From the NCBI GenBank assembly GCA_030737835.1, contig CM060848.1:17585309-17649308 (forward strand): a DNA stretch of 64,000 nt. The letters are read 5' to 3'. Shown here piece after piece: positions 1 through 64,000 of the stretch. Source of the stretch: Acorus gramineus. Taxonomy: Eukaryota > Streptophyta > Magnoliopsida > Acorales > Acoraceae. The first letter of the stretch is position 1. Each line of letters begins with the position of its first letter. The position numbers and the translations under genes are program-made. The notes under the pieces are model-generated. The model worked only from the letters and a program-made list of their open reading frames with translations, was not told where the DNA came from and did no database searches.

Positions 1-1218
1 CCCACCAGGAGAGATGTTGTTTTGATCGTGGATCGTGCGACAGAGATTGCTCGAAGAAGAATGACAGGCTCATGTGGTTGATGACGGGTTCGTGTGGATG
101 AAGATGTGCTTCACAAGGGAGATGAGAGAGACCATTGAAGAAGAAGAAGTTTTTCCCTTCTTGAGTACATTTCACCGTGTTCACATGAGTGAAAGGGTAT
201 TTTTGTAATGTTAGAAGTGTGATTAATGTTAACCATATCTTATGTTATTTGGTGTTACAGCGGGGGGGTTTATTCAACAATTTATTGAAAACACAGGACC
301 TAAGACGATTTTAGGTTTTACATAGATTTTTTGTGATTTTAGAAAGATATCAAGACCTATGACGATTTTTTCCATTTATTTTTACTTTTGAGCTCTTATA
401 TTTTCTTGTTATTTGGGCCGCTTGTCAATATAATGTACACAATGTTCAATCCAATCATGGTCGATCACGTATGATTGCACGTCTACTAATATGATTGAAG
501 CTTTATTAGCATGCGCAAATAACAAAAACAAGTTTGTGTCACTTTAGTGAGTGAAATTAATCATTCATAGATTTTTAATAAAATAGAATTTGAATGTTAT
601 TTATGTAAAGAAGCATGATGTAGAAATGATATATATTGTATTAGACGTGATGATGTGATATTTGAAGACCTAAGGTATGGCGGATCGGAGCTGCAAATAG
701 AGATATATAACCCCATTAGCAGGACGGTAGGAGATGCTCATTAGAAAAGGTTTAAAGTTTGTATGATTTTCTAAGTTATCAACAACCCTTTTTAAAAAAA
801 AAAAAAAACTCTTTGTTCTCCGTTTATCTTATTTAATTTAGCTTATCTCGTGACATATATTGATCACTCTGGTACCAATTGTTACAAATAATCATTAAAA
901 CACGTAATTCAAGATCAAACAAGATTTATACATTATCATACAAAAAAATAAAAACACAAATTTATGTGATTTTCATCTAAGCATATGTGTGTACGTATGT
1001 TGAATTTGTCCAAGAGCACTGCAGTACTTGGATGTAACACAAAAAAAAATTGCTATATTTTTTTTTTTTTGAATTATTAATAAAGATTGGACAAGTCCAA
1101 ATTTTATTAAAATTAATCACTTAAAAAAAAAAAAAAAAAAAAAAAAACAGAACACGTAGATACTGAACCCATGCAATCCTAAAAATCCAATCCAACAGGC
1201 AATTGATGAGGTGCCTGC
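1..1218. other. Intergenic stretch, no gene recognised
   Basis: AT-rich DNA with A/T runs (for example near 790, 1060 and 1120). No open frame with a recognisable domain is seen. It is the region downstream of the first pectinesterase, whose stop codon is at 1219-1221. Confidence 0.5.
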
Positions 1219-4200
1219 CTAAGAGGGTTGTTGGGGGAGCCAAGAGCTGCCATGGTTGAAATCATTGATGTAATATTTGCGTTCTTGGCGTGAGAGTTTA
1301 CGTTCCCATGCAACCCGGCCGGCTGTATCGCTCCCCGGACCTTGACACTCTTGCTCGGCGTACACTAGGTTGCTCCTGTGTATATATATATATATATATA
1401 TATGACAAATCCCAATAGATCAGTTTCAAACGAAAAATGTTACATACAGTTTTTACAAGCCCACATACATTTGGATATTGAGCTATGTGACACCGACTTA
1501 TTTTTATAGCTCAAATGTAAACTATATGCCCCGTAACCCCTTTCTTTCACTTAGAAAAAATTTCATATTTTCATAATTAAAACCAATATTTCTTCATATT
1601 TTATAAAAATATATATCTTGATTAGATTATTTATATGCTTTTTTCTTAAAAAAATTAAAAACATATATGTGCCATCTATGTTTTGGACCATAACATTTTT
1701 CTTTTTAATTTTTTTTTAATTTACGACCACATATATTTTGTATATATTTTTTATGAAACAATAAAAAAAAGAATGAGTGTATAAGTTAAATCAAATTCAT
1801 GCGACAATGTTTGAGTGCTTACACTTCAGCAGTATAATCCCAAGCATCCCAACCTTGAGGGACAATGTTGGCCTTGAATTTGGATCTGTAGAACACAACT
1901 CTTGAGAAGCCACGCCAAGCCCTCCCAAGATAGAAGGTGCCATTGTTGGCGTAGATGTTGCACCACTTGAAGATGAACCCGTTCTCATCTGTGCCCGATT
2001 CCCGCCCTTGTGCCGTCACATATCCCGGTCCCTCCCAGTTGCCTTGGATCGCATGCAGGTCACATCTCTTCAAAAAGAAGAAGAAAAGCAGTCATTCAAA
2101 GGTTGATCACAGAAATGTATGTGTGTGTGTGTATATATGTTTGGAGGACGGACTTCGTAAACGGACTGGCCGCTGCCGAAGATGAAGTCTACGCCGCCCA
2201 GGATGTAGGTATCTTTGAAGTAGTGCTGGCCTTGGAAGTCACAGAGCGTGTCCTGGAGACTCTCGAACGCGCAGTTGTAGAACGCCGCCTTGTCCCCTCC
2301 CACCAGCACCGCCACCGCTTGTGTTATGGGCTCCGGTGTTCCTCCTAGGTTATAAGTGTTCTGGAAGTAAAAAAAAAGTCACAAAACTCTATCTCTCTTC
2401 TAATAAAACTCATCCTTTCTCTTCTGATAAGATTTTATTAGAAAAAAAAAATTTACTAATAAAAAAACAAAGGAAAAATCCAAATAACTCGCTGCCTGAT
2501 ATCCATATATATATAACCTCTAACTTTTCTTGATGTTTATATAACTTTTTAAAAGCACCTATGTAAATTCAAATAGCCCTTTGAGTTAATTAAATTTTCG
2601 TTGACACATGAAAAATATTTTTTTTTATAAACCCTAGCTGAAAACACAGTGTACCAAAAAAACTCCTACAATGTGTTAAATTATAGAAAGTTCTCTATAA
2701 ACTATGATTTTATCCCTCTATAGGGTTTTATAGGGTAAAATCATCATTTATGACGGTTTTCACATATTTAACACATTGTAACGGTTTTTTTGTATACTGT
2801 GTTTTCAGTTAGGGATAACTAAACGGAATATTCGTAAAACATTTTTCATCTGTCAATGAAAATTTAACTAAGAGACTACTTGAATTTACATATGTGTGTT
2901 TTCAAGGGTTCTATGGAATTTAGAAAAAGTCAGGAGTTATAAGAATTATAGGCAATTTACAAGGGATTAAATAGATTTTTCCCATAAACAAATCAACACA
3001 TATTTTAAAATTCAAAAAAAAAAAAATGAAACCTTGATAGTCATATATTTGGCAACGAAATTGTTGGCGAACACCGCGAAAGTTGCGCTCCCAAAGGTGT
3101 CCTCGTCGGAGGTATTGTTTCGATGGTCGTCCCACTCGATGCTTGGGAACTTCGTTTCATCCCCTACCATATATATGTATGGCTTCTCTCTGGGTATTTT
3201 CACCTTCTCCCTGCAAACAATTATTATCATAATTAAGTACTTCTATTTATATATTTCTCTCTTCATTGCATGGACTGTTTTTCATTTTATTTTTTCTAGT
3301 TAAATCTTTTTGCATTGATTTGCTAAGCTTCCGTTTAGATAGAAAAATTGAGTTATTATGCGTAGATAACTATACTAGTATAGATAACAATTCTGCATGA
3401 ATAAGAGATTTTTTGTTTGTTTGTGTTATCGGTTATTGTCGTTGAAAAACGTGATAAAGTAGATTTTATTGTTTGTTTGACCTAGAATGGATTAAAAATA
3501 AATAAAGGATAAGTGACGGTTATTGTGTTTATACTTTCTAAATGTCATTTTAGATCATAGATAAGGTGGTATAAACTATATACCAAGGGAATCCTGGAAT
3601 TGTTATATTAGCTGATATCTGCTTGTACTCGCATTGATGTACAAGTTTATACCCCATAAACAAACATGTTTTCCCCCTATCCATCCTTATTCGGCCTTAT
3701 ACCTCCATCCAAACGGGAGTAAAGTCTATATTGTAAACTAGTTTACATTTGTCATGCCATGCACTAACATTATATATAAGATCACCGAACAGAGTATATC
3801 CTTCACTGTTTTAACACATATATCACATACTCTAGAACAAAACAAATATATATTCATTCAATTCAAGCGAGTATGTGATATATATTTTTGATGCAGCTTG
3901 AGTGATCGACATGTTTCTGGAGCAATTGGACCACTACAAGCAATTCAGGAAATAAAAGAGCAACAGACAGGAATAAAACTCAATGATCTCTTAAAATCCA
4001 ACGAAATTCAATGTGGATGCATATTTTGAGGAAGAGATCAAAAATAGTTGTTATGCCTCTGATCAAACATATTTTTGGTCAAATGCCTTCATTAAAGTCA
4101 TTAAATAGTAAAAAAAATTTAAACATAGTTGCAAGATTCAAACATAAAATATTGGCTCAATGCAATTAAATATAGTTGCAAAAAGAGCTGAGGTTGTCTG

Positions 4201-4485
4201 ATTGATTACTGTAACTGTTTTGATTGGATTTAAATAAATGATCGGTTTAATAAACTGCAAGGCATACCTATATAAACCAGTCTTGACAATGATCCGATAC
4301 CATTTGTTGTTGTTATCTGGGACGGCATTGATGGCTTCTTGGACGGTCATGTATTGTCCAGCACCACTTTGATCTACGACATATGTCACTGCAATCTCCA
4401 CTTGATTGGCATCTGCTGTGACAGACACCCCGAGAGAGAGGAATAATAGCAAAAATGAGAGTGGTTGAAGAGGAAGGAACAACAT
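1219..4485 (-). CDS. Pectinesterase (short secreted type, no PRO domain), copy PME1
   Basis: Five exons on the minus strand: 4485-4268, 3210-3033, 2360-2154, 2067-1823, 1375-1219; all introns are GT-AG and the phases join to give 334 aa. The enzyme demethylesterifies homogalacturonan in the cell wall. Residues 1-25 are a hydrophobic signal peptide ([19 protein letters not shown]...). The pectinesterase signatures are in order: GLYRE (70-74), QAV (Q146), QDTL (Q168, D169), DFIFG (D190), LGRAW (R250, W252), so both catalytic Asp residues and the conserved Arg are present. There is no N-terminal inhibitor-like PRO domain, as in the pollen PPME1-like group; a pollen role is inference only. The start is the first ATG, 57 bp below a TATA box. 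Introns 1 and 2 each hold a MITE. It is more diverged from PME2/PME3 than those two are from each other. Confidence 0.9.
1381..1403. repeat. (TA)n microsatellite in PME1 intron 4
   Basis: About eleven TA units, starting five bases upstream of the exon 5 start (acceptor AG at 1377-1376 on the minus strand). Confidence 0.9.
2472..2983. mobile_element. MULE-type foldback MITE, copy A (PME1 intron 2)
   Basis: About 510 bp, nearly palindromic. It begins GGAAAAATCC and ends with the reverse complement (GATTTTTCCC). The arms carry the same motifs as the copy at 33694-34226 (ATATAACCYCTAAC, AACACATTGTA, TTAACTAA). It is flanked by imperfect 9-bp direct repeats (AAAAACAAA / ATAAACAAA), the target-duplication size of Mutator-like elements. 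It sits wholly inside intron 2. Confidence 0.65.
3331..3721. mobile_element. TIR MITE (Tourist-like) in PME1 intron 1
   Basis: The ends are inverted repeats: CTTCCGTTTAGAT on the left and ATCCAAACGGGAG on the right. TAA is present on both sides, compatible with a PIF/Harbinger-type 3-bp target duplication. The interior (TTTTTGTTTGTTTGTGTTAT, GTCGTTGAAAAACGT) is related to the element at 17078-18039. Confidence 0.5.
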
Positions 4486-5560
4486 TTTTTAAAAATCAAA
4501 CTTGGGTAGCCCTACATGCATGACACTGTCACAGATGTGTTCTTTATAGACACAAACATTGCTACATTAAGATATGTGCATGTGCTAATGGCATGTCAAT
4601 AAAACTAGAATATTCCACTATCAGTTATGCATGAGACTGTGAGAAGATCTATACATGCCATCATTTGTTTTATATCTTTTCCTCCATGGAATTTTGATGA
4701 GGATAAATATAAAGATTACGGGTGATCCATGAGTGGCATGTTTACCAACTTACCTTCTTAAGATTTATAGTGAACTTTTTAAGAATTACATTAATTCTGA
4801 TTCATTTTAGTTGATTTCATGACATTGAGGGATCTATGTAGTGAGAATAATTTTGTGAATCTGTTGCTTTTGTTGTTTTCTTCTGAATATTTTTTTTTTT
4901 TGTAAATTTTCTGATATTTTTTATCTCCAATAAATGGATAAATTTTTAGGATAAGTTAACATAATTTATGGAGATAAAAAAAATCACTATTTTTATCCAG
5001 ATTTATATTTGATAATATTTTTTATTATCCTCAGTTTTTATTTTCTTATCCTCAATCTTGCATTTGGATCAAATATGGGATAACTTCAAATTTTTTAAAA
5101 AAATATCAAATCTACACTTCATATTAATGGAGCATTAATATTGTTTAGTGGATCACATTCCTTTTTTTTTGTTTTTATTTATTTTCTTGGAAATGGTAGT
5201 AATAAATGTTATCCCAATTTTACAAAATTAGAATAAAAAATTGGGACAAAGTTTATTCCACCTTTTATCCAGAACAAACTATCCCCATTTTTTATTTTAA
5301 AATGTGGACAATTGTCCATACTTTATCACATTTTTTTTTTATGTCATATAGGATAACAAGTGATTTAACCTAATTTTTTCCATCTCCTAAATCCTTAACA
5401 TACAGGAAAAAGTGTACATATATATTTTTTAATATATTTATCTTTTTTTTTTTTTTTAGAGCTTTTGGTTTGGCAAATTATCACAATGAAACACACACAC
5501 CACCACAGTCCACCATGCCTATTATTATTTTTGGAATTTTATTTGCATGCGTGAATAACA
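4486..5560. other. PME1 upstream region, no gene
   Basis: AT-rich. After the promoter (to about 4600) there are several GATAA/TTATCC-rich stretches from 4910 to 5400 that look like decayed repeat DNA, but no clear termini were found. Confidence 0.4.
4542..4548 (-). promoter_or_regulatory. Putative TATA box of PME1
   Basis: TATAAAG on the minus strand about 57 bp upstream of the PME1 ATG. The spacing suits a plant core promoter with a short 5' UTR. Confidence 0.5.
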
Positions 5561-5564
5561 AAAC

Positions 5565-5760
5565 ATACACCTTGATCGGCATTTGATCCAAAACCCGTAA
5601 ACCCGTCAGGCCCGTTCAGGTCCAAGCCCGCGGGCCTTAATTTTTTCTATTGGGTCAGCCCGGTCCAGGCCTGCTGGCAGAAAAGCCCGTGTTTTTCACA
5701 GGCCGGGTCCAGCCCAGCCTGGCTATTGCCTGGTACTATGTCACAGCGAGCCGTATGAAA
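5565..5760. repeat. GC-rich dispersed repeat (copy 1), GCCCG motifs
   Basis: A GC-rich island with GCCCGCGGGC, TTTTTTCTATTGGGTC, GGCCTGCTGGCA and GCCTGGCTRTTGC. A second copy lies at 11465-11665. It marks the left part of the duplicated block that carries PME2. Confidence 0.6.
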
Positions 5761-6189
5761 TCAATTATAAATTACAAAAACACACCAAAAACCGTAGGGT
5801 TTTTAATTTTTTAATATCTATAAACTATATGATTTAGTGATCGATCATTTACTTCTTCATATTTTAGTTTAAATTTTTAAATTTAAAATGTATGTTTTTT
5901 ATTAGTCTCTAAAAGGACGTATCCCTAAATTATTTGGTTTTCTTTTTAGTCTCTGAAAAATACTAAAAGAAACATATCTTTAAAATCTGGAGACTTAAAT
6001 CGAAATATGAAAAAGTAAAGGATTGATTACTAAATGATATAGTTCATGAGGATTTAAAAATAAAAATCCAACGTAATTTTTTATATATAAAATTATCAAA
6101 ATATACATGCTAATGTTGGAATAGAAATTTAAAAAGGGTAACATGTTACATCTTTTGAAAATCAACTAATATTTTTATATTTTTTAAAC

Positions 6190-6532
6190 TGACGCACAAT
6201 CCATCCGCCCGTACAGAATATACCATGCTATAGGTTTCGTTGTTTTTTTTAAAGAAAAAAAGATATTATGAATCAGCCTACTAAAAAAATAAACATTACT
6301 TATATCTGGACCTATTTTATTGCTTTTATAGTCCTGATTTAATATGAAATGTCTATCTAGCTTTGAAAGGCAAATTGCACGCAACCCATCCACCTGTACA
6401 AAATATACCATGCTAGAAGGTTTCATTTTTTTTTTTCAAAAAAAAAAAAATTATGAATCAAACTACTCGAAAAAGCAAACATTACTTATATTTGGACCTA
6501 TTCTATTGCTTTTATGGTCCTAATTTAATATG
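6190..6532. repeat. Two-copy tandem repeat, about 175 bp
   Basis: Both units carry AACCCATCC/AATCCATCC, AAATATACCATGCTA, a T-run, then an A-run, ATTATGAATCA and ACATTACTTATATYTGGACC. The first unit lies at about 6190-6360, the second at about 6372-6532. A single copy of the first half also occurs at 12015-12110 in the paralogous block. Confidence 0.6.
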
Positions 6533-6861
6533 AATGCGTTGAACAATTAAATTTTTTAACTAGTGTTAATAAAATATATGCTATTATAAAAATTGAATTT
6601 CATACTTAATTTAAATTAATACAAATTTTTATTTTTAAAAAAAATATTTTAAATATATACTACACTAGTAAAATATATTATATAATGGGATAATATATAT
6701 GGGGCCATCTACAGCTCACATATAGAACTGCAAATACAAGTCTGTATCAACGCTCCAATATGAATGTACTACCAAAAAACATAAAATAAAAAGAAGAACA
6801 TCAATAAGAAAAAACTTTCAAATTGATTGAAAAACTAAAATGCATAGATGGAGGAGATACA

Positions 6862-6943
6862 TGTAAAATAAATCATAATAGCACTTAGAATCTTGATTAA
6901 CATGTTTGTGAATACTATAATCATATATTTCTGTCATGCGGAA

Positions 6944-6974
<31 letters not shown>

Positions 6975-7561
6975 CAAACCTTTCTCCATGGTAAGTAGTC
7001 TTCTTTTGTACAAGGACTTGAAGAAGAATAGAAGGATTCTTCACTCTCCTATCTCTCTATGGAGTGGATTTACTCTTGCTTGTGCAAACACAAGATGTTG
7101 TGAGACATGATAAATGGGTTGGGAGTCCACTCCCTTTTATAGATGGAGAGGGGGAACCCTCCCACACTCAAACATAAATTGGATTCTTAAAACCCATTGA
7201 AGAATCCAATGAACCTACTAAATATTTTTGAGAATGTATTTAATAATGGGTAGGTGTTGGGAATACAAAGACATTGAATATTTTCCTCATTCCAATGGCT
7301 ATACATGTACACAATTATTCCATACATTGTGTATCACTTTAAAGAGATGTATATACATTGTCTATCACTTAATGAAAATGTACATACATTATGTACCACT
7401 TAATGGGATACACACAATCGGAATTGAACCACATAAAAACTTAATTAATTTATACTTAATTGATTTACTATTCCAATGTACCATTTTATGAACCAAATAA
7501 TGAAATGGAGCATTGATCATTACATGTCCATATTTATTTCTTAATCGATCACATTCTTACA
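6862..7561 (+). mobile_element. Solo LTR (copia-like), 700 bp, ATACA target duplication
   Basis: It begins TGTAAAAT and ends CTTACA (5'-TG...CA-3'), flanked by a perfect 5-bp repeat ATACA at 6857-6861 and 7562-7566. The paralogous site 3' of PME3 (19010-19014) is empty: GAG-ATACA-AACACAAACC against GAG-ATACA...ATACA-AACTCAAACC here. The interior has a (TA)n tract near 6950 and a TTTTATAG promoter-like box near 7135, but no coding capacity, primer-binding site or polypurine tract, so it is a solo LTR. The empty site shows it inserted after the PME2/PME3 duplication. Confidence 0.85.
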
Positions 7562-7662
7562 ATACAAACTCAAACCGATCACAAATCATCACTAATAAAA
7601 AATTAAATGCAGAACCAAATCAAGGATGTAACAAAGAGAGAGCGAGAGACGACGTCCTCCTC

Positions 7663-9425
7663 CTAAGGCTGTTGTGGGATCCACGTGCTCCCTTCGTTGA
7701 AGTCTCCGGTGAACAATGACAAATCAGCCCCGCTCAGCGTCCTCTCCCAGCTAACGCGATGCGACTTGCCGCTCCCCTGCCCTAAACAATCTTGCTCCGC
7801 GAAGAATATGGTATTCCTGCAAATTAGTCTCACATTCAGAAAAAGATTTAATAATCACAACTAATTATTTGGTGATCTAAGTTGATTTGGACCAAAAATA
7901 AAATAATAGTTACCAAACAATGTTGTGATTATTAGATTATTAGACAAGATAATCTCTATTCAAATAGAATAAATAAGAAGTATTTTTGAGATAGGTGTTC
8001 ACACATTGAAATCACACCCGTTTAAAACTCATGCATTTATTAGTAATTCATGCATGCATATTTGAAACGCATGCAACCACCTTAGACACACCACTAAATG
8101 GAGAATTGTTTGGTTTAATGCATTTTTGGTCACCACAAAAATCCAACATCGCTAAATCAAAACTCAATTCGATTGCTTACACAGTGTCTTTGTGGTTCCA
8201 GGCATCCCAACCAGCAGGTGCAATGGGCCCGTTGAATTGGGATTTGTAGAACACAACTCTCGCGTGAGAGTCCCATGCCCTGCCCAGATAGGTGGGGCCG
8301 GTGCCGGTGACGATGCAGTACTTGAACACGTAGCCGCCCGTGTCGCTGTCGCTTCCCCTGCCTTGCGCGGTCAGGTACCCACCTCCCCGATCGCCCGCCG
8401 TCGAGTGCACATGGCATCGCTGTGATTGCCCGAAATTAAAATACTGTTAGTCAGATTTGGTTGGGGGAATTGCATAATGTGTGAGAGATTGGTTGTTATT
8501 TTACTTCGAACACGGTCTTCGCGAAGCCGAAGATGAAGTCTACGGTGCCCTCTATGTAGCAGTCACGGTAGTAATGGCGGCCGCTGCCGTCGAAGAGCGT
8601 GTCCTGGACGCCTACGAAACCGCAGTTGTAGAACGAGGCCATGTCCCCTCTCACCACCGCCGCCACCGCTTGGGCAATGGGTTGCTTCTGTCCTCCCAAG
8701 TTATGCCCATTCTATATATAATTCAAAACAAAGCTCTATTTTCAGTGTTGTTTTTTTTTTTTTTTTTCTTCATATATCTAACAAAAATATGCTTTGTGAG
8801 ACTGCTTTTCAATCGTGTTTGAAATGTTAGTCATGATCACTCGCACCTTGAAAGTGATATATTTGGCGACAAAGTTCTCCGCCTGCACGGTGAAGGTGGC
8901 GCTCGTCTCCGTGTTAAAGTTGGGGGGTCGCGGCTTCCACCCAGCTCGAAAAGGCCGTTCGTAGCGTAGTCGCTCCACTCGATTGTCGTCAACTGGGATC
9001 CTTCACCTTCCAGTAATATAAATGGCTTGGATGGGGGTATCTTCACCTTCTCCCTATAAAAAAAAATTGTTAAAATCGCGGGTGTACATGCACTTAGTCA
9101 TTCATGCAGGTTAAAGGTCGGAAGAGTGGTTAATATACGTACATCGTCCACGTATATATATTATTCATATACGTTAAAGACCGTCTCATCTCACTATTCA
9201 TACAACGAGGTCTTACCTGTACAAACCACGCTTAACAAGGATCCGGTACCACTTATCGTTGTTGTCTGGAACTGCGTTAATGGCTTCTTGGATAGTTTTG
9301 TACTGTCCGGAGCCATTGAGATCGACGATGTAAGTCACCGCAATCGATGCAGTGGCGCCGACGGAGACGCAGTGAGAGACGACTGATAGGAAGATTGAGA
9401 GGAGCTGGAGAGGGAGGAGCAACAT
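7663..9425 (-). pseudogene. Pectinesterase PME2, frameshifted in exon 2
   Basis: Five exons on the minus strand: 9425-9217, 9053-8847, 8711-8505, 8419-8181, 7816-7663, all with GT-AG borders identical in position to PME3. Exon 2 is 207 bp where PME3 has 208. Around 8922-8940 PME2 reads GTTGGGGGGTCGCGGCTTCC against GTTGGGGATCGCGTGGCTTT in PME3, a net loss of 1 bp. The frame shifts after GLFELGG and meets a stop if exon 2 is read through, before all catalytic motifs. Exons 3-5 still encode perfect pectinesterase signatures in the original frame (QAV, QDTL, VDFIFG, LGRAW, C-terminus WIPQQP). Repaired length would be 338 aa. It is either a recent pseudogene or a consensus error in a G-run. The start was placed at the ATG at 9425 because an upstream in-frame ATG (9515) lies above the TATA box. 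Confidence 0.8.
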
Positions 9426-9495
9426 TATGTTGTACAAGACTGATTGAGATTTTTTGTGTGTGTTGTGGTTTAGAAAAATTAAGAGATTTGTTGGT

Positions 9496-9503
9496 CTTAT
9501 ATA
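9496..9503 (-). promoter_or_regulatory. Putative TATA box of PME2
   Basis: TATATAAG on the minus strand, 71 bp upstream of the ATG. The same box and flanking bases (TAGTCTCTATATAAGACC) occur upstream of PME3. Confidence 0.6.
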
Positions 9504-10243
9504 GAGACTAAACATTGCCTAATTATTCAACAAATTAAAATAGAATTCAACCAAATGCGGAAGTATGTGTTTGATCCAACTAGGTTTCCTTTTGGATGTT
9601 TCATTGACATATTGAGAAGATTATAAATATATTTATTATTATAGTAATAAAAGATTGAAACGACTTTGGTTTTAATACTAAAGGAGTTTAAATTTTTTAA
9701 TTGAATGTGGGATCTCATGAAGATATTCTGCTATGTTAGTCGAAACCGGGCACCAAAATAGATGGTATTAACTGCAACCATTTTATATGTTACTATGTAT
9801 GTGGAAAATACCAAAAATAGTTTTTTAAAGATAAAAAATATAGAAGATAACTGCTTTTAAGAATTATGCTAAAAAAATATTCATTTAAGAATGTCATAAC
9901 CTAAAATGACACAAATGACCTTTGTCTCATGTAATATCTGTCACCATTTAAACATTTTCACACTATCATCTAATTGAAAAATAATATCCATCTAAAAAAA
10001 TTATTTTATTTGAGAGTAATACATATTTTTAAAAATTTTAGATATGCTATAAAAAATATTAATTAACATCATCAAGATTATCATTTAAATATTTTTAATT
10101 TGGTGATAAACAATTAAAATGTGTGATAATGTTTAAATAGTAGATAACACAGAGATAGTCTAGCCATTTTACTTTTTAAAATTTTGAAATAAGACTTTTT
10201 TAGATAGAATGTTTAAAAATGACTGATTTGGATTTTTCAACAC

Positions 10244-10249
<6 letters not shown>

Positions 10250-10309
<60 letters not shown>
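10250..10309. repeat. (TA)n microsatellite, about 30 units
   Basis: Uninterrupted alternating TA for about 60 bp, immediately 5' of the LINE-derived segment. Confidence 0.95.
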
Positions 10310-10312
<3 letters not shown>

Positions 10313-10378
10313 AGAATATGTTATTTTTTTATTTATTTTTTTTGAGTGAAATGAAAGGCCTTCGTCCTAAATTATATT

Positions 10379-10858
10379 ATAGAAGATGTCAAAGGCAGAG
10401 GAGAGCTCTACCAGGCCCCATACAAATCCGACTTACTCGTCAATGGAAATTACCCCCCCCCCCCCCTTGAAAGGATACCTTCTCAGCCTCTGTACAATAA
10501 ATTCCCCATTCTCTAATACAATTGATCACCATAGACCAAACATTTTCAATATAAACCGGTGTATCTCTAAAAATCAGGTGATTTCGAGCATTCCATAGTT
10601 CCCAAGCAATCGCGGGGACGAACAATTGCGAGATTTTACCAGTGGCACTCTTGTCCCCTTTTCTTTTTAGCTTTTTACCAGACGTCCACATGTTTTGGAG
10701 AGAAGAGATGTCAGGGTTGAAGTCGGTTGTCGAGCGAAGAAGGACCCATGCCTGCCTTGCAATCTCGATGTGGCTTGTTGTTTTCTCCGCGCTATTACAG
10801 ATCGGGCAAGAACGATCCGCTGAAGGTGCCCATTTCGCTCTATTAGAGCAGGTAAGAA
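10379..10858 (-). mobile_element. LINE (L1-type) reverse transcriptase C-terminal fragment
   Basis: On the minus strand an open frame runs through about 10858-10440. It contains the zf-RVT-like CPIC...H region (SCPICNSAEKTTSH) and a tail KGDKSATGKISQLFVPAIAW, WNARNHLIFRDTP. It aligns motif by motif with the end of the LINE at 51.6-53.3 kb (RGDRSLQAKVRQLLVP, SQNRVTFQ). The second Zn ligand pair is degraded. A 14-base C-run (10453-10466) lies near the 3' end. It is 5'-truncated and non-functional. Confidence 0.7.
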
Positions 10859-10887
10859 GTCTTTTTTTGGATGGGTATTATTTTTTT

Positions 10888-11170
10888 ATATTAATAGCAT
10901 ACTTACAACACTTTGTGGACGGGTATTTCTCTGGTTTGGAAACAAACTCAAATTCATGAGAGGAATTTTCTAAATGAGAGAAAGATTACAATCAATGAGC
11001 ATAGATTTTAAGGATTAATTGCTTAAATACCCTTTGGCCGAACTGTCAAAAAAAAAATTACCCTTTGAAATTTGTTTTTATATTTACCCCTAAAATCTTA
11101 TCTCATTTTTTTTTTTTGGCCTTCGACCCATTTGAGTAGTGGGAGAGGGATCCTTGCCTTTATTTTTTAA
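10888..11170. other. Duplicated PME upstream flank, no gene
   Basis: 10890-11020 matches 21046-21160 upstream of PME3 (CTCTCTGGTTTGGAAACAAACT and GATTACAATCAAT...GCATA in near-identical form). The match fades after about 11020. No coding signal is seen. Confidence 0.55.
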
Positions 11171-11173
11171 AAA

Positions 11174-11452
11174 GGAAAATGATACACTCAATCGCATGTA
11201 TCAACAAAGACTCAGACCTCAAATGTTTTTATCTTTTTTTAAATAATAAGCATAATCTAATGAGGTATATGCTTTGATGAAAAGTGTATGTTGCTCAAAT
11301 TTGAGTTGAATGAACCATTTCTAATAAGTATAAGAAAAATTTTAGTAGGGTATATACATCATTTAATGAGATATATGTTTTACTGAGTTTATAACGAGAT
11401 ATATAGGTCTGTGTTTTGGGCTGAGAAAAAAACTGAGTGTAGCAAAATATGT
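11174..11452. mobile_element. MITE family with TACACTCA ends, copy 1
   Basis: About 280 bp, starting GATACACTCA and ending CTGAGTGTAGC (inverted termini). It shares TCTAATGAGGTATATG, AATAAGTATAAGAAAAA and GGTCTGTGTTTTGG with copies at 44668-44940 and 46780-47045. It has no coding capacity. Confidence 0.6.
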
Positions 11453-11464
11453 TGTTTTTCTTGG

Positions 11465-11665
11465 CCCACATGTGAGTCTGAAGCCTGGGCTTGGTCCGTT
11501 CATGTCTAAGCCCGCGGGCACTATTTTTTCTATTGGGTCGGTCCGGCCCAAGCCTGCTGGCAAAAATGCCCGATGCCTGGGCCAAGGGCCTAGCGTGGGC
11601 CTCTTTTCACCGGCCACGCCGGCCCATCCTGGCTGTTGCTGATGCGTGGTCCTATGTGATGCATT
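11465..11665. repeat. GC-rich dispersed repeat (copy 2)
   Basis: Second copy of the 5565-5760 repeat: GCCCGCGGGC, TTTTTTCTATTGGGTC, CCTGCTGGCA and CCTGGCTGTTGC in the same order. The following DNA (11790-12110) also matches 5745-6250, including GTAACATGTTACAT and AAATATACTATGCTAGA. This marks the start of the second duplicated block, which carries PME3. Confidence 0.6.
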
Positions 11666-12119
11666 TAAAAAAAAAAAAAAATAGAGTAGATCTTTCGTCA
11701 CTTTTATTATTAAAAGTGAGTTAAAGAATTTGAATTGGGGATGAAATGATATTGAAAATAAATAAGAAAAAAGACAATATGGGATAGAATCGAAGGCACG
11801 AGGGGGGTGGGGGCTATATGATGCACCTTAGTTGTAAGAAATCAATTCATTTATAAATTATAAAACCACACAGCAAAATATATACATATGCATAAATTTT
11901 TTTAATAAAACTTACCAAAATATACGTGCTAGAGCCAGCAAAAGGTTTGAATAGAAAGAAAAAAAATGTAACATGTTACATATTTTGAAAATCTATTAAT
12001 ATTTTTATATTTCAAAAAAGACTACACACAACCCATCCGTCCTTACAAAATATACTATGCTAGAGCCTAGAAGATTCGTTGTTATTATTACTATTATTAT
12101 GAATCGAAATGTGGGGTCA

Positions 12120-12905
12120 AAACATATCTAATACTATGATCATGCAGAGCTTCTGATAATCCCTGTATTTGTTTTCTCTGGGCATACTGGGCCAAAACCT
12201 CCGCTGGTTGAACCTGATCTCCATAAACTTTACAAAAGAGAATTTTGTGCCTGGTAGAATCACAATTCACAACTTCAAATGGACTATACTATCTGCTGTA
12301 ATGAAACTGGGCCATCCATCTATCTCTTAGCAAATTAATCAGTTCCTTCAAATCTGAACTGTTATGAATTTTGAATTTTGAGATGCAATTAATAAAAAAA
12401 AAATAAGCAAACAAATTAAAAAAAAAGACATAAAGAATTATGTGATCCAGTGCCTTTCAACTAAAATAACCAACTAATTTGACTCTATCCATACTGATGA
12501 AGGTGGCCTTAGATCATGTGGTGGTATAAGCTGCCAACCGGCCACAACAAAGTCACACTGCGAAAATAAATGATTTGTTGTTTCCCCTTTTGCTAAACAC
12601 ATGGGACAAGAGGTGTTCATATTCAATCCAATTTGGTGGAACTGGTATTCGCTATAGAGATTTCCATCTTTTTTAAGCTGAGATGTAGGCAATGGGTGAA
12701 GGAGGTTGTAAAGTTCCCTTGTAGAAGGTTTATGAGAACAACTACCCTCCCATGCCCAACGAGGATGTCTATCATGCGTTCTTTGTGGAACTGGTTGCCC
12801 CCAAACTATGAAGTTCGGATCCTCTTTGTGATAAAACCAATAGCAGTTAATCAGAGACTCTCACGTAAGTGGTGTAATTTTTTTTTTTTTTTTTTTGTCA
12901 CCTCT
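12120..12905 (-). mobile_element. LINE reverse transcriptase fragment (zf-RVT)
   Basis: On the minus strand from about 12830 to 12474 a frame reads WGQPVPQRTHDRHPRWAWEG, then LLHPLPTSQLKKDGN, then the zinc-binding segment CPMCLAKGETTNHLFSQC (C..C...H...C complete). This is typical of the region after the RT domain in plant L1-like elements. It is isolated, with no upstream RT and no poly-A tail identified, so it is a dead fragment between the duplicated PME flank and the Harbinger-like element. Confidence 0.65.
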
Positions 12906-13490
12906 TACTGATAAGAATTGTTTGAATTTTTTTTTCACTTTTTTAACAGCAAAGAAACCCCCTACGTGACAACCATTATTGGCTGCGAACCATAGAAGAT
13001 CCCAACACCATACCAATGCCCTTCTTTTATGACGTCAGACAAGCAGAATTCCAACCTAGCTTCATCCATATTAATAAAAGTTGGTATTTTGTTAAAAGTT
13101 GGTATAAAAATTAAACATGATAAACAGCAAACAATTGTTCTAATTTTAAATTAAAAATGAGAATATTTTATTATATCTAAATGATGATATAGAATTTCTC
13201 TACTTTTTATCTCAATGTTGATAAATATAAAAATGGAATAAAATTGATGGACTTTTAGGCTGCGTTTGGTTCGGCTGAATGCTGAATTTAAGTGTTGAAT
13301 TATTCAGTGCTTATTGTATAAGTGCTGAATGTTTTATGCAGAATACTGTTTGGTTTAGCGGAAAATATAAGTACTTATTTAAATAAGTGTGTTTGGTTCA
13401 CCACTTAATAGTAGTGCTTATTAGAAGGGTATTTTGGTCTATTTAATAAGTACTGAATGTTATTTTGATGTTTGATTGAATAATTAAAAA

Positions 13491-13790
13491 ACATGCTTAT
13501 TTTTGAACTATTTCAAAAATATGAATTTGTTCCTCGAAATATATGTCCCACTTTAGAGAGTGAATATTTCATAAACTTGAATATTTAAAAAACGTGCTTA
13601 TTTTTTAACTATTTGAAAAATATATTTGTTCCTCGAAATATATGTCCTACTTTAAAGAGTGAATATTTCATAAACGTGAAAATTTAAAAAACATGCTTAT
13701 TTTTTAACTATTTCAACAATATTGATTTGTTCCTCTAAATATATGTCCCACTTTTAAAGAGTGAATATTACACAAACTTAAACCCAATAG
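13491..13790. repeat. Tandem repeat, about 100 bp x 3
   Basis: Three units starting near 13491, 13591 and 13691, each with ACRTGCTTATTTTT, AACTATTT, TTTGTTCCTC, AAATATATGTCC and AGAGTGAATAT. Confidence 0.8.
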
Positions 13791-16429
13791 TAATCAGATG
13801 GCTACAAATCATTTCATTCTACAATTCAAGCACTGGTCATTTTATTTTTTTTCCTATCGATAAACATAGAAATACACTTCACCATATTATATCCAAACAT
13901 TAATAAAAATTCAAGCCATATAATGAAAACATGAAATTTACAAATCTATCAATGAATTTGATATCCTAAATCATAAATCACCATAATTGAATCACTTGGA
14001 AAGTCTCCCAATTATCACAAAACAATAGTGTCTCCAATAACAGTAGCATGTTATCATCATTTCTGATGTTCAAGAGTTGCATTAACAGAAGAGAACTAAA
14101 GATTTCAAAAAGCTACAGCAAAATTTATTAATCTCATGGGCTTCATCTTTTCCATTGTAATGCCAGAAATCATTATTTAAGTAGCAATCCATCAATCATG
14201 CAGTGTTCCCTGAATATCATCTTCTCTAAAAAGCTAGTACCTGAGTAAACACAACAGAAAAACCAATGTTATCAGAATCACATTATTTCATATGGTGTTA
14301 AAAATGGAAACACCCTCAATAAGAAATGATAGTTTCAGAACAGAAAACCATTGGTTTTATTACATTGGTTCAAACAGATCAATACCAGTAAACAAAGAGA
14401 AACTTCAATAACGTTGAAAATGACAAGGTCTTACAAATGAGACCGAGACCTGGGAATCGATCAGACCGTTGAAAATGAGCTGTTGGATGAGATGAGAATG
14501 TCATTTTTTTTCCTTGTTGGGATGCATGTCATTGAGAAATAGTTCTACATGTGCTGCCTAACAAAGACTGGAAGCTGTTTCTGTAAGCAATACAGCAATG
14601 TTCAAGAGTCAAAATCCAGATCTTTCACACCTCACATGCCTATCATGCTAGACATTTTTTGGGAGGGAGAACTTTTGTATAGAATTGAACAATTCATGAA
14701 TTAAACTGAGCAACTCATAAATTATATTGAACCATTCATAAATCAAACTGCATAATGTAACAAGCAATTGAACTTTTTTTGTAGCACTAAATTGAATTGA
14801 ACAATTTTTACATTAAACTGAAAACCTTGGGTCGAACTGAACTTATGTAAATGTTAAAAATTGATCTGAACAATTTATGAAATGAACTGAAGAAACCATT
14901 CCTATTATCTTCCCCTTAATTTAATGTATCACATGCGTAGCATGTGAGTTGTCCTTATCTGAACCCCCTAAAAAACAGGGAGAACAGTTGTCAAGTCCAT
15001 GTCTACTTAAAACATGGATTCTAAATCTTAAAAATACTGTTATGGCTGGTTGATGTTAAAGTCATCACTGCTATTAAGTTACAACTTTGAAAAATAGCAC
15101 TTACGAAGTCTTCATTGTTTCCAAACCTCACATTGCTATCACAACTCCATCTGATTCTCTTCAATTAAATCATCAAAGGTTTAAAAACAACACATAAAAC
15201 CAGTGTCTAAAAATAACAGTTAAGTGCATGAGTTCCTCACTAGTTCATGTTCACAGTACCCCATCAGAAAGTTTATGCCAATAAAAGCAATGATTAAAAG
15301 GTTATGATAAATACCTGAATATATCTTATGTTATAAAACTTTAAGGACCAACAATTACTGACCCAACACCTAAACCTTTTGACAAGCAGACCTGTATTCT
15401 TCAAAGACAAAACAAGAAAATTTAATCAAACTGTTCATCATTGTAGGATTACCATTCACAAAAGAAACATTAAATATGCATGCCCCATCTATGTAACTTA
15501 AACCCATGTTTCTTGTCAATTTCTTATTTTATCCTACTCTGTCTGTGTATTCCACAGAAATGCATCTACCCCCACAACTACAGCAACTATGAAGGCATTG
15601 AGCATTAACCAACAACCAACATATATGACATGAAGTTGAGTTGATTCTGTAATATATAGTACATAAAAGAAATATCACTGTCCAGTCCTTGATAGTCTGC
15701 ATATATTACTTTGCTATAGAAAAAACTGGAATCATCATCAATGGGCAATGTGCATAGCATAAATGACAAGCTGTAGTCCTATATAATGAAAGATGGTAAA
15801 ATTTTCTTTGGTAAACATGACTTACATTTGTTTTTTCTGTTCTCCATGTGAGAGTCACAGTAATTTTTTTTTTAAACTGTTTCGATTGGTAACAACATTA
15901 TAGTTTGTTGAATCAATCTATAAATCTATATTCTAACATATTATGGGACCCAGTTGAGTTCTCTTTTCAAAAATAGTTTCTCTAAATTATTACAGATCTA
16001 GTTCAGAGAGTAAATTTAGGTGTTTGTGTTTTGTGGAACTGGTTTGCAGTATGGGAGAGTACCATGCCATTAGACGTTCTTATAAGTTAATTCAAACCTT
16101 CATTGAATTCAAGACAAGTCAAGGTCTCTGTAAAATAATATAAAAATCCACATCTAATGGAGACACATACCATGTGCAGAGCAGAACATTCAGATAACTA
16201 AAAAAAAAAATCCCTGAAATCTCTCCTTACTGACCATTGACAAATTAAATATGAGCCGCGACCTCTTACTATCAAGGACAAATTAAATATGAAATCTCTC
16301 CCTGAAATCTATCCTTACTGGTTTTACTACCTTTTGGTCAGAGATTGGAGGTCGAAACGTCGGAGGGTGGAGGTCAGAGGGACTGGTCCGCAACAGAGGA
16401 GGTGGGTCCGCGACCGAGGAGGAGGTCCG

Positions 16430-16680
16430 CGAAGATAGAGAGGCCGGTCCGTGACCGAGGAGGGGTTGTTTGATGTCGGGAGGAGGTGTCGCGAAGGTGG
16501 AGGGGCCGGGCCGTGACCGAGGAGGTTGCTTGGTGTCGGGAGGAGGTGTCGCGAAGGTGGAGGGGCCGGGCCGTGACCGAGGAGGGGTTGCTTGGTGTCG
16601 GGAGGAGGTGCCGTGAAGGTGGAGGGGCCGGGCCGTGACCGAGGAGTGGTTGTCCGCGACCGAGGAGGAGGTCCGCCGTT
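16430..16680. repeat. GC-rich minisatellite, about 61 bp x 4
   Basis: GGCCGGKCCGTGACCGAGGA recurs at 16442, 16504, 16564 and 16626, with TTGCTTGGTGTCGGGAGGAG between copies. It is strongly GC-rich inside an AT-rich element. Read on the minus strand it is followed by AAACCCTAACGG-type DNA and a TC-rich tract, like a 5' UTR, but no protein is encoded. Confidence 0.8.
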
Positions 16681-17077
16681 AGGGTTTGTGAGGGGTCTTT
16701 GGTTTCGACGAGGAGAAGAAAAAAAAAAAGCCCGAGGAGAGAGAGAGAGGAGGTGAAATGGGATTATATAGGACTTGTAAATAAATCAAAGTAGTGGGGG
16801 TAGGATAGTCTTTTCACGTTGGGACAAAACAACATAATGCGGAGGCGGAAAAAAAAAGTGACATTGAATGAGCTGAAAAATTCAGGGTTTATATACCAAA
16901 AGAGGATAAATTTCAGCAGTTAATTGGGCCTCAACCAAACAGACTTGCAACACAGAAGTGCTGAAAAATTCTGAATTAAGTCTAATAAGTGCTGAATTTC
17001 AGCCGAACCAAACGCAGCCTTAATCTTTTAAAATTAGGATAAATTATTATCAAAACATTAACCGCTTATCAAAATAA

Positions 17078-18039
17078 CTCTTCTCCTTTTGGATAGAGAA
17101 TATGACTTATTCTTGGGTATACAGTTATTCTGGAATAAGTTAGTATAAATAATGATAAAGTGATTTTTTGTTTGGTTGTGTTTTGAATTATTCTCGTTGA
17201 GAAACGTAATAATAAATTTTTTATTGTTTGGATAATATGTGAATAAAGTGTGGATAAAGATTTATAAAAGGTGAAAAAAAAGTGAGACTTGATTTAGTGA
17301 TTTAGAGGTGGTGACAGTTGATTTGACAGTGGGTCCACATATTTTTTTGGTGGAATAACCTGGAATAACTTTAATTCCAGGGGTTGGTTGGAATCCATAT
17401 ACACTTTATACCCGTTTATAATGACATAGTTTTATTGGAGATGCCATCGCAGAAGTCAACAATAAATAAGAGATCAAACACAAGAATGAAACATCACATC
17501 ACGCGAAGAACACGAGAAATACGTAGTTCGGCCTAGGCCTACATCCACAAGGTAAAAAACAGACAGTCCACTTTGATAATTGAGATACTAGAAAAGACTC
17601 ACAAACTCTCTCATAGAGTTACTCTCTTTTAGAACCTCTCAAACTCTCGCTTAGTATTTCTATATTGTATAATGTCTACCTAATCTTACCATGAAACCCT
17701 AGAAGATATTTATAGGGATAAATAATTTTCTCCCCAAGTAGTCTCCAATTAACAAACAAATATTATTCTCATTAATTATGAGATATTCACTCTCCTAATT
17801 AACAAACAAATATTGTTTTTATTTTAGGAGATTCACTTTAAATATTAATTAAGATCAAATCTTAAATAATATTCTGCTTAAACTAATATGGTTTCATCAT
17901 AATCATCCGATGTGATACATTGGATCGAGACATAATCCCAACAAGTTTATCCATGGGTATTCCTTGCATCCAAACAATAAAAAAATATTTATTCTGTTTT
18001 ATTATCACTTATTCCCTGGCTATTCGATATCCAAAAGGG
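17078..18039. mobile_element. TIR MITE related to 3331-3721, split by an insertion
   Basis: The ends CTCCTTTTGGATA and TATCCAAAAGGGG are inverted. The interior (TTTTTTGTTTGGTTGTGTTT, CGTTGAGAAACGT) resembles the PME1 intron 1 MITE. Bases 17420-17944 are a later insertion; removing them rejoins ATACCC-GTTTAT-CCATGGG. Confidence 0.5.
17420..17944. mobile_element. Nested solo-LTR-like insertion, 525 bp
   Basis: Flanked by GTTTAT on both sides (17414-17419 and 17945-17950). The interior has the LTR-like string AATACGTAGTTCGGCCTAGG, CCTACATCCAC and a TATTTATAGGG box, and it ends AATCCCAACAA. Canonical TG...CA termini are not exactly at the repeat edges, so the class is tentative. Confidence 0.45.
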
Positions 18040-18540
18040 GCTAGAGTATCCATGAACATAATTGCTTCCCAGCATAATTGATCATCTTTTAATTGAATAG
18101 AATCATGATAATTGAATGAATAACTTCGTTACATGCAGTTTTCTATGCATCATTAATTATATTGCAGACCTAACATTGATAAATCTTTATAACCTTTTGT
18201 TATTGATTTTGAATAAATATAAGCTCCTATGCGTGGATATATTCAAATGAGTATCTATATATTCTTGGAGCCGAATATTTATACGGATATCTGCATGGTT
18301 ATCCTGCCATGGGAGGGGAGGAGGTTCTAAATTAGAAAATGTGTAAATATTATATTACAATTCTTAATCTAATTTTAGGTCGACTTATGAGGATATTACT
18401 ATAATTTGCAAGATAGGTGTGTATGAAAGAGATTTTCTTCATTATATATATGTGTAGTTCTTTTAACTTTTTTTATGAGCATGTGTTTCAACTGTGTGGG
18501 AGAACACCACACCTTTTTATGAGATTAGTCTAGGTGCAAG
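18040..18540. other. Intergenic, no gene
   Basis: AT-rich sequence between the nested MITE and the 95-bp tandem repeat. Nothing recognisable was found. Confidence 0.4.
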
Positions 18541-18543
18541 AAT

Positions 18544-18840
18544 AGTAAAATATATACTATTATAAAAATTAAATTTTATATCCAATTTAAATTAATATAT
18601 TTTTTTTTTATAAAAATATTTTAAAACATATATTATACTAGTAAAATATATTATTATAAAAATTAAATTTTATATCCAATTTAAATTAATATATTTTTTT
18701 TTATAAAAATATTTTAAAACATATATTATACTAGTAAAATATATACTATTATAAAAATTAAATTTTATATCCAATTTAAATTAATATATTTTTTTTTATA
18801 AAAATATTTTAAAACATATATTATACTAGTAAAATATATA
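18544..18840. repeat. Tandem repeat, about 95 bp x 3
   Basis: CTAGTAAAATATAT... units start near 18544, 18641, 18734 and (partial) 18829, each with ATTATAAAAATTAAATTTTA, CCAATTTAAATTAATATA and AAAATATTTTAAAACATATA. The paralogous flank of PME2 has a single diverged unit at 6555-6670. Confidence 0.85.
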
Positions 18841-19100
18841 CTGCAACATGGCAATATATACGCGGGTCATCTCCATGTTAGAACTTTTCTAATATTTCAA
18901 GGAGCAGCATGTATGATGTAATTATGTGTGGCCCTACCAAATAAAATAAAAAAAGAAAAACTTTCAAATTGGTTGAAAAACAAAACATTCATAGATCGAT
19001 GGAGAGGAGATACAAACACAAACCAACCACAAATCATCACAAATCAAAATTACATGCAGAACCTAATCAAGGATGTAACAGGGAGTCAGACGTCCTCCTC

Positions 19101-20635
19101 CTAAGGCTGTTGTATGATCCACAGGCGGCCTTCGTTGAAGTCTCCAGCGAACAATGACACATCGATCCCGCTCAGCGTCCTCTCCCAGCTAACGCGATGC
19201 GATTTGTCGCTCCCCTGCCCAAAACAATCTTGCTCCGTGAAGAATAGGGTATTCCTGCAAATTAGTCTCACATTCAGAAAAAAAATCTAATAATCACAAC
19301 TCGATTGTTAGAACTCAATTCGAAGACTTACACAGTGTCTTTCTCGTTCCAGGCATCCCAACCAACAGGTGCGATGGACACGTTGAATTGGGATTTGTAG
19401 AACACAACTCTCGCGTGTGAACCCCATGCCCTACCAAGATAGGTGGGGCCGGTGCCGGTGACGATGCAGTACTTGAACACGTAGCCGCCCGTGTCGCTGT
19501 CACTTCCCCTGCCTTGCGCGGTCAGGTACCCGCCTCCCCAATCGCCCGCCGTCGAGTGCAGATGGCATCGCTGTGATTGCCCGAAAAAGACTGTTAGTCA
19601 GCTTTGGTTGGGGGAATTGCATAATGTGTGAGAGATTGGTTGTTATTTTACTTCGAACACGGTCTTCGCGAAGCCGAAGATGAAGTCCATGGCGCCCTCT
19701 ATGTAGCAGTCACGGTAGTAATGGCGGCCGTTGCCGTCGAAGAGCGTGTCCTGGACGCCTACGAAACCGCAGTTGTAGAACGAGGCCATGTCCCCGTTCA
19801 CCACCGCCGCCACCGCTTGGGTCATGGGTTGCTTCTGTCCTCCCAAGTTATACCCATTCTATGTATAGATCAAAACAAAGCTCTTTGTCAGGTTTGGTTT
19901 TTTTTTTTTTTTAAAAATCTAACAAAAAAGTATGTTTTGTAAGACTGCTTTCCAACCGTGTTTGAAATGTAGTCACACGCACTTTGAAAGTGATATATTT
20001 GGCGACAAAGTTGTCCGCTTGCACGGTGAAGGTGGCGCTCGTCTCCGTGTTAAAGTTGGGGATCGCGTGGCTTTCACCCAGCTCGAAAAGGCCATTCGTA
20101 GCGTAGTCGCTCCACTCGATTATCGTCGACTGGGATCCTTCACCTTCCAGTAATATAAATGGCTTGGCTGGGGGTATCTTCACCTTCTCCCTGCGAACAC
20201 AATGTTCAACTCACGCACTTAGTTATTCATGTAGTCTTAATTGAGTTTTTAAAATCTTTAACCAAATAAAAACAGAGGTTAGGCAAGTGTACATTGATTA
20301 GAGAATATTCCTTTCAGAGAAACTTAAATACGTTAAAGATTATAAGCGTGGTTGAACTTAATATTTTTTATATATGCAAAATTGACTAAAACTCATCTCA
20401 ATATTCACACGAAAAGGTTTTACCTGTACAGACCACGCTTGACAAGGATCTGGTACCACTTATCGTTGTTGTCTGGAACGGCGTTAATAGCTTCCTGGAT
20501 GGTCTTGTACTGCCCAGAGCCATTGAGATCGACAACATATGTCACCGCAATCGATGCATTGGCGCCGTCGACCGACGCACCGTGAGAGACGACTGATAGG
20601 AAGATTAAGAGGAGCTGGAGTGGGAGGAGCAACAT
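19101..20635 (-). CDS. Pectinesterase (short secreted type), copy PME3, intact
   Basis: Five exons on the minus strand: 20635-20424, 20190-19983, 19858-19652, 19570-19332, 19254-19101; GT-AG introns, 1,020 coding bases, 339 aa. Residues 1-25 are a signal peptide (MLLLPLQLLLIFLSVVSHG...). Conserved motifs: GLYRE at the exon 1/2 junction, QAV (Q154), QDTL (Q176, D177), DFIFG (D198, preceded by AM instead of the usual V), LGRAW (R256, W258). It acts on cell-wall homogalacturonan. Exon borders equal those of PME2, and the protein is far closer to PME2 than to PME1. The C-terminus reads WIIQQP where PME2 has WIPQQP. The upstream in-frame ATG at 20722 lies above the TATA box and was not used. It is one of two apparently functional genes in the cluster. 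Confidence 0.9.
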
Positions 20636-20702
20636 TATTTTGTACAGGACTTGATTGAGATTTTTTCTTTTGTGATTTAGCAAAATTAAGAGATGTGTTG
20701 GT

Positions 20703-20710
20703 CTTATATA
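20703..20710 (-). promoter_or_regulatory. Putative TATA box of PME3
   Basis: TATATAAG on the minus strand, 68 bp upstream of the ATG and conserved with PME2. Confidence 0.6.
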
Positions 20711-21170
20711 GAGACTAAACATTGCCTAATTATTCATAAAAATCGAATTCAAACAATGAGAAAGCATGTGTTTGATTCAACTTGGTTTCCTTTCTGGATG
20801 TAAGGAAAGTTTCATTGACATATTGAGAAGATTATAATTATATCATGATTATAGCAATTAAAGATTGACAAAGACTGGTAATGCTAAAGGTGGTTAAATT
20901 TTGTGAATTGAATGTGTGATTGCGTAAAGATCATCTGCTATGTTTGTCGATTTTGATTTATTAATTCTAACTATATTTGAAAACCGGCCCCATTATAGAT
21001 GGTTTTAATTGCAATCATTTTATATGTTATTATTATTACATATTAATAACATACCTACAGCACGTTGTGGATGGGTGTCTCTCTGGTTTGGAAACAAACT
21101 TAAATTTATGATATGATTTGTCTGAACGGGGGGGAGATTACAATCAATGTGCATAATTTAATCAATCAAT
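20711..21170. other. Duplicated PME upstream flank
   Basis: Matches 9504-9798 and 10890-11020 upstream of PME2 (TTGCCTAATTATTCA, TTTCATTGACATATTGAGAA, TAGATGGT-TTAA-TGCAA-CATT). It gives the right limit of the duplicated block; similarity ends near 21170. Confidence 0.6.
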
Positions 21171-22083
21171 CATGCTAATTTTTATCCCAAAGAAATTCAA
21201 AAAATATTTTGACAAAGGACAAATTTCAAGAGGGTTATAGTTATGTAGAAAATATAATTAATTAGCGTCAATAAGCTATTATATATAATGTCTGAATGGT
21301 TACACATGGAGAGTACATAATCTCAAATTGCACATATTGGAAAAACACAATATAAATGAATAACAATCCAACGGAAAATCATGTATTGTACCTTCTCAGC
21401 CTTTTATTATCATCTTTGCCCTCTGGTAATCTTATCTCTGGCTCTCTCCCTCTCTCTCTCTCTCAGTTTTTTTGAGAGAATTGTAGACAATTTCTATTTC
21501 GATCCAAAACAATAATAAAAAAGATATGTAAAATAATACAAAACATTCAAGAATCAACAAGGGTGGAGAAGGAGATGCTTCGCGTTGATCAAAAACCCTA
21601 GAAAAGGTTTCTATTAGGCTCTCCCAGGTTGTGTTGCTGATGATTCCAGATGCATAATCTCGTATCAGTGTTCGAGTTTTATAAATCACAAGACATATGA
21701 ACATGAAAATGAAATGACGTGAAATAGAAAAAAAAACTTACATTTTCAAAACATCCAATTAAATTTTTTAGGATTTTTTTTTAATAAAAATAAACATTGT
21801 TATTAAATAAAATGTAATAACAACGATTGAAAAGGAGGTGAGAGGAATAGAATAATAAAACAATGAATAAATAAAAAAAGCTATAAGAAAATCACATTCC
21901 CAACAAGAAGACATGAAGCACAATCTAGGTGGACGGGAGCTGCTCGATTCCCCCAAGGCCGAACTTTACTCCTCCAAACCATATAACAAGGATCTCTTGT
22001 TAATCAGAATTGCATACCCTTCTTAAAAAAGAACAAACTAGTTTAAAGAAATGTACTTTTATATATATATATATATATATATA
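21171..22083. other. Intergenic, no gene; (CT)n tract and (TA)n border
   Basis: Contains a (CT)n tract at about 21441-21464 and ends in (TA)n at 22061-22083, into which the foldback structure is set. No coding signal was recognised. Confidence 0.5.
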
Positions 22084-23873
22084 GGGAATTGATTACCTGC
22101 GGTCGTGCGGTCGTCAGGTCCATCGTGCGCCCGCACTCTTAGTCGTCCGATCGGTGCTCTCTCGATCGGACGGCTAATGACTGTTTTAAAAAAAAAAAAA
22201 TCAAACCGGGTGAAACCGGTTGCCTTCTCTCTCTCCTCTCATTTTTCTCTTCTTCTCTTCGACACAACAGAGCTTCTCTTCGACCCAACAGAGGAAAAAA
22301 AAAAATGGAGGGAGCACCACCTACTGCGGCCTCATCCGCTCGGCCACCCCCACCCCTCCCCGTTCTCAACGACCACCGGCCACCCCTACCTCTCCCCGTG
22401 CTCGACGGTAGGTTTTTATCTGGCTTTTTTTCAGATCTAGGGTTTTATTTTCAGATTTATTTTGGGTCTAGGTTTTTATTTGATTTTTTTCAGTGACCAC
22501 CGGCCACCCCTACCTCTCCCCGTGCTCGACGGTAGGTTTTTATCTGGCTTTTTTTCAGATCTAGGGTTTTATTTTCAGATTTATTTTGGGTCTAGGTTTT
22601 TATTTGATTTTTTTCAGTCATAGGCTTTTCTTTTCAGATTTATTTTGAAATCTAGGTTTTTGTATGATTTTGGGTCAGATCTAGGGTTTTCTTTTCATAT
22701 TTATTTTGGGTCTAGGTTTTTATTTAATTTTTTTCAGTCATAGTTTTTTTTTTTCAGATTTATTTTGAAATCTAGGTTTTTATCTGATTTTTTTTCAGTT
22801 ATAAGGTTTTTTTCATATTCTTTCATGATCTAGAGTTCTCTTTTCAGATTTGTTTTACTTTGTATATGCTTATTGAGGAAGGCATTTGAAGCAAAAAAAA
22901 AAAAAAAAAATTGATAGATGAAGCCGGTGGTAGATGAGGAGATCGGTAGCAGCACACCCTGACATTATTTAGAAATAGGTGTAAGTGCATACTATACACA
23001 TTGGATTACTGTGACTGATAATCTGAATTGAAGCATGAAAAGTACTGTTAAGGGATTGTTTATGCAAGAAATAGAATGAATAGATTGATTTGTTTTTCAC
23101 CCCATCAGTAGTTGAAATCCTACTGAAATTAGAATTGTTGGTTATGGATAGAACAAATAAAAATTTACAGAGTAAGTTTTTTGTTATTTGTGAGATTTTG
23201 GAAGGATTATATGATGAATGTCATATTGATATTGATGGTGTACTTGTTGCCTGGGTAATTTAAATTTTAATCGAACAGTGGTTATTAAGGTATCATTTAG
23301 GCATACATTATCATGCAAAGTCCTGATTTTGATGTCTCAGGCTTTTGGATAACTAGTTTGTATCGATTCAGATTCTATTTTTATCCAAAACTGGAGTAGG
23401 TGTGACATCTTCCTATTACTCATGTGACAGAGAATGAACATGTCATGCCTATGGCATCATGGGGAAGAAGAATTTGTGGATGGACTTCCTCGGATCATGC
23501 TTGCATGTTCATATGTATGTTACATTATAAATGTCACTGCAATTTTCTTCTTCTTTTTTAACTGAATATGTTTAAATCATTTTGAATTGTGGGTTGCAAA
23601 TTGTGGATGCATGGCGATATGTAGATAACCCTGTGTAGATTGCTTAGGCACCTTAATGTAATCAATATTAGTGGGTGTGTTGTTCATGAAATGTATGTTT
23701 ATTTTTTGTTTGCAATGAAAATGTTACTACTCTAATTCTATGAAATGTATGAGCATTTGAATCACATTTGGTCTTTATATTTCAGTTAAAATGTTTAATG
23801 GATTATCAGTCCCTCCTATTCTTCTTTATTAATATGAGCTGGCAGATTTGGTTGAATTGGAATCATGCTGTCT
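22084..23873 (+). repeat. Foldback left arm
   Basis: Starts with a GC-rich segment (GCGGTCGTGCGGTCGTCAGG, paired CGATCGGACGGCTA), a TC-rich leader, then a short open frame from the ATG at 22305 (MEGAPPTAASSARPPPPLP...) that runs into a plausible splice donor GACG/GTAGGT near 22409. This resembles a 5' UTR plus first exon, without any identifiable remainder. A 124-bp tandem duplication lies at 22371-22618. T-rich TCTAGGTTTTTAT repeats follow. Confidence 0.8.
22371..22618. repeat. 124-bp tandem duplication inside the left arm
   Basis: GACCACCGGCCACCCCTACC starts at both 22371 and 22495, followed by the same donor-like GACGGTAGGTTTTTATCTGG. The mirror image is present in the right arm (27639-27886), so the duplication existed before one arm was copied into the other. 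Confidence 0.85.
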
Positions 23874-26387
23874 TTATTTTCAAGTTATTTTTAGATCTTG
23901 GGTTTTTTAGATTTATTTTCAGGTATTTCAGGTTATTTTAGGTATTTCAGGTTTTTAGATTTATTTTCAGATCTTGGGTTTTTTGAGGTTTTTCATATTT
24001 ATTTTCAAATCTAGGGTTTTTCAGTTTTTTTTTTCAAATCTAAGGTGTTTTAGATTTTTTAGATTTTTTTTCATTGTATAATGGTTCTGAACTTCTGATG
24101 ACTTTCTTAGAGGAGCATAGAAACCTTCATTATTAATCACAAGGGGAAAAATATGGTAGCTTTAAAATATGATATTTGAAAGAAGTATATTTTGTGCATG
24201 TGCATAGTAATGAATATCAGGGATTTTTGTATGATTATTTTTATGGAATGTGCATTTTTTTACTCATGATTCAGGTTTGTTGAGCATTTGACTCACATTT
24301 GGTCTTTATATTCAGTTAAAATGTTTAATGGATTATCAGTCCCTCCTAGTCTTCTTATTAATATGTGCTGGTAGATTTGGTTGAATTGGAATCATGTTGT
24401 CTTTATTGATAAGATAAGTAATGAAATTCAGATTGTAAACAGGGTATGGGCAAATTGGAAGGAATGCAAGACTCAAATATCCATATCACTTTTTCAAGGT
24501 AATGGTATGGGTCCTTTTGTTGAGGATTCTATTAAAGCCAGTTTTGGAAGGTGTCTCATGAAGCTGTGCGTGCACCTGAAGTACTAGCAAAGTTAGCCAG
24601 AAGAAAAAAGAATCACTCAACATACTCAGTTTTCGGCAGATGATACGTTGAGAAGTGTTTTGTATCCTCATCAAAGAGCTTAGATATATGCATAGATGAT
24701 ATTAAAGATGTATACTCTCAGTATGTACATGATGAAGGACCTTAATTTCCCCTTGATCTTTTGTTACATATTATATGCCTCTGATGAGGCCAGTTTTCAC
24801 CAAAAAAAAAAATGTTTAATGGATGAAGACAATGAAATTGTGGAATGATGTTGTTCTATTTGTTCCAAGATCATATTGAAGTGTTCCAGGTGGTTGAGAG
24901 TGCATATCATTAAATCAGATGACTAATAAGTTGTTGAGAGTTCATATCATTAAATCAAATGACTAGGTGGTTGAGAGTGCAAAATGCTTATGTTTTTACA
25001 AATTCTCAGATTCATTCAGAAATGAATGAGCAGATTGTATTTTTATAAGGGCCTGTTTGTGGATAAAAACTCCTTCTACTGATGATGATAGTCAGTATAG
25101 AGGCCTGTTTGTGCCTTCCTTTTGAGAACATTCTAGTATTTTATAGAGGCCTGTATGTGTTAGATGATTTTGATTATTTTATTTGTTGCAAAATTTGAAT
25201 GCATTTTCAGTTTGAACTCTTCAGGTACTCAATGACTTTCCCTGTTGCCCAGGTTTTCATTGTGTTTTTTTTTTTTTTTTTACTATACTTTCTTGTATTA
25301 AGGTGTTAGATTATTATTGGTGCCTTGATTCCTTCCAATGGAAGCATCTCAAATTGATTCACAGGAAAGCTGCAGGTTATGATTTTTATAGACAAGGTGT
25401 GCCCAATCTTTCAGGGACAATTATGCATTTCTGGACATCTACAATAGTTTCAGAAATTGAACCCAATACATGATATCTGCAATAACTCTCCACAACTGCA
25501 AAAGCTAAAGACCTCTTGCTTTACTGAAGGAACTCTCTAAAATAAATAAATAAAAGACAACCAAGACAAGCTCAATTTAAAGAGTGATATCTGAAGGATT
25601 AATATGAATCAATTATTGAAGCACAATACATGTAAACCCACAGCCGGAAAACAACACAAGCACAGTGCATAAAATGCATTGAATATTCAACTTCCCCTAA
25701 CAAACCTTTTCTATCAGATAATTGAGAACTCTTAAATTTCCTTGGCAAATAAAAATAATGACAAACAGAGAGAATAAAGTTGAAGAGAAGAAGAAAAAAA
25801 TTGGGAATATCTATCAAGTCAAAAGCATCCAAGACAAATACTCCAACTACTAATTATCATTGTTTTGGGTTCCTCACTCACAATCCAACCATTACAGCAA
25901 CATTTTAGCTACGAAAACCTGTTCAACAACAACCAATTGAACCATTAAAACAACATTTCAACATGTCTAAAGGCCAAACATTTCACATCGATTTGGAGAC
26001 AACAAGATACTACATGAATAATAAGTTGTTCACAATAAGGCCGTGCAGAAGTTCAAAGCTCTTCTTGCTTTTCCAGTGATCACATGTGCTCATATTTCCA
26101 TGATAGGTAACGACACCTCCAAGCTGATCAACTATCTATACAATCCACAGAGAAAATCATTATGAGCTTAATCATTTAATCAACCAAATCAGCTAGTAGT
26201 AGTTATATCACGTTGATCAACTATCTATACAATCCACAGAGAAAATCATTATGAGCTTAATCATTTAATCAACCAAATCAGCTGGTAGTAGTTATATCAC
26301 GTTGAGAAGAATATACAGATGAATCACATGTATTGTTACCCTTTCACTTACATTGAACTTCAGAGAAGAAGAAAAAACTCTATTCAT
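23874..26387. other. Foldback spacer, no intact gene
   Basis: AT-rich. A direct repeat of the innermost arm segment (TTGGTCTTTATA...TTAATGGATTATCAGTCCCT) lies at 24277-24410. A perfect-looking 89-bp tandem duplication lies at about 26125-26303 (TGATCAACTATCTATACAAT). Short frames (24381-24587) show no domain. Confidence 0.6.
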
Positions 26388-28173
26388 AGACAGCATGATT
26401 CCAATTCAACCAAATCTGCCAGCTCATATTAATAAAGAAGAATAGGAGGGACTGATAATCCATTAAACATTTTAACTGAAATATAAAGACCAAATGTGAT
26501 TCAAATGCTCATACATTTCATAGAATTAGAGTAGTAACATTTTCATTGCAAACAAAAAATAAACATACATTTCATGAACAACACACCCACTAATATTGAT
26601 TACATTAAGGTGCCTAAGCAATCTACACAGGGTTATCTACATATCGCCATGCATCCACAATTTGCAACCCACAATTCAAAATGATTTAAACATATTCAGT
26701 TAAAAAAGAAGAAGAAAATTGCAGTGACATTTATAATGTAACATACATATGAACATGCAAGCATGATCCGAGGAAGTCCATCCACAAATTCTTGTTCCCC
26801 TAATGCCATATCAATGACTTATTTATTCTATGTCACATCAGTAATAGGAAGATGTCACACCTACTCCAGTTTTGGACAAAAATAGACTCCGAATCGATAC
26901 AAACTAGTTATCCAAAAGCCTGAGACATCAAAATCAGGACTTTGCATGATAATGTATGCCTAAATGATACCTTAATAACCACTGTTCGATTAAAATTTAA
27001 ATTACCCAGGCAACAAGTACACCATCAATATCAATATGACATTCATCATATAATCCTTCCAAAATCTCACAAATAACAAAAAACTTACTCTGTAAATTTT
27101 TATTTGTTCTATCCATAACCAACAATTCTAATTTCAGTAGGATTTCAACTACTGATGGGGTGAAAAACAAATCAATCTATTCATTCTATTTCTTGCATAA
27201 ACAATCCCTTAACAGTACTTTTCATGCTTCAATTCAGATTATCAGTCACAGTAATCCAATGTGTATAGTATGCACTTACACCTATTTCTAAATAATGTCA
27301 GGGTGTGCTGCTACCGATCTCCTCATCTACCACCGGCTTCATCTATCAATTTTTTTTTTTTTTTTTGCTTCAAATGCCTTCCTCAATAAGCATATACAAA
27401 GTAAAACAAATCTGAAAAGAGAACTCTAGATCATGAAAGAATATGAAAAAAATCTTATAATTGAAAAAAATCAAATAAAAACCTAGATTTCAAAATAAAT
27501 CTGAAAAAAAAAACTATGACTGAAAAAAATTAAATAAAAACCTAGACCCAAAATAAATATGAAAAGAAAACCCTAGATCTGACCCAAAATCATACAAAAA
27601 CCTAGATTTCAAAATAAATCTGAAAAGAAAAGCCTATGACTGAAAAAAATCAAATAAAAACCTAGACCCAAAATAAATCTGAAAATAAAACCCTAGATCT
27701 GAAAAAAAGCCAGATAAAAACCTACCGTCGAGCACGGGGAGAGGTAGGGGTGGCCGGTGGTCACTGAAAAAAATCAAATAAAAACCTAGACCCAAAATAA
27801 ATCTGAAAATAAAACCCTAGATCTGAAAAAAAGCCAGATAAAAACCTACCGTCGAGCACGGGGAGAGGTAGGGGTGGCCGGTGGTCGTTGAGAACGGGGA
27901 GGGGTGGGGGTGGCCGAGCGGATGAGGCCGCAGTAGGTGGTGCTCCCTCCATTTTTTTTTTTCCTCTGTTGGGTCGAAGAGAAGCTCTGTTGTGTCGAAG
28001 AGAAGAAGAGAAAAATGAGAGGAGAGAGAGAAGGCAACCGGTTTCACCCGGTTTGATTTTTTTTTTTTTAAAACAGTCATTAGCCGTCCGATCGAGAGAG
28101 CACTGATCGGACGACTAAGAGTGCGGGCGCACGATGGACCTGACGACCGCACGACCGCAGGTAATCAATTCCC
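26388..28173 (-). repeat. Foldback right arm
   Basis: Reverse complement of the left arm, including the 124-bp duplication (27639-27886) and the MEGAPPTAASS short frame. The first 110 translated residues differ from the left arm at one position (S for G). Confidence 0.85.
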
Positions 28174-28899
28174 TATATATATATATATATATATATATAA
28201 CATAGTACATTTTACTATCTAATATGCAAATTGCACGTCTTCATTATTTTTTTAAAAAAATCATATATCTTATCTAATGATGTATGTATTTTTTTTTATA
28301 AAAGATGAAGTATATATCACGACGAATTGAATTATATCATTTTTAAAAATATGAAAATTTTGTAATAAGATATATATCTCGTTATAATGAGTATAGGGAC
28401 TAATGATGTATATGGGACTGCATTTGGGTTCGTAAAAAGAATTGACTGTAACACTTAGTCAATTTTACGGTTCAAAACGCAGATTACACATTATTTAATT
28501 TTTTTAAAAATCATATACCTTATTTAATAAGATATGTAATCTAATAAAAGGTGAAGTGTATATTTTAATAAATTGAATGATATCAATATAAAAAAAAAAA
28601 TTCACCATGTATGAATTGAAGGAGTGTAACTGAGCACACGTATGTACAGTTTCTCTTGGACGATGATGATTGGTGGGCTGTCTTTGGGCCGTCTGGGCAG
28701 AATAAACTTCGTTCGATTGTTCGAGCCCATCACAACAATGCACATGAGGTGTGCCCCTCGCTTGATAACAACTGCATGGGACCTTTTTAGACATTTTAAT
28801 GGGTCTTTACCAATAAATAAAAGGAAAATGTTAGTCATGTTTTCAACTTTTCAAGTCTCACATAATATATTTATTTTGTATTCTTTAAATTAATACATC
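28174..28899. other. Intergenic, no gene
   Basis: Starts in (TA)n, then AT-rich DNA with TTATCTAATGATGTATG/CTTATTTAATAAGATATG strings loosely like the TACACTCA MITE family. A GC-richer stretch at 28630-28790 has open frames on both strands but no recognisable domain. Confidence 0.4.
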
Positions 28900-29118
28900 T
28901 CATTTAATGGGAAATGGATCTTTATACAAACTGATATCCGTACACTATATTTTCAATCAGGTTAATCAAACAGAATATTCACAAAATAATCCTAGTCTGT
29001 AAACGAAAATTTAACTCAGTGGGCTATTTGAATTTTTTTAAGGGGTTGTATGGAAAGTCAAGGGGTAATATGGATTTCGGGCAATTTAGGAGGGGTTATA
29101 TGGATTTTTCCTTTAACT
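28900..29118. mobile_element. MULE-type foldback MITE, copy B (one arm only)
   Basis: Carries the 3' arm motifs of the family in order (CAGGTTAATCAAACAGAATA, GAAAATTTAACTCAGTGGGC, GGGGTTATATGGATTTTTCC). The 5' arm is missing, so it is a truncated copy. Confidence 0.5.
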
Positions 29119-30232
29119 AAATCATATCTGTATATTTAAATTTTAATAATTCAAATTAAATCTATTTATTAAATCCATCTTAGTTAGATTCTATAAAAAT
29201 TTGTTATGCTATTTGTATTATAATATATATAAAAATATATATTTCATGATATATAAATTTATTACTCTATATGTTAAATATAATGAACTTTTTTTATGGT
29301 TCAATATCCTATAAACATTTCATCTAGATTATATTATTCATATAAGTATTATAGTCACATCCTCAACTTTTTGGTCAGCATGTATTTAGATTATATGCTT
29401 AAATATATTTTATATATTTATTTGTAAAATATGTAAAAAAAAATCTACATGCATCTTTTTTTTTTTTAAGATTGATGTCCCAAGATTTGGTCGTTGATTA
29501 TCCTTTATGAAGAGAGGATGTTAACCGACTATTTCAAAGTTCGATTCGCTAAATGTATTACGTACATCTCATTACAATGAGTATAAATAGCTAACAAGGA
29601 GACTATAAAATGGATTGAGCATCGCCATAAAAGAAAATGCTAGACTATTACGTACAAAGTGTGATTTCGAACATATGTGATTAATTATGTGAGAAGTTTC
29701 TAAAGTAGTATGTGAATGATTCAAAAAATAACACATAGGATATGGAAAATACTAAATATATTAAATATAATATTAATATACCTAATTCGTATCACCGAAA
29801 ATATTATTATGTCACATTAGAAGATAGGACGTAACATTTCAATTCTGCACGCGTGTCACATTCGATATTACTATTTGTCATTCATGGCCCACTATTCAAA
29901 CCCATAGGAATTCGTTAGATTGTAACCTTCATATGTATAAGAACTTTTTATGAATTTAACTATGATGTTTATTAGAAAATATGTTTTTCAAATGCGAGGC
30001 TGAATTGCATAAAACAGGCCGAGCTGATCAATCCCGCATAACACAGGCCTAATTCATTCATGGTTGACCAAATGTCATGTCACATGAGAAATTCCCAATA
30101 AATTTAAATAGAATTGGATGTCCCCCTTTACCTTCAAAACTAATTCAAAACAAGATTATTGATCAATAGTTCAACTCACTCCTCAAAATTTAAATTCACG
30201 AAATTGATCCTAATTTCATTTAAAAAAAATAC
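29119..30232. other. Intergenic, no gene
   Basis: Very AT-rich with short runs; no coding or structural signal was recognised. Confidence 0.4.
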
Positions 30233-31612
30233 GTTGAAGGGGCGAAAATTGACGTATCAGATTCGGGTAATCGAGTCCGTCCGCTCCGTCTCTTCCAACG
30301 GGTACCGTTAGGTTATCGGCGATCATCCTCCTCGAGCGTTGCAAAAACGGGATGAGGGTGATCTGCAGGAGATTTGAGTACGGTCCGCGGTGGACCGATT
30401 GATGAGATTTTTGGTCTGGACTGAACCTGATGTAATCTCTCAGACTGTCTAAGTACCCCTTGTGAAGGGATCAAATCACATGTAGTTCCTCTTTTTAGGT
30501 GATAGGATTTTGTACCGGAAGTGGTCATGTGCCAGGGGTCTAGCCCAAAAAAATTTCCTCCTAGTTCTAAGGAGAATTGATTCTCTATTTATAGTACTTT
30601 GGAGTAGGGCTGCAACTCGAGCGGGTTGGGTTCGGGTTGACCCCAACCCGAATTTAAAACTACTCAACCCTAACCCAACCTAACCCGATTTTCAACCCGA
30701 ATTGGACCAACCCAAACCCAACCCGTAATTAAATAAACAACTTGACCCAACCCGAATTGGACCAACCCGACCAAACCCGTAAGATTAGCTAGGTTTACCT
30801 AAAATTTAGACTACCCAGATTAGAAGCTATAGAATGAACGGCCATGATTTTTTTTTAACTATTAATTTACGGGTTCGGGTTGGGTCGGGTTGTGAGTGAG
30901 GCCAATCCAAACCCAACCTGATTTGTGAGTCAACCCGAATTGGCCAACCCGAACCCGATTTGATCAACCCAACCCATGTAAAAATCGAGTTCAACCCGTC
31001 GGGTTCAGGTTCAACCCAACCTAAGTTGCAGCTCTACTTTGGAGAGTGCCCTATAATCAATAGTGAATCTCTCTCCCATCGGACGGATGGAGAGGGATCC
31101 TTGATTTAGATGATCATGAATATGTATATTTATGGATTTTCATAATCAATTATTAATTATCCCTCACCAAATATACATATTTTCTCTTGGATTTATAGAA
31201 TCAATTAATGGTGTTTTCAAATCTAACATATATTGTTGGGATTTGGGAATCATTTATTAATAACTCAAAATCTAATATATATGTTGTCAAGATTTTTGAA
31301 AATTCACAATGATGGTCCATAATTAAAAATATGTATTGTTGGAATTTGAAAATCAATCAAGGATAATTCCATATCCAAATATATAATCAGAGTTTGCATG
31401 AGATTCTAAGATATTTGGATTGATAACACAATAATCATATTTTCAGTTATAATTTGATCCTCTAAATTTGACTTAATATTTTTTTATTGTCGGATATGAA
31501 AGCCGGATTCACGAATCGTGGTGATTCGGGTCATAAAATCTTTGTTAATCAAGTCTTAAATCGCGAACACATGGAACATAGTTAGGGACCTAAAAAATTG
31601 GGTGCCCACAAA
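30233..31612. mobile_element. LTR-like segment (possible solo LTR) with nested hAT MITE
   Basis: GC-richer 5' part, a TCTCTATTTATAGTAC promoter-like box near 30582, AT-rich centre with repeated ATATGTTGTTGGGATTTG-like strings, and a 3' end GGGTGCCCACA like gypsy LTR ends. No matching target duplication was found, so the boundaries and the class are uncertain. Confidence 0.3.
30605..31036. mobile_element. hAT-type MITE, 432 bp, 8-bp target duplication
   Basis: The ends TAGGGCTGCAACT and AGTTGCAGCTCTA are inverted (one mismatch). Perfect 8-bp flanking repeats CTTTGGAG lie at 30597-30604 and 31037-31044. Both features are diagnostic of hAT elements. The interior is largely made of AACCCGA/CCCAACC strings on both strands and is non-coding. 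Confidence 0.8.
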
Positions 31613-33693
31613 CATCAATCACAAAAATTAAGTATTCAACGCTAACAAAAGTCGACAAATGTCTAAAATTATTTTAAATCTCATCGTATTTAAAAGTGAA
31701 TAGGAATTTGTCAGTTTCTCATTAAGCATTAATAGAATCTAACGAAGGTTGAATGTCGTCTCAATACTCGAATGACGTCATGTCGAGTCCTCTTTAATGG
31801 AACTCTTCTTATATTTCTCAAATTAGGTATAGGTAAATGACTCCACATTTAATTTCTTCTATTCGCGGGGTCCAAACCTTGGTGTTCAACATGTTACCAA
31901 CTCTGACTTTAGATCAACTTAATTCCATGTTTTGTGTACATGTTCCAATGCCTCCTCTAGAGCTCTCTGTTTTTCCTTTCTTTCACGCTTGTAGATGATA
32001 TTGGGATGAGTGTCTATCAAAGTACCAAGCCTACACACCACGCAATAAATGAAAATGACGGGGTGTATTTTTTTTTTTTTGAAAAGAAGAGTAGGTTTGA
32101 TTCAAAGGCCATACCAGTTCAACATGAATAAACCATTTCAAAATAATTTTCAAAATTTTATTTAGGGCTTGTTTGATAAAATGATTCTGCTTTTAATTAA
32201 ATAGAAAGTTAAAAAATATTATCAAACGCATTCTAAAAAGATGGTTTAATTAAAAAGTTATTTTTAGCTTTCAATGCAAAAATATTGATTTTTAAAAAGT
32301 AAAAAAATTCGTTTTTCAAGAATGAAGTCTATTTAAATTACTTTATTTAAAATCTTATTTTTCATACATGTTTACACACCCCCATAAAGAGAGCCAACAT
32401 GACAGAGATGTTGTATTATAATTTGAAAGTAAAATCATTTTTTGTTTTACTTGATACTGCCAATGCAAGCAAAAACACTTATTCAATGAGTTATTTAACC
32501 GCCTATTCAATGGGTTATTTGAATATGTGTGACTCACTGTTAAATCAATTGTTATCACATCTTATAAATTAAAAGACTCACATGTCAAATCATTTTTTTA
32601 TATTTTATAAATTTTTATCTATATCTTATTCACATTTTATATATGGTCAATCAAATAATAAAATTTTATTATTAGGTTTTTCAATGAGAATAATTAAAAA
32701 CAGAATCAAATAAAAAATCATTAATTCTTTATCTATATTAAAATATTCATAAATATTAAAATAACTTAATTTTTTTAATTAATGAATACAAACTTTGCCT
32801 CAAAAAATGAACACACATGCATTTTTACTGTTTGTATCTACAAATTGTTGAGAATTCACTGTAGCGATGGTAAAAAGGGGAGGGGAGGGGAGGGGGCGGA
32901 TTCAATCAGTATTTGAATCTTATCGATGTATGTCGGTCTCTATTCCTTAGATGTTAAGCATGTAAAATTTACAATGATTTGATTTGTGACATATATCAAC
33001 CCCACTTGAGTGTTTGACAGGTATCAATGAATCCAACGTTTGCTTATCCCCTGTCCGGGCTGCAAGAAAATAAAACAAAACCAATGCTCTGTCAGATACA
33101 CATTGTGTGCTGGACCGATCACTGTATGAGGGGATTTTGTGTGTGTGGGAGTGTCACATGAAGTGGAAAGGCTCAGTTGAAAGGTTTTTGGACCAATTAC
33201 TGTTAGATCCACACAGCCAACTTTTTCGGCGGAGGATGGAACACTTTAATTTTGTGTGAATCCGCAGCATTTTTTCTTTGACAGTTTGCCACTTTTAACA
33301 GGATATAGAATTCATAACACCATTATGTTTTTCTTTTCATGATGACAACAATATCACCTAAAGTGGAATAACATTTATGACTACGTGGACATACATGAGT
33401 TTATGATTTATTCACGTTTGAATGGCTTGTGCGGGGACCACGGTGTCATTTTTCACTTTTAAGAGGCTTTGCCTACCAAGTGACCCACTTAAGAAGGAAA
33501 CTAAACTAATGGTCATTGTGACGGACATAAAGCGTCATAAATACTGTTATTAATAGTAGGGCTGTACATTATATATGATAAAGCAAAATAAATATTGTAA
33601 AAATGTTGAATTAAATTATTTTAAGATGAATTATAAACAGAAGAATAAGAAACACATGGGAAATGCCGAAATGATGACCTTATTTAAATTTAA
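31613..33693. other. Intergenic, no gene
   Basis: AT-rich with a GGGGA-rich patch at 32876-32898. No gene, RNA gene or clear repeat termini were recognised. Confidence 0.4.
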
Positions 33694-34226
33694 GGGAAAA
33701 ATCCATACAGCCCCTGTAAACTGACTGAAATCCATATAACCCCTGACATTTTTTAAAATTCATATAACCCCTGAAAACATCTAGTAAATCCAAATAACCC
33801 CCTGAATAAAATTTACGTTTATAGATGATGAATATTTTGTGAATATTATGTTTGGTTAACCCTGGTAGAAAACAAAGTATATAAAAAAAACACTACGATG
33901 TGCTAAAAATATAAAAACTCTTCTATAAATGACGATTTTACCTTTCCAGATAGAGTTTTATACTATATCTAAAGAAGGTAAAATGGTCATTTTCATATGC
34001 TTTTTCACATTTTTAACACATTGTAGTAGTTTTTTTAGTATATTGTGTCTTCAGTCAGGGTTAACCAAACGAAATATTAGCAAAATATTTATCATCTACT
34101 AATGAAAATTTTATTCATGGGTTATTTGGATTTATTAAGTGTTTTCAGGGAATTATATAAATTTTAAGAAAAGTTAGGGGTTATATAGATTTCAATCAGA
34201 TTTAATGGGGTTGTATGGATTTTTTA
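33694..34226. mobile_element. MULE-type foldback MITE, copy C (complete)
   Basis: About 533 bp with arms of about 260 bp: GGGAAAAATCCATAC at the left, GTATGGATTTTTTA at the right, with ATATAACCCCTGAC, AAATCCAAATAACCC and TTTGGTTAACCC mirrored. It is flanked by perfect TTAAATTTAA repeats (33684-33693 and 34227-34236), the 9-10 bp size of Mutator-like elements. No coding capacity. Confidence 0.75.
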
Positions 34227-34236
34227 TTAAATTTAA

Positions 34237-35062
34237 AGGTGATGACAATATTTAGAGCTATTTTATAAACACAACAGTTCGATGAAAAGAAAAAATTTTC
34301 ATTGGATAGATATGGAAGGTATATATTCAATCACTAAATTTTTCAAACAAAGTTTGGGATATTTCGTTGCTGTTGTTAATGCAAGAAAAATGTCACAGTT
34401 CTGTTTAATCTTTGACATGTTTTAAGAAGTTATATATTTGTAGATAACTTTGTCTAATGGATTATATTTTTTTTCATTTTCGAGGAACAGAGAAATGGCT
34501 TATGTATCTGAATCCCTTGTGCTTCCCATTTATGTTTTACATTTAGGCCCCTCCTATAGATTTTCTTTCCTTTTTTACTTACACCAGTACTAGGTCATGA
34601 GCCTCAGCATCCCATTCAATGCACCTCTCTCTTCTTAGCTGTGCTTCTTCCACAACTCCAAGTAAATGGTGACCTCTTCCACCCCCAAATGTATATCAAC
34701 TCCTTTTCAGACACCCACTTCAAAAACATTGCTTTAAAAGGCTATATTTTTTTTGAAATCTTTTATAAATGTTAGTGTGGTTTGGTTTCTCCTAGTGAAG
34801 TACTACTCAATGTTACCCATTTCAGCTCATAATATCTAATGCTTGTTCTTTTTTTTTTTCTGATTAGCTGAAACTGGAGAAAATATACTGTATCCAGCAA
34901 GATCAAAATGAAATTTGGTTCATACTTGTTGCAGTTTTGAGTTCAGATTTTCCTGTCTTTAATGCATGGCATGTGATGTTTCTTTCCAGCTGGACTTATT
35001 TTTATGAATTCTCTACAGTAGCTCATAAAGCATGAATCCTTCTTGTTGCCTCCACAATCCAT
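34237..35062. other. GDSL gene upstream region
   Basis: AT-rich promoter-side DNA with no recognised repeat or gene. Confidence 0.4.
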
Positions 35063-35069
35063 TATAAAC
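35063..35069 (+). promoter_or_regulatory. Putative TATA box of the GDSL gene
   Basis: TATAAAC about 60 bp upstream of the ATG at 35123, in a suitable position for a short 5' UTR. Confidence 0.4.
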
Positions 35070-35122
35070 TAGTTCAACCACTTCTTGAGTTTTAGGCCAA
35101 AAAAATTTGGCACTTCTTTAAA

Positions 35123-36515
35123 ATGGGTGTTCTTTGGGATTGCATTTTCATGCTTTGGTTTACAATTCATGGAGGATTCCTTCTTGATCGATGCTCCGCC
35201 GATGCGATCACCGCTTCGTTCTGTTTCGGAGATTCCTTGGTCGACACCGGGAACAACAACTACATTGTCTCCCTCTCCAAGGCGAATTACGTCCCGAATG
35301 GCATCGACTTCCCTTCTTCACGGCCCACCGGACGATACACCAATGGCCGAACAATCCCAGACATCATAGGCCAAGAAATGGGCTTAAAGAGCTTCACCCC
35401 TCCCTATTTGGCTCCGACCACCTCCGGCGCAGTTGTTCTTCACGGCGTTAATTACGCATCGGGTGGTGGTGGTATACTAAACCACACTGGAAAGATTTTC
35501 GTAAGTTTTTTTCGATTTCCTCTGCATTTCGGTTTTTCAATTCCTCTGTTTTCGATGTTTAGCTATTTGTGTTTTCATAGGGCGGGAGGATCAACTTGGA
35601 TGCGCAGATTGATAACTACGCAAATACTCGAAACGACATAATTTCGAGCATCGGAGAAGCCAGAGGAGTGAATCTCTTGAGGAAGTCCTCGCTCTTCTCT
35701 ATCGTGATCGGTTCGAATGACTTCATCAACAACTACTTGACTCCCATACTTTCAGTGCCGGAGAGAGAGGTCGTCTCTCCACAGGCCTTCGTTGATGCCA
35801 TGATTTCAAGATTCAGGCTCCAATTGACGGTAAGGCATCGAACCTCCTCTTAATAGGATGGTAAATGTACTCCTTTATTAATGATGAGAGCTGGATTCCA
35901 ATCTTGTCGCTTATTAATAGGAAAAGATTTTATCAGAAATTATTTGTTCATTATGTTACCTTGTAGAGGCTCTATAACTTGGATGCGAGAAGGATAGTCG
36001 TCGCGAATGTAGGACCCATAGGCTGCATCCCCTACCAGAGGGACATCAACCTCTCCAAGGGTCCGAACTGCATCGCTTTCCCAAACCAGCTCGCGAAGTC
36101 ATTCAACGAGAAGTTGAAGAGCCTTGTCCCGGAACTCAATTCGAGACTCCAAGGCTCCATTTTCGTCTACGCTGATGTCTATCGTATCGTATCAGATATC
36201 ATTCAAAACCACAGCTACTATGGTATGGTGTGATTCACATTGTTTCTTCTATGTTGGGTTGGAAACTTTTCATTGATTTGGTTCTTAACAGGCTTCGATG
36301 TCGCTGATTCTGCTTGTTGTTATGTCGCGGGGCGATTTGGAGGTTTAGTACCATGTGGTCCACCTTCGAAGGTCTGCCCGGACCGCTCAAAGTTCGTCTT
36401 CTGGGACCCTTACCACCCTTCGGATGCCTCAAATAAGATTATCGCATCGCGGTTGATGGATGGAGATTCTAATGATGTTTTTCCAATGAATGTCAGAAAA
36501 CTAGCGCGATTTTGA
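35123..36515 (+). CDS. GDSL esterase/lipase
   Basis: Four exons: 35123-35500, 35581-35829, 35967-36222, 36292-36515; GT-AG introns and matching phases give 368 aa, the usual family size. It is a secreted SGNH-fold serine hydrolase acting on acyl esters; the substrate is unknown. Residues 1-28 are hydrophobic and fit a signal peptide. Block I is FCFGDSLVDTGNNNY with nucleophile S38; the GVNYASGGGGIL oxyanion-type block is in exon 1; block III GSNDFINNY (N172) is in exon 2; block V FWDPYHPSDA gives D333 and H336, completing the triad. The C-terminus FPMNVRKLARF is typical of plant members. No frame breaks are seen. The start at 35123 gives the signal peptide; no other ATG in this frame fits better. 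It lies alone between MITE-rich DNA and stachyose synthase. Confidence 0.92.
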
Positions 36516-37427
36516 AGAAACAGTTCCTATACTGTGATTTGATTGTTGTTAAAAAAATTATTGGTTAACAGTCATACTCATTATTGGTGTCTCCTACAGC
36601 AATTTTTATGAAGCAATTCCCTTCTAGTGTGTATCTGCTTCTATTTCTGATACTATTAGTACGTAAGTCTGCTTTTGATTGTAATGCAACATGTTTAATT
36701 GTTGCAACAGAACAACCCTGCTTTTACTGAATCTATCATTTCAGATGTAATTGTTCGTGTTTGCAGAGTCGATTATAGTCTTTACTTGAAGAAACTATAA
36801 TCAAGGATATTTCATTAAACATCTCATGCTGCAGTGAGAACTTTCTTTGTAGTATGGGCATTGAAACTTGAATATGCAATTTGGTTGCACATAAAAAATG
36901 TCATAGAAACAAGATTGATATTGTAGTTAAATAGCTATTATATTTTATCGTACCTTATTCTGGTTCTGTGGTCCAGTTTCACTCAAATGCTTACCCGACA
37001 TCATGTTTACTATATGTAATGCAAGAAATTTATGAGAGTTTCTCCGATGCACGTGGGTATTAAATTCTTGACTACAGCGTGATCAAGTCCATAAATATCA
37101 ATACATATTAGTATACAGCCTGGTGGTTAAATTTTTTTTTTTAATTATGTTATTAAATATATTATAATATGTAAAAAGAGTAAAAAAATATGTGAAAAGA
37201 GTTTTTTTTTTTTTAATAGTTTCACATGTTCAAAAATAGATTTAGCCTGGTGGTGAGGGACTTTGTCCCTTTGCACAGAGCTTTAACCCATGTTTTATAC
37301 TGCGTCCATGGTGGCTCACTTCTACATGGTACTAATAAGTAAAAAAAAATTCACATCATTACGCGAAAATAAAATTTCACATCATAAAATAATGTTAATA
37401 GTGGATTCTTTTCCCCTCAGTACGTAT
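36516..37427. other. GDSL 3' flank, no further gene
   Basis: Includes the probable 3' UTR. At 37225-37265 there is a tRNA A-box-like string (TAGCCTGGTGGTGAGGG), possibly from a SINE, but no B box or tail could be defined. Confidence 0.4.
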
Positions 37428-38179
37428 TCTTGATGGGGTTAATATCACTACCACCCTTGATTAATGACATGTGTCCTTAGATAATTTAAAAACCCATTGG
37501 TTAGAAAAAATAAAAACTTTTCCCTACTCTTCCTTCAACCGAGTGTGGATGCTTTACCGCATCACAATTGGAGTGTCAAAGCAAAATCAGATTGTCCATA
37601 TCCCCCTCCCAGCTAAATAAATAAATAAAAATCATCCCTTCCCAATTCTTTATGCAGGAATTAACTCAAACTCGCATTCTTACATGAACTCATATTTTCT
37701 ATGTTCAAAACAAAGGCTTATAAAATAAATAAATAAAAAAGTTTTTTTTTTTATCTCATTCATCACATCTCAGATGTTCCCCAAATAAAAAATAATAACT
37801 GGAAAATTATTTAATTTAGTTGTACATGGGATATGACATCGATCCCGTCAGTGGTAGGGAGTGAGCATCGACTGCGGATGAGGCATCTGGCAAAAAGTGA
37901 GAGGTGAAAGGAGGAGATGTTTGAAAAAGATGATAAAACAAAGAGAAAAAAAATATTGAAGAGAGGTTGAAGAAAAAGATGAAAAAACAGTGAGAGAAAA
38001 ATCTGGGCACATGTTGAAGAAGGAGTTGTGGAAAGAACATCTGATGAGATGTAGGAGGGGATGATTTGGGGATTTTTTTTTTTTTACTAACCATGGTCAG
38101 TTAATCGATGGGGTTTAAATTGTCCAGAGACACGTGTCAATTATAAAAAATGGTACTTATATTAGCCTCATCAATAAGG
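37428..38179. mobile_element. TIR element, about 750 bp, non-coding
   Basis: The outer 70-75 bases are imperfect inverted repeats. On the left: TTGATGGGGTTAATATCACT, GACATGTGTCCTTAGA, AATTTAAAAACCCAT. The right end read in reverse complement: TTGATGAGGCTAATATAAGT, GACACGTGTCTCTGGA, AATTTAAACCCCAT. The interior is purine/pyrimidine-skewed with no credible protein. No target duplication was settled. Confidence 0.55.
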
Positions 38180-39185
38180 GAAAAAATCCGCTTACAGTGC
38201 CTGATCATGAATTATGGGTTATTCTCCCGAAAAAATTGTGAAGTAAATAATAATATTTGTGGGTAATCAATAATAATATGCTTCATGGATGCTCAGTTTA
38301 GATAAACATTATCTCTACATAATAACACTGGAAGACCTTTTGTTTAAGGTTGTTAAATTTTTTTAGTGATTGGTGAAGGAAGTATTAATTGAAAAATTAA
38401 TGTGATTTCCATTCTGGATTCATGTGGAAGAGACCAGCTGATTAATATCATTGAGATTGAGGTGAGGGTTAAATTTGAGCAGATATGGATCCAGCGTCCA
38501 CAAACATTCTAGTCAAATACTAGGCTACCGTTGTCTTTTGTGAAGAAAGCATTTTGAGTGCCATGCATCTTGACCCATAGAAGATTTTTGTTTTAACAAG
38601 ACTATGTGTCAAGAACATGATGAACAAAGCCAGCATGGCCCACGATCAGGGCTGAGCACACCACCACCCACCCCATTGAGTTTTTTTTTTTTCTAGGATT
38701 TTCAGTTTACATATAGCGATGTGTGAGTGATCCCATACCTCTCTTGAAGGGGAGGGTGTCCACTGTCAATAGACCAGAGCGAATGCAAAAAAAATTCAAT
38801 TCATTTGATACGCAAAAAAATATGTTTGGATGTCGATTTTTTAAGTTCAATTTAGAGGTTATTTAGTTTAATTCATATAGATATCCGGTTTGTATCACAG
38901 TCTGATTTTATGAGTTATTCAAAAAACCTGCTTTTTTCACAGGTGATGTTCAGGTGTTAATTGTCTCAATCCATGCCTTAATTGGATCCAATATCTTATG
39001 AAAGTTTTGTTTATTAAATCACCAATTATCGTGTGAATGAGATTCAACCACTCAAGCATAAATTCACCAGGCTGGTTCTATAAAAATTCCCCATTTCTCT
39101 CTCCTTCTAAATTAAATGTTAGTGTATGAAAAAGTTAAGACTGACAGATGACACCTACCAACTGCACTACAAAAAACCAACAGCA
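38180..39185. other. Stachyose synthase upstream region, no gene
   Basis: AT-rich sequence with no recognised gene or repeat termini. Confidence 0.4.
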
Positions 39186-39192
39186 TATAAAA
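39186..39192 (+). promoter_or_regulatory. Possible TATA box of stachyose synthase
   Basis: TATAAAA 365 bp upstream of the chosen ATG. If it is used, the 5' leader would be about 330 nt, long but possible, perhaps with an intron. Confidence 0.3.
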
Positions 39193-39550
39193 CGCACTAC
39201 CCAATTCGACATCTGCCTTCCTCCAAAGCCAACATGTCATTAAAACCTTAGATGGTTCAAGAAATAAAGATTTTCTTTTCCAATAGATTTAAATTGAAAA
39301 CCAATTAAGAAACAGCAATCTCATTTTGCTTACCATGATGGTGGTTTATAATATAAAATAATATTTAATTTGTATGGGAGGTTCCGGGATGCCATATGAA
39401 CAATTAGTTGCTTGTTTTTATTGTCTAAAAATATCTCAAAACAATAGAAAAACCATAATTAAAGTTCCCTTTCAATTGGTGTTTGTTTTTGTACCCTAGT
39501 CTTCTAACATTGAAGACTTGTGAAGCTTGAACTTCAATAGAAACTCTGTC

Positions 39551-42500
39551 ATGGCACCTCCAAATGAAGCAACCAAACCGGTCATCGACGGCTCACACAC
39601 CGACAACCCAACCGGTCTCTTCACCTTGTCAGACAGCAAGCTCCGCGTCAATGGAGTGACCCTCCTCTCCGAAGTCCCCGAAAACATCACCTTCAACAGC
39701 TTCTCCTCAATATGCCCAACTTCACAAGCCCCACCTCCCCTGTTTCAGCAAGTCCAGTCCCGCTCTCACATGGGCGGCTTCATCGGGTTCGCGCAACCAC
39801 AACCGTCTGATTGCCTGATGAACTTCCTGGGCAGGTTCACCTGCCGGAACTTCCTTAGCGTGTTCAGGTTCAAGACATGGTGGTCCACCATGTCTGTTGG
39901 CACGAGTGGGTCCGATCTCCAAATGGAGACTCAATGGGTCCTCTTAGAAGTACCTGAATTAGACTCGTATGCACTGATTCTTCCATTGATAGAAGGGAAA
40001 TTCAGGTCCGCCCTCCATCCGGGTCGCGACGGGCACGTCATGGTCTGCGCTGAGAGCGGCTCGACGGAGGCGAAAGCCTCGGCTTTCGACGCGATCGCTT
40101 ACGTTCACCTCTCCGACAACCCGTACAACCTCATGAAGGAGGCCTACAGCGCGGCGAGGGTCCATCTGAACACGTTCAGGCTTTTGGAGGAGAAGTCCCC
40201 GCCACCCATAGTAGACAAGTTCGGTTGGTGCACTTGGGACGCTTTTTATCTGACCGTGGACCCCGTCGGGGTCTGGCACGGCCTGAACGAGTTCGTCGAA
40301 GGTGGGGTTTCTCCGAGGTTCCTCATAATCGACGACGGGTGGCAGAGCGTCAGCATCGACGGAGAGAACCCGATGGAGGACACCAAGAACCTCGTGTTGG
40401 GCGGGACGCAGATGACCGCCCGGCTTTACCGGTTCGAGGAGTGCGATAGGTTCAAGAAGTACAGGGGAGGGACAATGTTTGGCACGGACGCGCCTCCGTT
40501 CGATCCGAAGCGGCCGAAGATGCTGATCGCGAAGGCGATCGAGGTTGAACAAGCGGAGAAGGCGCTGGACAAAGCGGATCAAAATGGGGTCACCGAATTA
40601 TCCGAATTCGAATCCAGAATTCGAGAGTTGAAGCATCAATTGAGTGCCATGATGGGTGGCGGCGAAGGTGGAGTGGGCGATGAGAATGCTAATTGTGAAG
40701 CGGAGGAAGTCGGGATGAAAGCGTTTACGAAGGACTTGAGGACTAGATTCAAATGTTTGGATGATGTGTATGTGTGGCAAGCACTCTGCGGCGCTTGGGG
40801 CGGAGTGAGGCCCGGCGCGACTCATCTTGAATCGAAGGTGGTACCGGTGACTGTCTCCCCTGGATTGGATGGTACGATGAATGATCTCGCCGTGGTGAAG
40901 ATCATTGAGGGAGGGATCGGGCTTGTCCATCCCGACCAGGCGGCGGACTACTTCGATTCAATGCATTCCCATCTCGCGCAGTCCGGCGTCACCGGCATTA
41001 AAGTCGATGTCATACATGTAAGTCCTCCGTGTTTATGCTTTGCCCCCAAGTGTTTGTTTTATGCTCCGTGTTTGAAAAACGGAAAATTCTTAAATTCTTA
41101 TCTAAACATATTCTCAGCATTTTTTGAATTAAATAAAATCTATCGATAACAATATTTTTCAAAGTGAGTTTGAAATGCAAGATTTTTTTTGTCAATCACG
41201 CATTCAAACATACATATTGCAGACATTGGAATACGTATGCGAAGAATATGGAGGGCGCATTGAGCTTGCGAAGGCGTACTACGAAGGGCTGACGAGATCG
41301 CTTGTGAAGAACTTCAAAGGGACTGGACTCCTCGCAAGCATGCAACAGTGCAACGACTTCTTCTTCCTCGGGACGCAACAGATTGCATTTGGAAGAGTTG
41401 GTGAGTGAGTGCAACCACCTTGTTTGGTATTCGATCATGACCCGGTTATAGATTTGGATTGCCGTGTTTTGCAGGGGATGATTTCTGGTTCCAAGACCCG
41501 GGCGGGGATCCGATGGGGGCGTACTGGTTGCAAGGCGTTCACATGATCCACTGCGCGTACAACAGTCTCTGGATGGGGCAGATCATACATCCCGACTGGG
41601 ACATGTTTCAATCGGACCACCTGTGCGCGAAGTTCCACGCGGGGTCGCGGGCCATCTGTGGCGGACCTGTCTATGTGAGCGACTCCGTCGGTAGCCACAA
41701 CTTCGGCCTCTTGAAGAAGCTAGTCCACCCCGACGGGACCGTCCCCAGGTGCCAGCACTTCGCGCTTCCCACACGGAATTGCCTCTTCAAGAATCCGCTC
41801 TTCGACGGTGAAACCGTGCTCAAGATTTGGAACTTGAACAAAGTAAATTTAGGGCCCGATTGGATCCTCGTTTAGCATATTCTTTATTTTGAACGTAGAA
41901 CCTGTCCAAATACGAATTCACACACATTTTTATCACCCCATCTTTCTGAAGTCCAAAAATCTCAGTGCTTGAGAATCTATTTTTCAAAAGTTGAGTTTAA
42001 AATGTAAGATATCATGAAACTTAACATTTTAATCACACATCCAAACATATCTTTAATATGTTTGAATTTTAGAGATCATGCTTTTATAAAAATTATATAT
42101 AATCCAAACTTGATTTTAAAATTCACCAACAATATTATATTTTTATAAAAGCTAAAAAAAACCAACTTTTGAGGAAGCAAAAGCTACTTTAAATGAAAGT
42201 TATTTTTCAAGCTCGTTTTCAAACGCAGACTGATCGAGTACTAGTTGTGCTTATTGTATAGTTTGGAGGAGTTGTTGGTGCATTCAATTGCCAAGGCGCC
42301 GGATGGGACCGGGGCGAGCAAAGGATAAGGGGCTTCCCTCACTGTTACAAGCCAACATTGGGTTCGGTCCACATGACTGACATCGAATGGGATCAGAAGA
42401 TCGAGACCGCCGCTATGGGCGAGGCCGAGGAGTTCGCGGTCTATCTCGACCAGGCAGAGGATTTGAAACTGATGACCCGTGAGTCCGAACCGATGCAATT

Positions 42501-42837
42501 CACCGTCCAACCGTCTTCGTTCGAGATCTTCAGCTTCGTGCCGGTCAGGAAGCTCGGCCAGGATTTGAGGTTCGCGCCGATCGGGCTAGTGAATATGTTC
42601 AACTGTGGTGGTACCATAATTGAGGTTGATCACAGGGTGGGTGGTGAAGGTAAGGTTGGTGTGAGGATTGTAGTGAAGGGAGGTGGGAAGTTTTTGGCAT
42701 ACTCAAGTGGGAGGCCAAGAAAGGGCTTATTGAATGGTGGTGAAGTTGAGTTTGAGTGGTCTGTTGATGGGAAGCTGAGTTTGTGTGTGGATTGGGTGGG
42801 TGAGAGTGGTGTTTCTGAAGTGGGTTTTGTGTTTTGA
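39551..42837 (+). CDS. Stachyose synthase (GH36, raffinose-family oligosaccharides)
   Basis: Four exons: 39551-41017, 41223-41400, 41475-41842, 42262-42837; GT-AG introns, 2,589 coding bases, 862 aa, the normal size. It transfers galactose from galactinol to raffinose to make stachyose in the cytosol. The GH36 plant signature runs through: LIIDDGWQS (258-266), KVDVIH with the presumed nucleophile D486, DDFWFQDPGGDPMG, HCAYNSLWMGQIIHPDWDMF, SDH with the presumed acid/base D596, and GAFNCQGAGW. Residues about 295-392 form an extra charged segment (FKKYRGG...KALDKADQNG...) that marks stachyose synthases and is absent from ordinary raffinose synthases. There is no signal peptide. The ATG at 39551 (MAPPNEATKP) was chosen; in-frame coding extends upstream only to a TTG. 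Introns 1 and 3 hold MITE-like DNA. Raffinose synthase activity cannot be excluded from sequence. Confidence 0.92.
41030..41215. repeat. MITE-like sequence filling stachyose synthase intron 1
   Basis: TTTTTCAAAGTGAGTTTGAA, ATGCAAGAT and AATCACGCATTCAAACATA match strings in intron 3 (TTTTTCAAAAGTTGAGTTTA) and at 44420-44660. Termini are not defined. Confidence 0.45.
41850..42235. repeat. MITE-like sequence filling stachyose synthase intron 3
   Basis: Starts near GGGCCCGATTGGATCCTCG and ends near CTCGTTTTCAAACGCAGAC. It shares AAAAGTTGAGTTTAAAATGT and TTTTAATCACACATCCAAAC with the copy at 44420-44660. The intron is 419 bp and almost all of it appears to be this repeat. Confidence 0.5.
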
Positions 42838-44415
42838 GTTTGTGTCCTATTTTGTGATCTGTGATCTGTTATGAGTATATGTTGCATAAAAGCAGTGGGA
42901 TTATATTTTATGACATGGTTGATTTAAGATTGTTTAAAATGAAAGCATTGATGGTTTCATTTGGTTGTTATCATTGAAGGTGAATGAGAATGATGTGTAA
43001 TTGGATTATCTTGATTTGTGGCTCACATGATAATCAAGGTCTTATTCAGAACAACGCTTGATGGAAATAATCGTTCTATGTTAGTAAATTTTCATGTTAT
43101 TGAATATTCCTACAAGAAGTCATTGTTGCATATAAAATTTCTCATCTCTTATATACTCAATTAGATCGAGTACATGCTCCATCAATCAATTAGACTGGTG
43201 CATCATGTACGTGCTATATTTTTTTAAGAAATTTAATCTTGGAACATTTTAATTACATGGGTGTTGATCTACTTATTATTTTTTTGTACTTATTTTGTGC
43301 TTTGATCAATCAGACGGTCATAAATTCATCATATAAAATGGATCCATTTATCCATTCATGATTTGATATATTTATAACTGTTTGATTTTAACTGTGATAA
43401 TGTGGCAATCCCACAATAAAGTCAAATAAGATACAAGTAGTGAAAAACAAGCAGAGGATCCAAACCTGTTAATCTACTTAATCATATTTACTCTTATTTG
43501 TACATTCTTAATTAGATGTATGAAATCACAAAATTGAATGAGTATATACGTGATTAAGATAGGAAAATGTTACACATAATTTATTTTATAGTTTATAATG
43601 CATACCACATAGGTTTTTATTTTTTAAGAGTTTCATTTATCTTATCTAATGAGGTATGTGTTTTATAAAAACTGATATATATTTTAATGAATTTAATGAT
43701 AACTTTATGGTCAACACTCCTTTTTTTTGTTTTCTAATATACAGGGTAAACAACCGACCTTCAAGTTCAAAAAAAAAAAAAAAAAAAAGAAAAAGGATTG
43801 AATAATAACATTTATATAAAATGTGAAAAATTTCTTATGAGGTATATATATTTCGATACTATGAATAGAAGGGGTTAAGAAAAGACTAAATTTAACAAAA
43901 CTCTTTACTCTTAAGATAAATGCAAAAAAGTATTTATCTAATGTATTCAAGTATAATTCTTTTTGTGAAAAAAATAGTTTTTTAAAAAATGTAGATAGTT
44001 AAGAAAACTACAATCGTACCAGGAGTACAAAAAAATGATCATGGCAAATTATATGTACAGCCTCTATTATAATCCACACTGGCTTTTTCTTTTTAACTTA
44101 AAATTATACACTGTTTCAATTGAAGTACATATCGTTATAGTGTTATATGAAATTAATTATATATGCTAAAATATAATAGTTTATTTTTTAAAATTAATTT
44201 TTTTTACTTCATATATAATATTATGATAGAAACCGTGACAATACAGTATATGTTACGCTGAGACCGTAAAACATTGTGTCAGTGCTAGACCCTCCCGATT
44301 CATTTACCATTGTCAACGAAAATGGGCTTGTCATACGTAAGCCCATGGTCGTATCATAGTCCTCAAAGATTGGACGAGACCAGGCCCAATTGTACACCCT
44401 ATGGGTTTACTACTA
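42838..44415. other. Stachyose synthase 3' flank, no gene
   Basis: The 3' UTR lies in roughly the first 200-300 bases. The rest is AT-rich with an A-run at 43769-43788. No coding signal was found. Confidence 0.45.
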
Positions 44416-44419
44416 ATTT

Positions 44420-44660
44420 GATTAAGGCCATTCGGATATGAGTTTAGATATATTCTACATTTTAAAGAGTTAAAAATTCTCAAACTCATACTCAAACATA
44501 TTTTTAGTGCTTAGTTTTTCAAACCACTATCTTCATTTTTTTAGTCAAAAAAATCTTGCGGTTGAAAATATAATAAAATAATATTTTTCAAAAGCTGAGT
44601 TTGAAACACAGGACTTTAAGAATCTTAATGTTTTAATTTCACATCCAAACGCAACCTAAT
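44420..44660. repeat. MITE-like repeat, same family as stachyose synthase introns
   Basis: GGCCATTCGGATATGAGTTT at the left and TTTCACATCCAAACGCAACC at the right. The interior TTTTCAAAAGCTGAGTTTGA and ACACAGGACTTTAAGAATCT match intron 3 of stachyose synthase. Confidence 0.5.
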
Positions 44661-44667
44661 GGAGAAA

Positions 44668-44940
44668 GGAAAATGATACAGTCACATTCACTGACCAAAA
44701 TTCAGATCTCGCGTATTTTTATTTTTCTAAAAATAGTAAACATCATCTAATGAGGTATATGATTTCACAAGAGTGCATATCGTTGTACTTCGAGTTGAAT
44801 GTACCCATTTTTAATAAGTATAAGAAAAAATTTAATAAGGTATACACATCATCTAACAAGGTGTATGCTTCACTGAATCTATAATGAGGTATATAGGTCT
44901 GTGTTTTAGACTAAAAAAAAAAAAAAAAACAGAGTGTAGC
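44668..44940. mobile_element. MITE family with TACACTCA-like ends, copy 2
   Basis: Same order of motifs as 11174-11452: CATCTAATGAGGTATATGAT, AATAAGTATAAGAAAAAATT, GGTATATAGGTCTGTGTTTT, ending ACAGAGTGTAGCAAGA. Confidence 0.6.
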
Positions 44941-46779
44941 AAGACTAAGAGAAAATGTCACGGAGAGTCATTCCTATGGTATTCCAACTTACGTAAAAAA
45001 ATTTACAATAAATTATGTAAATAATTCAAAAAACTTTATTCAGATTTTTATAAAATATTTTTTTTGTCTAATGAAATACACCACATATAATTATCTATAT
45101 AATTATCTATATTTTTCTAATTAAGTGGTTACTTTGAATTATAAGAGAGATAAATATATCTAGATTGAAATACATTTATCATAATTCAGATACACTTTTT
45201 TATAAAATATGAGATATTTGCAAGTACAAACAACCAATAAAATGAATATCTATAATGATTTTAAAATGTACTTGTTTGATTAACTGTTTCTCTTCACATA
45301 GACATCATGAACAATCATGTCCTTTTATATTGAGTGTTATATCCATGTAATTTTCATCTTTTTACATTTTATTTAGATTCAGATACATTTCACATAATTC
45401 AGATATAATTCAATTTTATAAGAAGTATACAATCATCCATAAAAATATGTATTTTAAAAAATAATATATATATATATATATATAATAAATTGAATATATA
45501 TATAATTTATATATATTCTTTCTAGAAAACCAGAACTATAAATTATACCGCATGATTGACTGTTTTATGAAGCCGACCAATAATTTCCATGGGTCCTATC
45601 AAAATGTCACACACAAAGGGTCACCGTACATTATTGACATTTTTTTAATTTTGAAGGGTGTATAGGTAATTTAGACTAGTAGGTGGGCAGGTTCGTAATA
45701 AAGTGACTCATGGTGAGACATTATCGTAATGTACATAGAAGCCCTAAGTCCGGGGTTTGATATTATATATTCGTTGAAGAGAAGAGGCGACTGAAAGAGG
45801 GGGAGGTTCTCATAGAAGGTAAGATGGAGAAGATTTGTAGATTTGTTTTGTTCTCTTTTTCGATTTCAATTCCTTTTTTTATTTTTTGATTCTTATGCTT
45901 TGTGAAATCATTTAGTCTCCGAAAGCCTCTCTCATGGTTGAATCCTTGCCCTTACAACTTTTTTAGGGTTAGGTAATTCCACTGGAATATTTTCATGAGA
46001 GGCGAAAACGAGGAGGATTTTGAGTCGCTTCACCTTTTCTTATGTGGGTGCAGCGAATTATGCCTCCAAAATATTTTGATTGTATGTTGGTTTTCATTGA
46101 TGTCTTTTTATCTTTTATGTTTTAAGGGGTAGGGGTCCAATGATGGCATGAAATCTTTGAGACCTGATGGATTTAACAATCCTTGATGAACATTTACAAG
46201 CAATATTGCTGAGGACCAAAATGTGAACATATGCTTTTAGATTGGCTTTTTAGGGTTTCTTGTTTTGTATGTTAGAGGGTATTTTGAATGATTGATATGA
46301 GATGTGATGAAATGCACTGGGCTCTGAGCAAATTTTTTATTTGCAATTTGATAGAAATGCATTTGCCTAGAAAGCATTCTCTGATCTTAATCAAATCATC
46401 CTCTGTTTTGTTGTTTGTATATATTTCTAGCCAATTTTGCTTTTTAGGTTCAAAATCAATTATTCAAGAGTTTTATTATAAAGTTTATGATTTCACTTGG
46501 CAAACTGAAAAAGGCACAATGTGTTTTTTCTCTGTCAAAAAAATTACATGCACTGTTGATGATGACTAAAAAAATGTATACACAGATTCTTATAAAAAAA
46601 AAAATCGAACAAGAATTCATTTCAAGATGTTATGGTTTCTTTGAAGGAGCATCTAATCCCCCAGGCCCCAACTAATAAATACCCAATCTCAACGACCAAA
46701 ATTTGGTTTGGTTGGTGGGATTGGAAACTCGGGAGGAAGGTGAAGAGAGAGAGACACAGAGTATCTCATGTAGGAAAAA
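44941..46779. other. Intergenic; leader-like segment near 45770, no identified gene
   Basis: At 45765-45830 a purine-rich stretch ends in a donor-like GAAG/GTAAGA and is followed by T-rich DNA, as in a transcribed leader, but no downstream coding exon could be tied to it. (TA)n lies at about 45466-45483. Confidence 0.3.
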
Positions 46780-47045
46780 AGATACACTCAGTTACATTAT
46801 CAACAAAAACTTAGATCTCATATGTTTTTATTTATTTTTTAAATGATAAACACTATCTAATGAGGTATACGCTTTGATAAAAAGTGTATATCGCTTCATT
46901 TCAAATTGAATGAATTCATTTTTAACAAGTGTAAGAAAAAATCATTTAGGTATATACATCATTTAATGAGGTATATGCTTAATTAAATCTAGAACAGGGT
47001 ATATAAAATCTGTGTTTTGGATTGAGTATAAAATTGAGTGTAGCA
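46780..47045. mobile_element. MITE family with TACACTCA ends, copy 3
   Basis: Starts GATACACTCAG and ends TTGAGTGTAGCAG. The interior shares TATCTAATGAGGTATACGCT and AACAAGTGTAAGAAAAAATC with the other two copies. Confidence 0.65.
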
Positions 47046-49790
47046 GCACTCCTCAAGTTATCATGCGGGCCCATGTATTGGAATGCTTCTCCATTCGACT
47101 TTGGGCCGGTGGACCTTTAACAATCCCCTGTTTTGTCATGGGTGACACAACTCAGGACACAACTCGGACGGGTTGTGTTCGGATTGATTTCAGGCTGATC
47201 GAGATTCAAAACATTCAATCTTATTATGATCCAACTCAATTCGATTTACAGCCCAATAATCTTAACTTGAATCTAACTCGTGAAAAAAAAAATCAATTTG
47301 AACTCAACCTGAGGAACCTGATTTTTCAATTTACACACAAAATAAAATTAGAACAAACTATCATATTTTTTTATAAAAAAATTAGACGCATTTTACAGAT
47401 TATTATCGCCCAAGTGAGGAATAATGAAAAATAGAAGCAATTGGAGTCCAATAAAGATAGAAAACATATGAAGTCCACTAATAACATAAGAATTCAAATC
47501 TGAAATGCTCTGAATGTTTATATTTGAAAATGCATCACATCTTGATATCATGTTCCTCTTAGACATATACCTCTTAACCAAAATGGTTTTCAAATTTTTT
47601 TTTATCAGTTTGTGTGGTTTGATTTTTATGTTTACATTAACAATAATCTATTATGATTACATTATGTTTCTTTCTTATATCTCTTTATGAATGATATATT
47701 CCATAATTATTCAGCCATACAGTTTATCTGATTGGTTGAAGTTCTTTGAATAGATATGCTACTTTTACTCACACTGGTCTTAACCTGACAGATTTTATGA
47801 TTGTTATCAATTTAAATGTTTTTCAGTCAATCAATGTACATGAATTTAACATCAAACTTTGCCTCTAAATTATTATTTTAAATTAAATTGCTGTTGTCTT
47901 GATTCAAAGTAATGATTTTTAAGTTGCTCTAATTTTTTTATTCTTAGCTATGGTGACCATATCCGTTTTTTCTTATTCTCGGCCATGACGTTTTCCTTAC
48001 TAAAAAAGTCAATCTTATTTTTGTTGTGGAATTTGAATATAAAACAAAAACAAGATACATTTATATGATGCATTTGTTATCTGATGCTTCCTGTTGGAGT
48101 TTTGAATAATATATCATATAATTTTTTTCGTTTTTATATTTGATAGTTTATTTTATGTTCAGTGAATAGCAGAAAATAAAATTTCGAGGCACTTGTCCAT
48201 CAATTCAATTGGTAGTACATGCGTGCACTGCATTTGAGTTTGTTATGTCACTAGACAGCTCTATTGGAAATCAAGAAGTTTAGTTGACTTTAAATAATAG
48301 CTTGCTGGGTTTCCCCAACTCTTAGATGCTGATGGACTTCAAAATTGCATTGTACTTGATTTAGTTATGGTTTAATTATCTATTGTCGTTGAAAAGAAAT
48401 GCCATCAATTAACTTTTATACATGTGGGATCTTTGAAATTGCTTATTGTATGCATCATTTCGATCTATCACAATAAGATGGATGTTCAAAGTTAGGAACT
48501 TCTAGTCTTTGATTTGCATATTAGAAGCTTAATTATACTGGTTTTTTTTTTCGGTCTTGCATTATTTCTCGGTCATGATGTTCAATATTCCATATTTTAT
48601 CTAATTTGGTTTGCATTTTTTGATGTGTTTTTGTTTTTTTAGATTTTTCTCTTTTCGTGATGGTCGATGACGATGTCGGGATTTTGAGAAAGAAGATAAA
48701 ACACAAGGTACTTTTTTTGCCATCGTCAGATTGGGAAGATGATATGGCCTTGCACCGAGCAATTCATCATTTCTGTTGTCATAAATGTTCATGAATTTAC
48801 AAATACTGGCAGATGTGGAGGGAAGAAGTGTATGTAGTATGTATGGCCTCCTTTATAAGTTAATTTTGACCTGCACATCCTGCAATAATTCTTTGTCATA
48901 AACAGCAGATGGGAGGTCCTTGCCTGACCATAATTGGCATGTCCTTCTCGTCTATCACTTATCCCACCCACCTGATATAAATTTTTAGTATGAGTTGTTC
49001 TATACAAATTGCATAAGATAGCTGATAAAAATTCCATGTTTTGTGGATGATGGGGTACTTAATCTAGAATACACGTATTTAGAATCTTTTATTCGACTAT
49101 TATATCCAATATCCGCTACATCCTTAGTGGAAAGACTGTGAGCGTATTAGCACCCATTGAAATTTGGAGTCGCGGATCTTTTTTTTAAAAAAAATTGTGA
49201 AAAGCTTTGTTTTCATAGGAATATTGGTATACGGTTTTGAGAGGGTTGAAAAATCACTGATGTTGATGTTTTGGTGATCTATTTTTATACTTTTATTTTT
49301 AATCATTTCTACATTGAATCTCTCAAATTTTTTAAAGTGAGACTTTGAATTCTCTTTCCAATATATAAGCTTAAAGGATATATTTGTTTGTTTTTGTGAT
49401 CAATTATTTTTTTCATATTCATTTATTCAATTTTTGAAGCATCATTTTTTTTCTATTTGTTGTGACGGGAATGATGTTATTTCAATATTTTTTCCTAGAT
49501 CTTCTATAAATTATTCTAGAACTAAATACATGAAAAGAAGGTACAATTGTCTTAATTTTGTCTGAACTTATTATATATCTATAATTATTCTTTTTATCTT
49601 TCTCCTCTTGAAACCTTTGTTCGTTCAACAAAGACTAAACAAGGGTGAGAAATAAATTATAGACTATTTGAAGGATCCAAACATCGAACTAAAACTTCCA
49701 TGTCTATAATTCCTGGCTCCGCCCCTGACAAAGATGGAATGATTTTTCCTTCGACCTCAAACATGACTATTCAATTACACTTTTCTGCAG
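47046..49790. other. AT-rich region, no identified gene
   Basis: 47060-47300 has decayed AACCCGA/CAACTCGG strings like the hAT MITE interior. 48645-48712 is a short open segment (MVDDDVGILRKKIKHK) ending in a possible donor AAG/GTACTT. Nothing was assigned with confidence. Confidence 0.3.
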
Positions 49791-49893
49791 CCTCAAGAGT
49801 CAATAGTTGCTAATGGACAATGGCCATATACTTCATTTGATTACAAACATGGAACTGACAATGGAAGGAAAGGATCTTCTTCAGATCGTGAAA
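49791..49893 (+). other. Candidate orphan coding exon
   Basis: 103 bp preceded by a pyrimidine-rich acceptor (TTACACTTTTCTGCAG) and followed by a good donor (GAAA/GTATGT). One frame is open throughout (PQESIVANGQWPYTSFDYKH...), while the other two contain stops. The composition is exon-like against AT-rich flanks. The protein family was not recognised and neighbouring exons were not found; it may be the remnant of a gene. Confidence 0.35.
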
Positions 49894-50068
49894 GTATGTA
49901 TGTAACTTAGGTCATGTGAACATGTGTTGTTTAAACAATGTGATTAGTCATGAACAATTTGAGTTTTCGTTTGAAATGCATTTTTAATATTTATCTGATG
50001 AACTTCTAGGTATATATATTAAAAAAAAAATGTACAACAGTTTGCTACATGACTAATAGGAGGCGTTA

Positions 50069-50305
50069 ATGACTCTCGATTGGATTTGTAGAAATGAGAC
50101 TTTAGTTCATTGTTGGTTTCACTCTAATGTACCTGATTTAGAAAATGGGACGCAGAATATTTTTAAAGCTTTATCACCAGTGAGTGGAGTAGAAAACGAT
50201 ATGCATTTGGTTCTTATGCCTTACACGTACAATGAGACAACTGATATATTAACTCAAAAGAGATTGTTAGCTGACTCCCATAGTAATATAGTATTCCTGT
50301 TTTAG
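50069..50305 (+). other. Open frame of unknown status, 78 codons
   Basis: Reads MTLDWICRNETLVHCWFHSN and onward without a stop in AT-rich DNA, 176 bp after the candidate exon at 49791-49893. No family was recognised. It could be part of the same broken gene or a chance frame. Confidence 0.2.
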
Positions 50306-51588
50306 TCATTGGATAACTTACTGTAATATTTTATTTTAAAATCTCTCCCTTTTCACATATCAGTACATTTGATTCTCCAGCTTATCTCTTCAGGTAGATT
50401 GGAACCCAAGGAATGCTTTATCCATGACATTATAAAGGAATATTTCGAATATTTCTGAATATCGTGGGTGTTTCAATTCTGCCATGGGGTTAAGTGAGGA
50501 GCTTGATTTTCACCATCTAGCATGAGTTGAATTTTTTTGCAAAATAGCAGTTTTCGCCTTGATTTTGACTGATTAAGCTTCTGAATAATTAATTAATAGA
50601 TAAAACTTCTATTCAACTTGAATATGCTTTTGGGTAAACATCTTATTTAAATTCTTTCATCTTCCTGCTCTGTTGTTCACTTTACCTGTAATGTTTGATT
50701 TTGACAATTTTCTAACATGCACTTTAATGTACCATGATGGCGACAAATTTCGCCCAACCGGGCTATTTTTGTTATTTCACCCCTTCAATTCAATTACTCG
50801 GCTCTGTTTTTTTCGTTTGACGATGTCTATGAGTGTGATAACTATTTTTTTTTCAATTAGGGCGATTACTTCTTCATGTGAAGAGGAGCAGACATTTTGG
50901 TGGTAAATTTGGTATCCAACATGGGTAATTAATTTTGTTTGGTTTGCAAGGTGTTACTTTTTTTTTTGGTGATGCTATTTTTTATTTTTGGGGTTTTGCA
51001 AGGTGTTACTGTTGAGCAGAGGTCCGACGATAGGAACTGTGCCATTCAATCTGGCAATGGAGGTGTCCACCGAGTTCCCATTCATGTGGATTCCATTTGT
51101 TTAGTTAGAGTTTTGCTGGCTATCATCTGATTGTGGATTTGCTAAATTTGTTTAATTTAATCTTCTGTTGTTTCAGGTATTGGTGAATTCAATCTGATGC
51201 ATTTGATCTGATATTTATGCTTTAATGCAAAGGTTACATGTGGTATTAATTCGTCATCTTGTTGTTTTCTTTATCTTTATGGCTATGGATTTGATTTTTG
51301 TTCTGCACTTTTTGATGGATCTAATGTATGCAACTATATTGTTCAGCTCAATATCTCTTTATCTGTTATATGGGTTGATCTATTTTAGTTATTTTAACAA
51401 AATGGTTGGAATTAACTAAAAAGAAGAATATTAGTCAATTTATTTTAGTTATTTGGACAAGGATTGGTTTGTTTTATGTGTATGTGACTTATTTGATTGA
51501 GCCTGTTCCGCTAAATAATAGACTCATTGTGTATATTTTATGACAGCCTTCTAACATACTTGAAAATTTAACATACTTGAAAACTATT
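50306..51588. other. AT-rich region 5' of the LINE, no gene
   Basis: No domain-bearing frame was found. GCAAGGTGTTACT is repeated at about 50945 and 50998. Confidence 0.35.
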
Positions 51589-53293
51589 TTGTGCTGTTGT
51601 TCGTGTTGGTTTCGGGGTTGAAGGTTAACTTTAGGAAGAGTTCCATTATCGGGATTAATGTGGATGATCCGCTCCTCAACCGCCTAGTGCCTATACTTTC
51701 CTGTGAAGCTAGGGCCTTCCCTTTGATGCACTTGGGGCTACCTCTTCACGCTGCTCGATTGACAAAAGCTGAATGGGCACCTTTGGTGGGACGGTCTGAG
51801 AGGAGACTGGAAAAGTAAGTTTCTTAGCATGGGGGGGCACCTAATCTTGTTACAGGCTGTGTCGACGAATCTTCCTATTCACTATCTCTCCATTTTTAAA
51901 ATTTCGAAAGGGATCTTAAGTAAATTGGAAGGATTGCTTAGGAAATTCTTTTGGAATGGGGCAAAGGAGTCAAGAAGGCATGTCCACCTGGAAATAGTGT
52001 GTGATAGTAAGGAGAAGGGGGGAGCAGGCCTTCTTAGTATGCATTGTATGAACAGAGCACTCCTGTTGAAGTGGCTTTGGAGATGGAATGCAGCACCGAA
52101 CTTGTGGTGCAGGGTGGTGAGGGAGAGCTATGGATGCCAGGCGCTCTTACGTAGCAGATATCCTCGGATATCAAATCAAACCTCTTGGATGTGGAGGGGT
52201 ATTGTGGTGGAGAAGGAAACATTTACACAGGGGACCAGGTGGGAACTTGGCGATGGACAAACGATTAGATTTTGGCAAGATGTCTGGGTGGGGGATTATC
52301 CCAAGGTCAGATTTCCAGCGATCTTCCAGAGATTTCCAAATACAAACTTGGGGTTGCCATTTTGTTTTGGAGAGAGAGGAGGGGCGAGTGGAGCATCGGT
52401 CATCTTTCTTGGGTTTAGTGATTTTGATGGTTATTGGGTTGTGAAGCTTAATAGAGCAGTGCGGACAGAAGAAGTAAACGAGTATTTGGATCTGCTCGAA
52501 TTGGTGGGACAGTGCGTGATCAGCCATCTCTTGCCGGACAAGGTGGTATGGAAGCCCGGGCCTGCAGCTGGATTTTCGGTCAAAATCGGGTACGACTGGG
52601 TAAGAAAGGAAAGGCATGTTTTGGCTGTTACAGCGCTCAAGCTCAAAGAGATTTGGGGATGCAAAATCCCTCTCAAAGTTAAGGTTTTTGTATGGATTCT
52701 ATATCAAAGGAAGACCTTAACCAAGTCTAGGCTTGCAAGATGGATTCCAGGTCTTGATGCGGTGTGTGGTATGTGTGGGGGAGGAAGAAGAGACGGCGGA
52801 CCACTTATTTTCCTATTGCAGGCTGGTGATTGGGGCGTGGGACAGGTTGAGGGAGGCGACTAGTTTTGTGGTCGATTTCCACAATTTGGAAGGTATGTGG
52901 TTGGCTGGCAAGCAGTTGCGGCGCAGAGGGGACAGATCTTTGCAGGCCAAAGTACGTCAACTATTGGTCCCGCCTTCGTTTGGGTGATGTGGTTGTCGCA
53001 AAACCGGGTGACGTTTCAAGCACAAAGACCATATGCTGAGAACATTGGGGAACTCTGTCAGTCTTTTATTTTAGACTAGGGGAAATACTGTGTGGGTGTG
53101 AGAGAGATTGGTTTTGATGATGGCAAGTTAACATTGCGATCAGGGTCTTAGGGGGGATCGGTGGTCTTTGTTCCCATCTGTCTTTCTTTCTTTACTTTGC
53201 GTTAGTACTTTGCTTACGCTCTTATATATTAAGGTGCTCGTCTATTGTTTCCTTTATAAAAAAAAATAAAAAATAAAAAAATAAAATAAAAAT
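51589..53293 (+). mobile_element. 5'-truncated, frameshifted LINE (L1-type), with A-rich tail
   Basis: Coding similarity begins mid-RT at LLFVLVSGLKVNFRKSS and continues through LGLPLHAARLTKAEW, then KFLSMGGHLILLQAVSTNLP, LLRKFFWNG, GGAGLLSMHCMNRALLLKW, and the zinc segment CGMC + EEETADHLFSYC, ending near SQNRVTFQAQRPYAEN. At least three frame breaks are visible: near 51810 (ERRLEK to KFLSMGG), near 52780 within the C..C...H...C segment, and near 52965. The 3' end is an A-rich tail (AAAAAAAATAAAAAATAAAA) at 53257-53293. The endonuclease and ORF1 are missing, so it is a dead copy. No target duplication was settled. Confidence 0.85.
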
Positions 53294-54840
53294 GTTCGGA
53301 CCTGTTTTCATGTGTCCCATCAATAATTCTGCTCCTCAGCCTCCTCTCTCTGGTGGCACTAAGAAGACAGATAAATAGTGATTTGAAACTTTCAGACAAG
53401 TTTCGTTTGCTCCAATGTCCATTCTGCCAGATGTGCTGGTTGAGCATCATGTTGTGGTTGGATTTTATCATGTTTTGCATTTATCCCCAATTGTTTATCT
53501 GTTTTGCATTTTAAATCGTCTATCTAGTCATGCATTTATCCCCAATTTATCCCCATGTTTTTTTTATGTTTTGATGTGTCCTATTATATTGGATGACCAG
53601 TCTTTGGTTAAAATATTCCTAACTTTTATCAAAATTATAGTATATTCTCACACATTGACTTTGGCCGCTCTGATATATAAAAATTTGAGTGGGGCCTTAG
53701 ACAATTTTTTAAAATAGAGTCCTATAGAAAAAATCTTCTTGTTTAAATACGATTCAATAAATTGTATTTATTTTTTTCAATTCATCTTATATTTTTTTCT
53801 TTTTTTCATATCTACAACTATATTTTTTAGTAGACATATTATAATCAATTCAAAATTCAACACCCTATAATTAAAAGATTTGAAATCAAATTTAAATAAC
53901 AATAAAATCTGATTGTTGGCCTTCTCCAGTTTCACCAACGAATATTTGTATATTGAATATTGAAAGTTCTGTAAAAAAATAAATTTTGATTAGTAAATAG
54001 ATAACGAAAATCTTATATTTTTATTAGAAGTCTTAAAAAAATATGAAAAATTACACCTCAAATAATATGTTTGTTGTCAAATGGGTTATGTATCAAGAAT
54101 TATATACCTTATGGAGATTAATTTGTTGTAAATCTTTTTATTTTAAATCTTAGACTTTGGAATGGTTGAAATTCTAAGAGATTATGAGAGAGAGAGAGAG
54201 AGACTTGGGGGGTAGTGATCGAGAGATAATGAGAGGGAGAGACCTAGGGAGAGAGAGAGATCAATTGGGGTTTGGGGAGAAAAAAACAAACAGTTAGGCT
54301 AATTAAAGATGGTGATTATTTTGTCTATTTACCTTTCTAAAAAGATGGATGTGTCTAATTACAATTTTTTTTTTTTCATTTGGGGCCTTGAATGTGTTAA
54401 ATTTAAAATAGCTAGTTTTCTAGTGTGCCAAGGCAGATTGAGGCCCATAATTTCATAAAACAAGGCATTAAGCATAATAAAATAATATGAGTTGCATTTT
54501 GGCTAGGGTCCTAGGTAAAGCTGTCTACTGGGCCTAAAACCAAGGCCGGGCCTGATTTAATTCTTGTAAGGCTACAACAATATCTGGTAGTGTATCTACA
54601 CATGTTGTGGATGAATTAACTCCTGTTTGGCATTCCTCTTATTTCATAGTGCATTTTGATCTTGGCATTATTTTGTATTGAAAAGGATATCACCTGCATC
54701 CTTTTCTTCAAAAGTCTCAAATGGGATATAAATCTCTCTTAGCAAACAAGGACGGCATCTTCAAAACCGCGTCATTCCATGTAATAGCCAAATTTCATTA
54801 AATGCATTATGCATGTCTGCTATAAATGGTGTTCCAAGCC
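53294..54840. other. Intergenic, no gene; GA-rich tract
   Basis: A (GA)n-rich patch lies at 54184-54262. A GGGCC-containing segment near 54520-54560 may be a decayed MITE. No gene was recognised. Confidence 0.4.
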
Positions 54841-57800
54841 TTGTTTAAAAATTGTACCAAACATATGAAGCACTAAAAAAAATCATTCTTACATATTGCT
54901 TTAACAAGAAAAGAAAACAAAATTTGTTTCCTTATTTATTTTTATTTTTTTGGTAATTAAATCAGTAAAAAAAAGGGACAATTTTTATAATTAACCCCCC
55001 AAAAAAACAAATAGCATGTTTGGTCCCAGTTTATAATAAAAAAATGTCACGTGGGCACGTTGATATGTCAAAAAAAAAAAAAAAACCCAGGGTCAGTTTT
55101 GCATATAAAATGATCCTGCGGCCAAACATGCAATTTTTATTCTATTTGGGGAGGAGGGTTGTGTGTTTGGGGGGTTTTAATTACAAAAATTTTCCAAAAA
55201 AAAATGATAAACTTTGACGTGTAACCGCGTAACATAACCAACAAACAAAAAATGGTATATGTAACATATAGGGTTTGACAAACCCATGTAAAAAAGGGTT
55301 GATTCTTCTTCATTCTTAAACACATTTTTAAGCAACTTATTGTTTTTACTTTAATATAAAAAGAGTAAAACCTTACCCGTAATCTCCAACCCCTTGCATA
55401 TAAATACATTGTTTAAAAATTGTACCAAACATATGAAGCACTAAAAAAATCATTCTTACATATTGCTTTAACAAGAAAAGAAAACAAAATTTGTTCCCTT
55501 ATTTATTTTTATTTTTTTGGTAATTAAATCAGTAAAAAAAAGGGACAATTTTTATAATTAACCCCCAAAAAAACAAATAGCATGTTTGGTCCCAGTTTAT
55601 AATAAAAAATGTCACGTGGGCACGTTGATATGTCAAAAAAAAAAAAAAAAACCCAGGGTCAGTTTTGCATATAAAATGATCCTGGGGCCAAACATGCAAT
55701 TTTTATTCTATTTGGGGAGGAGAGTTGTGTGTTCGGGGGGTTTTAATTATAAAAATTTTTCAAAAAAAAATGATAAACTTTGACAAGTAACCGCGTAACA
55801 TAACCAACAAACAAAAAATGGTATATGTAACATATAGCGTTTGACAAACCCATGTAAAAAAGGGTTGATTCCTCTTCATTCTTAAACACATTTTTGAGCA
55901 ACTTATTGTTTTTACTTTAATATAAAAAGAGTAAAACCTTACCCGTAATCTCCAACCCCTTGCATATAAATACATTGTTTAAAAATTGTACCAAACATAT
56001 GAAGCACTAAAAAAATCATTCTTACATATTGTTTTAACAAGAAAAGAAAACAAAATTTGTTTCCTTATTTATTTTTAATTTTTTGGTAATTAAATCAGTA
56101 AAAAAAAAGGGACAATTTTTATAATTAACCCCCCAAAAAAACAAATAGCATGTTTGGTCCCAGTTTATAATAAAAAAATGTCACGTGGGCAAGTTGATAT
56201 GTCAAAAAAAAAAAAAAAAAAAAACCCAGAGTCAGTTTTGCATATAAAATGATCCTGGGGCCAAACATGCAATTTTTATTCTATTTGGGGAGGAGGGTTG
56301 TGTGTTTGGGGGGTTTTAATTACAAAAATTTTCCAAAAAAAATGATAAACTTTGACGTGTAACCGTATAACCGCGTAACATAACCAACAAACAAAAAATG
56401 GTATATGTAACATATAGGGTTTGACAAACCCATGTAAAAAAGGGTTGATTCCTCTTCATTCTTAAACACATTTTTGGGCAACTTATTGTTTTTACTTTAA
56501 TATAAAAAGAGTAAAACCTTACCCGTAATCTCCAACCCCTTGCATATAAATACATTGTTTAAAAATTGTACCAAACATATGAAGCACTAAAAAAATCATT
56601 CTTACATATTGCTTTAACAAGAAAAGAAAACAAAATTTGTTTCCTTATTTATTTTTATTTTTTTGGTAATTAAATCAGTAAAAAAAAAGGGACAATTTTT
56701 ATAATTAACCCCCAAAAAAACAAATAGCATGTTTGGTCCCAGTTTATAATAAAAAATGTCACGTGGGCACGTTGATATGTCAAAAAAAAAAACAAAAAAA
56801 CCCAGGGTCAGTTTTGCATATAAATTGATCCTGGGGCCAAACATGCAATTTTTATTCTATTTGGGGAGGAGGGTTGTGTGTTTGGGGGGTTTTAATTACA
56901 AAAATTTTCCAAAAAAAAATGATAAACTTTGACGTGTAACCGTATAACCGCATAACATAACCAACAAACAAAAAATGGTATATGTAACATATAGGGGTTG
57001 ACAAACCCATGTAAAAAAGGGTTGATTCCTCTTCATTCTTAAACACATTTTTGGGCAACTTATTGTTTTTACTTTAATATAAAAAGAGTAAAACCTTACC
57101 CGTAATCTCCAACCCCTTGCATATAAATACATTGTTTAAAAATTGTACCAAACATATGAAGCACTAAAAAAATCATTCTTACATATTGCTTTAACAAGAA
57201 AAGAAAACAAAATTTGTTTCCTTATTTATTTTTATTTTTTTGGTAATTAAATCAGTAAAAAAAAGGGACAATTTTTATAATTAACCCCCCCAAAAAAAAA
57301 ATAGCATGTTTGGTCCCAGTTTATAATAAAAAATGTCATGTGGGCACGTTGATATGTCAAAAAAAAAAAAAAAAAAAAACCCAGGGTCAGTTTTGCATAT
57401 AAAATGATCCTGGGGCCAAACATGCAATTTTTATTCTATTTGGGGAGGAGGGTTGTGTGTTTGGGGGGTTTTAATTACAAAAATTTTCCAAAAAAAAATG
57501 ATAAACTTTGACGTGTAACCGTACAACCGCGTAACATAACCAACAAACAAAAAATGGTATATGTAACATATAGGGATTGACAAACCCATGTAAAAAAGGA
57601 TTGATTCCTCTTCATTCTTAAACACATTTTTGGGCAACTTATTGTTTTTACTTTAATATAAAAAGAGTAAAACCTTACCCGTAATCTCCAACCCCTTGCA
57701 TATAAATACATTGTTTAAAAATTGTACCAAACATATGAAGCACTAAAAAAATCATTCTTACATATTGCTTTAACAAGAAAAGAAAACAAAATTTGTTTCC

Positions 57801-60583
57801 TTATTTATTTTTATTTTTTTGGTAATTAAATCAGTAAAAAAAAAGGGACAATTTTTATAATTAACCCCCCCAAAAAAAAAATAGCATGTTTGGTCCCAGT
57901 TTATAATAAAAAATGTCATGTGGGCACGTTGATATGTCAAAAAAAAAAAAAAAAAAAAAACCCAGGGTCAGTTTTGCATATAAAATGATCGTGGGGCCAA
58001 ACATGCAATTTTTATTCTATTTGGGGAGGAGGGTTGTGTGTTTGGGGGGTTTTAATTACAAAAATTTTCCAAAAAAAAATGATAAACTTTGACGTGTAAC
58101 CGTATAACCGCGTAACATAACCAACAAACAAAAAAAGGTATATGTAACATATAGGGGTTGACAAACCCATGTAAAAAAGGGTTGATTCCTCTTCATTCTT
58201 AAACACATTTTTGGGCAACTTATTGTTTTTACTTTAATATAAAAAGAGTAAAACCTTACCCGTAATCTCCAACACCTTGCATATAAATACATTGTTTAAA
58301 AATTGTACCAAACATATGAAGCACTAAAAAAATCATTCTTACATATTGCTTTAACAAGAAAAGAAAACAAAATTTGTTTCCTTATTTATTTTTATTTTTT
58401 TGGTAATTAAATCAGTAAAAAAAAGGGACAATTTTTATAATTAACCCCCCAAAAAAACAAATAGCATGTTTGGTCCCAGTTTATAATAAAAAATGTCACG
58501 TGGGCACGTTGATATGTCAAAAAAAAAAAAAAACCCAGGGTCAGTTTTGCATATAAAATGATCGTGGGGCCAAACATGCAATTTTTATTCTATCTGGGGA
58601 GGAGGGTTGTGTGTTTGGGGGGTTTTAATTACAAAAATTTTCCAAAAAAAAATGATAAACTTTGACGTGTAACCGTATAACCGCGTAACATAACCAACAA
58701 ACAAAAAAAGGTATATGTAACATATAGGGGTTGACAAACCCATGTAAAAAAGGGTTGATTCCTCTTCATTCTTAAACACATTTTTGGGCAACTTATTGTT
58801 TTTACTTTAATATAAAAAGAGTAAAACCTTACCCGTAATCTCCAACACCTTGCATATAAATACATTGTTTAAAAATTGTACCAAACATATGAAGCACTAA
58901 AAAAATCATTCTTACATATTGCTTTAACAAGAAAAGAAAACAAAATTTGTTTCCTTATTTATTTTTATTTTTTTGGTAATTAAATCAGTAAAAAAAAGGG
59001 ACAATTTTTATAATTAACCCCCCAAAAAAACAAATAGCATGTTTGGTCCCAGTTTATAATAAAAAATGTCACGTGGGCACGTTGATATGTCAAAAAAAAA
59101 AAAAAACCCAGGGTCAGTTTTGCATATAAAATGATCGTGGGGCCAAACATGCAATTTTTATTCTATTTGGGGAGGAGGGTTGTGTGTTTGGGGGGTTTTA
59201 ATTACAAAAATTTTCCAAAAAAAAATGATAAACTTTGACGTGTAACCGTATAACCGCGTAACATAACCAACAAACAAAAAAAGGTATATGTAACATATAG
59301 GGGTTGACAAACCCATGTAAAAAAGGGTTGATTCCTCTTCATTCTTAAACACATTTTTGGGCAACTTATTGTTTTTACTTTAATATAAAAAGAGTAAAAC
59401 CTTACCCGTAATCTCCAACACCTTGCATATAAATACATTGTTTAAAAATTGTACCAAACATATGAAGCACTAAAAAAATCATTCTTACATATTGCTTTAA
59501 CAAGAAAAGAAAACAAAATTTGTTTCCTTATTTATTTTTATTTTTTTGGTAATTAAATCAGTAAAAAAAAGGGACAATTTTTATAATTAACCCCCCAAAA
59601 AAACAAATAGCATGTTTGGTCCCAGTTTATAATAAAAAATGTCACGTGGGCACGTTGATATGTCAAAAAAAAAAAAAAACCCAGGGTCAGTTTTGCATAT
59701 AAAATGATCGTGGGGCCAAACATGCAATTTTTATTCTATTTGGGGAGGAGGGTTGTGTGTTTGGGGGGTTTTAATTACAAAAATTTTCCAAAAAAAAATG
59801 ATAAACTTTGACGTGTAACCGTATAACCGCGTAACATAACCAACAAACAAAAAAAGGTATATGTAACATATAGGGGTTGACAAACCCATGTAAAAAAGGG
59901 TTGATTCCTCTTCATTCTTAAACACATTTTTGGGCAACTTATTGTTTTTACTTTAATATAAAAAGAGTAAAACCTTACCCGTAATCTCCAACACCTTGCA
60001 TATAAATACATTGTTTAAAAATTGTACCAAACATATGAAGCACTAAAAAAATCATTCTTACATATTGCTTTAACAAGAAAAGAAAACAAAATTTGTTTCC
60101 TTATTTATTTTTATTTTTTCGATAATTAAATCAGTAAAAAAAAGGGACAATTTTTATAATTAACCCCCCAATTAAACAAATAGCATGTATGGTCCCAGTT
60201 TTTAAGAAAAAATGTCACGTGGGCACGTTGATATGTCAAAAAAAAAAAAAAATCCAGGGTCAGTTTTGTATATAAAATGATCCTGGGGCCAAACATGGAA
60301 TTTTTATTCTATTTGGGGAGGAGGGTTGTGTGTTTGGGGGGTTTTAATTACAAAAATTTTCCAAAAAAAATGATAAACTTTGACGTGTAACCGTGTAACC
60401 GCGTAACATAACCAACAAACAAAAAATGGTATAGGTAACATATAGGGTTTGACAAACCCTTGTAAAAAAGGGTTGATTCCTCTTCATTCTTAAACACATT
60501 TTTGGCAACTTATTGTTTTTACTTTAATCTAAAAAGAGTAAAACCTTACGCGTAATATCCAACCCCTTGCATATAAATACATG
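54841..60583 (+). repeat. Promoter-unit tandem array, about 573 bp x 10
   Basis: Units starting TTGTTTAAAAATTGTACC lie at 54841, 55409, 55975, 56555, 57132, 57711, 58292, 58865, 59438 and 60011 (periods 566-581; the last four exactly 573). Each ends GCATATAAATACAT, which in the final unit is the TATA box of peroxidase copy A, so the unit is that gene's upstream region. Each unit also carries CACGTG (CATGTG in units 5 and 6), a TTTGACGTGT-type element, TTTGACAAAC and A/C/G homopolymer runs. Units 7-9 are almost identical (shared CAACACCTTGC, GATCGTGGGG), showing recent amplification. The repeated short open frames on the minus strand are by-products of the repetition. Confidence 0.95.
60572..60579 (+). 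promoter_or_regulatory. TATA box of peroxidase copy A
   Basis: TATAAATA about 105 bp upstream of the ATG at 60684. The same box closes each of the nine upstream units and occurs before copy B. Confidence 0.6.
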
Positions 60584-60683
60584 CATCCACTAAACATAAA
60601 TCTCCCTCTTTCCCTCTCTTAAACATTTGAAACTAAACATAAATCTCCTTCTTTCCCTCTGTAAACACTTAAAACCTCGTCGA

Positions 60684-61756
60684 ATGATGATGAGTTGGAG
60701 AATATGTTTGTTGATCACTACACTGGTGACGGTCGTCATCTCGTCAGCTTCGTCACTACGCACCGATTTTTACAACATGAGCTGTCCGTCGGCAGAGTCC
60801 ATAGTCAAGACCACCGTTGACGAAGCACTCTCCAGGAATCCAGGTCTAGGATCCGGCCTTATAAGATTGCACTTCCACGACTGCTTCGTTAGGGTGAGAT
60901 CTGTTAAGACTCCATGGTTTTTGTGTCTGTTTGTTTGAAATTAAATCATGGTTTTCTTTTGTTTGAATCGATGGTAGACTCTCTGTTTATTTTTCTCTTT
61001 TCTTTTTAATCAGGGATGTGATGGGTCCGTCCTGATCGATTCAATCGCCCGGAACAAAGCTGAGAAAGAAAGCCCGGCAAATAAACCAAGCCTCTGGGGA
61101 TTTGAGGTCATTGACCTTGCGAAAGCAAGGATTGAAAAGGCCTGTCCGAGAACTGTTTCTTGTGCCGATATCTTTACATTTGCTGCCCGCGACAGCGTAA
61201 CGAGGCTGGGAGGATTTCACTACGCCGTTCCAGCGGGCAGGAGAGATGGGACTGTCTCGTCTATGCTTGAGGTATTGCAGAACCTCCCCAATCCCTTCTC
61301 AAACGTCCAAAACTTGAAAAACCGATTTGGAGTAAAGGGTCTCTCCATGGACGAGATGGTAACTCTATCTGGGGCCCATTCGATTGGAGTCTCCCACTAC
61401 ACTTCGTCCACCCGCCGCCTCTACCCCCGCCAGGACACGTCCATCGACCCCGTCTTCGCGGCGCAGTTGAAGGCAACAAAATGGGTCGAACTCAACAACC
61501 GTCCAACTTGATGTTGTCAGCCCTAACCGGCTTGACAACAGCTACTACAAGAACCTGCAGATCCGACGGGGGCTTGTTCTTCTCGGATCAAATTCTATGG
61601 CATGACCCGGCCACTAAGAATACGGTGGGTGCTTTCGCCAATGACTCCAGGATCTGGGCGGCGAAGTTCGCCGCCGCAATGATCCACATGGGCGCCATCG
61701 AAGTGAAGATAGGGGAGGAAAGGGAAATAAGGAATAATTGTCGGGTGGTCAATTAG
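60684..61756 (+). pseudogene. Class III peroxidase copy A, two frameshifts
   Basis: Exon 1 60684-60893 and exon 2 61014-61511 (GT-AG intron) give 235 aa; the remainder to 61756 is out of frame. Class III peroxidases are secreted haem enzymes oxidising phenolics with H2O2. Residues 1-24 are a signal peptide (MMMSWRICLLITTLVTVVIS...). The distal R61 and H65 (RLHFHDCF), [19 protein letters not shown] and the proximal H192 (LSGAHSIG) are present. At 61475-61483 (ACAAAATGG) the frame breaks where other peroxidases have a Cys-Pro segment; [20 protein letters not shown] continues in the next frame. A five-G run (61568-61572) then shifts again to FFSDQILWHDPATKN and the C-terminus NNCRVVN. A normal protein would be near 325 aa. 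The upstream TTG-started extension is 5' UTR. Confidence 0.85.
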
Positions 61757-61872
61757 GGAAACTGTTTTATTTTTCTGATGTACTCCAGAAGTCTCTGTTT
61801 ATGCTTTATGTACTCTAGAGTTGATTGGAGATAACTATTTTATGTTTTATGTACTCCAGTTGATTGGAGATA

Positions 61873-61878
61873 AATAAA
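61873..61878 (+). terminator. Polyadenylation signal of peroxidase copy A
   Basis: AATAAA 117 bp after the last remnant codon, conserved at the matching place (63883) in copy B. Confidence 0.4.
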
Positions 61879-62382
61879 ACAGGGTTCACTACAGTTTTAA
61901 AACACAGCGCAACATAAAAACAGAGTCCACCAGAGTTTTATAGATTCATCAGAGTGTGAACCGTGCACCAGAGAGTGTGAACCGTTGGTGTTTTAATTTT
62001 TTTAAAAAAAAACGGTCGACCAAACAATTTGGGCCCATTGAACAGTGCATTTCAAATGGGATCGGGGGTTCTGGTGGTTCTTCTTCTTCTTCTTCGGTGA
62101 TGTCAGATGCGCACGAAGTAGGTGGCGGCAGTGAAGAAGAGGAAGATGAAGATGATGTTCGTCAGCCACATCGGGAGGGGGGGAGCGTCGGACGCTCGAG
62201 TGGGGGCGAGTTTAGGCGGTGGAGATGGCGTGGAGGGTGGGTTGTGAGGGGTGGTTTGGTTACTTTCATAAACTCAAAAAAGTATTATTTAGTGGTTTGA
62301 TGTGGGGGTGGGATGAATTCATGGGGTAGGATTAAAACCCCCATTTTATAATGGATGTTAAGTGGTTGGACTTTTTTTAATT
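61879..62382. other. Spacer between peroxidase copies
   Basis: Contains GAGTGTGAACCGT repeats (61950-61985, repeated at the end of the window), and GC-rich DNA at 62040-62260 with an open frame of 114 codons that is low in complexity (Ser/Gly/Glu-rich) and not recognised. Confidence 0.45.
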
Positions 62383-62403
62383 GGGGGGGGGGGGGGGGGG
62401 GGG
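62383..62403 (+). repeat. Homopolymer run of 21 G
   Basis: An uninterrupted G-run at the junction where the copy B promoter sequence begins (GTTGTGGGTTTGGGCGG). It matches the shorter G-rich GGGGAGGAGGG segment of the array unit. Its length may be unreliable. Confidence 0.85.
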
Positions 62404-62579
62404 TTGTGGGTTTGGGCGGTTTTAATTACAAAAAATGGTATCTAACATATAGGGTTTGACGAACCCATGTAAAAAAGGGTTGATTCCTCTCCATTCCTAA
62501 ACACATTTTTGGGCAACTTATTGTTTTTACTTTAATCTAAAAAGAGTAAAACCTTACGCGTAATCTCCAACCCCTTGCA

Positions 62580-62587
62580 TATAAATA
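62580..62587 (+). promoter_or_regulatory. TATA box of peroxidase copy B
   Basis: TATAAATA 104 bp upstream of the ATG at 62692. Upstream similarity to the array unit extends only to about 62404 and has a gap of about 70 bp that removes the GACGTGT-type element. Confidence 0.6.
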
Positions 62588-62691
62588 CATGCATCCACTA
62601 AACATAAATCTCCCTCTTTCCCTCTCTTAAACATTTGAAACTAAACATAAATCTCCTTCTTTTCCTCTGTAAACACTTAAACCCTCGTCGA

Positions 62692-63766
62692 ATGATGATG
62701 AGTTGGAGAATATGTTTGTTGATCACTACACTGGTGACGGTCGTCATCTCGTCAGCTTCGTCACTACGCACCGATTTTTACAACATGAGCTGTCCGTCGG
62801 CAGAGTCCATAGTCAAGACCACCGTTGACGAAGCACTCTCCAGGAATCCAGGTCTAGGATCCGGCCTTATAAGATTGCACTTCCACGACTGCTTCGTTAG
62901 GGTGAGATCTGTTAAGACTCCATGGTTTTTGTGTCTGTTTGTTTGAAATTAAATCATGGTTTTCTTTTGTTTGAATCGATGGTAGACTCTGTTTATTTTT
63001 CTTTCTTTTTTCTTTTTAATCAGGGATGTGATGGGTCCGTCCTGATCGATTCAACCGCCCGGAACAAAGCTGAGAAAGAAAGCCCGGCAAATAAACCAAG
63101 CCTCTGGGGATTTGAGGTCATTGACCTTGCGAAAGCAAGGATTGGAAAGGTCTGTCCGAGAACTGTTTCTTGTGCTAATATCTTTACATTTGCTGCCCGC
63201 GACAGCGTAACGAGACTGGGAGGATTTCACTACGTCGTTCCAGCGGGCAGGAGAGATGGGACTGTCTCGTCTATGCTTGAGGTATTGCAGAACCTCCCCA
63301 ATCCCTTCTCAAACGTCCAAAACTTGAAAAACCGATTTGGAGTAAAGGGTCTCTCCATGGACGAGATGGTAACTCTATCTGGGGCCCATTCGATTGGAGT
63401 CTCCCACTACACTTTGTCCACCCGCCGCCTCTACCCCCGCCAGGACACGTCCATCGACCCCGTCTTCGCGGCGCAGTTGAAGGCAACAAAATGGGTCGAA
63501 CTCAACAACCGTCCAACTTGAGGTTGTCAGCCCTAACCGGCTTGACAACAGCTACTACAAGAACCTGCAGATCCGACGGGGGCTTGTTCTTCTCGGATCA
63601 AATTCTATGGCATGACCCGGCCACTAAGAATACGGTGGGTGCTTTCGCCAATGACTCCAGGATCTGGGCGGCGAAGTTCGCCGCCGCAATGATCCACATG
63701 GGCGCCATCGAAGTGAAGATAGGGGAGGAAAGGGAAATAAGGAATAATTGTCGGGTGGTCAATTAG
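62692..63766 (+). pseudogene. Class III peroxidase copy B, same two frameshifts
   Basis: Exon 1 62692-62901 and exon 2 63024-63521 encode 235 aa; the out-of-frame remainder ends at 63766. It lies 2,008 bp from copy A and is nearly identical, including the ACAAAATGG break (63485-63493) and the five-G run (63578-63582). The signal peptide, RLHFHDCF and LSGAHSIG are kept. Differences include [14 protein letters not shown] for [14 protein letters not shown] (the buried Asp of SCADI is now Asn), YVV for YAV, and TLST for TSST. The shared lesions mean inactivation came before the duplication. A functional C-terminally truncated product is unlikely, since the second half of the haem-binding domain is missing. 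Confidence 0.85.
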
Positions 63767-63882
63767 GGAAACTGTTTTATTTTTCTGATGTACTCCAGAA
63801 GTTTCTGTTTATGCTTTATGTACTCTAGAGTTGATTGGAGATAACTATTTTATGTTTTATGTACTCCAGTTGATTGGAGATA

Positions 63883-63888
63883 AATAAA
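63883..63888 (+). terminator. Polyadenylation signal of peroxidase copy B
   Basis: AATAAA in the same context as in copy A (GGAGATAAATAAAACAGGG). Confidence 0.4.
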
Positions 63889-64000
63889 ACAGGGTTCACT
63901 ACAGTTTTAAAACACAGTGCAACATAAAAACGGAGTCCACCAGAGTTTTATAGATTCATCAGAGTGTGAACCGTTCACCAGAGAGTGTGAACCGCGGGTG

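Follow-up and report, generated by a model that had tools for sequence, protein, structure and literature searches.

The window analysed here, a stretch of 64,000 nucleotides of Acorus gramineus DNA, contains ten head-to-tail repeats. These are best explained, with somewhat better than even confidence, by local tandem amplification of a 573-bp segment, the 5' region of a class III peroxidase gene, within a cluster of decaying tandem pseudogenes. The array probably has no selected function and evolves neutrally; since the gene is frameshifted and the repeat is missing from the probable other haplotype, it looks to us more like a side product of local duplication than a functioning super-promoter.

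The array occupies positions 54841-60583, exactly where an earlier note on this DNA had placed ten repeats of about 573 bp. Its units, each 566-581 bp long and all on the plus strand, lie at 54841-55408 (unit 1, 568 bp), 55409-55974 (unit 2, 566 bp), 55975-56554 (unit 3, 580 bp), 56555-57131 (unit 4, 577 bp), 57132-57710 (unit 5, 579 bp), 57711-58291 (unit 6, 581 bp), and then in four units of 573 bp at 58292-58864 (unit 7), 58865-59437 (unit 8), 59438-60010 (unit 9) and 60011-60583 (unit 10). Gap-free pairwise identity among the ten was 95.7-100%, far above chance. In candidate-limited searches of the 398.6-Mb genome, full units were found only at C2:17640149-17645891, which rules out a dispersed satellite and, together with the identity of the unit as a peroxidase 5' region, bears out the view that this is not an anonymous satellite. 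One match listing covered matches of at least 150 bp other than pairs internal to the array. The array was absent from the TRF output, whose longest period was 500, and a megablast search of a plasmid collection with unit 10 gave no match, as expected for plant DNA.

The relations among the units point to expansion beside a fixed end, because units 1-9 were 97.2-100% identical to one another (units 8 and 9 showing no difference in sequence) while unit 10, the most diverged, stood apart at 95.7-96.8%. Two bases are common to unit 10 and ten other gene promoters, and units 1-9 differ there. In the proposed course of events, a first tandem duplication would have linked a site immediately 3' of the TATA box to one lying about 570 bp upstream, with 1 bp shared; the outer unit would then have multiplied to nine, presumably via unequal crossing-over, while the inner unit (unit 10) stayed with the gene.

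Promoter elements recur through the array. A TATA box, TATAAATA, was present in all ten units, and that of the gene itself, at 60572-60579 on the plus strand (112 bp 5' of the ATG), lies within unit 10, near the end of the array. A CACGTG G-box was found in eight units, units 5 and 6 carrying CATGTG instead, and TTTGAC occurred on the plus strand of every unit; these counts agree with the earlier description of the elements. The base following TTTGAC is G or A, and the strict W-box TTGAC[C/T] was absent from both strands of all ten units, which excludes TTTGAC as a site of that kind. The looser form, printed as (T/C)TGAC(T/C) in PMC6480313, matched once per unit on the minus strand (10/10), and may provide one candidate WRKY site in each. 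Because the units have diverged so little, retention of TATAAATA in all of them and of CACGTG in eight is expected without selection.

The G-box lies inside a MITE-like inverted-repeat segment, one of which is present in every unit (60145-60362 in unit 10). Its terminal arms of about 35 bp (60145-60179 and 60326-60362 in unit 10) were 84% and 83% complementary in two runs, and the small size of the segment, about 218 bp, is likewise that of a MITE. An open search recovered one dispersed relative, on C4; of five more loci chosen through the end pattern, three aligned over that end only and two not at all. The end pattern itself had 103 matches, at least 11 of them inside the array, and the reversed control had 43. 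A runs flank the segment on both sides, so any target-site duplication is indistinguishable from low complexity.

Unit 10 lies directly 5' of a peroxidase gene (copy A), as the earlier note had stated, but this gene is frameshifted. Exon 1 (60684-60893, plus strand, 70 codons, ATG at 60684) is followed by exon 2 at 61014-61511 (plus strand, 165 codons to an early stop), which is out of frame past an 8-bp deletion also present in copy B, and the remaining C-terminal region (61512-61756, plus strand) is likewise out of frame and includes a frameshift at an exon-2 G run that recurred in all ten aligned copies. With the exon-2 frame alone as query, Pfam recognised the peroxidase domain PF00141 (E 3.7e-53, profile positions 22-181 of 237). 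The reading frame thus comprises 235 codons and an early stop, making a full peroxidase impossible: the final ~60 residues fall outside the frame, and a tyrosine stands in place of the SHC cysteine, a replacement found in 10/10 aligned copies (two paralogues keep the cysteine). About 2 kb past copy A lies the tandem copy B (62692-63521, plus strand; exon 1 62692-62901, exon 2 from 63024 to an early stop at 63521), behind a shortened promoter that retains the proximal ~165 bp (62428-62591, plus strand) and near an extra 42-bp piece of outer promoter (62393-62434).

The decay extends through the cluster, whose gene copies form tandem 2-kb repeats in two groups. More frame-breaking changes were present in six of the ten aligned copies (A, B, C, D, C1g1 and C1g5), and three (C1g2, C1g3 and C1g4) had no frame break beyond the common one and could give a predicted product of ~260-270 residues; read-through paralogues without the frameshift were found on C3 (both exons) and C7 (exon 2). 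Three fragments from the 5' part of the gene (227, 227 and 172 bp) stand outside the alignment, as do other peroxidase matches, which are 67-68% alike. Pooled over 45 pairs that are not independent, pN/pS among the copies was 0.64 overall, with 0.72-0.97 across parts of exon 2 and 0.31 in exon 1, and the copies diverged by 2.3-2.4% in exons (up to the frameshift) versus 0.72% in the intron. A short peroxidase product may still matter, given the exon 1 value and the three copies with no further frame break. The proximal 165 bp of the unit were 91-95% identical in ten other gene promoters, and the other copies retain nothing of the promoter beyond this stretch and short remnants of its outer part.

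The window is preceded directly by 10,000 N, 54.8 kb from the start of the array, and itself contains none. To the left of this N run, 129 kb of sequence near-duplicate the sequence on the right, with homology flush against both of its edges; this suggests that the N run is a scaffold gap rather than withheld sequence, which would also read as N. We compared the two sides through matching blocks on the same strand, each 400 bp or longer, in a single collinear chain, which comprised 20 blocks up to C2:17695000 (one, at 92.0%, may be paralogous). The left-hand version lacks 14,281 bp (46689-60969) that span the entire array together with the 5' portion of gene A, with the 4-bp AATC common to both ends of the missing stretch. 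The two sides are probably two haplotypes placed end to end, the left one having apparently lost the array through deletion. Heterotype false duplication, as described in PMC9516828 and PMC8081667, likewise consists of two diverged near-copies that follow one another on a single scaffold and are separated by a gap, as found here; in those sources it is told by read depth and k-mers, whereas our case is known from assembled sequence alone. A real large tandem segmental duplication, with a contig break exactly at the joint, is less likely, because overlapping haplotype contigs explain the flush edges without coincidence.

Among other explanations, the array might act as a silencing nucleus, its transcribed repeats with ten TATA boxes giving siRNAs that would act in trans on the pseudogene cluster via the shared proximal 165 bp, by analogy with the maize b1 repeats; we consider this unlikely. 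According to PMC3798267, b1 has seven tandem 853-bp repeats at one unique place, several of which are needed, and makes siRNAs. The architecture here is similar, with several-hundred-bp head-to-tail repeats of regulatory content at a single genome location (in candidate-limited searches) and versions that differ in repeat number, one of them without the array; the inverted repeat within the unit and the ten other promoters sharing its proximal part also agree with such a role. In maize, however, a distance of ~100 kb separates the repeats from the regulator gene downstream, and their siRNA and silencing effects have been demonstrated, whereas here they adjoin a broken peroxidase and are known solely as DNA sequence, and the would-be targets are already frameshifted. 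A trace of past methylation through CpG deamination was sought and was not significant: 4/14 CG positions were variable versus 21/157 other C/G positions (Fisher p 0.13), and C-to-T or G-to-A changes affected 3/14 versus 13/157 (p 0.13). The fuller proposal of a natural b1-like epigenetic element, in which one haplotype bears ten promoter repeats, the other lacks them, and siRNAs would silence the peroxidase cluster in trans through the shared 165-bp proximal promoter, appears very improbable; if true, it would add an independent example of silencing that depends on repeats, with the array-less allele as its built-in control.

The view of the earlier note, a multiplied promoter or enhancer that would raise expression of peroxidase A or give tandem start sites, is in our judgement improbable. 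Its structural half stands, as the unit does derive from a peroxidase 5' region at a single locus and repeats the gene's own TATA region ten times, along with the G-box in eight units and the looser [C/T]TGAC[C/T] site in all. A working role is not supported, in view of the frameshifts in gene A and the nine other aligned copies and of the loss of the SHC cysteine; moreover, TTGAC[C/T] is lacking, the G-box belongs to the MITE-like repeat and has been lost from two units, other copies keep little of the outer promoter, CACGTG was absent from all ten upstream stretches of other peroxidase copies and fragments (0/10), and the probable second haplotype has no array. Precedents exist. In wheat TaALMT1 (PMC6480313), several head-to-tail copies of a segment of the gene's own 5' region are present, as here, and duplicated or triplicated promoter repeats accompany high expression, in contrast to our ten copies before a gene that is not intact (early stop ending at 61511). 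In apple MYB10, a cis-element is likewise repeated in the gene's own promoter (R6; PMC5671642, PMC11321683) and more motif copies led to stronger auto-activation (PMC5671642), but the R6 motif is bound by the gene's own product, whereas here the repeated item is a 573-bp segment including the TATA box, as read from the DNA. A limited literature search found no published peroxidase promoter array, and fungal CYP51 promoter repeats, looked up as a parallel, gave nothing useful.

That the copy number, or the array itself, is an assembly error is highly unlikely, for although the neighbourhood is troubled (the N run just before the window, the 129-kb overlap across it) and units 8 and 9 are identical, the units differ at 45 variable columns with both shared and private changes, a pattern that assembler stutter would not produce, and the window is free of N, with the array far from the N run.

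Tandem promoter repeats are one way in which plants alter or silence genes, and a ten-unit array beside an array-less version would therefore offer a clean system for testing such effects. Of more practical use at present is a caution: the gene behind the array is a pseudogene and, because two haplotypes probably follow each other in this region, its peroxidase copy numbers are likely inflated.

The segment at positions 54841-60583 consisted of ten head-to-tail units of 566-581 bp, as the earlier note had described, in which units 1-9 were mutually 97.2-100% alike (unit 8 being identical to unit 9) and unit 10, the 5' region of peroxidase gene A, was 95.7-96.8% alike to the others; 45 columns varied across units, and in 16 of these the variant was confined to unit 10. 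The TATA-type box TATAAATA was present in all ten units and the G-box (CACGTG) in eight, which bore out the presence of a box in every unit and a G-box in most. The TTTGAC-type elements also claimed held up as TTTGAC (+ strand, 10/10 units) but not as TTGAC[C/T], which occurred in none of the ten units on either strand; each of the ten carried one [C/T]TGAC[C/T] on the - strand.

The array is local to one place in the genome. Using unit 10 (window 60001-60583) as query against the whole genome of the plant itself (398.6 Mb, 137 contigs), with only the best candidates scored and all counts therefore lower bounds, we found ten matches to the full unit, only at the array, rather than the dispersed satellite that the earlier note had considered as an alternative. 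Ten further peroxidase copies or fragments nearby also had the unit's last 165 bp on their 5' side (91-95% alike), accompanied by short stretches of its outer portion (about positions 292-356 of the unit). A second search, with the unit's first 420 bp, returned the same ten places; the further hits were five short ones at gene copies, five short ones in reverse orientation within the array, and a single match of 68 bp on C4.

The 3' end of the unit is the proximal 5' region of the peroxidase (TATA box at 60572, ATG at 60684), while its middle is occupied by an inverted-repeat segment of ~218 bp (arms 60145-60179 and 60326-60362) within which the G-box is located. The C4 locus matched two portions of this segment: the inner part and, on the opposite strand, the first 58 bp. 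The pattern of the segment end (≤3 mismatches) had 103 genomic occurrences, of which the array accounted for at least 11, compared with 43 for its reversed control; among five loci selected by this pattern, three aligned solely at that end, for 28-42 bp, and two gave no alignment at E 0.001. The segment likely represents an old MITE-like family. Within 800 bp upstream of each of the ten other copies or fragments, CACGTG was found in none and TATAAATA in nine. The spacer before gene B is shortened, with most of the outer promoter lost, and contains a run of 21 G (62383-62403).

The 2-kb class III peroxidase gene repeat comprised ten full or nearly full copies in two groups, C1g0-C1g5 (C2:17482.8-17494.4 kb; C1g0 without the 5' part) and A-D (C2:17645.9-17653.8 kb), with three further 5' fragments of 172-227 bp in their neighbourhood. 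All ten shared an exon-2 frameshift at a G run and a change of the SHC cysteine to tyrosine; the frame stays open throughout in a C3 paralogue (both exons) and a C7 paralogue (in exon 2, the part covered), and both retain this cysteine, for which the solved peroxidase 4usc may be compared. Copies A and B had in common an 8-bp deletion ahead of the shared frameshift, and copy C had a one-base deletion; a stop was present in copy D, which also had a 4-bp deletion, and in C1g1 and C1g5. C1g2, C1g3 and C1g4 had no further frame-breaking change, their exon 2 reading 199 codons, and exon 1 of C1g4 was shortened in frame by an 18-bp deletion. In C1g0, which lacks exon 1, a 30-bp deletion leaves exon 2 open along its full 237 codons, but the middle of the exon is out of frame. 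Gene A reads for 70 codons in exon 1 and 165 in exon 2 before a stop and is broken. Pooled over the ten copies, pN/pS was 0.64 in total: 0.31 in exon 1, 0.72 and 0.97 in two sections of exon 2 preceding the shared frameshift, and 0.88 downstream of it. Pairs of copies differed on average by 2.8% in the 5' UTR and 3.1% in the 3' flank; exon 1 differed by 2.3%, the intron by 0.7%, and exon 2 by 2.4% ahead of the frameshift and 1.7% beyond it. Together these values indicate relaxed constraint among the copies, and exon 1 hints at earlier selection. Domains found within the window were peroxidase, raffinose synthase and GDSL lipase, a gene content that points to a flowering plant.

Exactly 10,000 N occupied C2:17575309-17585308, the last N being the base before the window, which itself spans C2:17585309-17649308. 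Window base 1 aligned to C2:17445980, and position 17575308, immediately ahead of the first N, to 17704846 (nearby 94% over 2.5 kb), so that ~129.3 kb on the left corresponds to 119.5 kb on the right-hand side. In 20 collinear blocks the two versions were mismatched at 1,027 of 80,943 aligned columns (1.28%). Because this homology is flush with both N edges, we read the run as a scaffold gap and not as withheld sequence, which would also appear as N; the same feature is what overlapping contigs of two haplotypes would give, and the assembly probably retains such an overlap here. One sign of heterotype false duplication is the presence of near-copies separated by a gap on a single scaffold, as here across the N run (PMC9516828, PMC8081667). 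A true tandem duplication of the ~129-kb stretch is less favoured, as it would need an assembly break exactly at the joint. Structural differences between the versions include two insertions on the window side. One, of 3.8 kb (13258-17019; ends GGCTGCGTTTGGTTCGGC, TTA target duplication), has an empty site in the left version, and we take it to resemble a PIF/Harbinger-type element. The other, of 6.1 kb (22084-28173 or, more widely delimited, 22049-28212), lies within a TA repeat and has no counterpart on the left; its inverted repeats of ~1.8 kb are 98.6% alike, its ends read GGGAATTGATTACCTGC, and it resembles a DNA transposon with long TIRs. Another tandem cluster (~4.5-kb units, about five copies, 98-99% identity) lies at C2:17525056-17546331, ~30 kb from the left-hand peroxidase copies.

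In the left version, sequence matching window 46688 ran directly into the first intron of a peroxidase copy, the two ends sharing 4 bp (AATC), and 14,281 bp were absent that include the whole array together with the 5' portion of gene A. Since a peroxidase gene is cut in its intron, the likeliest reading of this absence is that the left version has undergone a deletion. An open frame with a zf-RVT domain (PF13966) inside the absent stretch (51763-52863) is probably the remains of a retroelement. Units 1-9 differed from unit 10 by 3.2-4.3%, more than the two versions from each other, and the first promoter duplication therefore probably predates their parting, although gene conversion could blur this. 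The joint between units (..AAATACA|TTGTTT..) connects the bases immediately 3' of the TATA box to those that follow ..CCAAGCC in the left flank, with a single base (T) assignable to either side; at two bases unit 10 agrees with the ten other gene promoters and units 1-9 differ. The simplest history would be one duplication of the peroxidase 5' region, after which the outer copy would have multiplied, units 7-9 most recently, presumably by unequal crossing-over.

The array may silence, in parallel with the maize b1 paramutation repeats, whose likeness to it lies in architecture (PMC3798267), but a mutation signature of methylation looked for across the units was not significant (p 0.13). It may instead raise expression, for which wheat TaALMT1 (PMC6480313) and apple MYB10 offer parallels, but the gene to be driven is broken; of the multiplied promoter or enhancer proposed in the earlier note, the origin in the peroxidase 5' region stands and the working promoter is not supported. 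Most likely, the array has no selected function and has been carried along in a pseudogene cluster prone to duplication.
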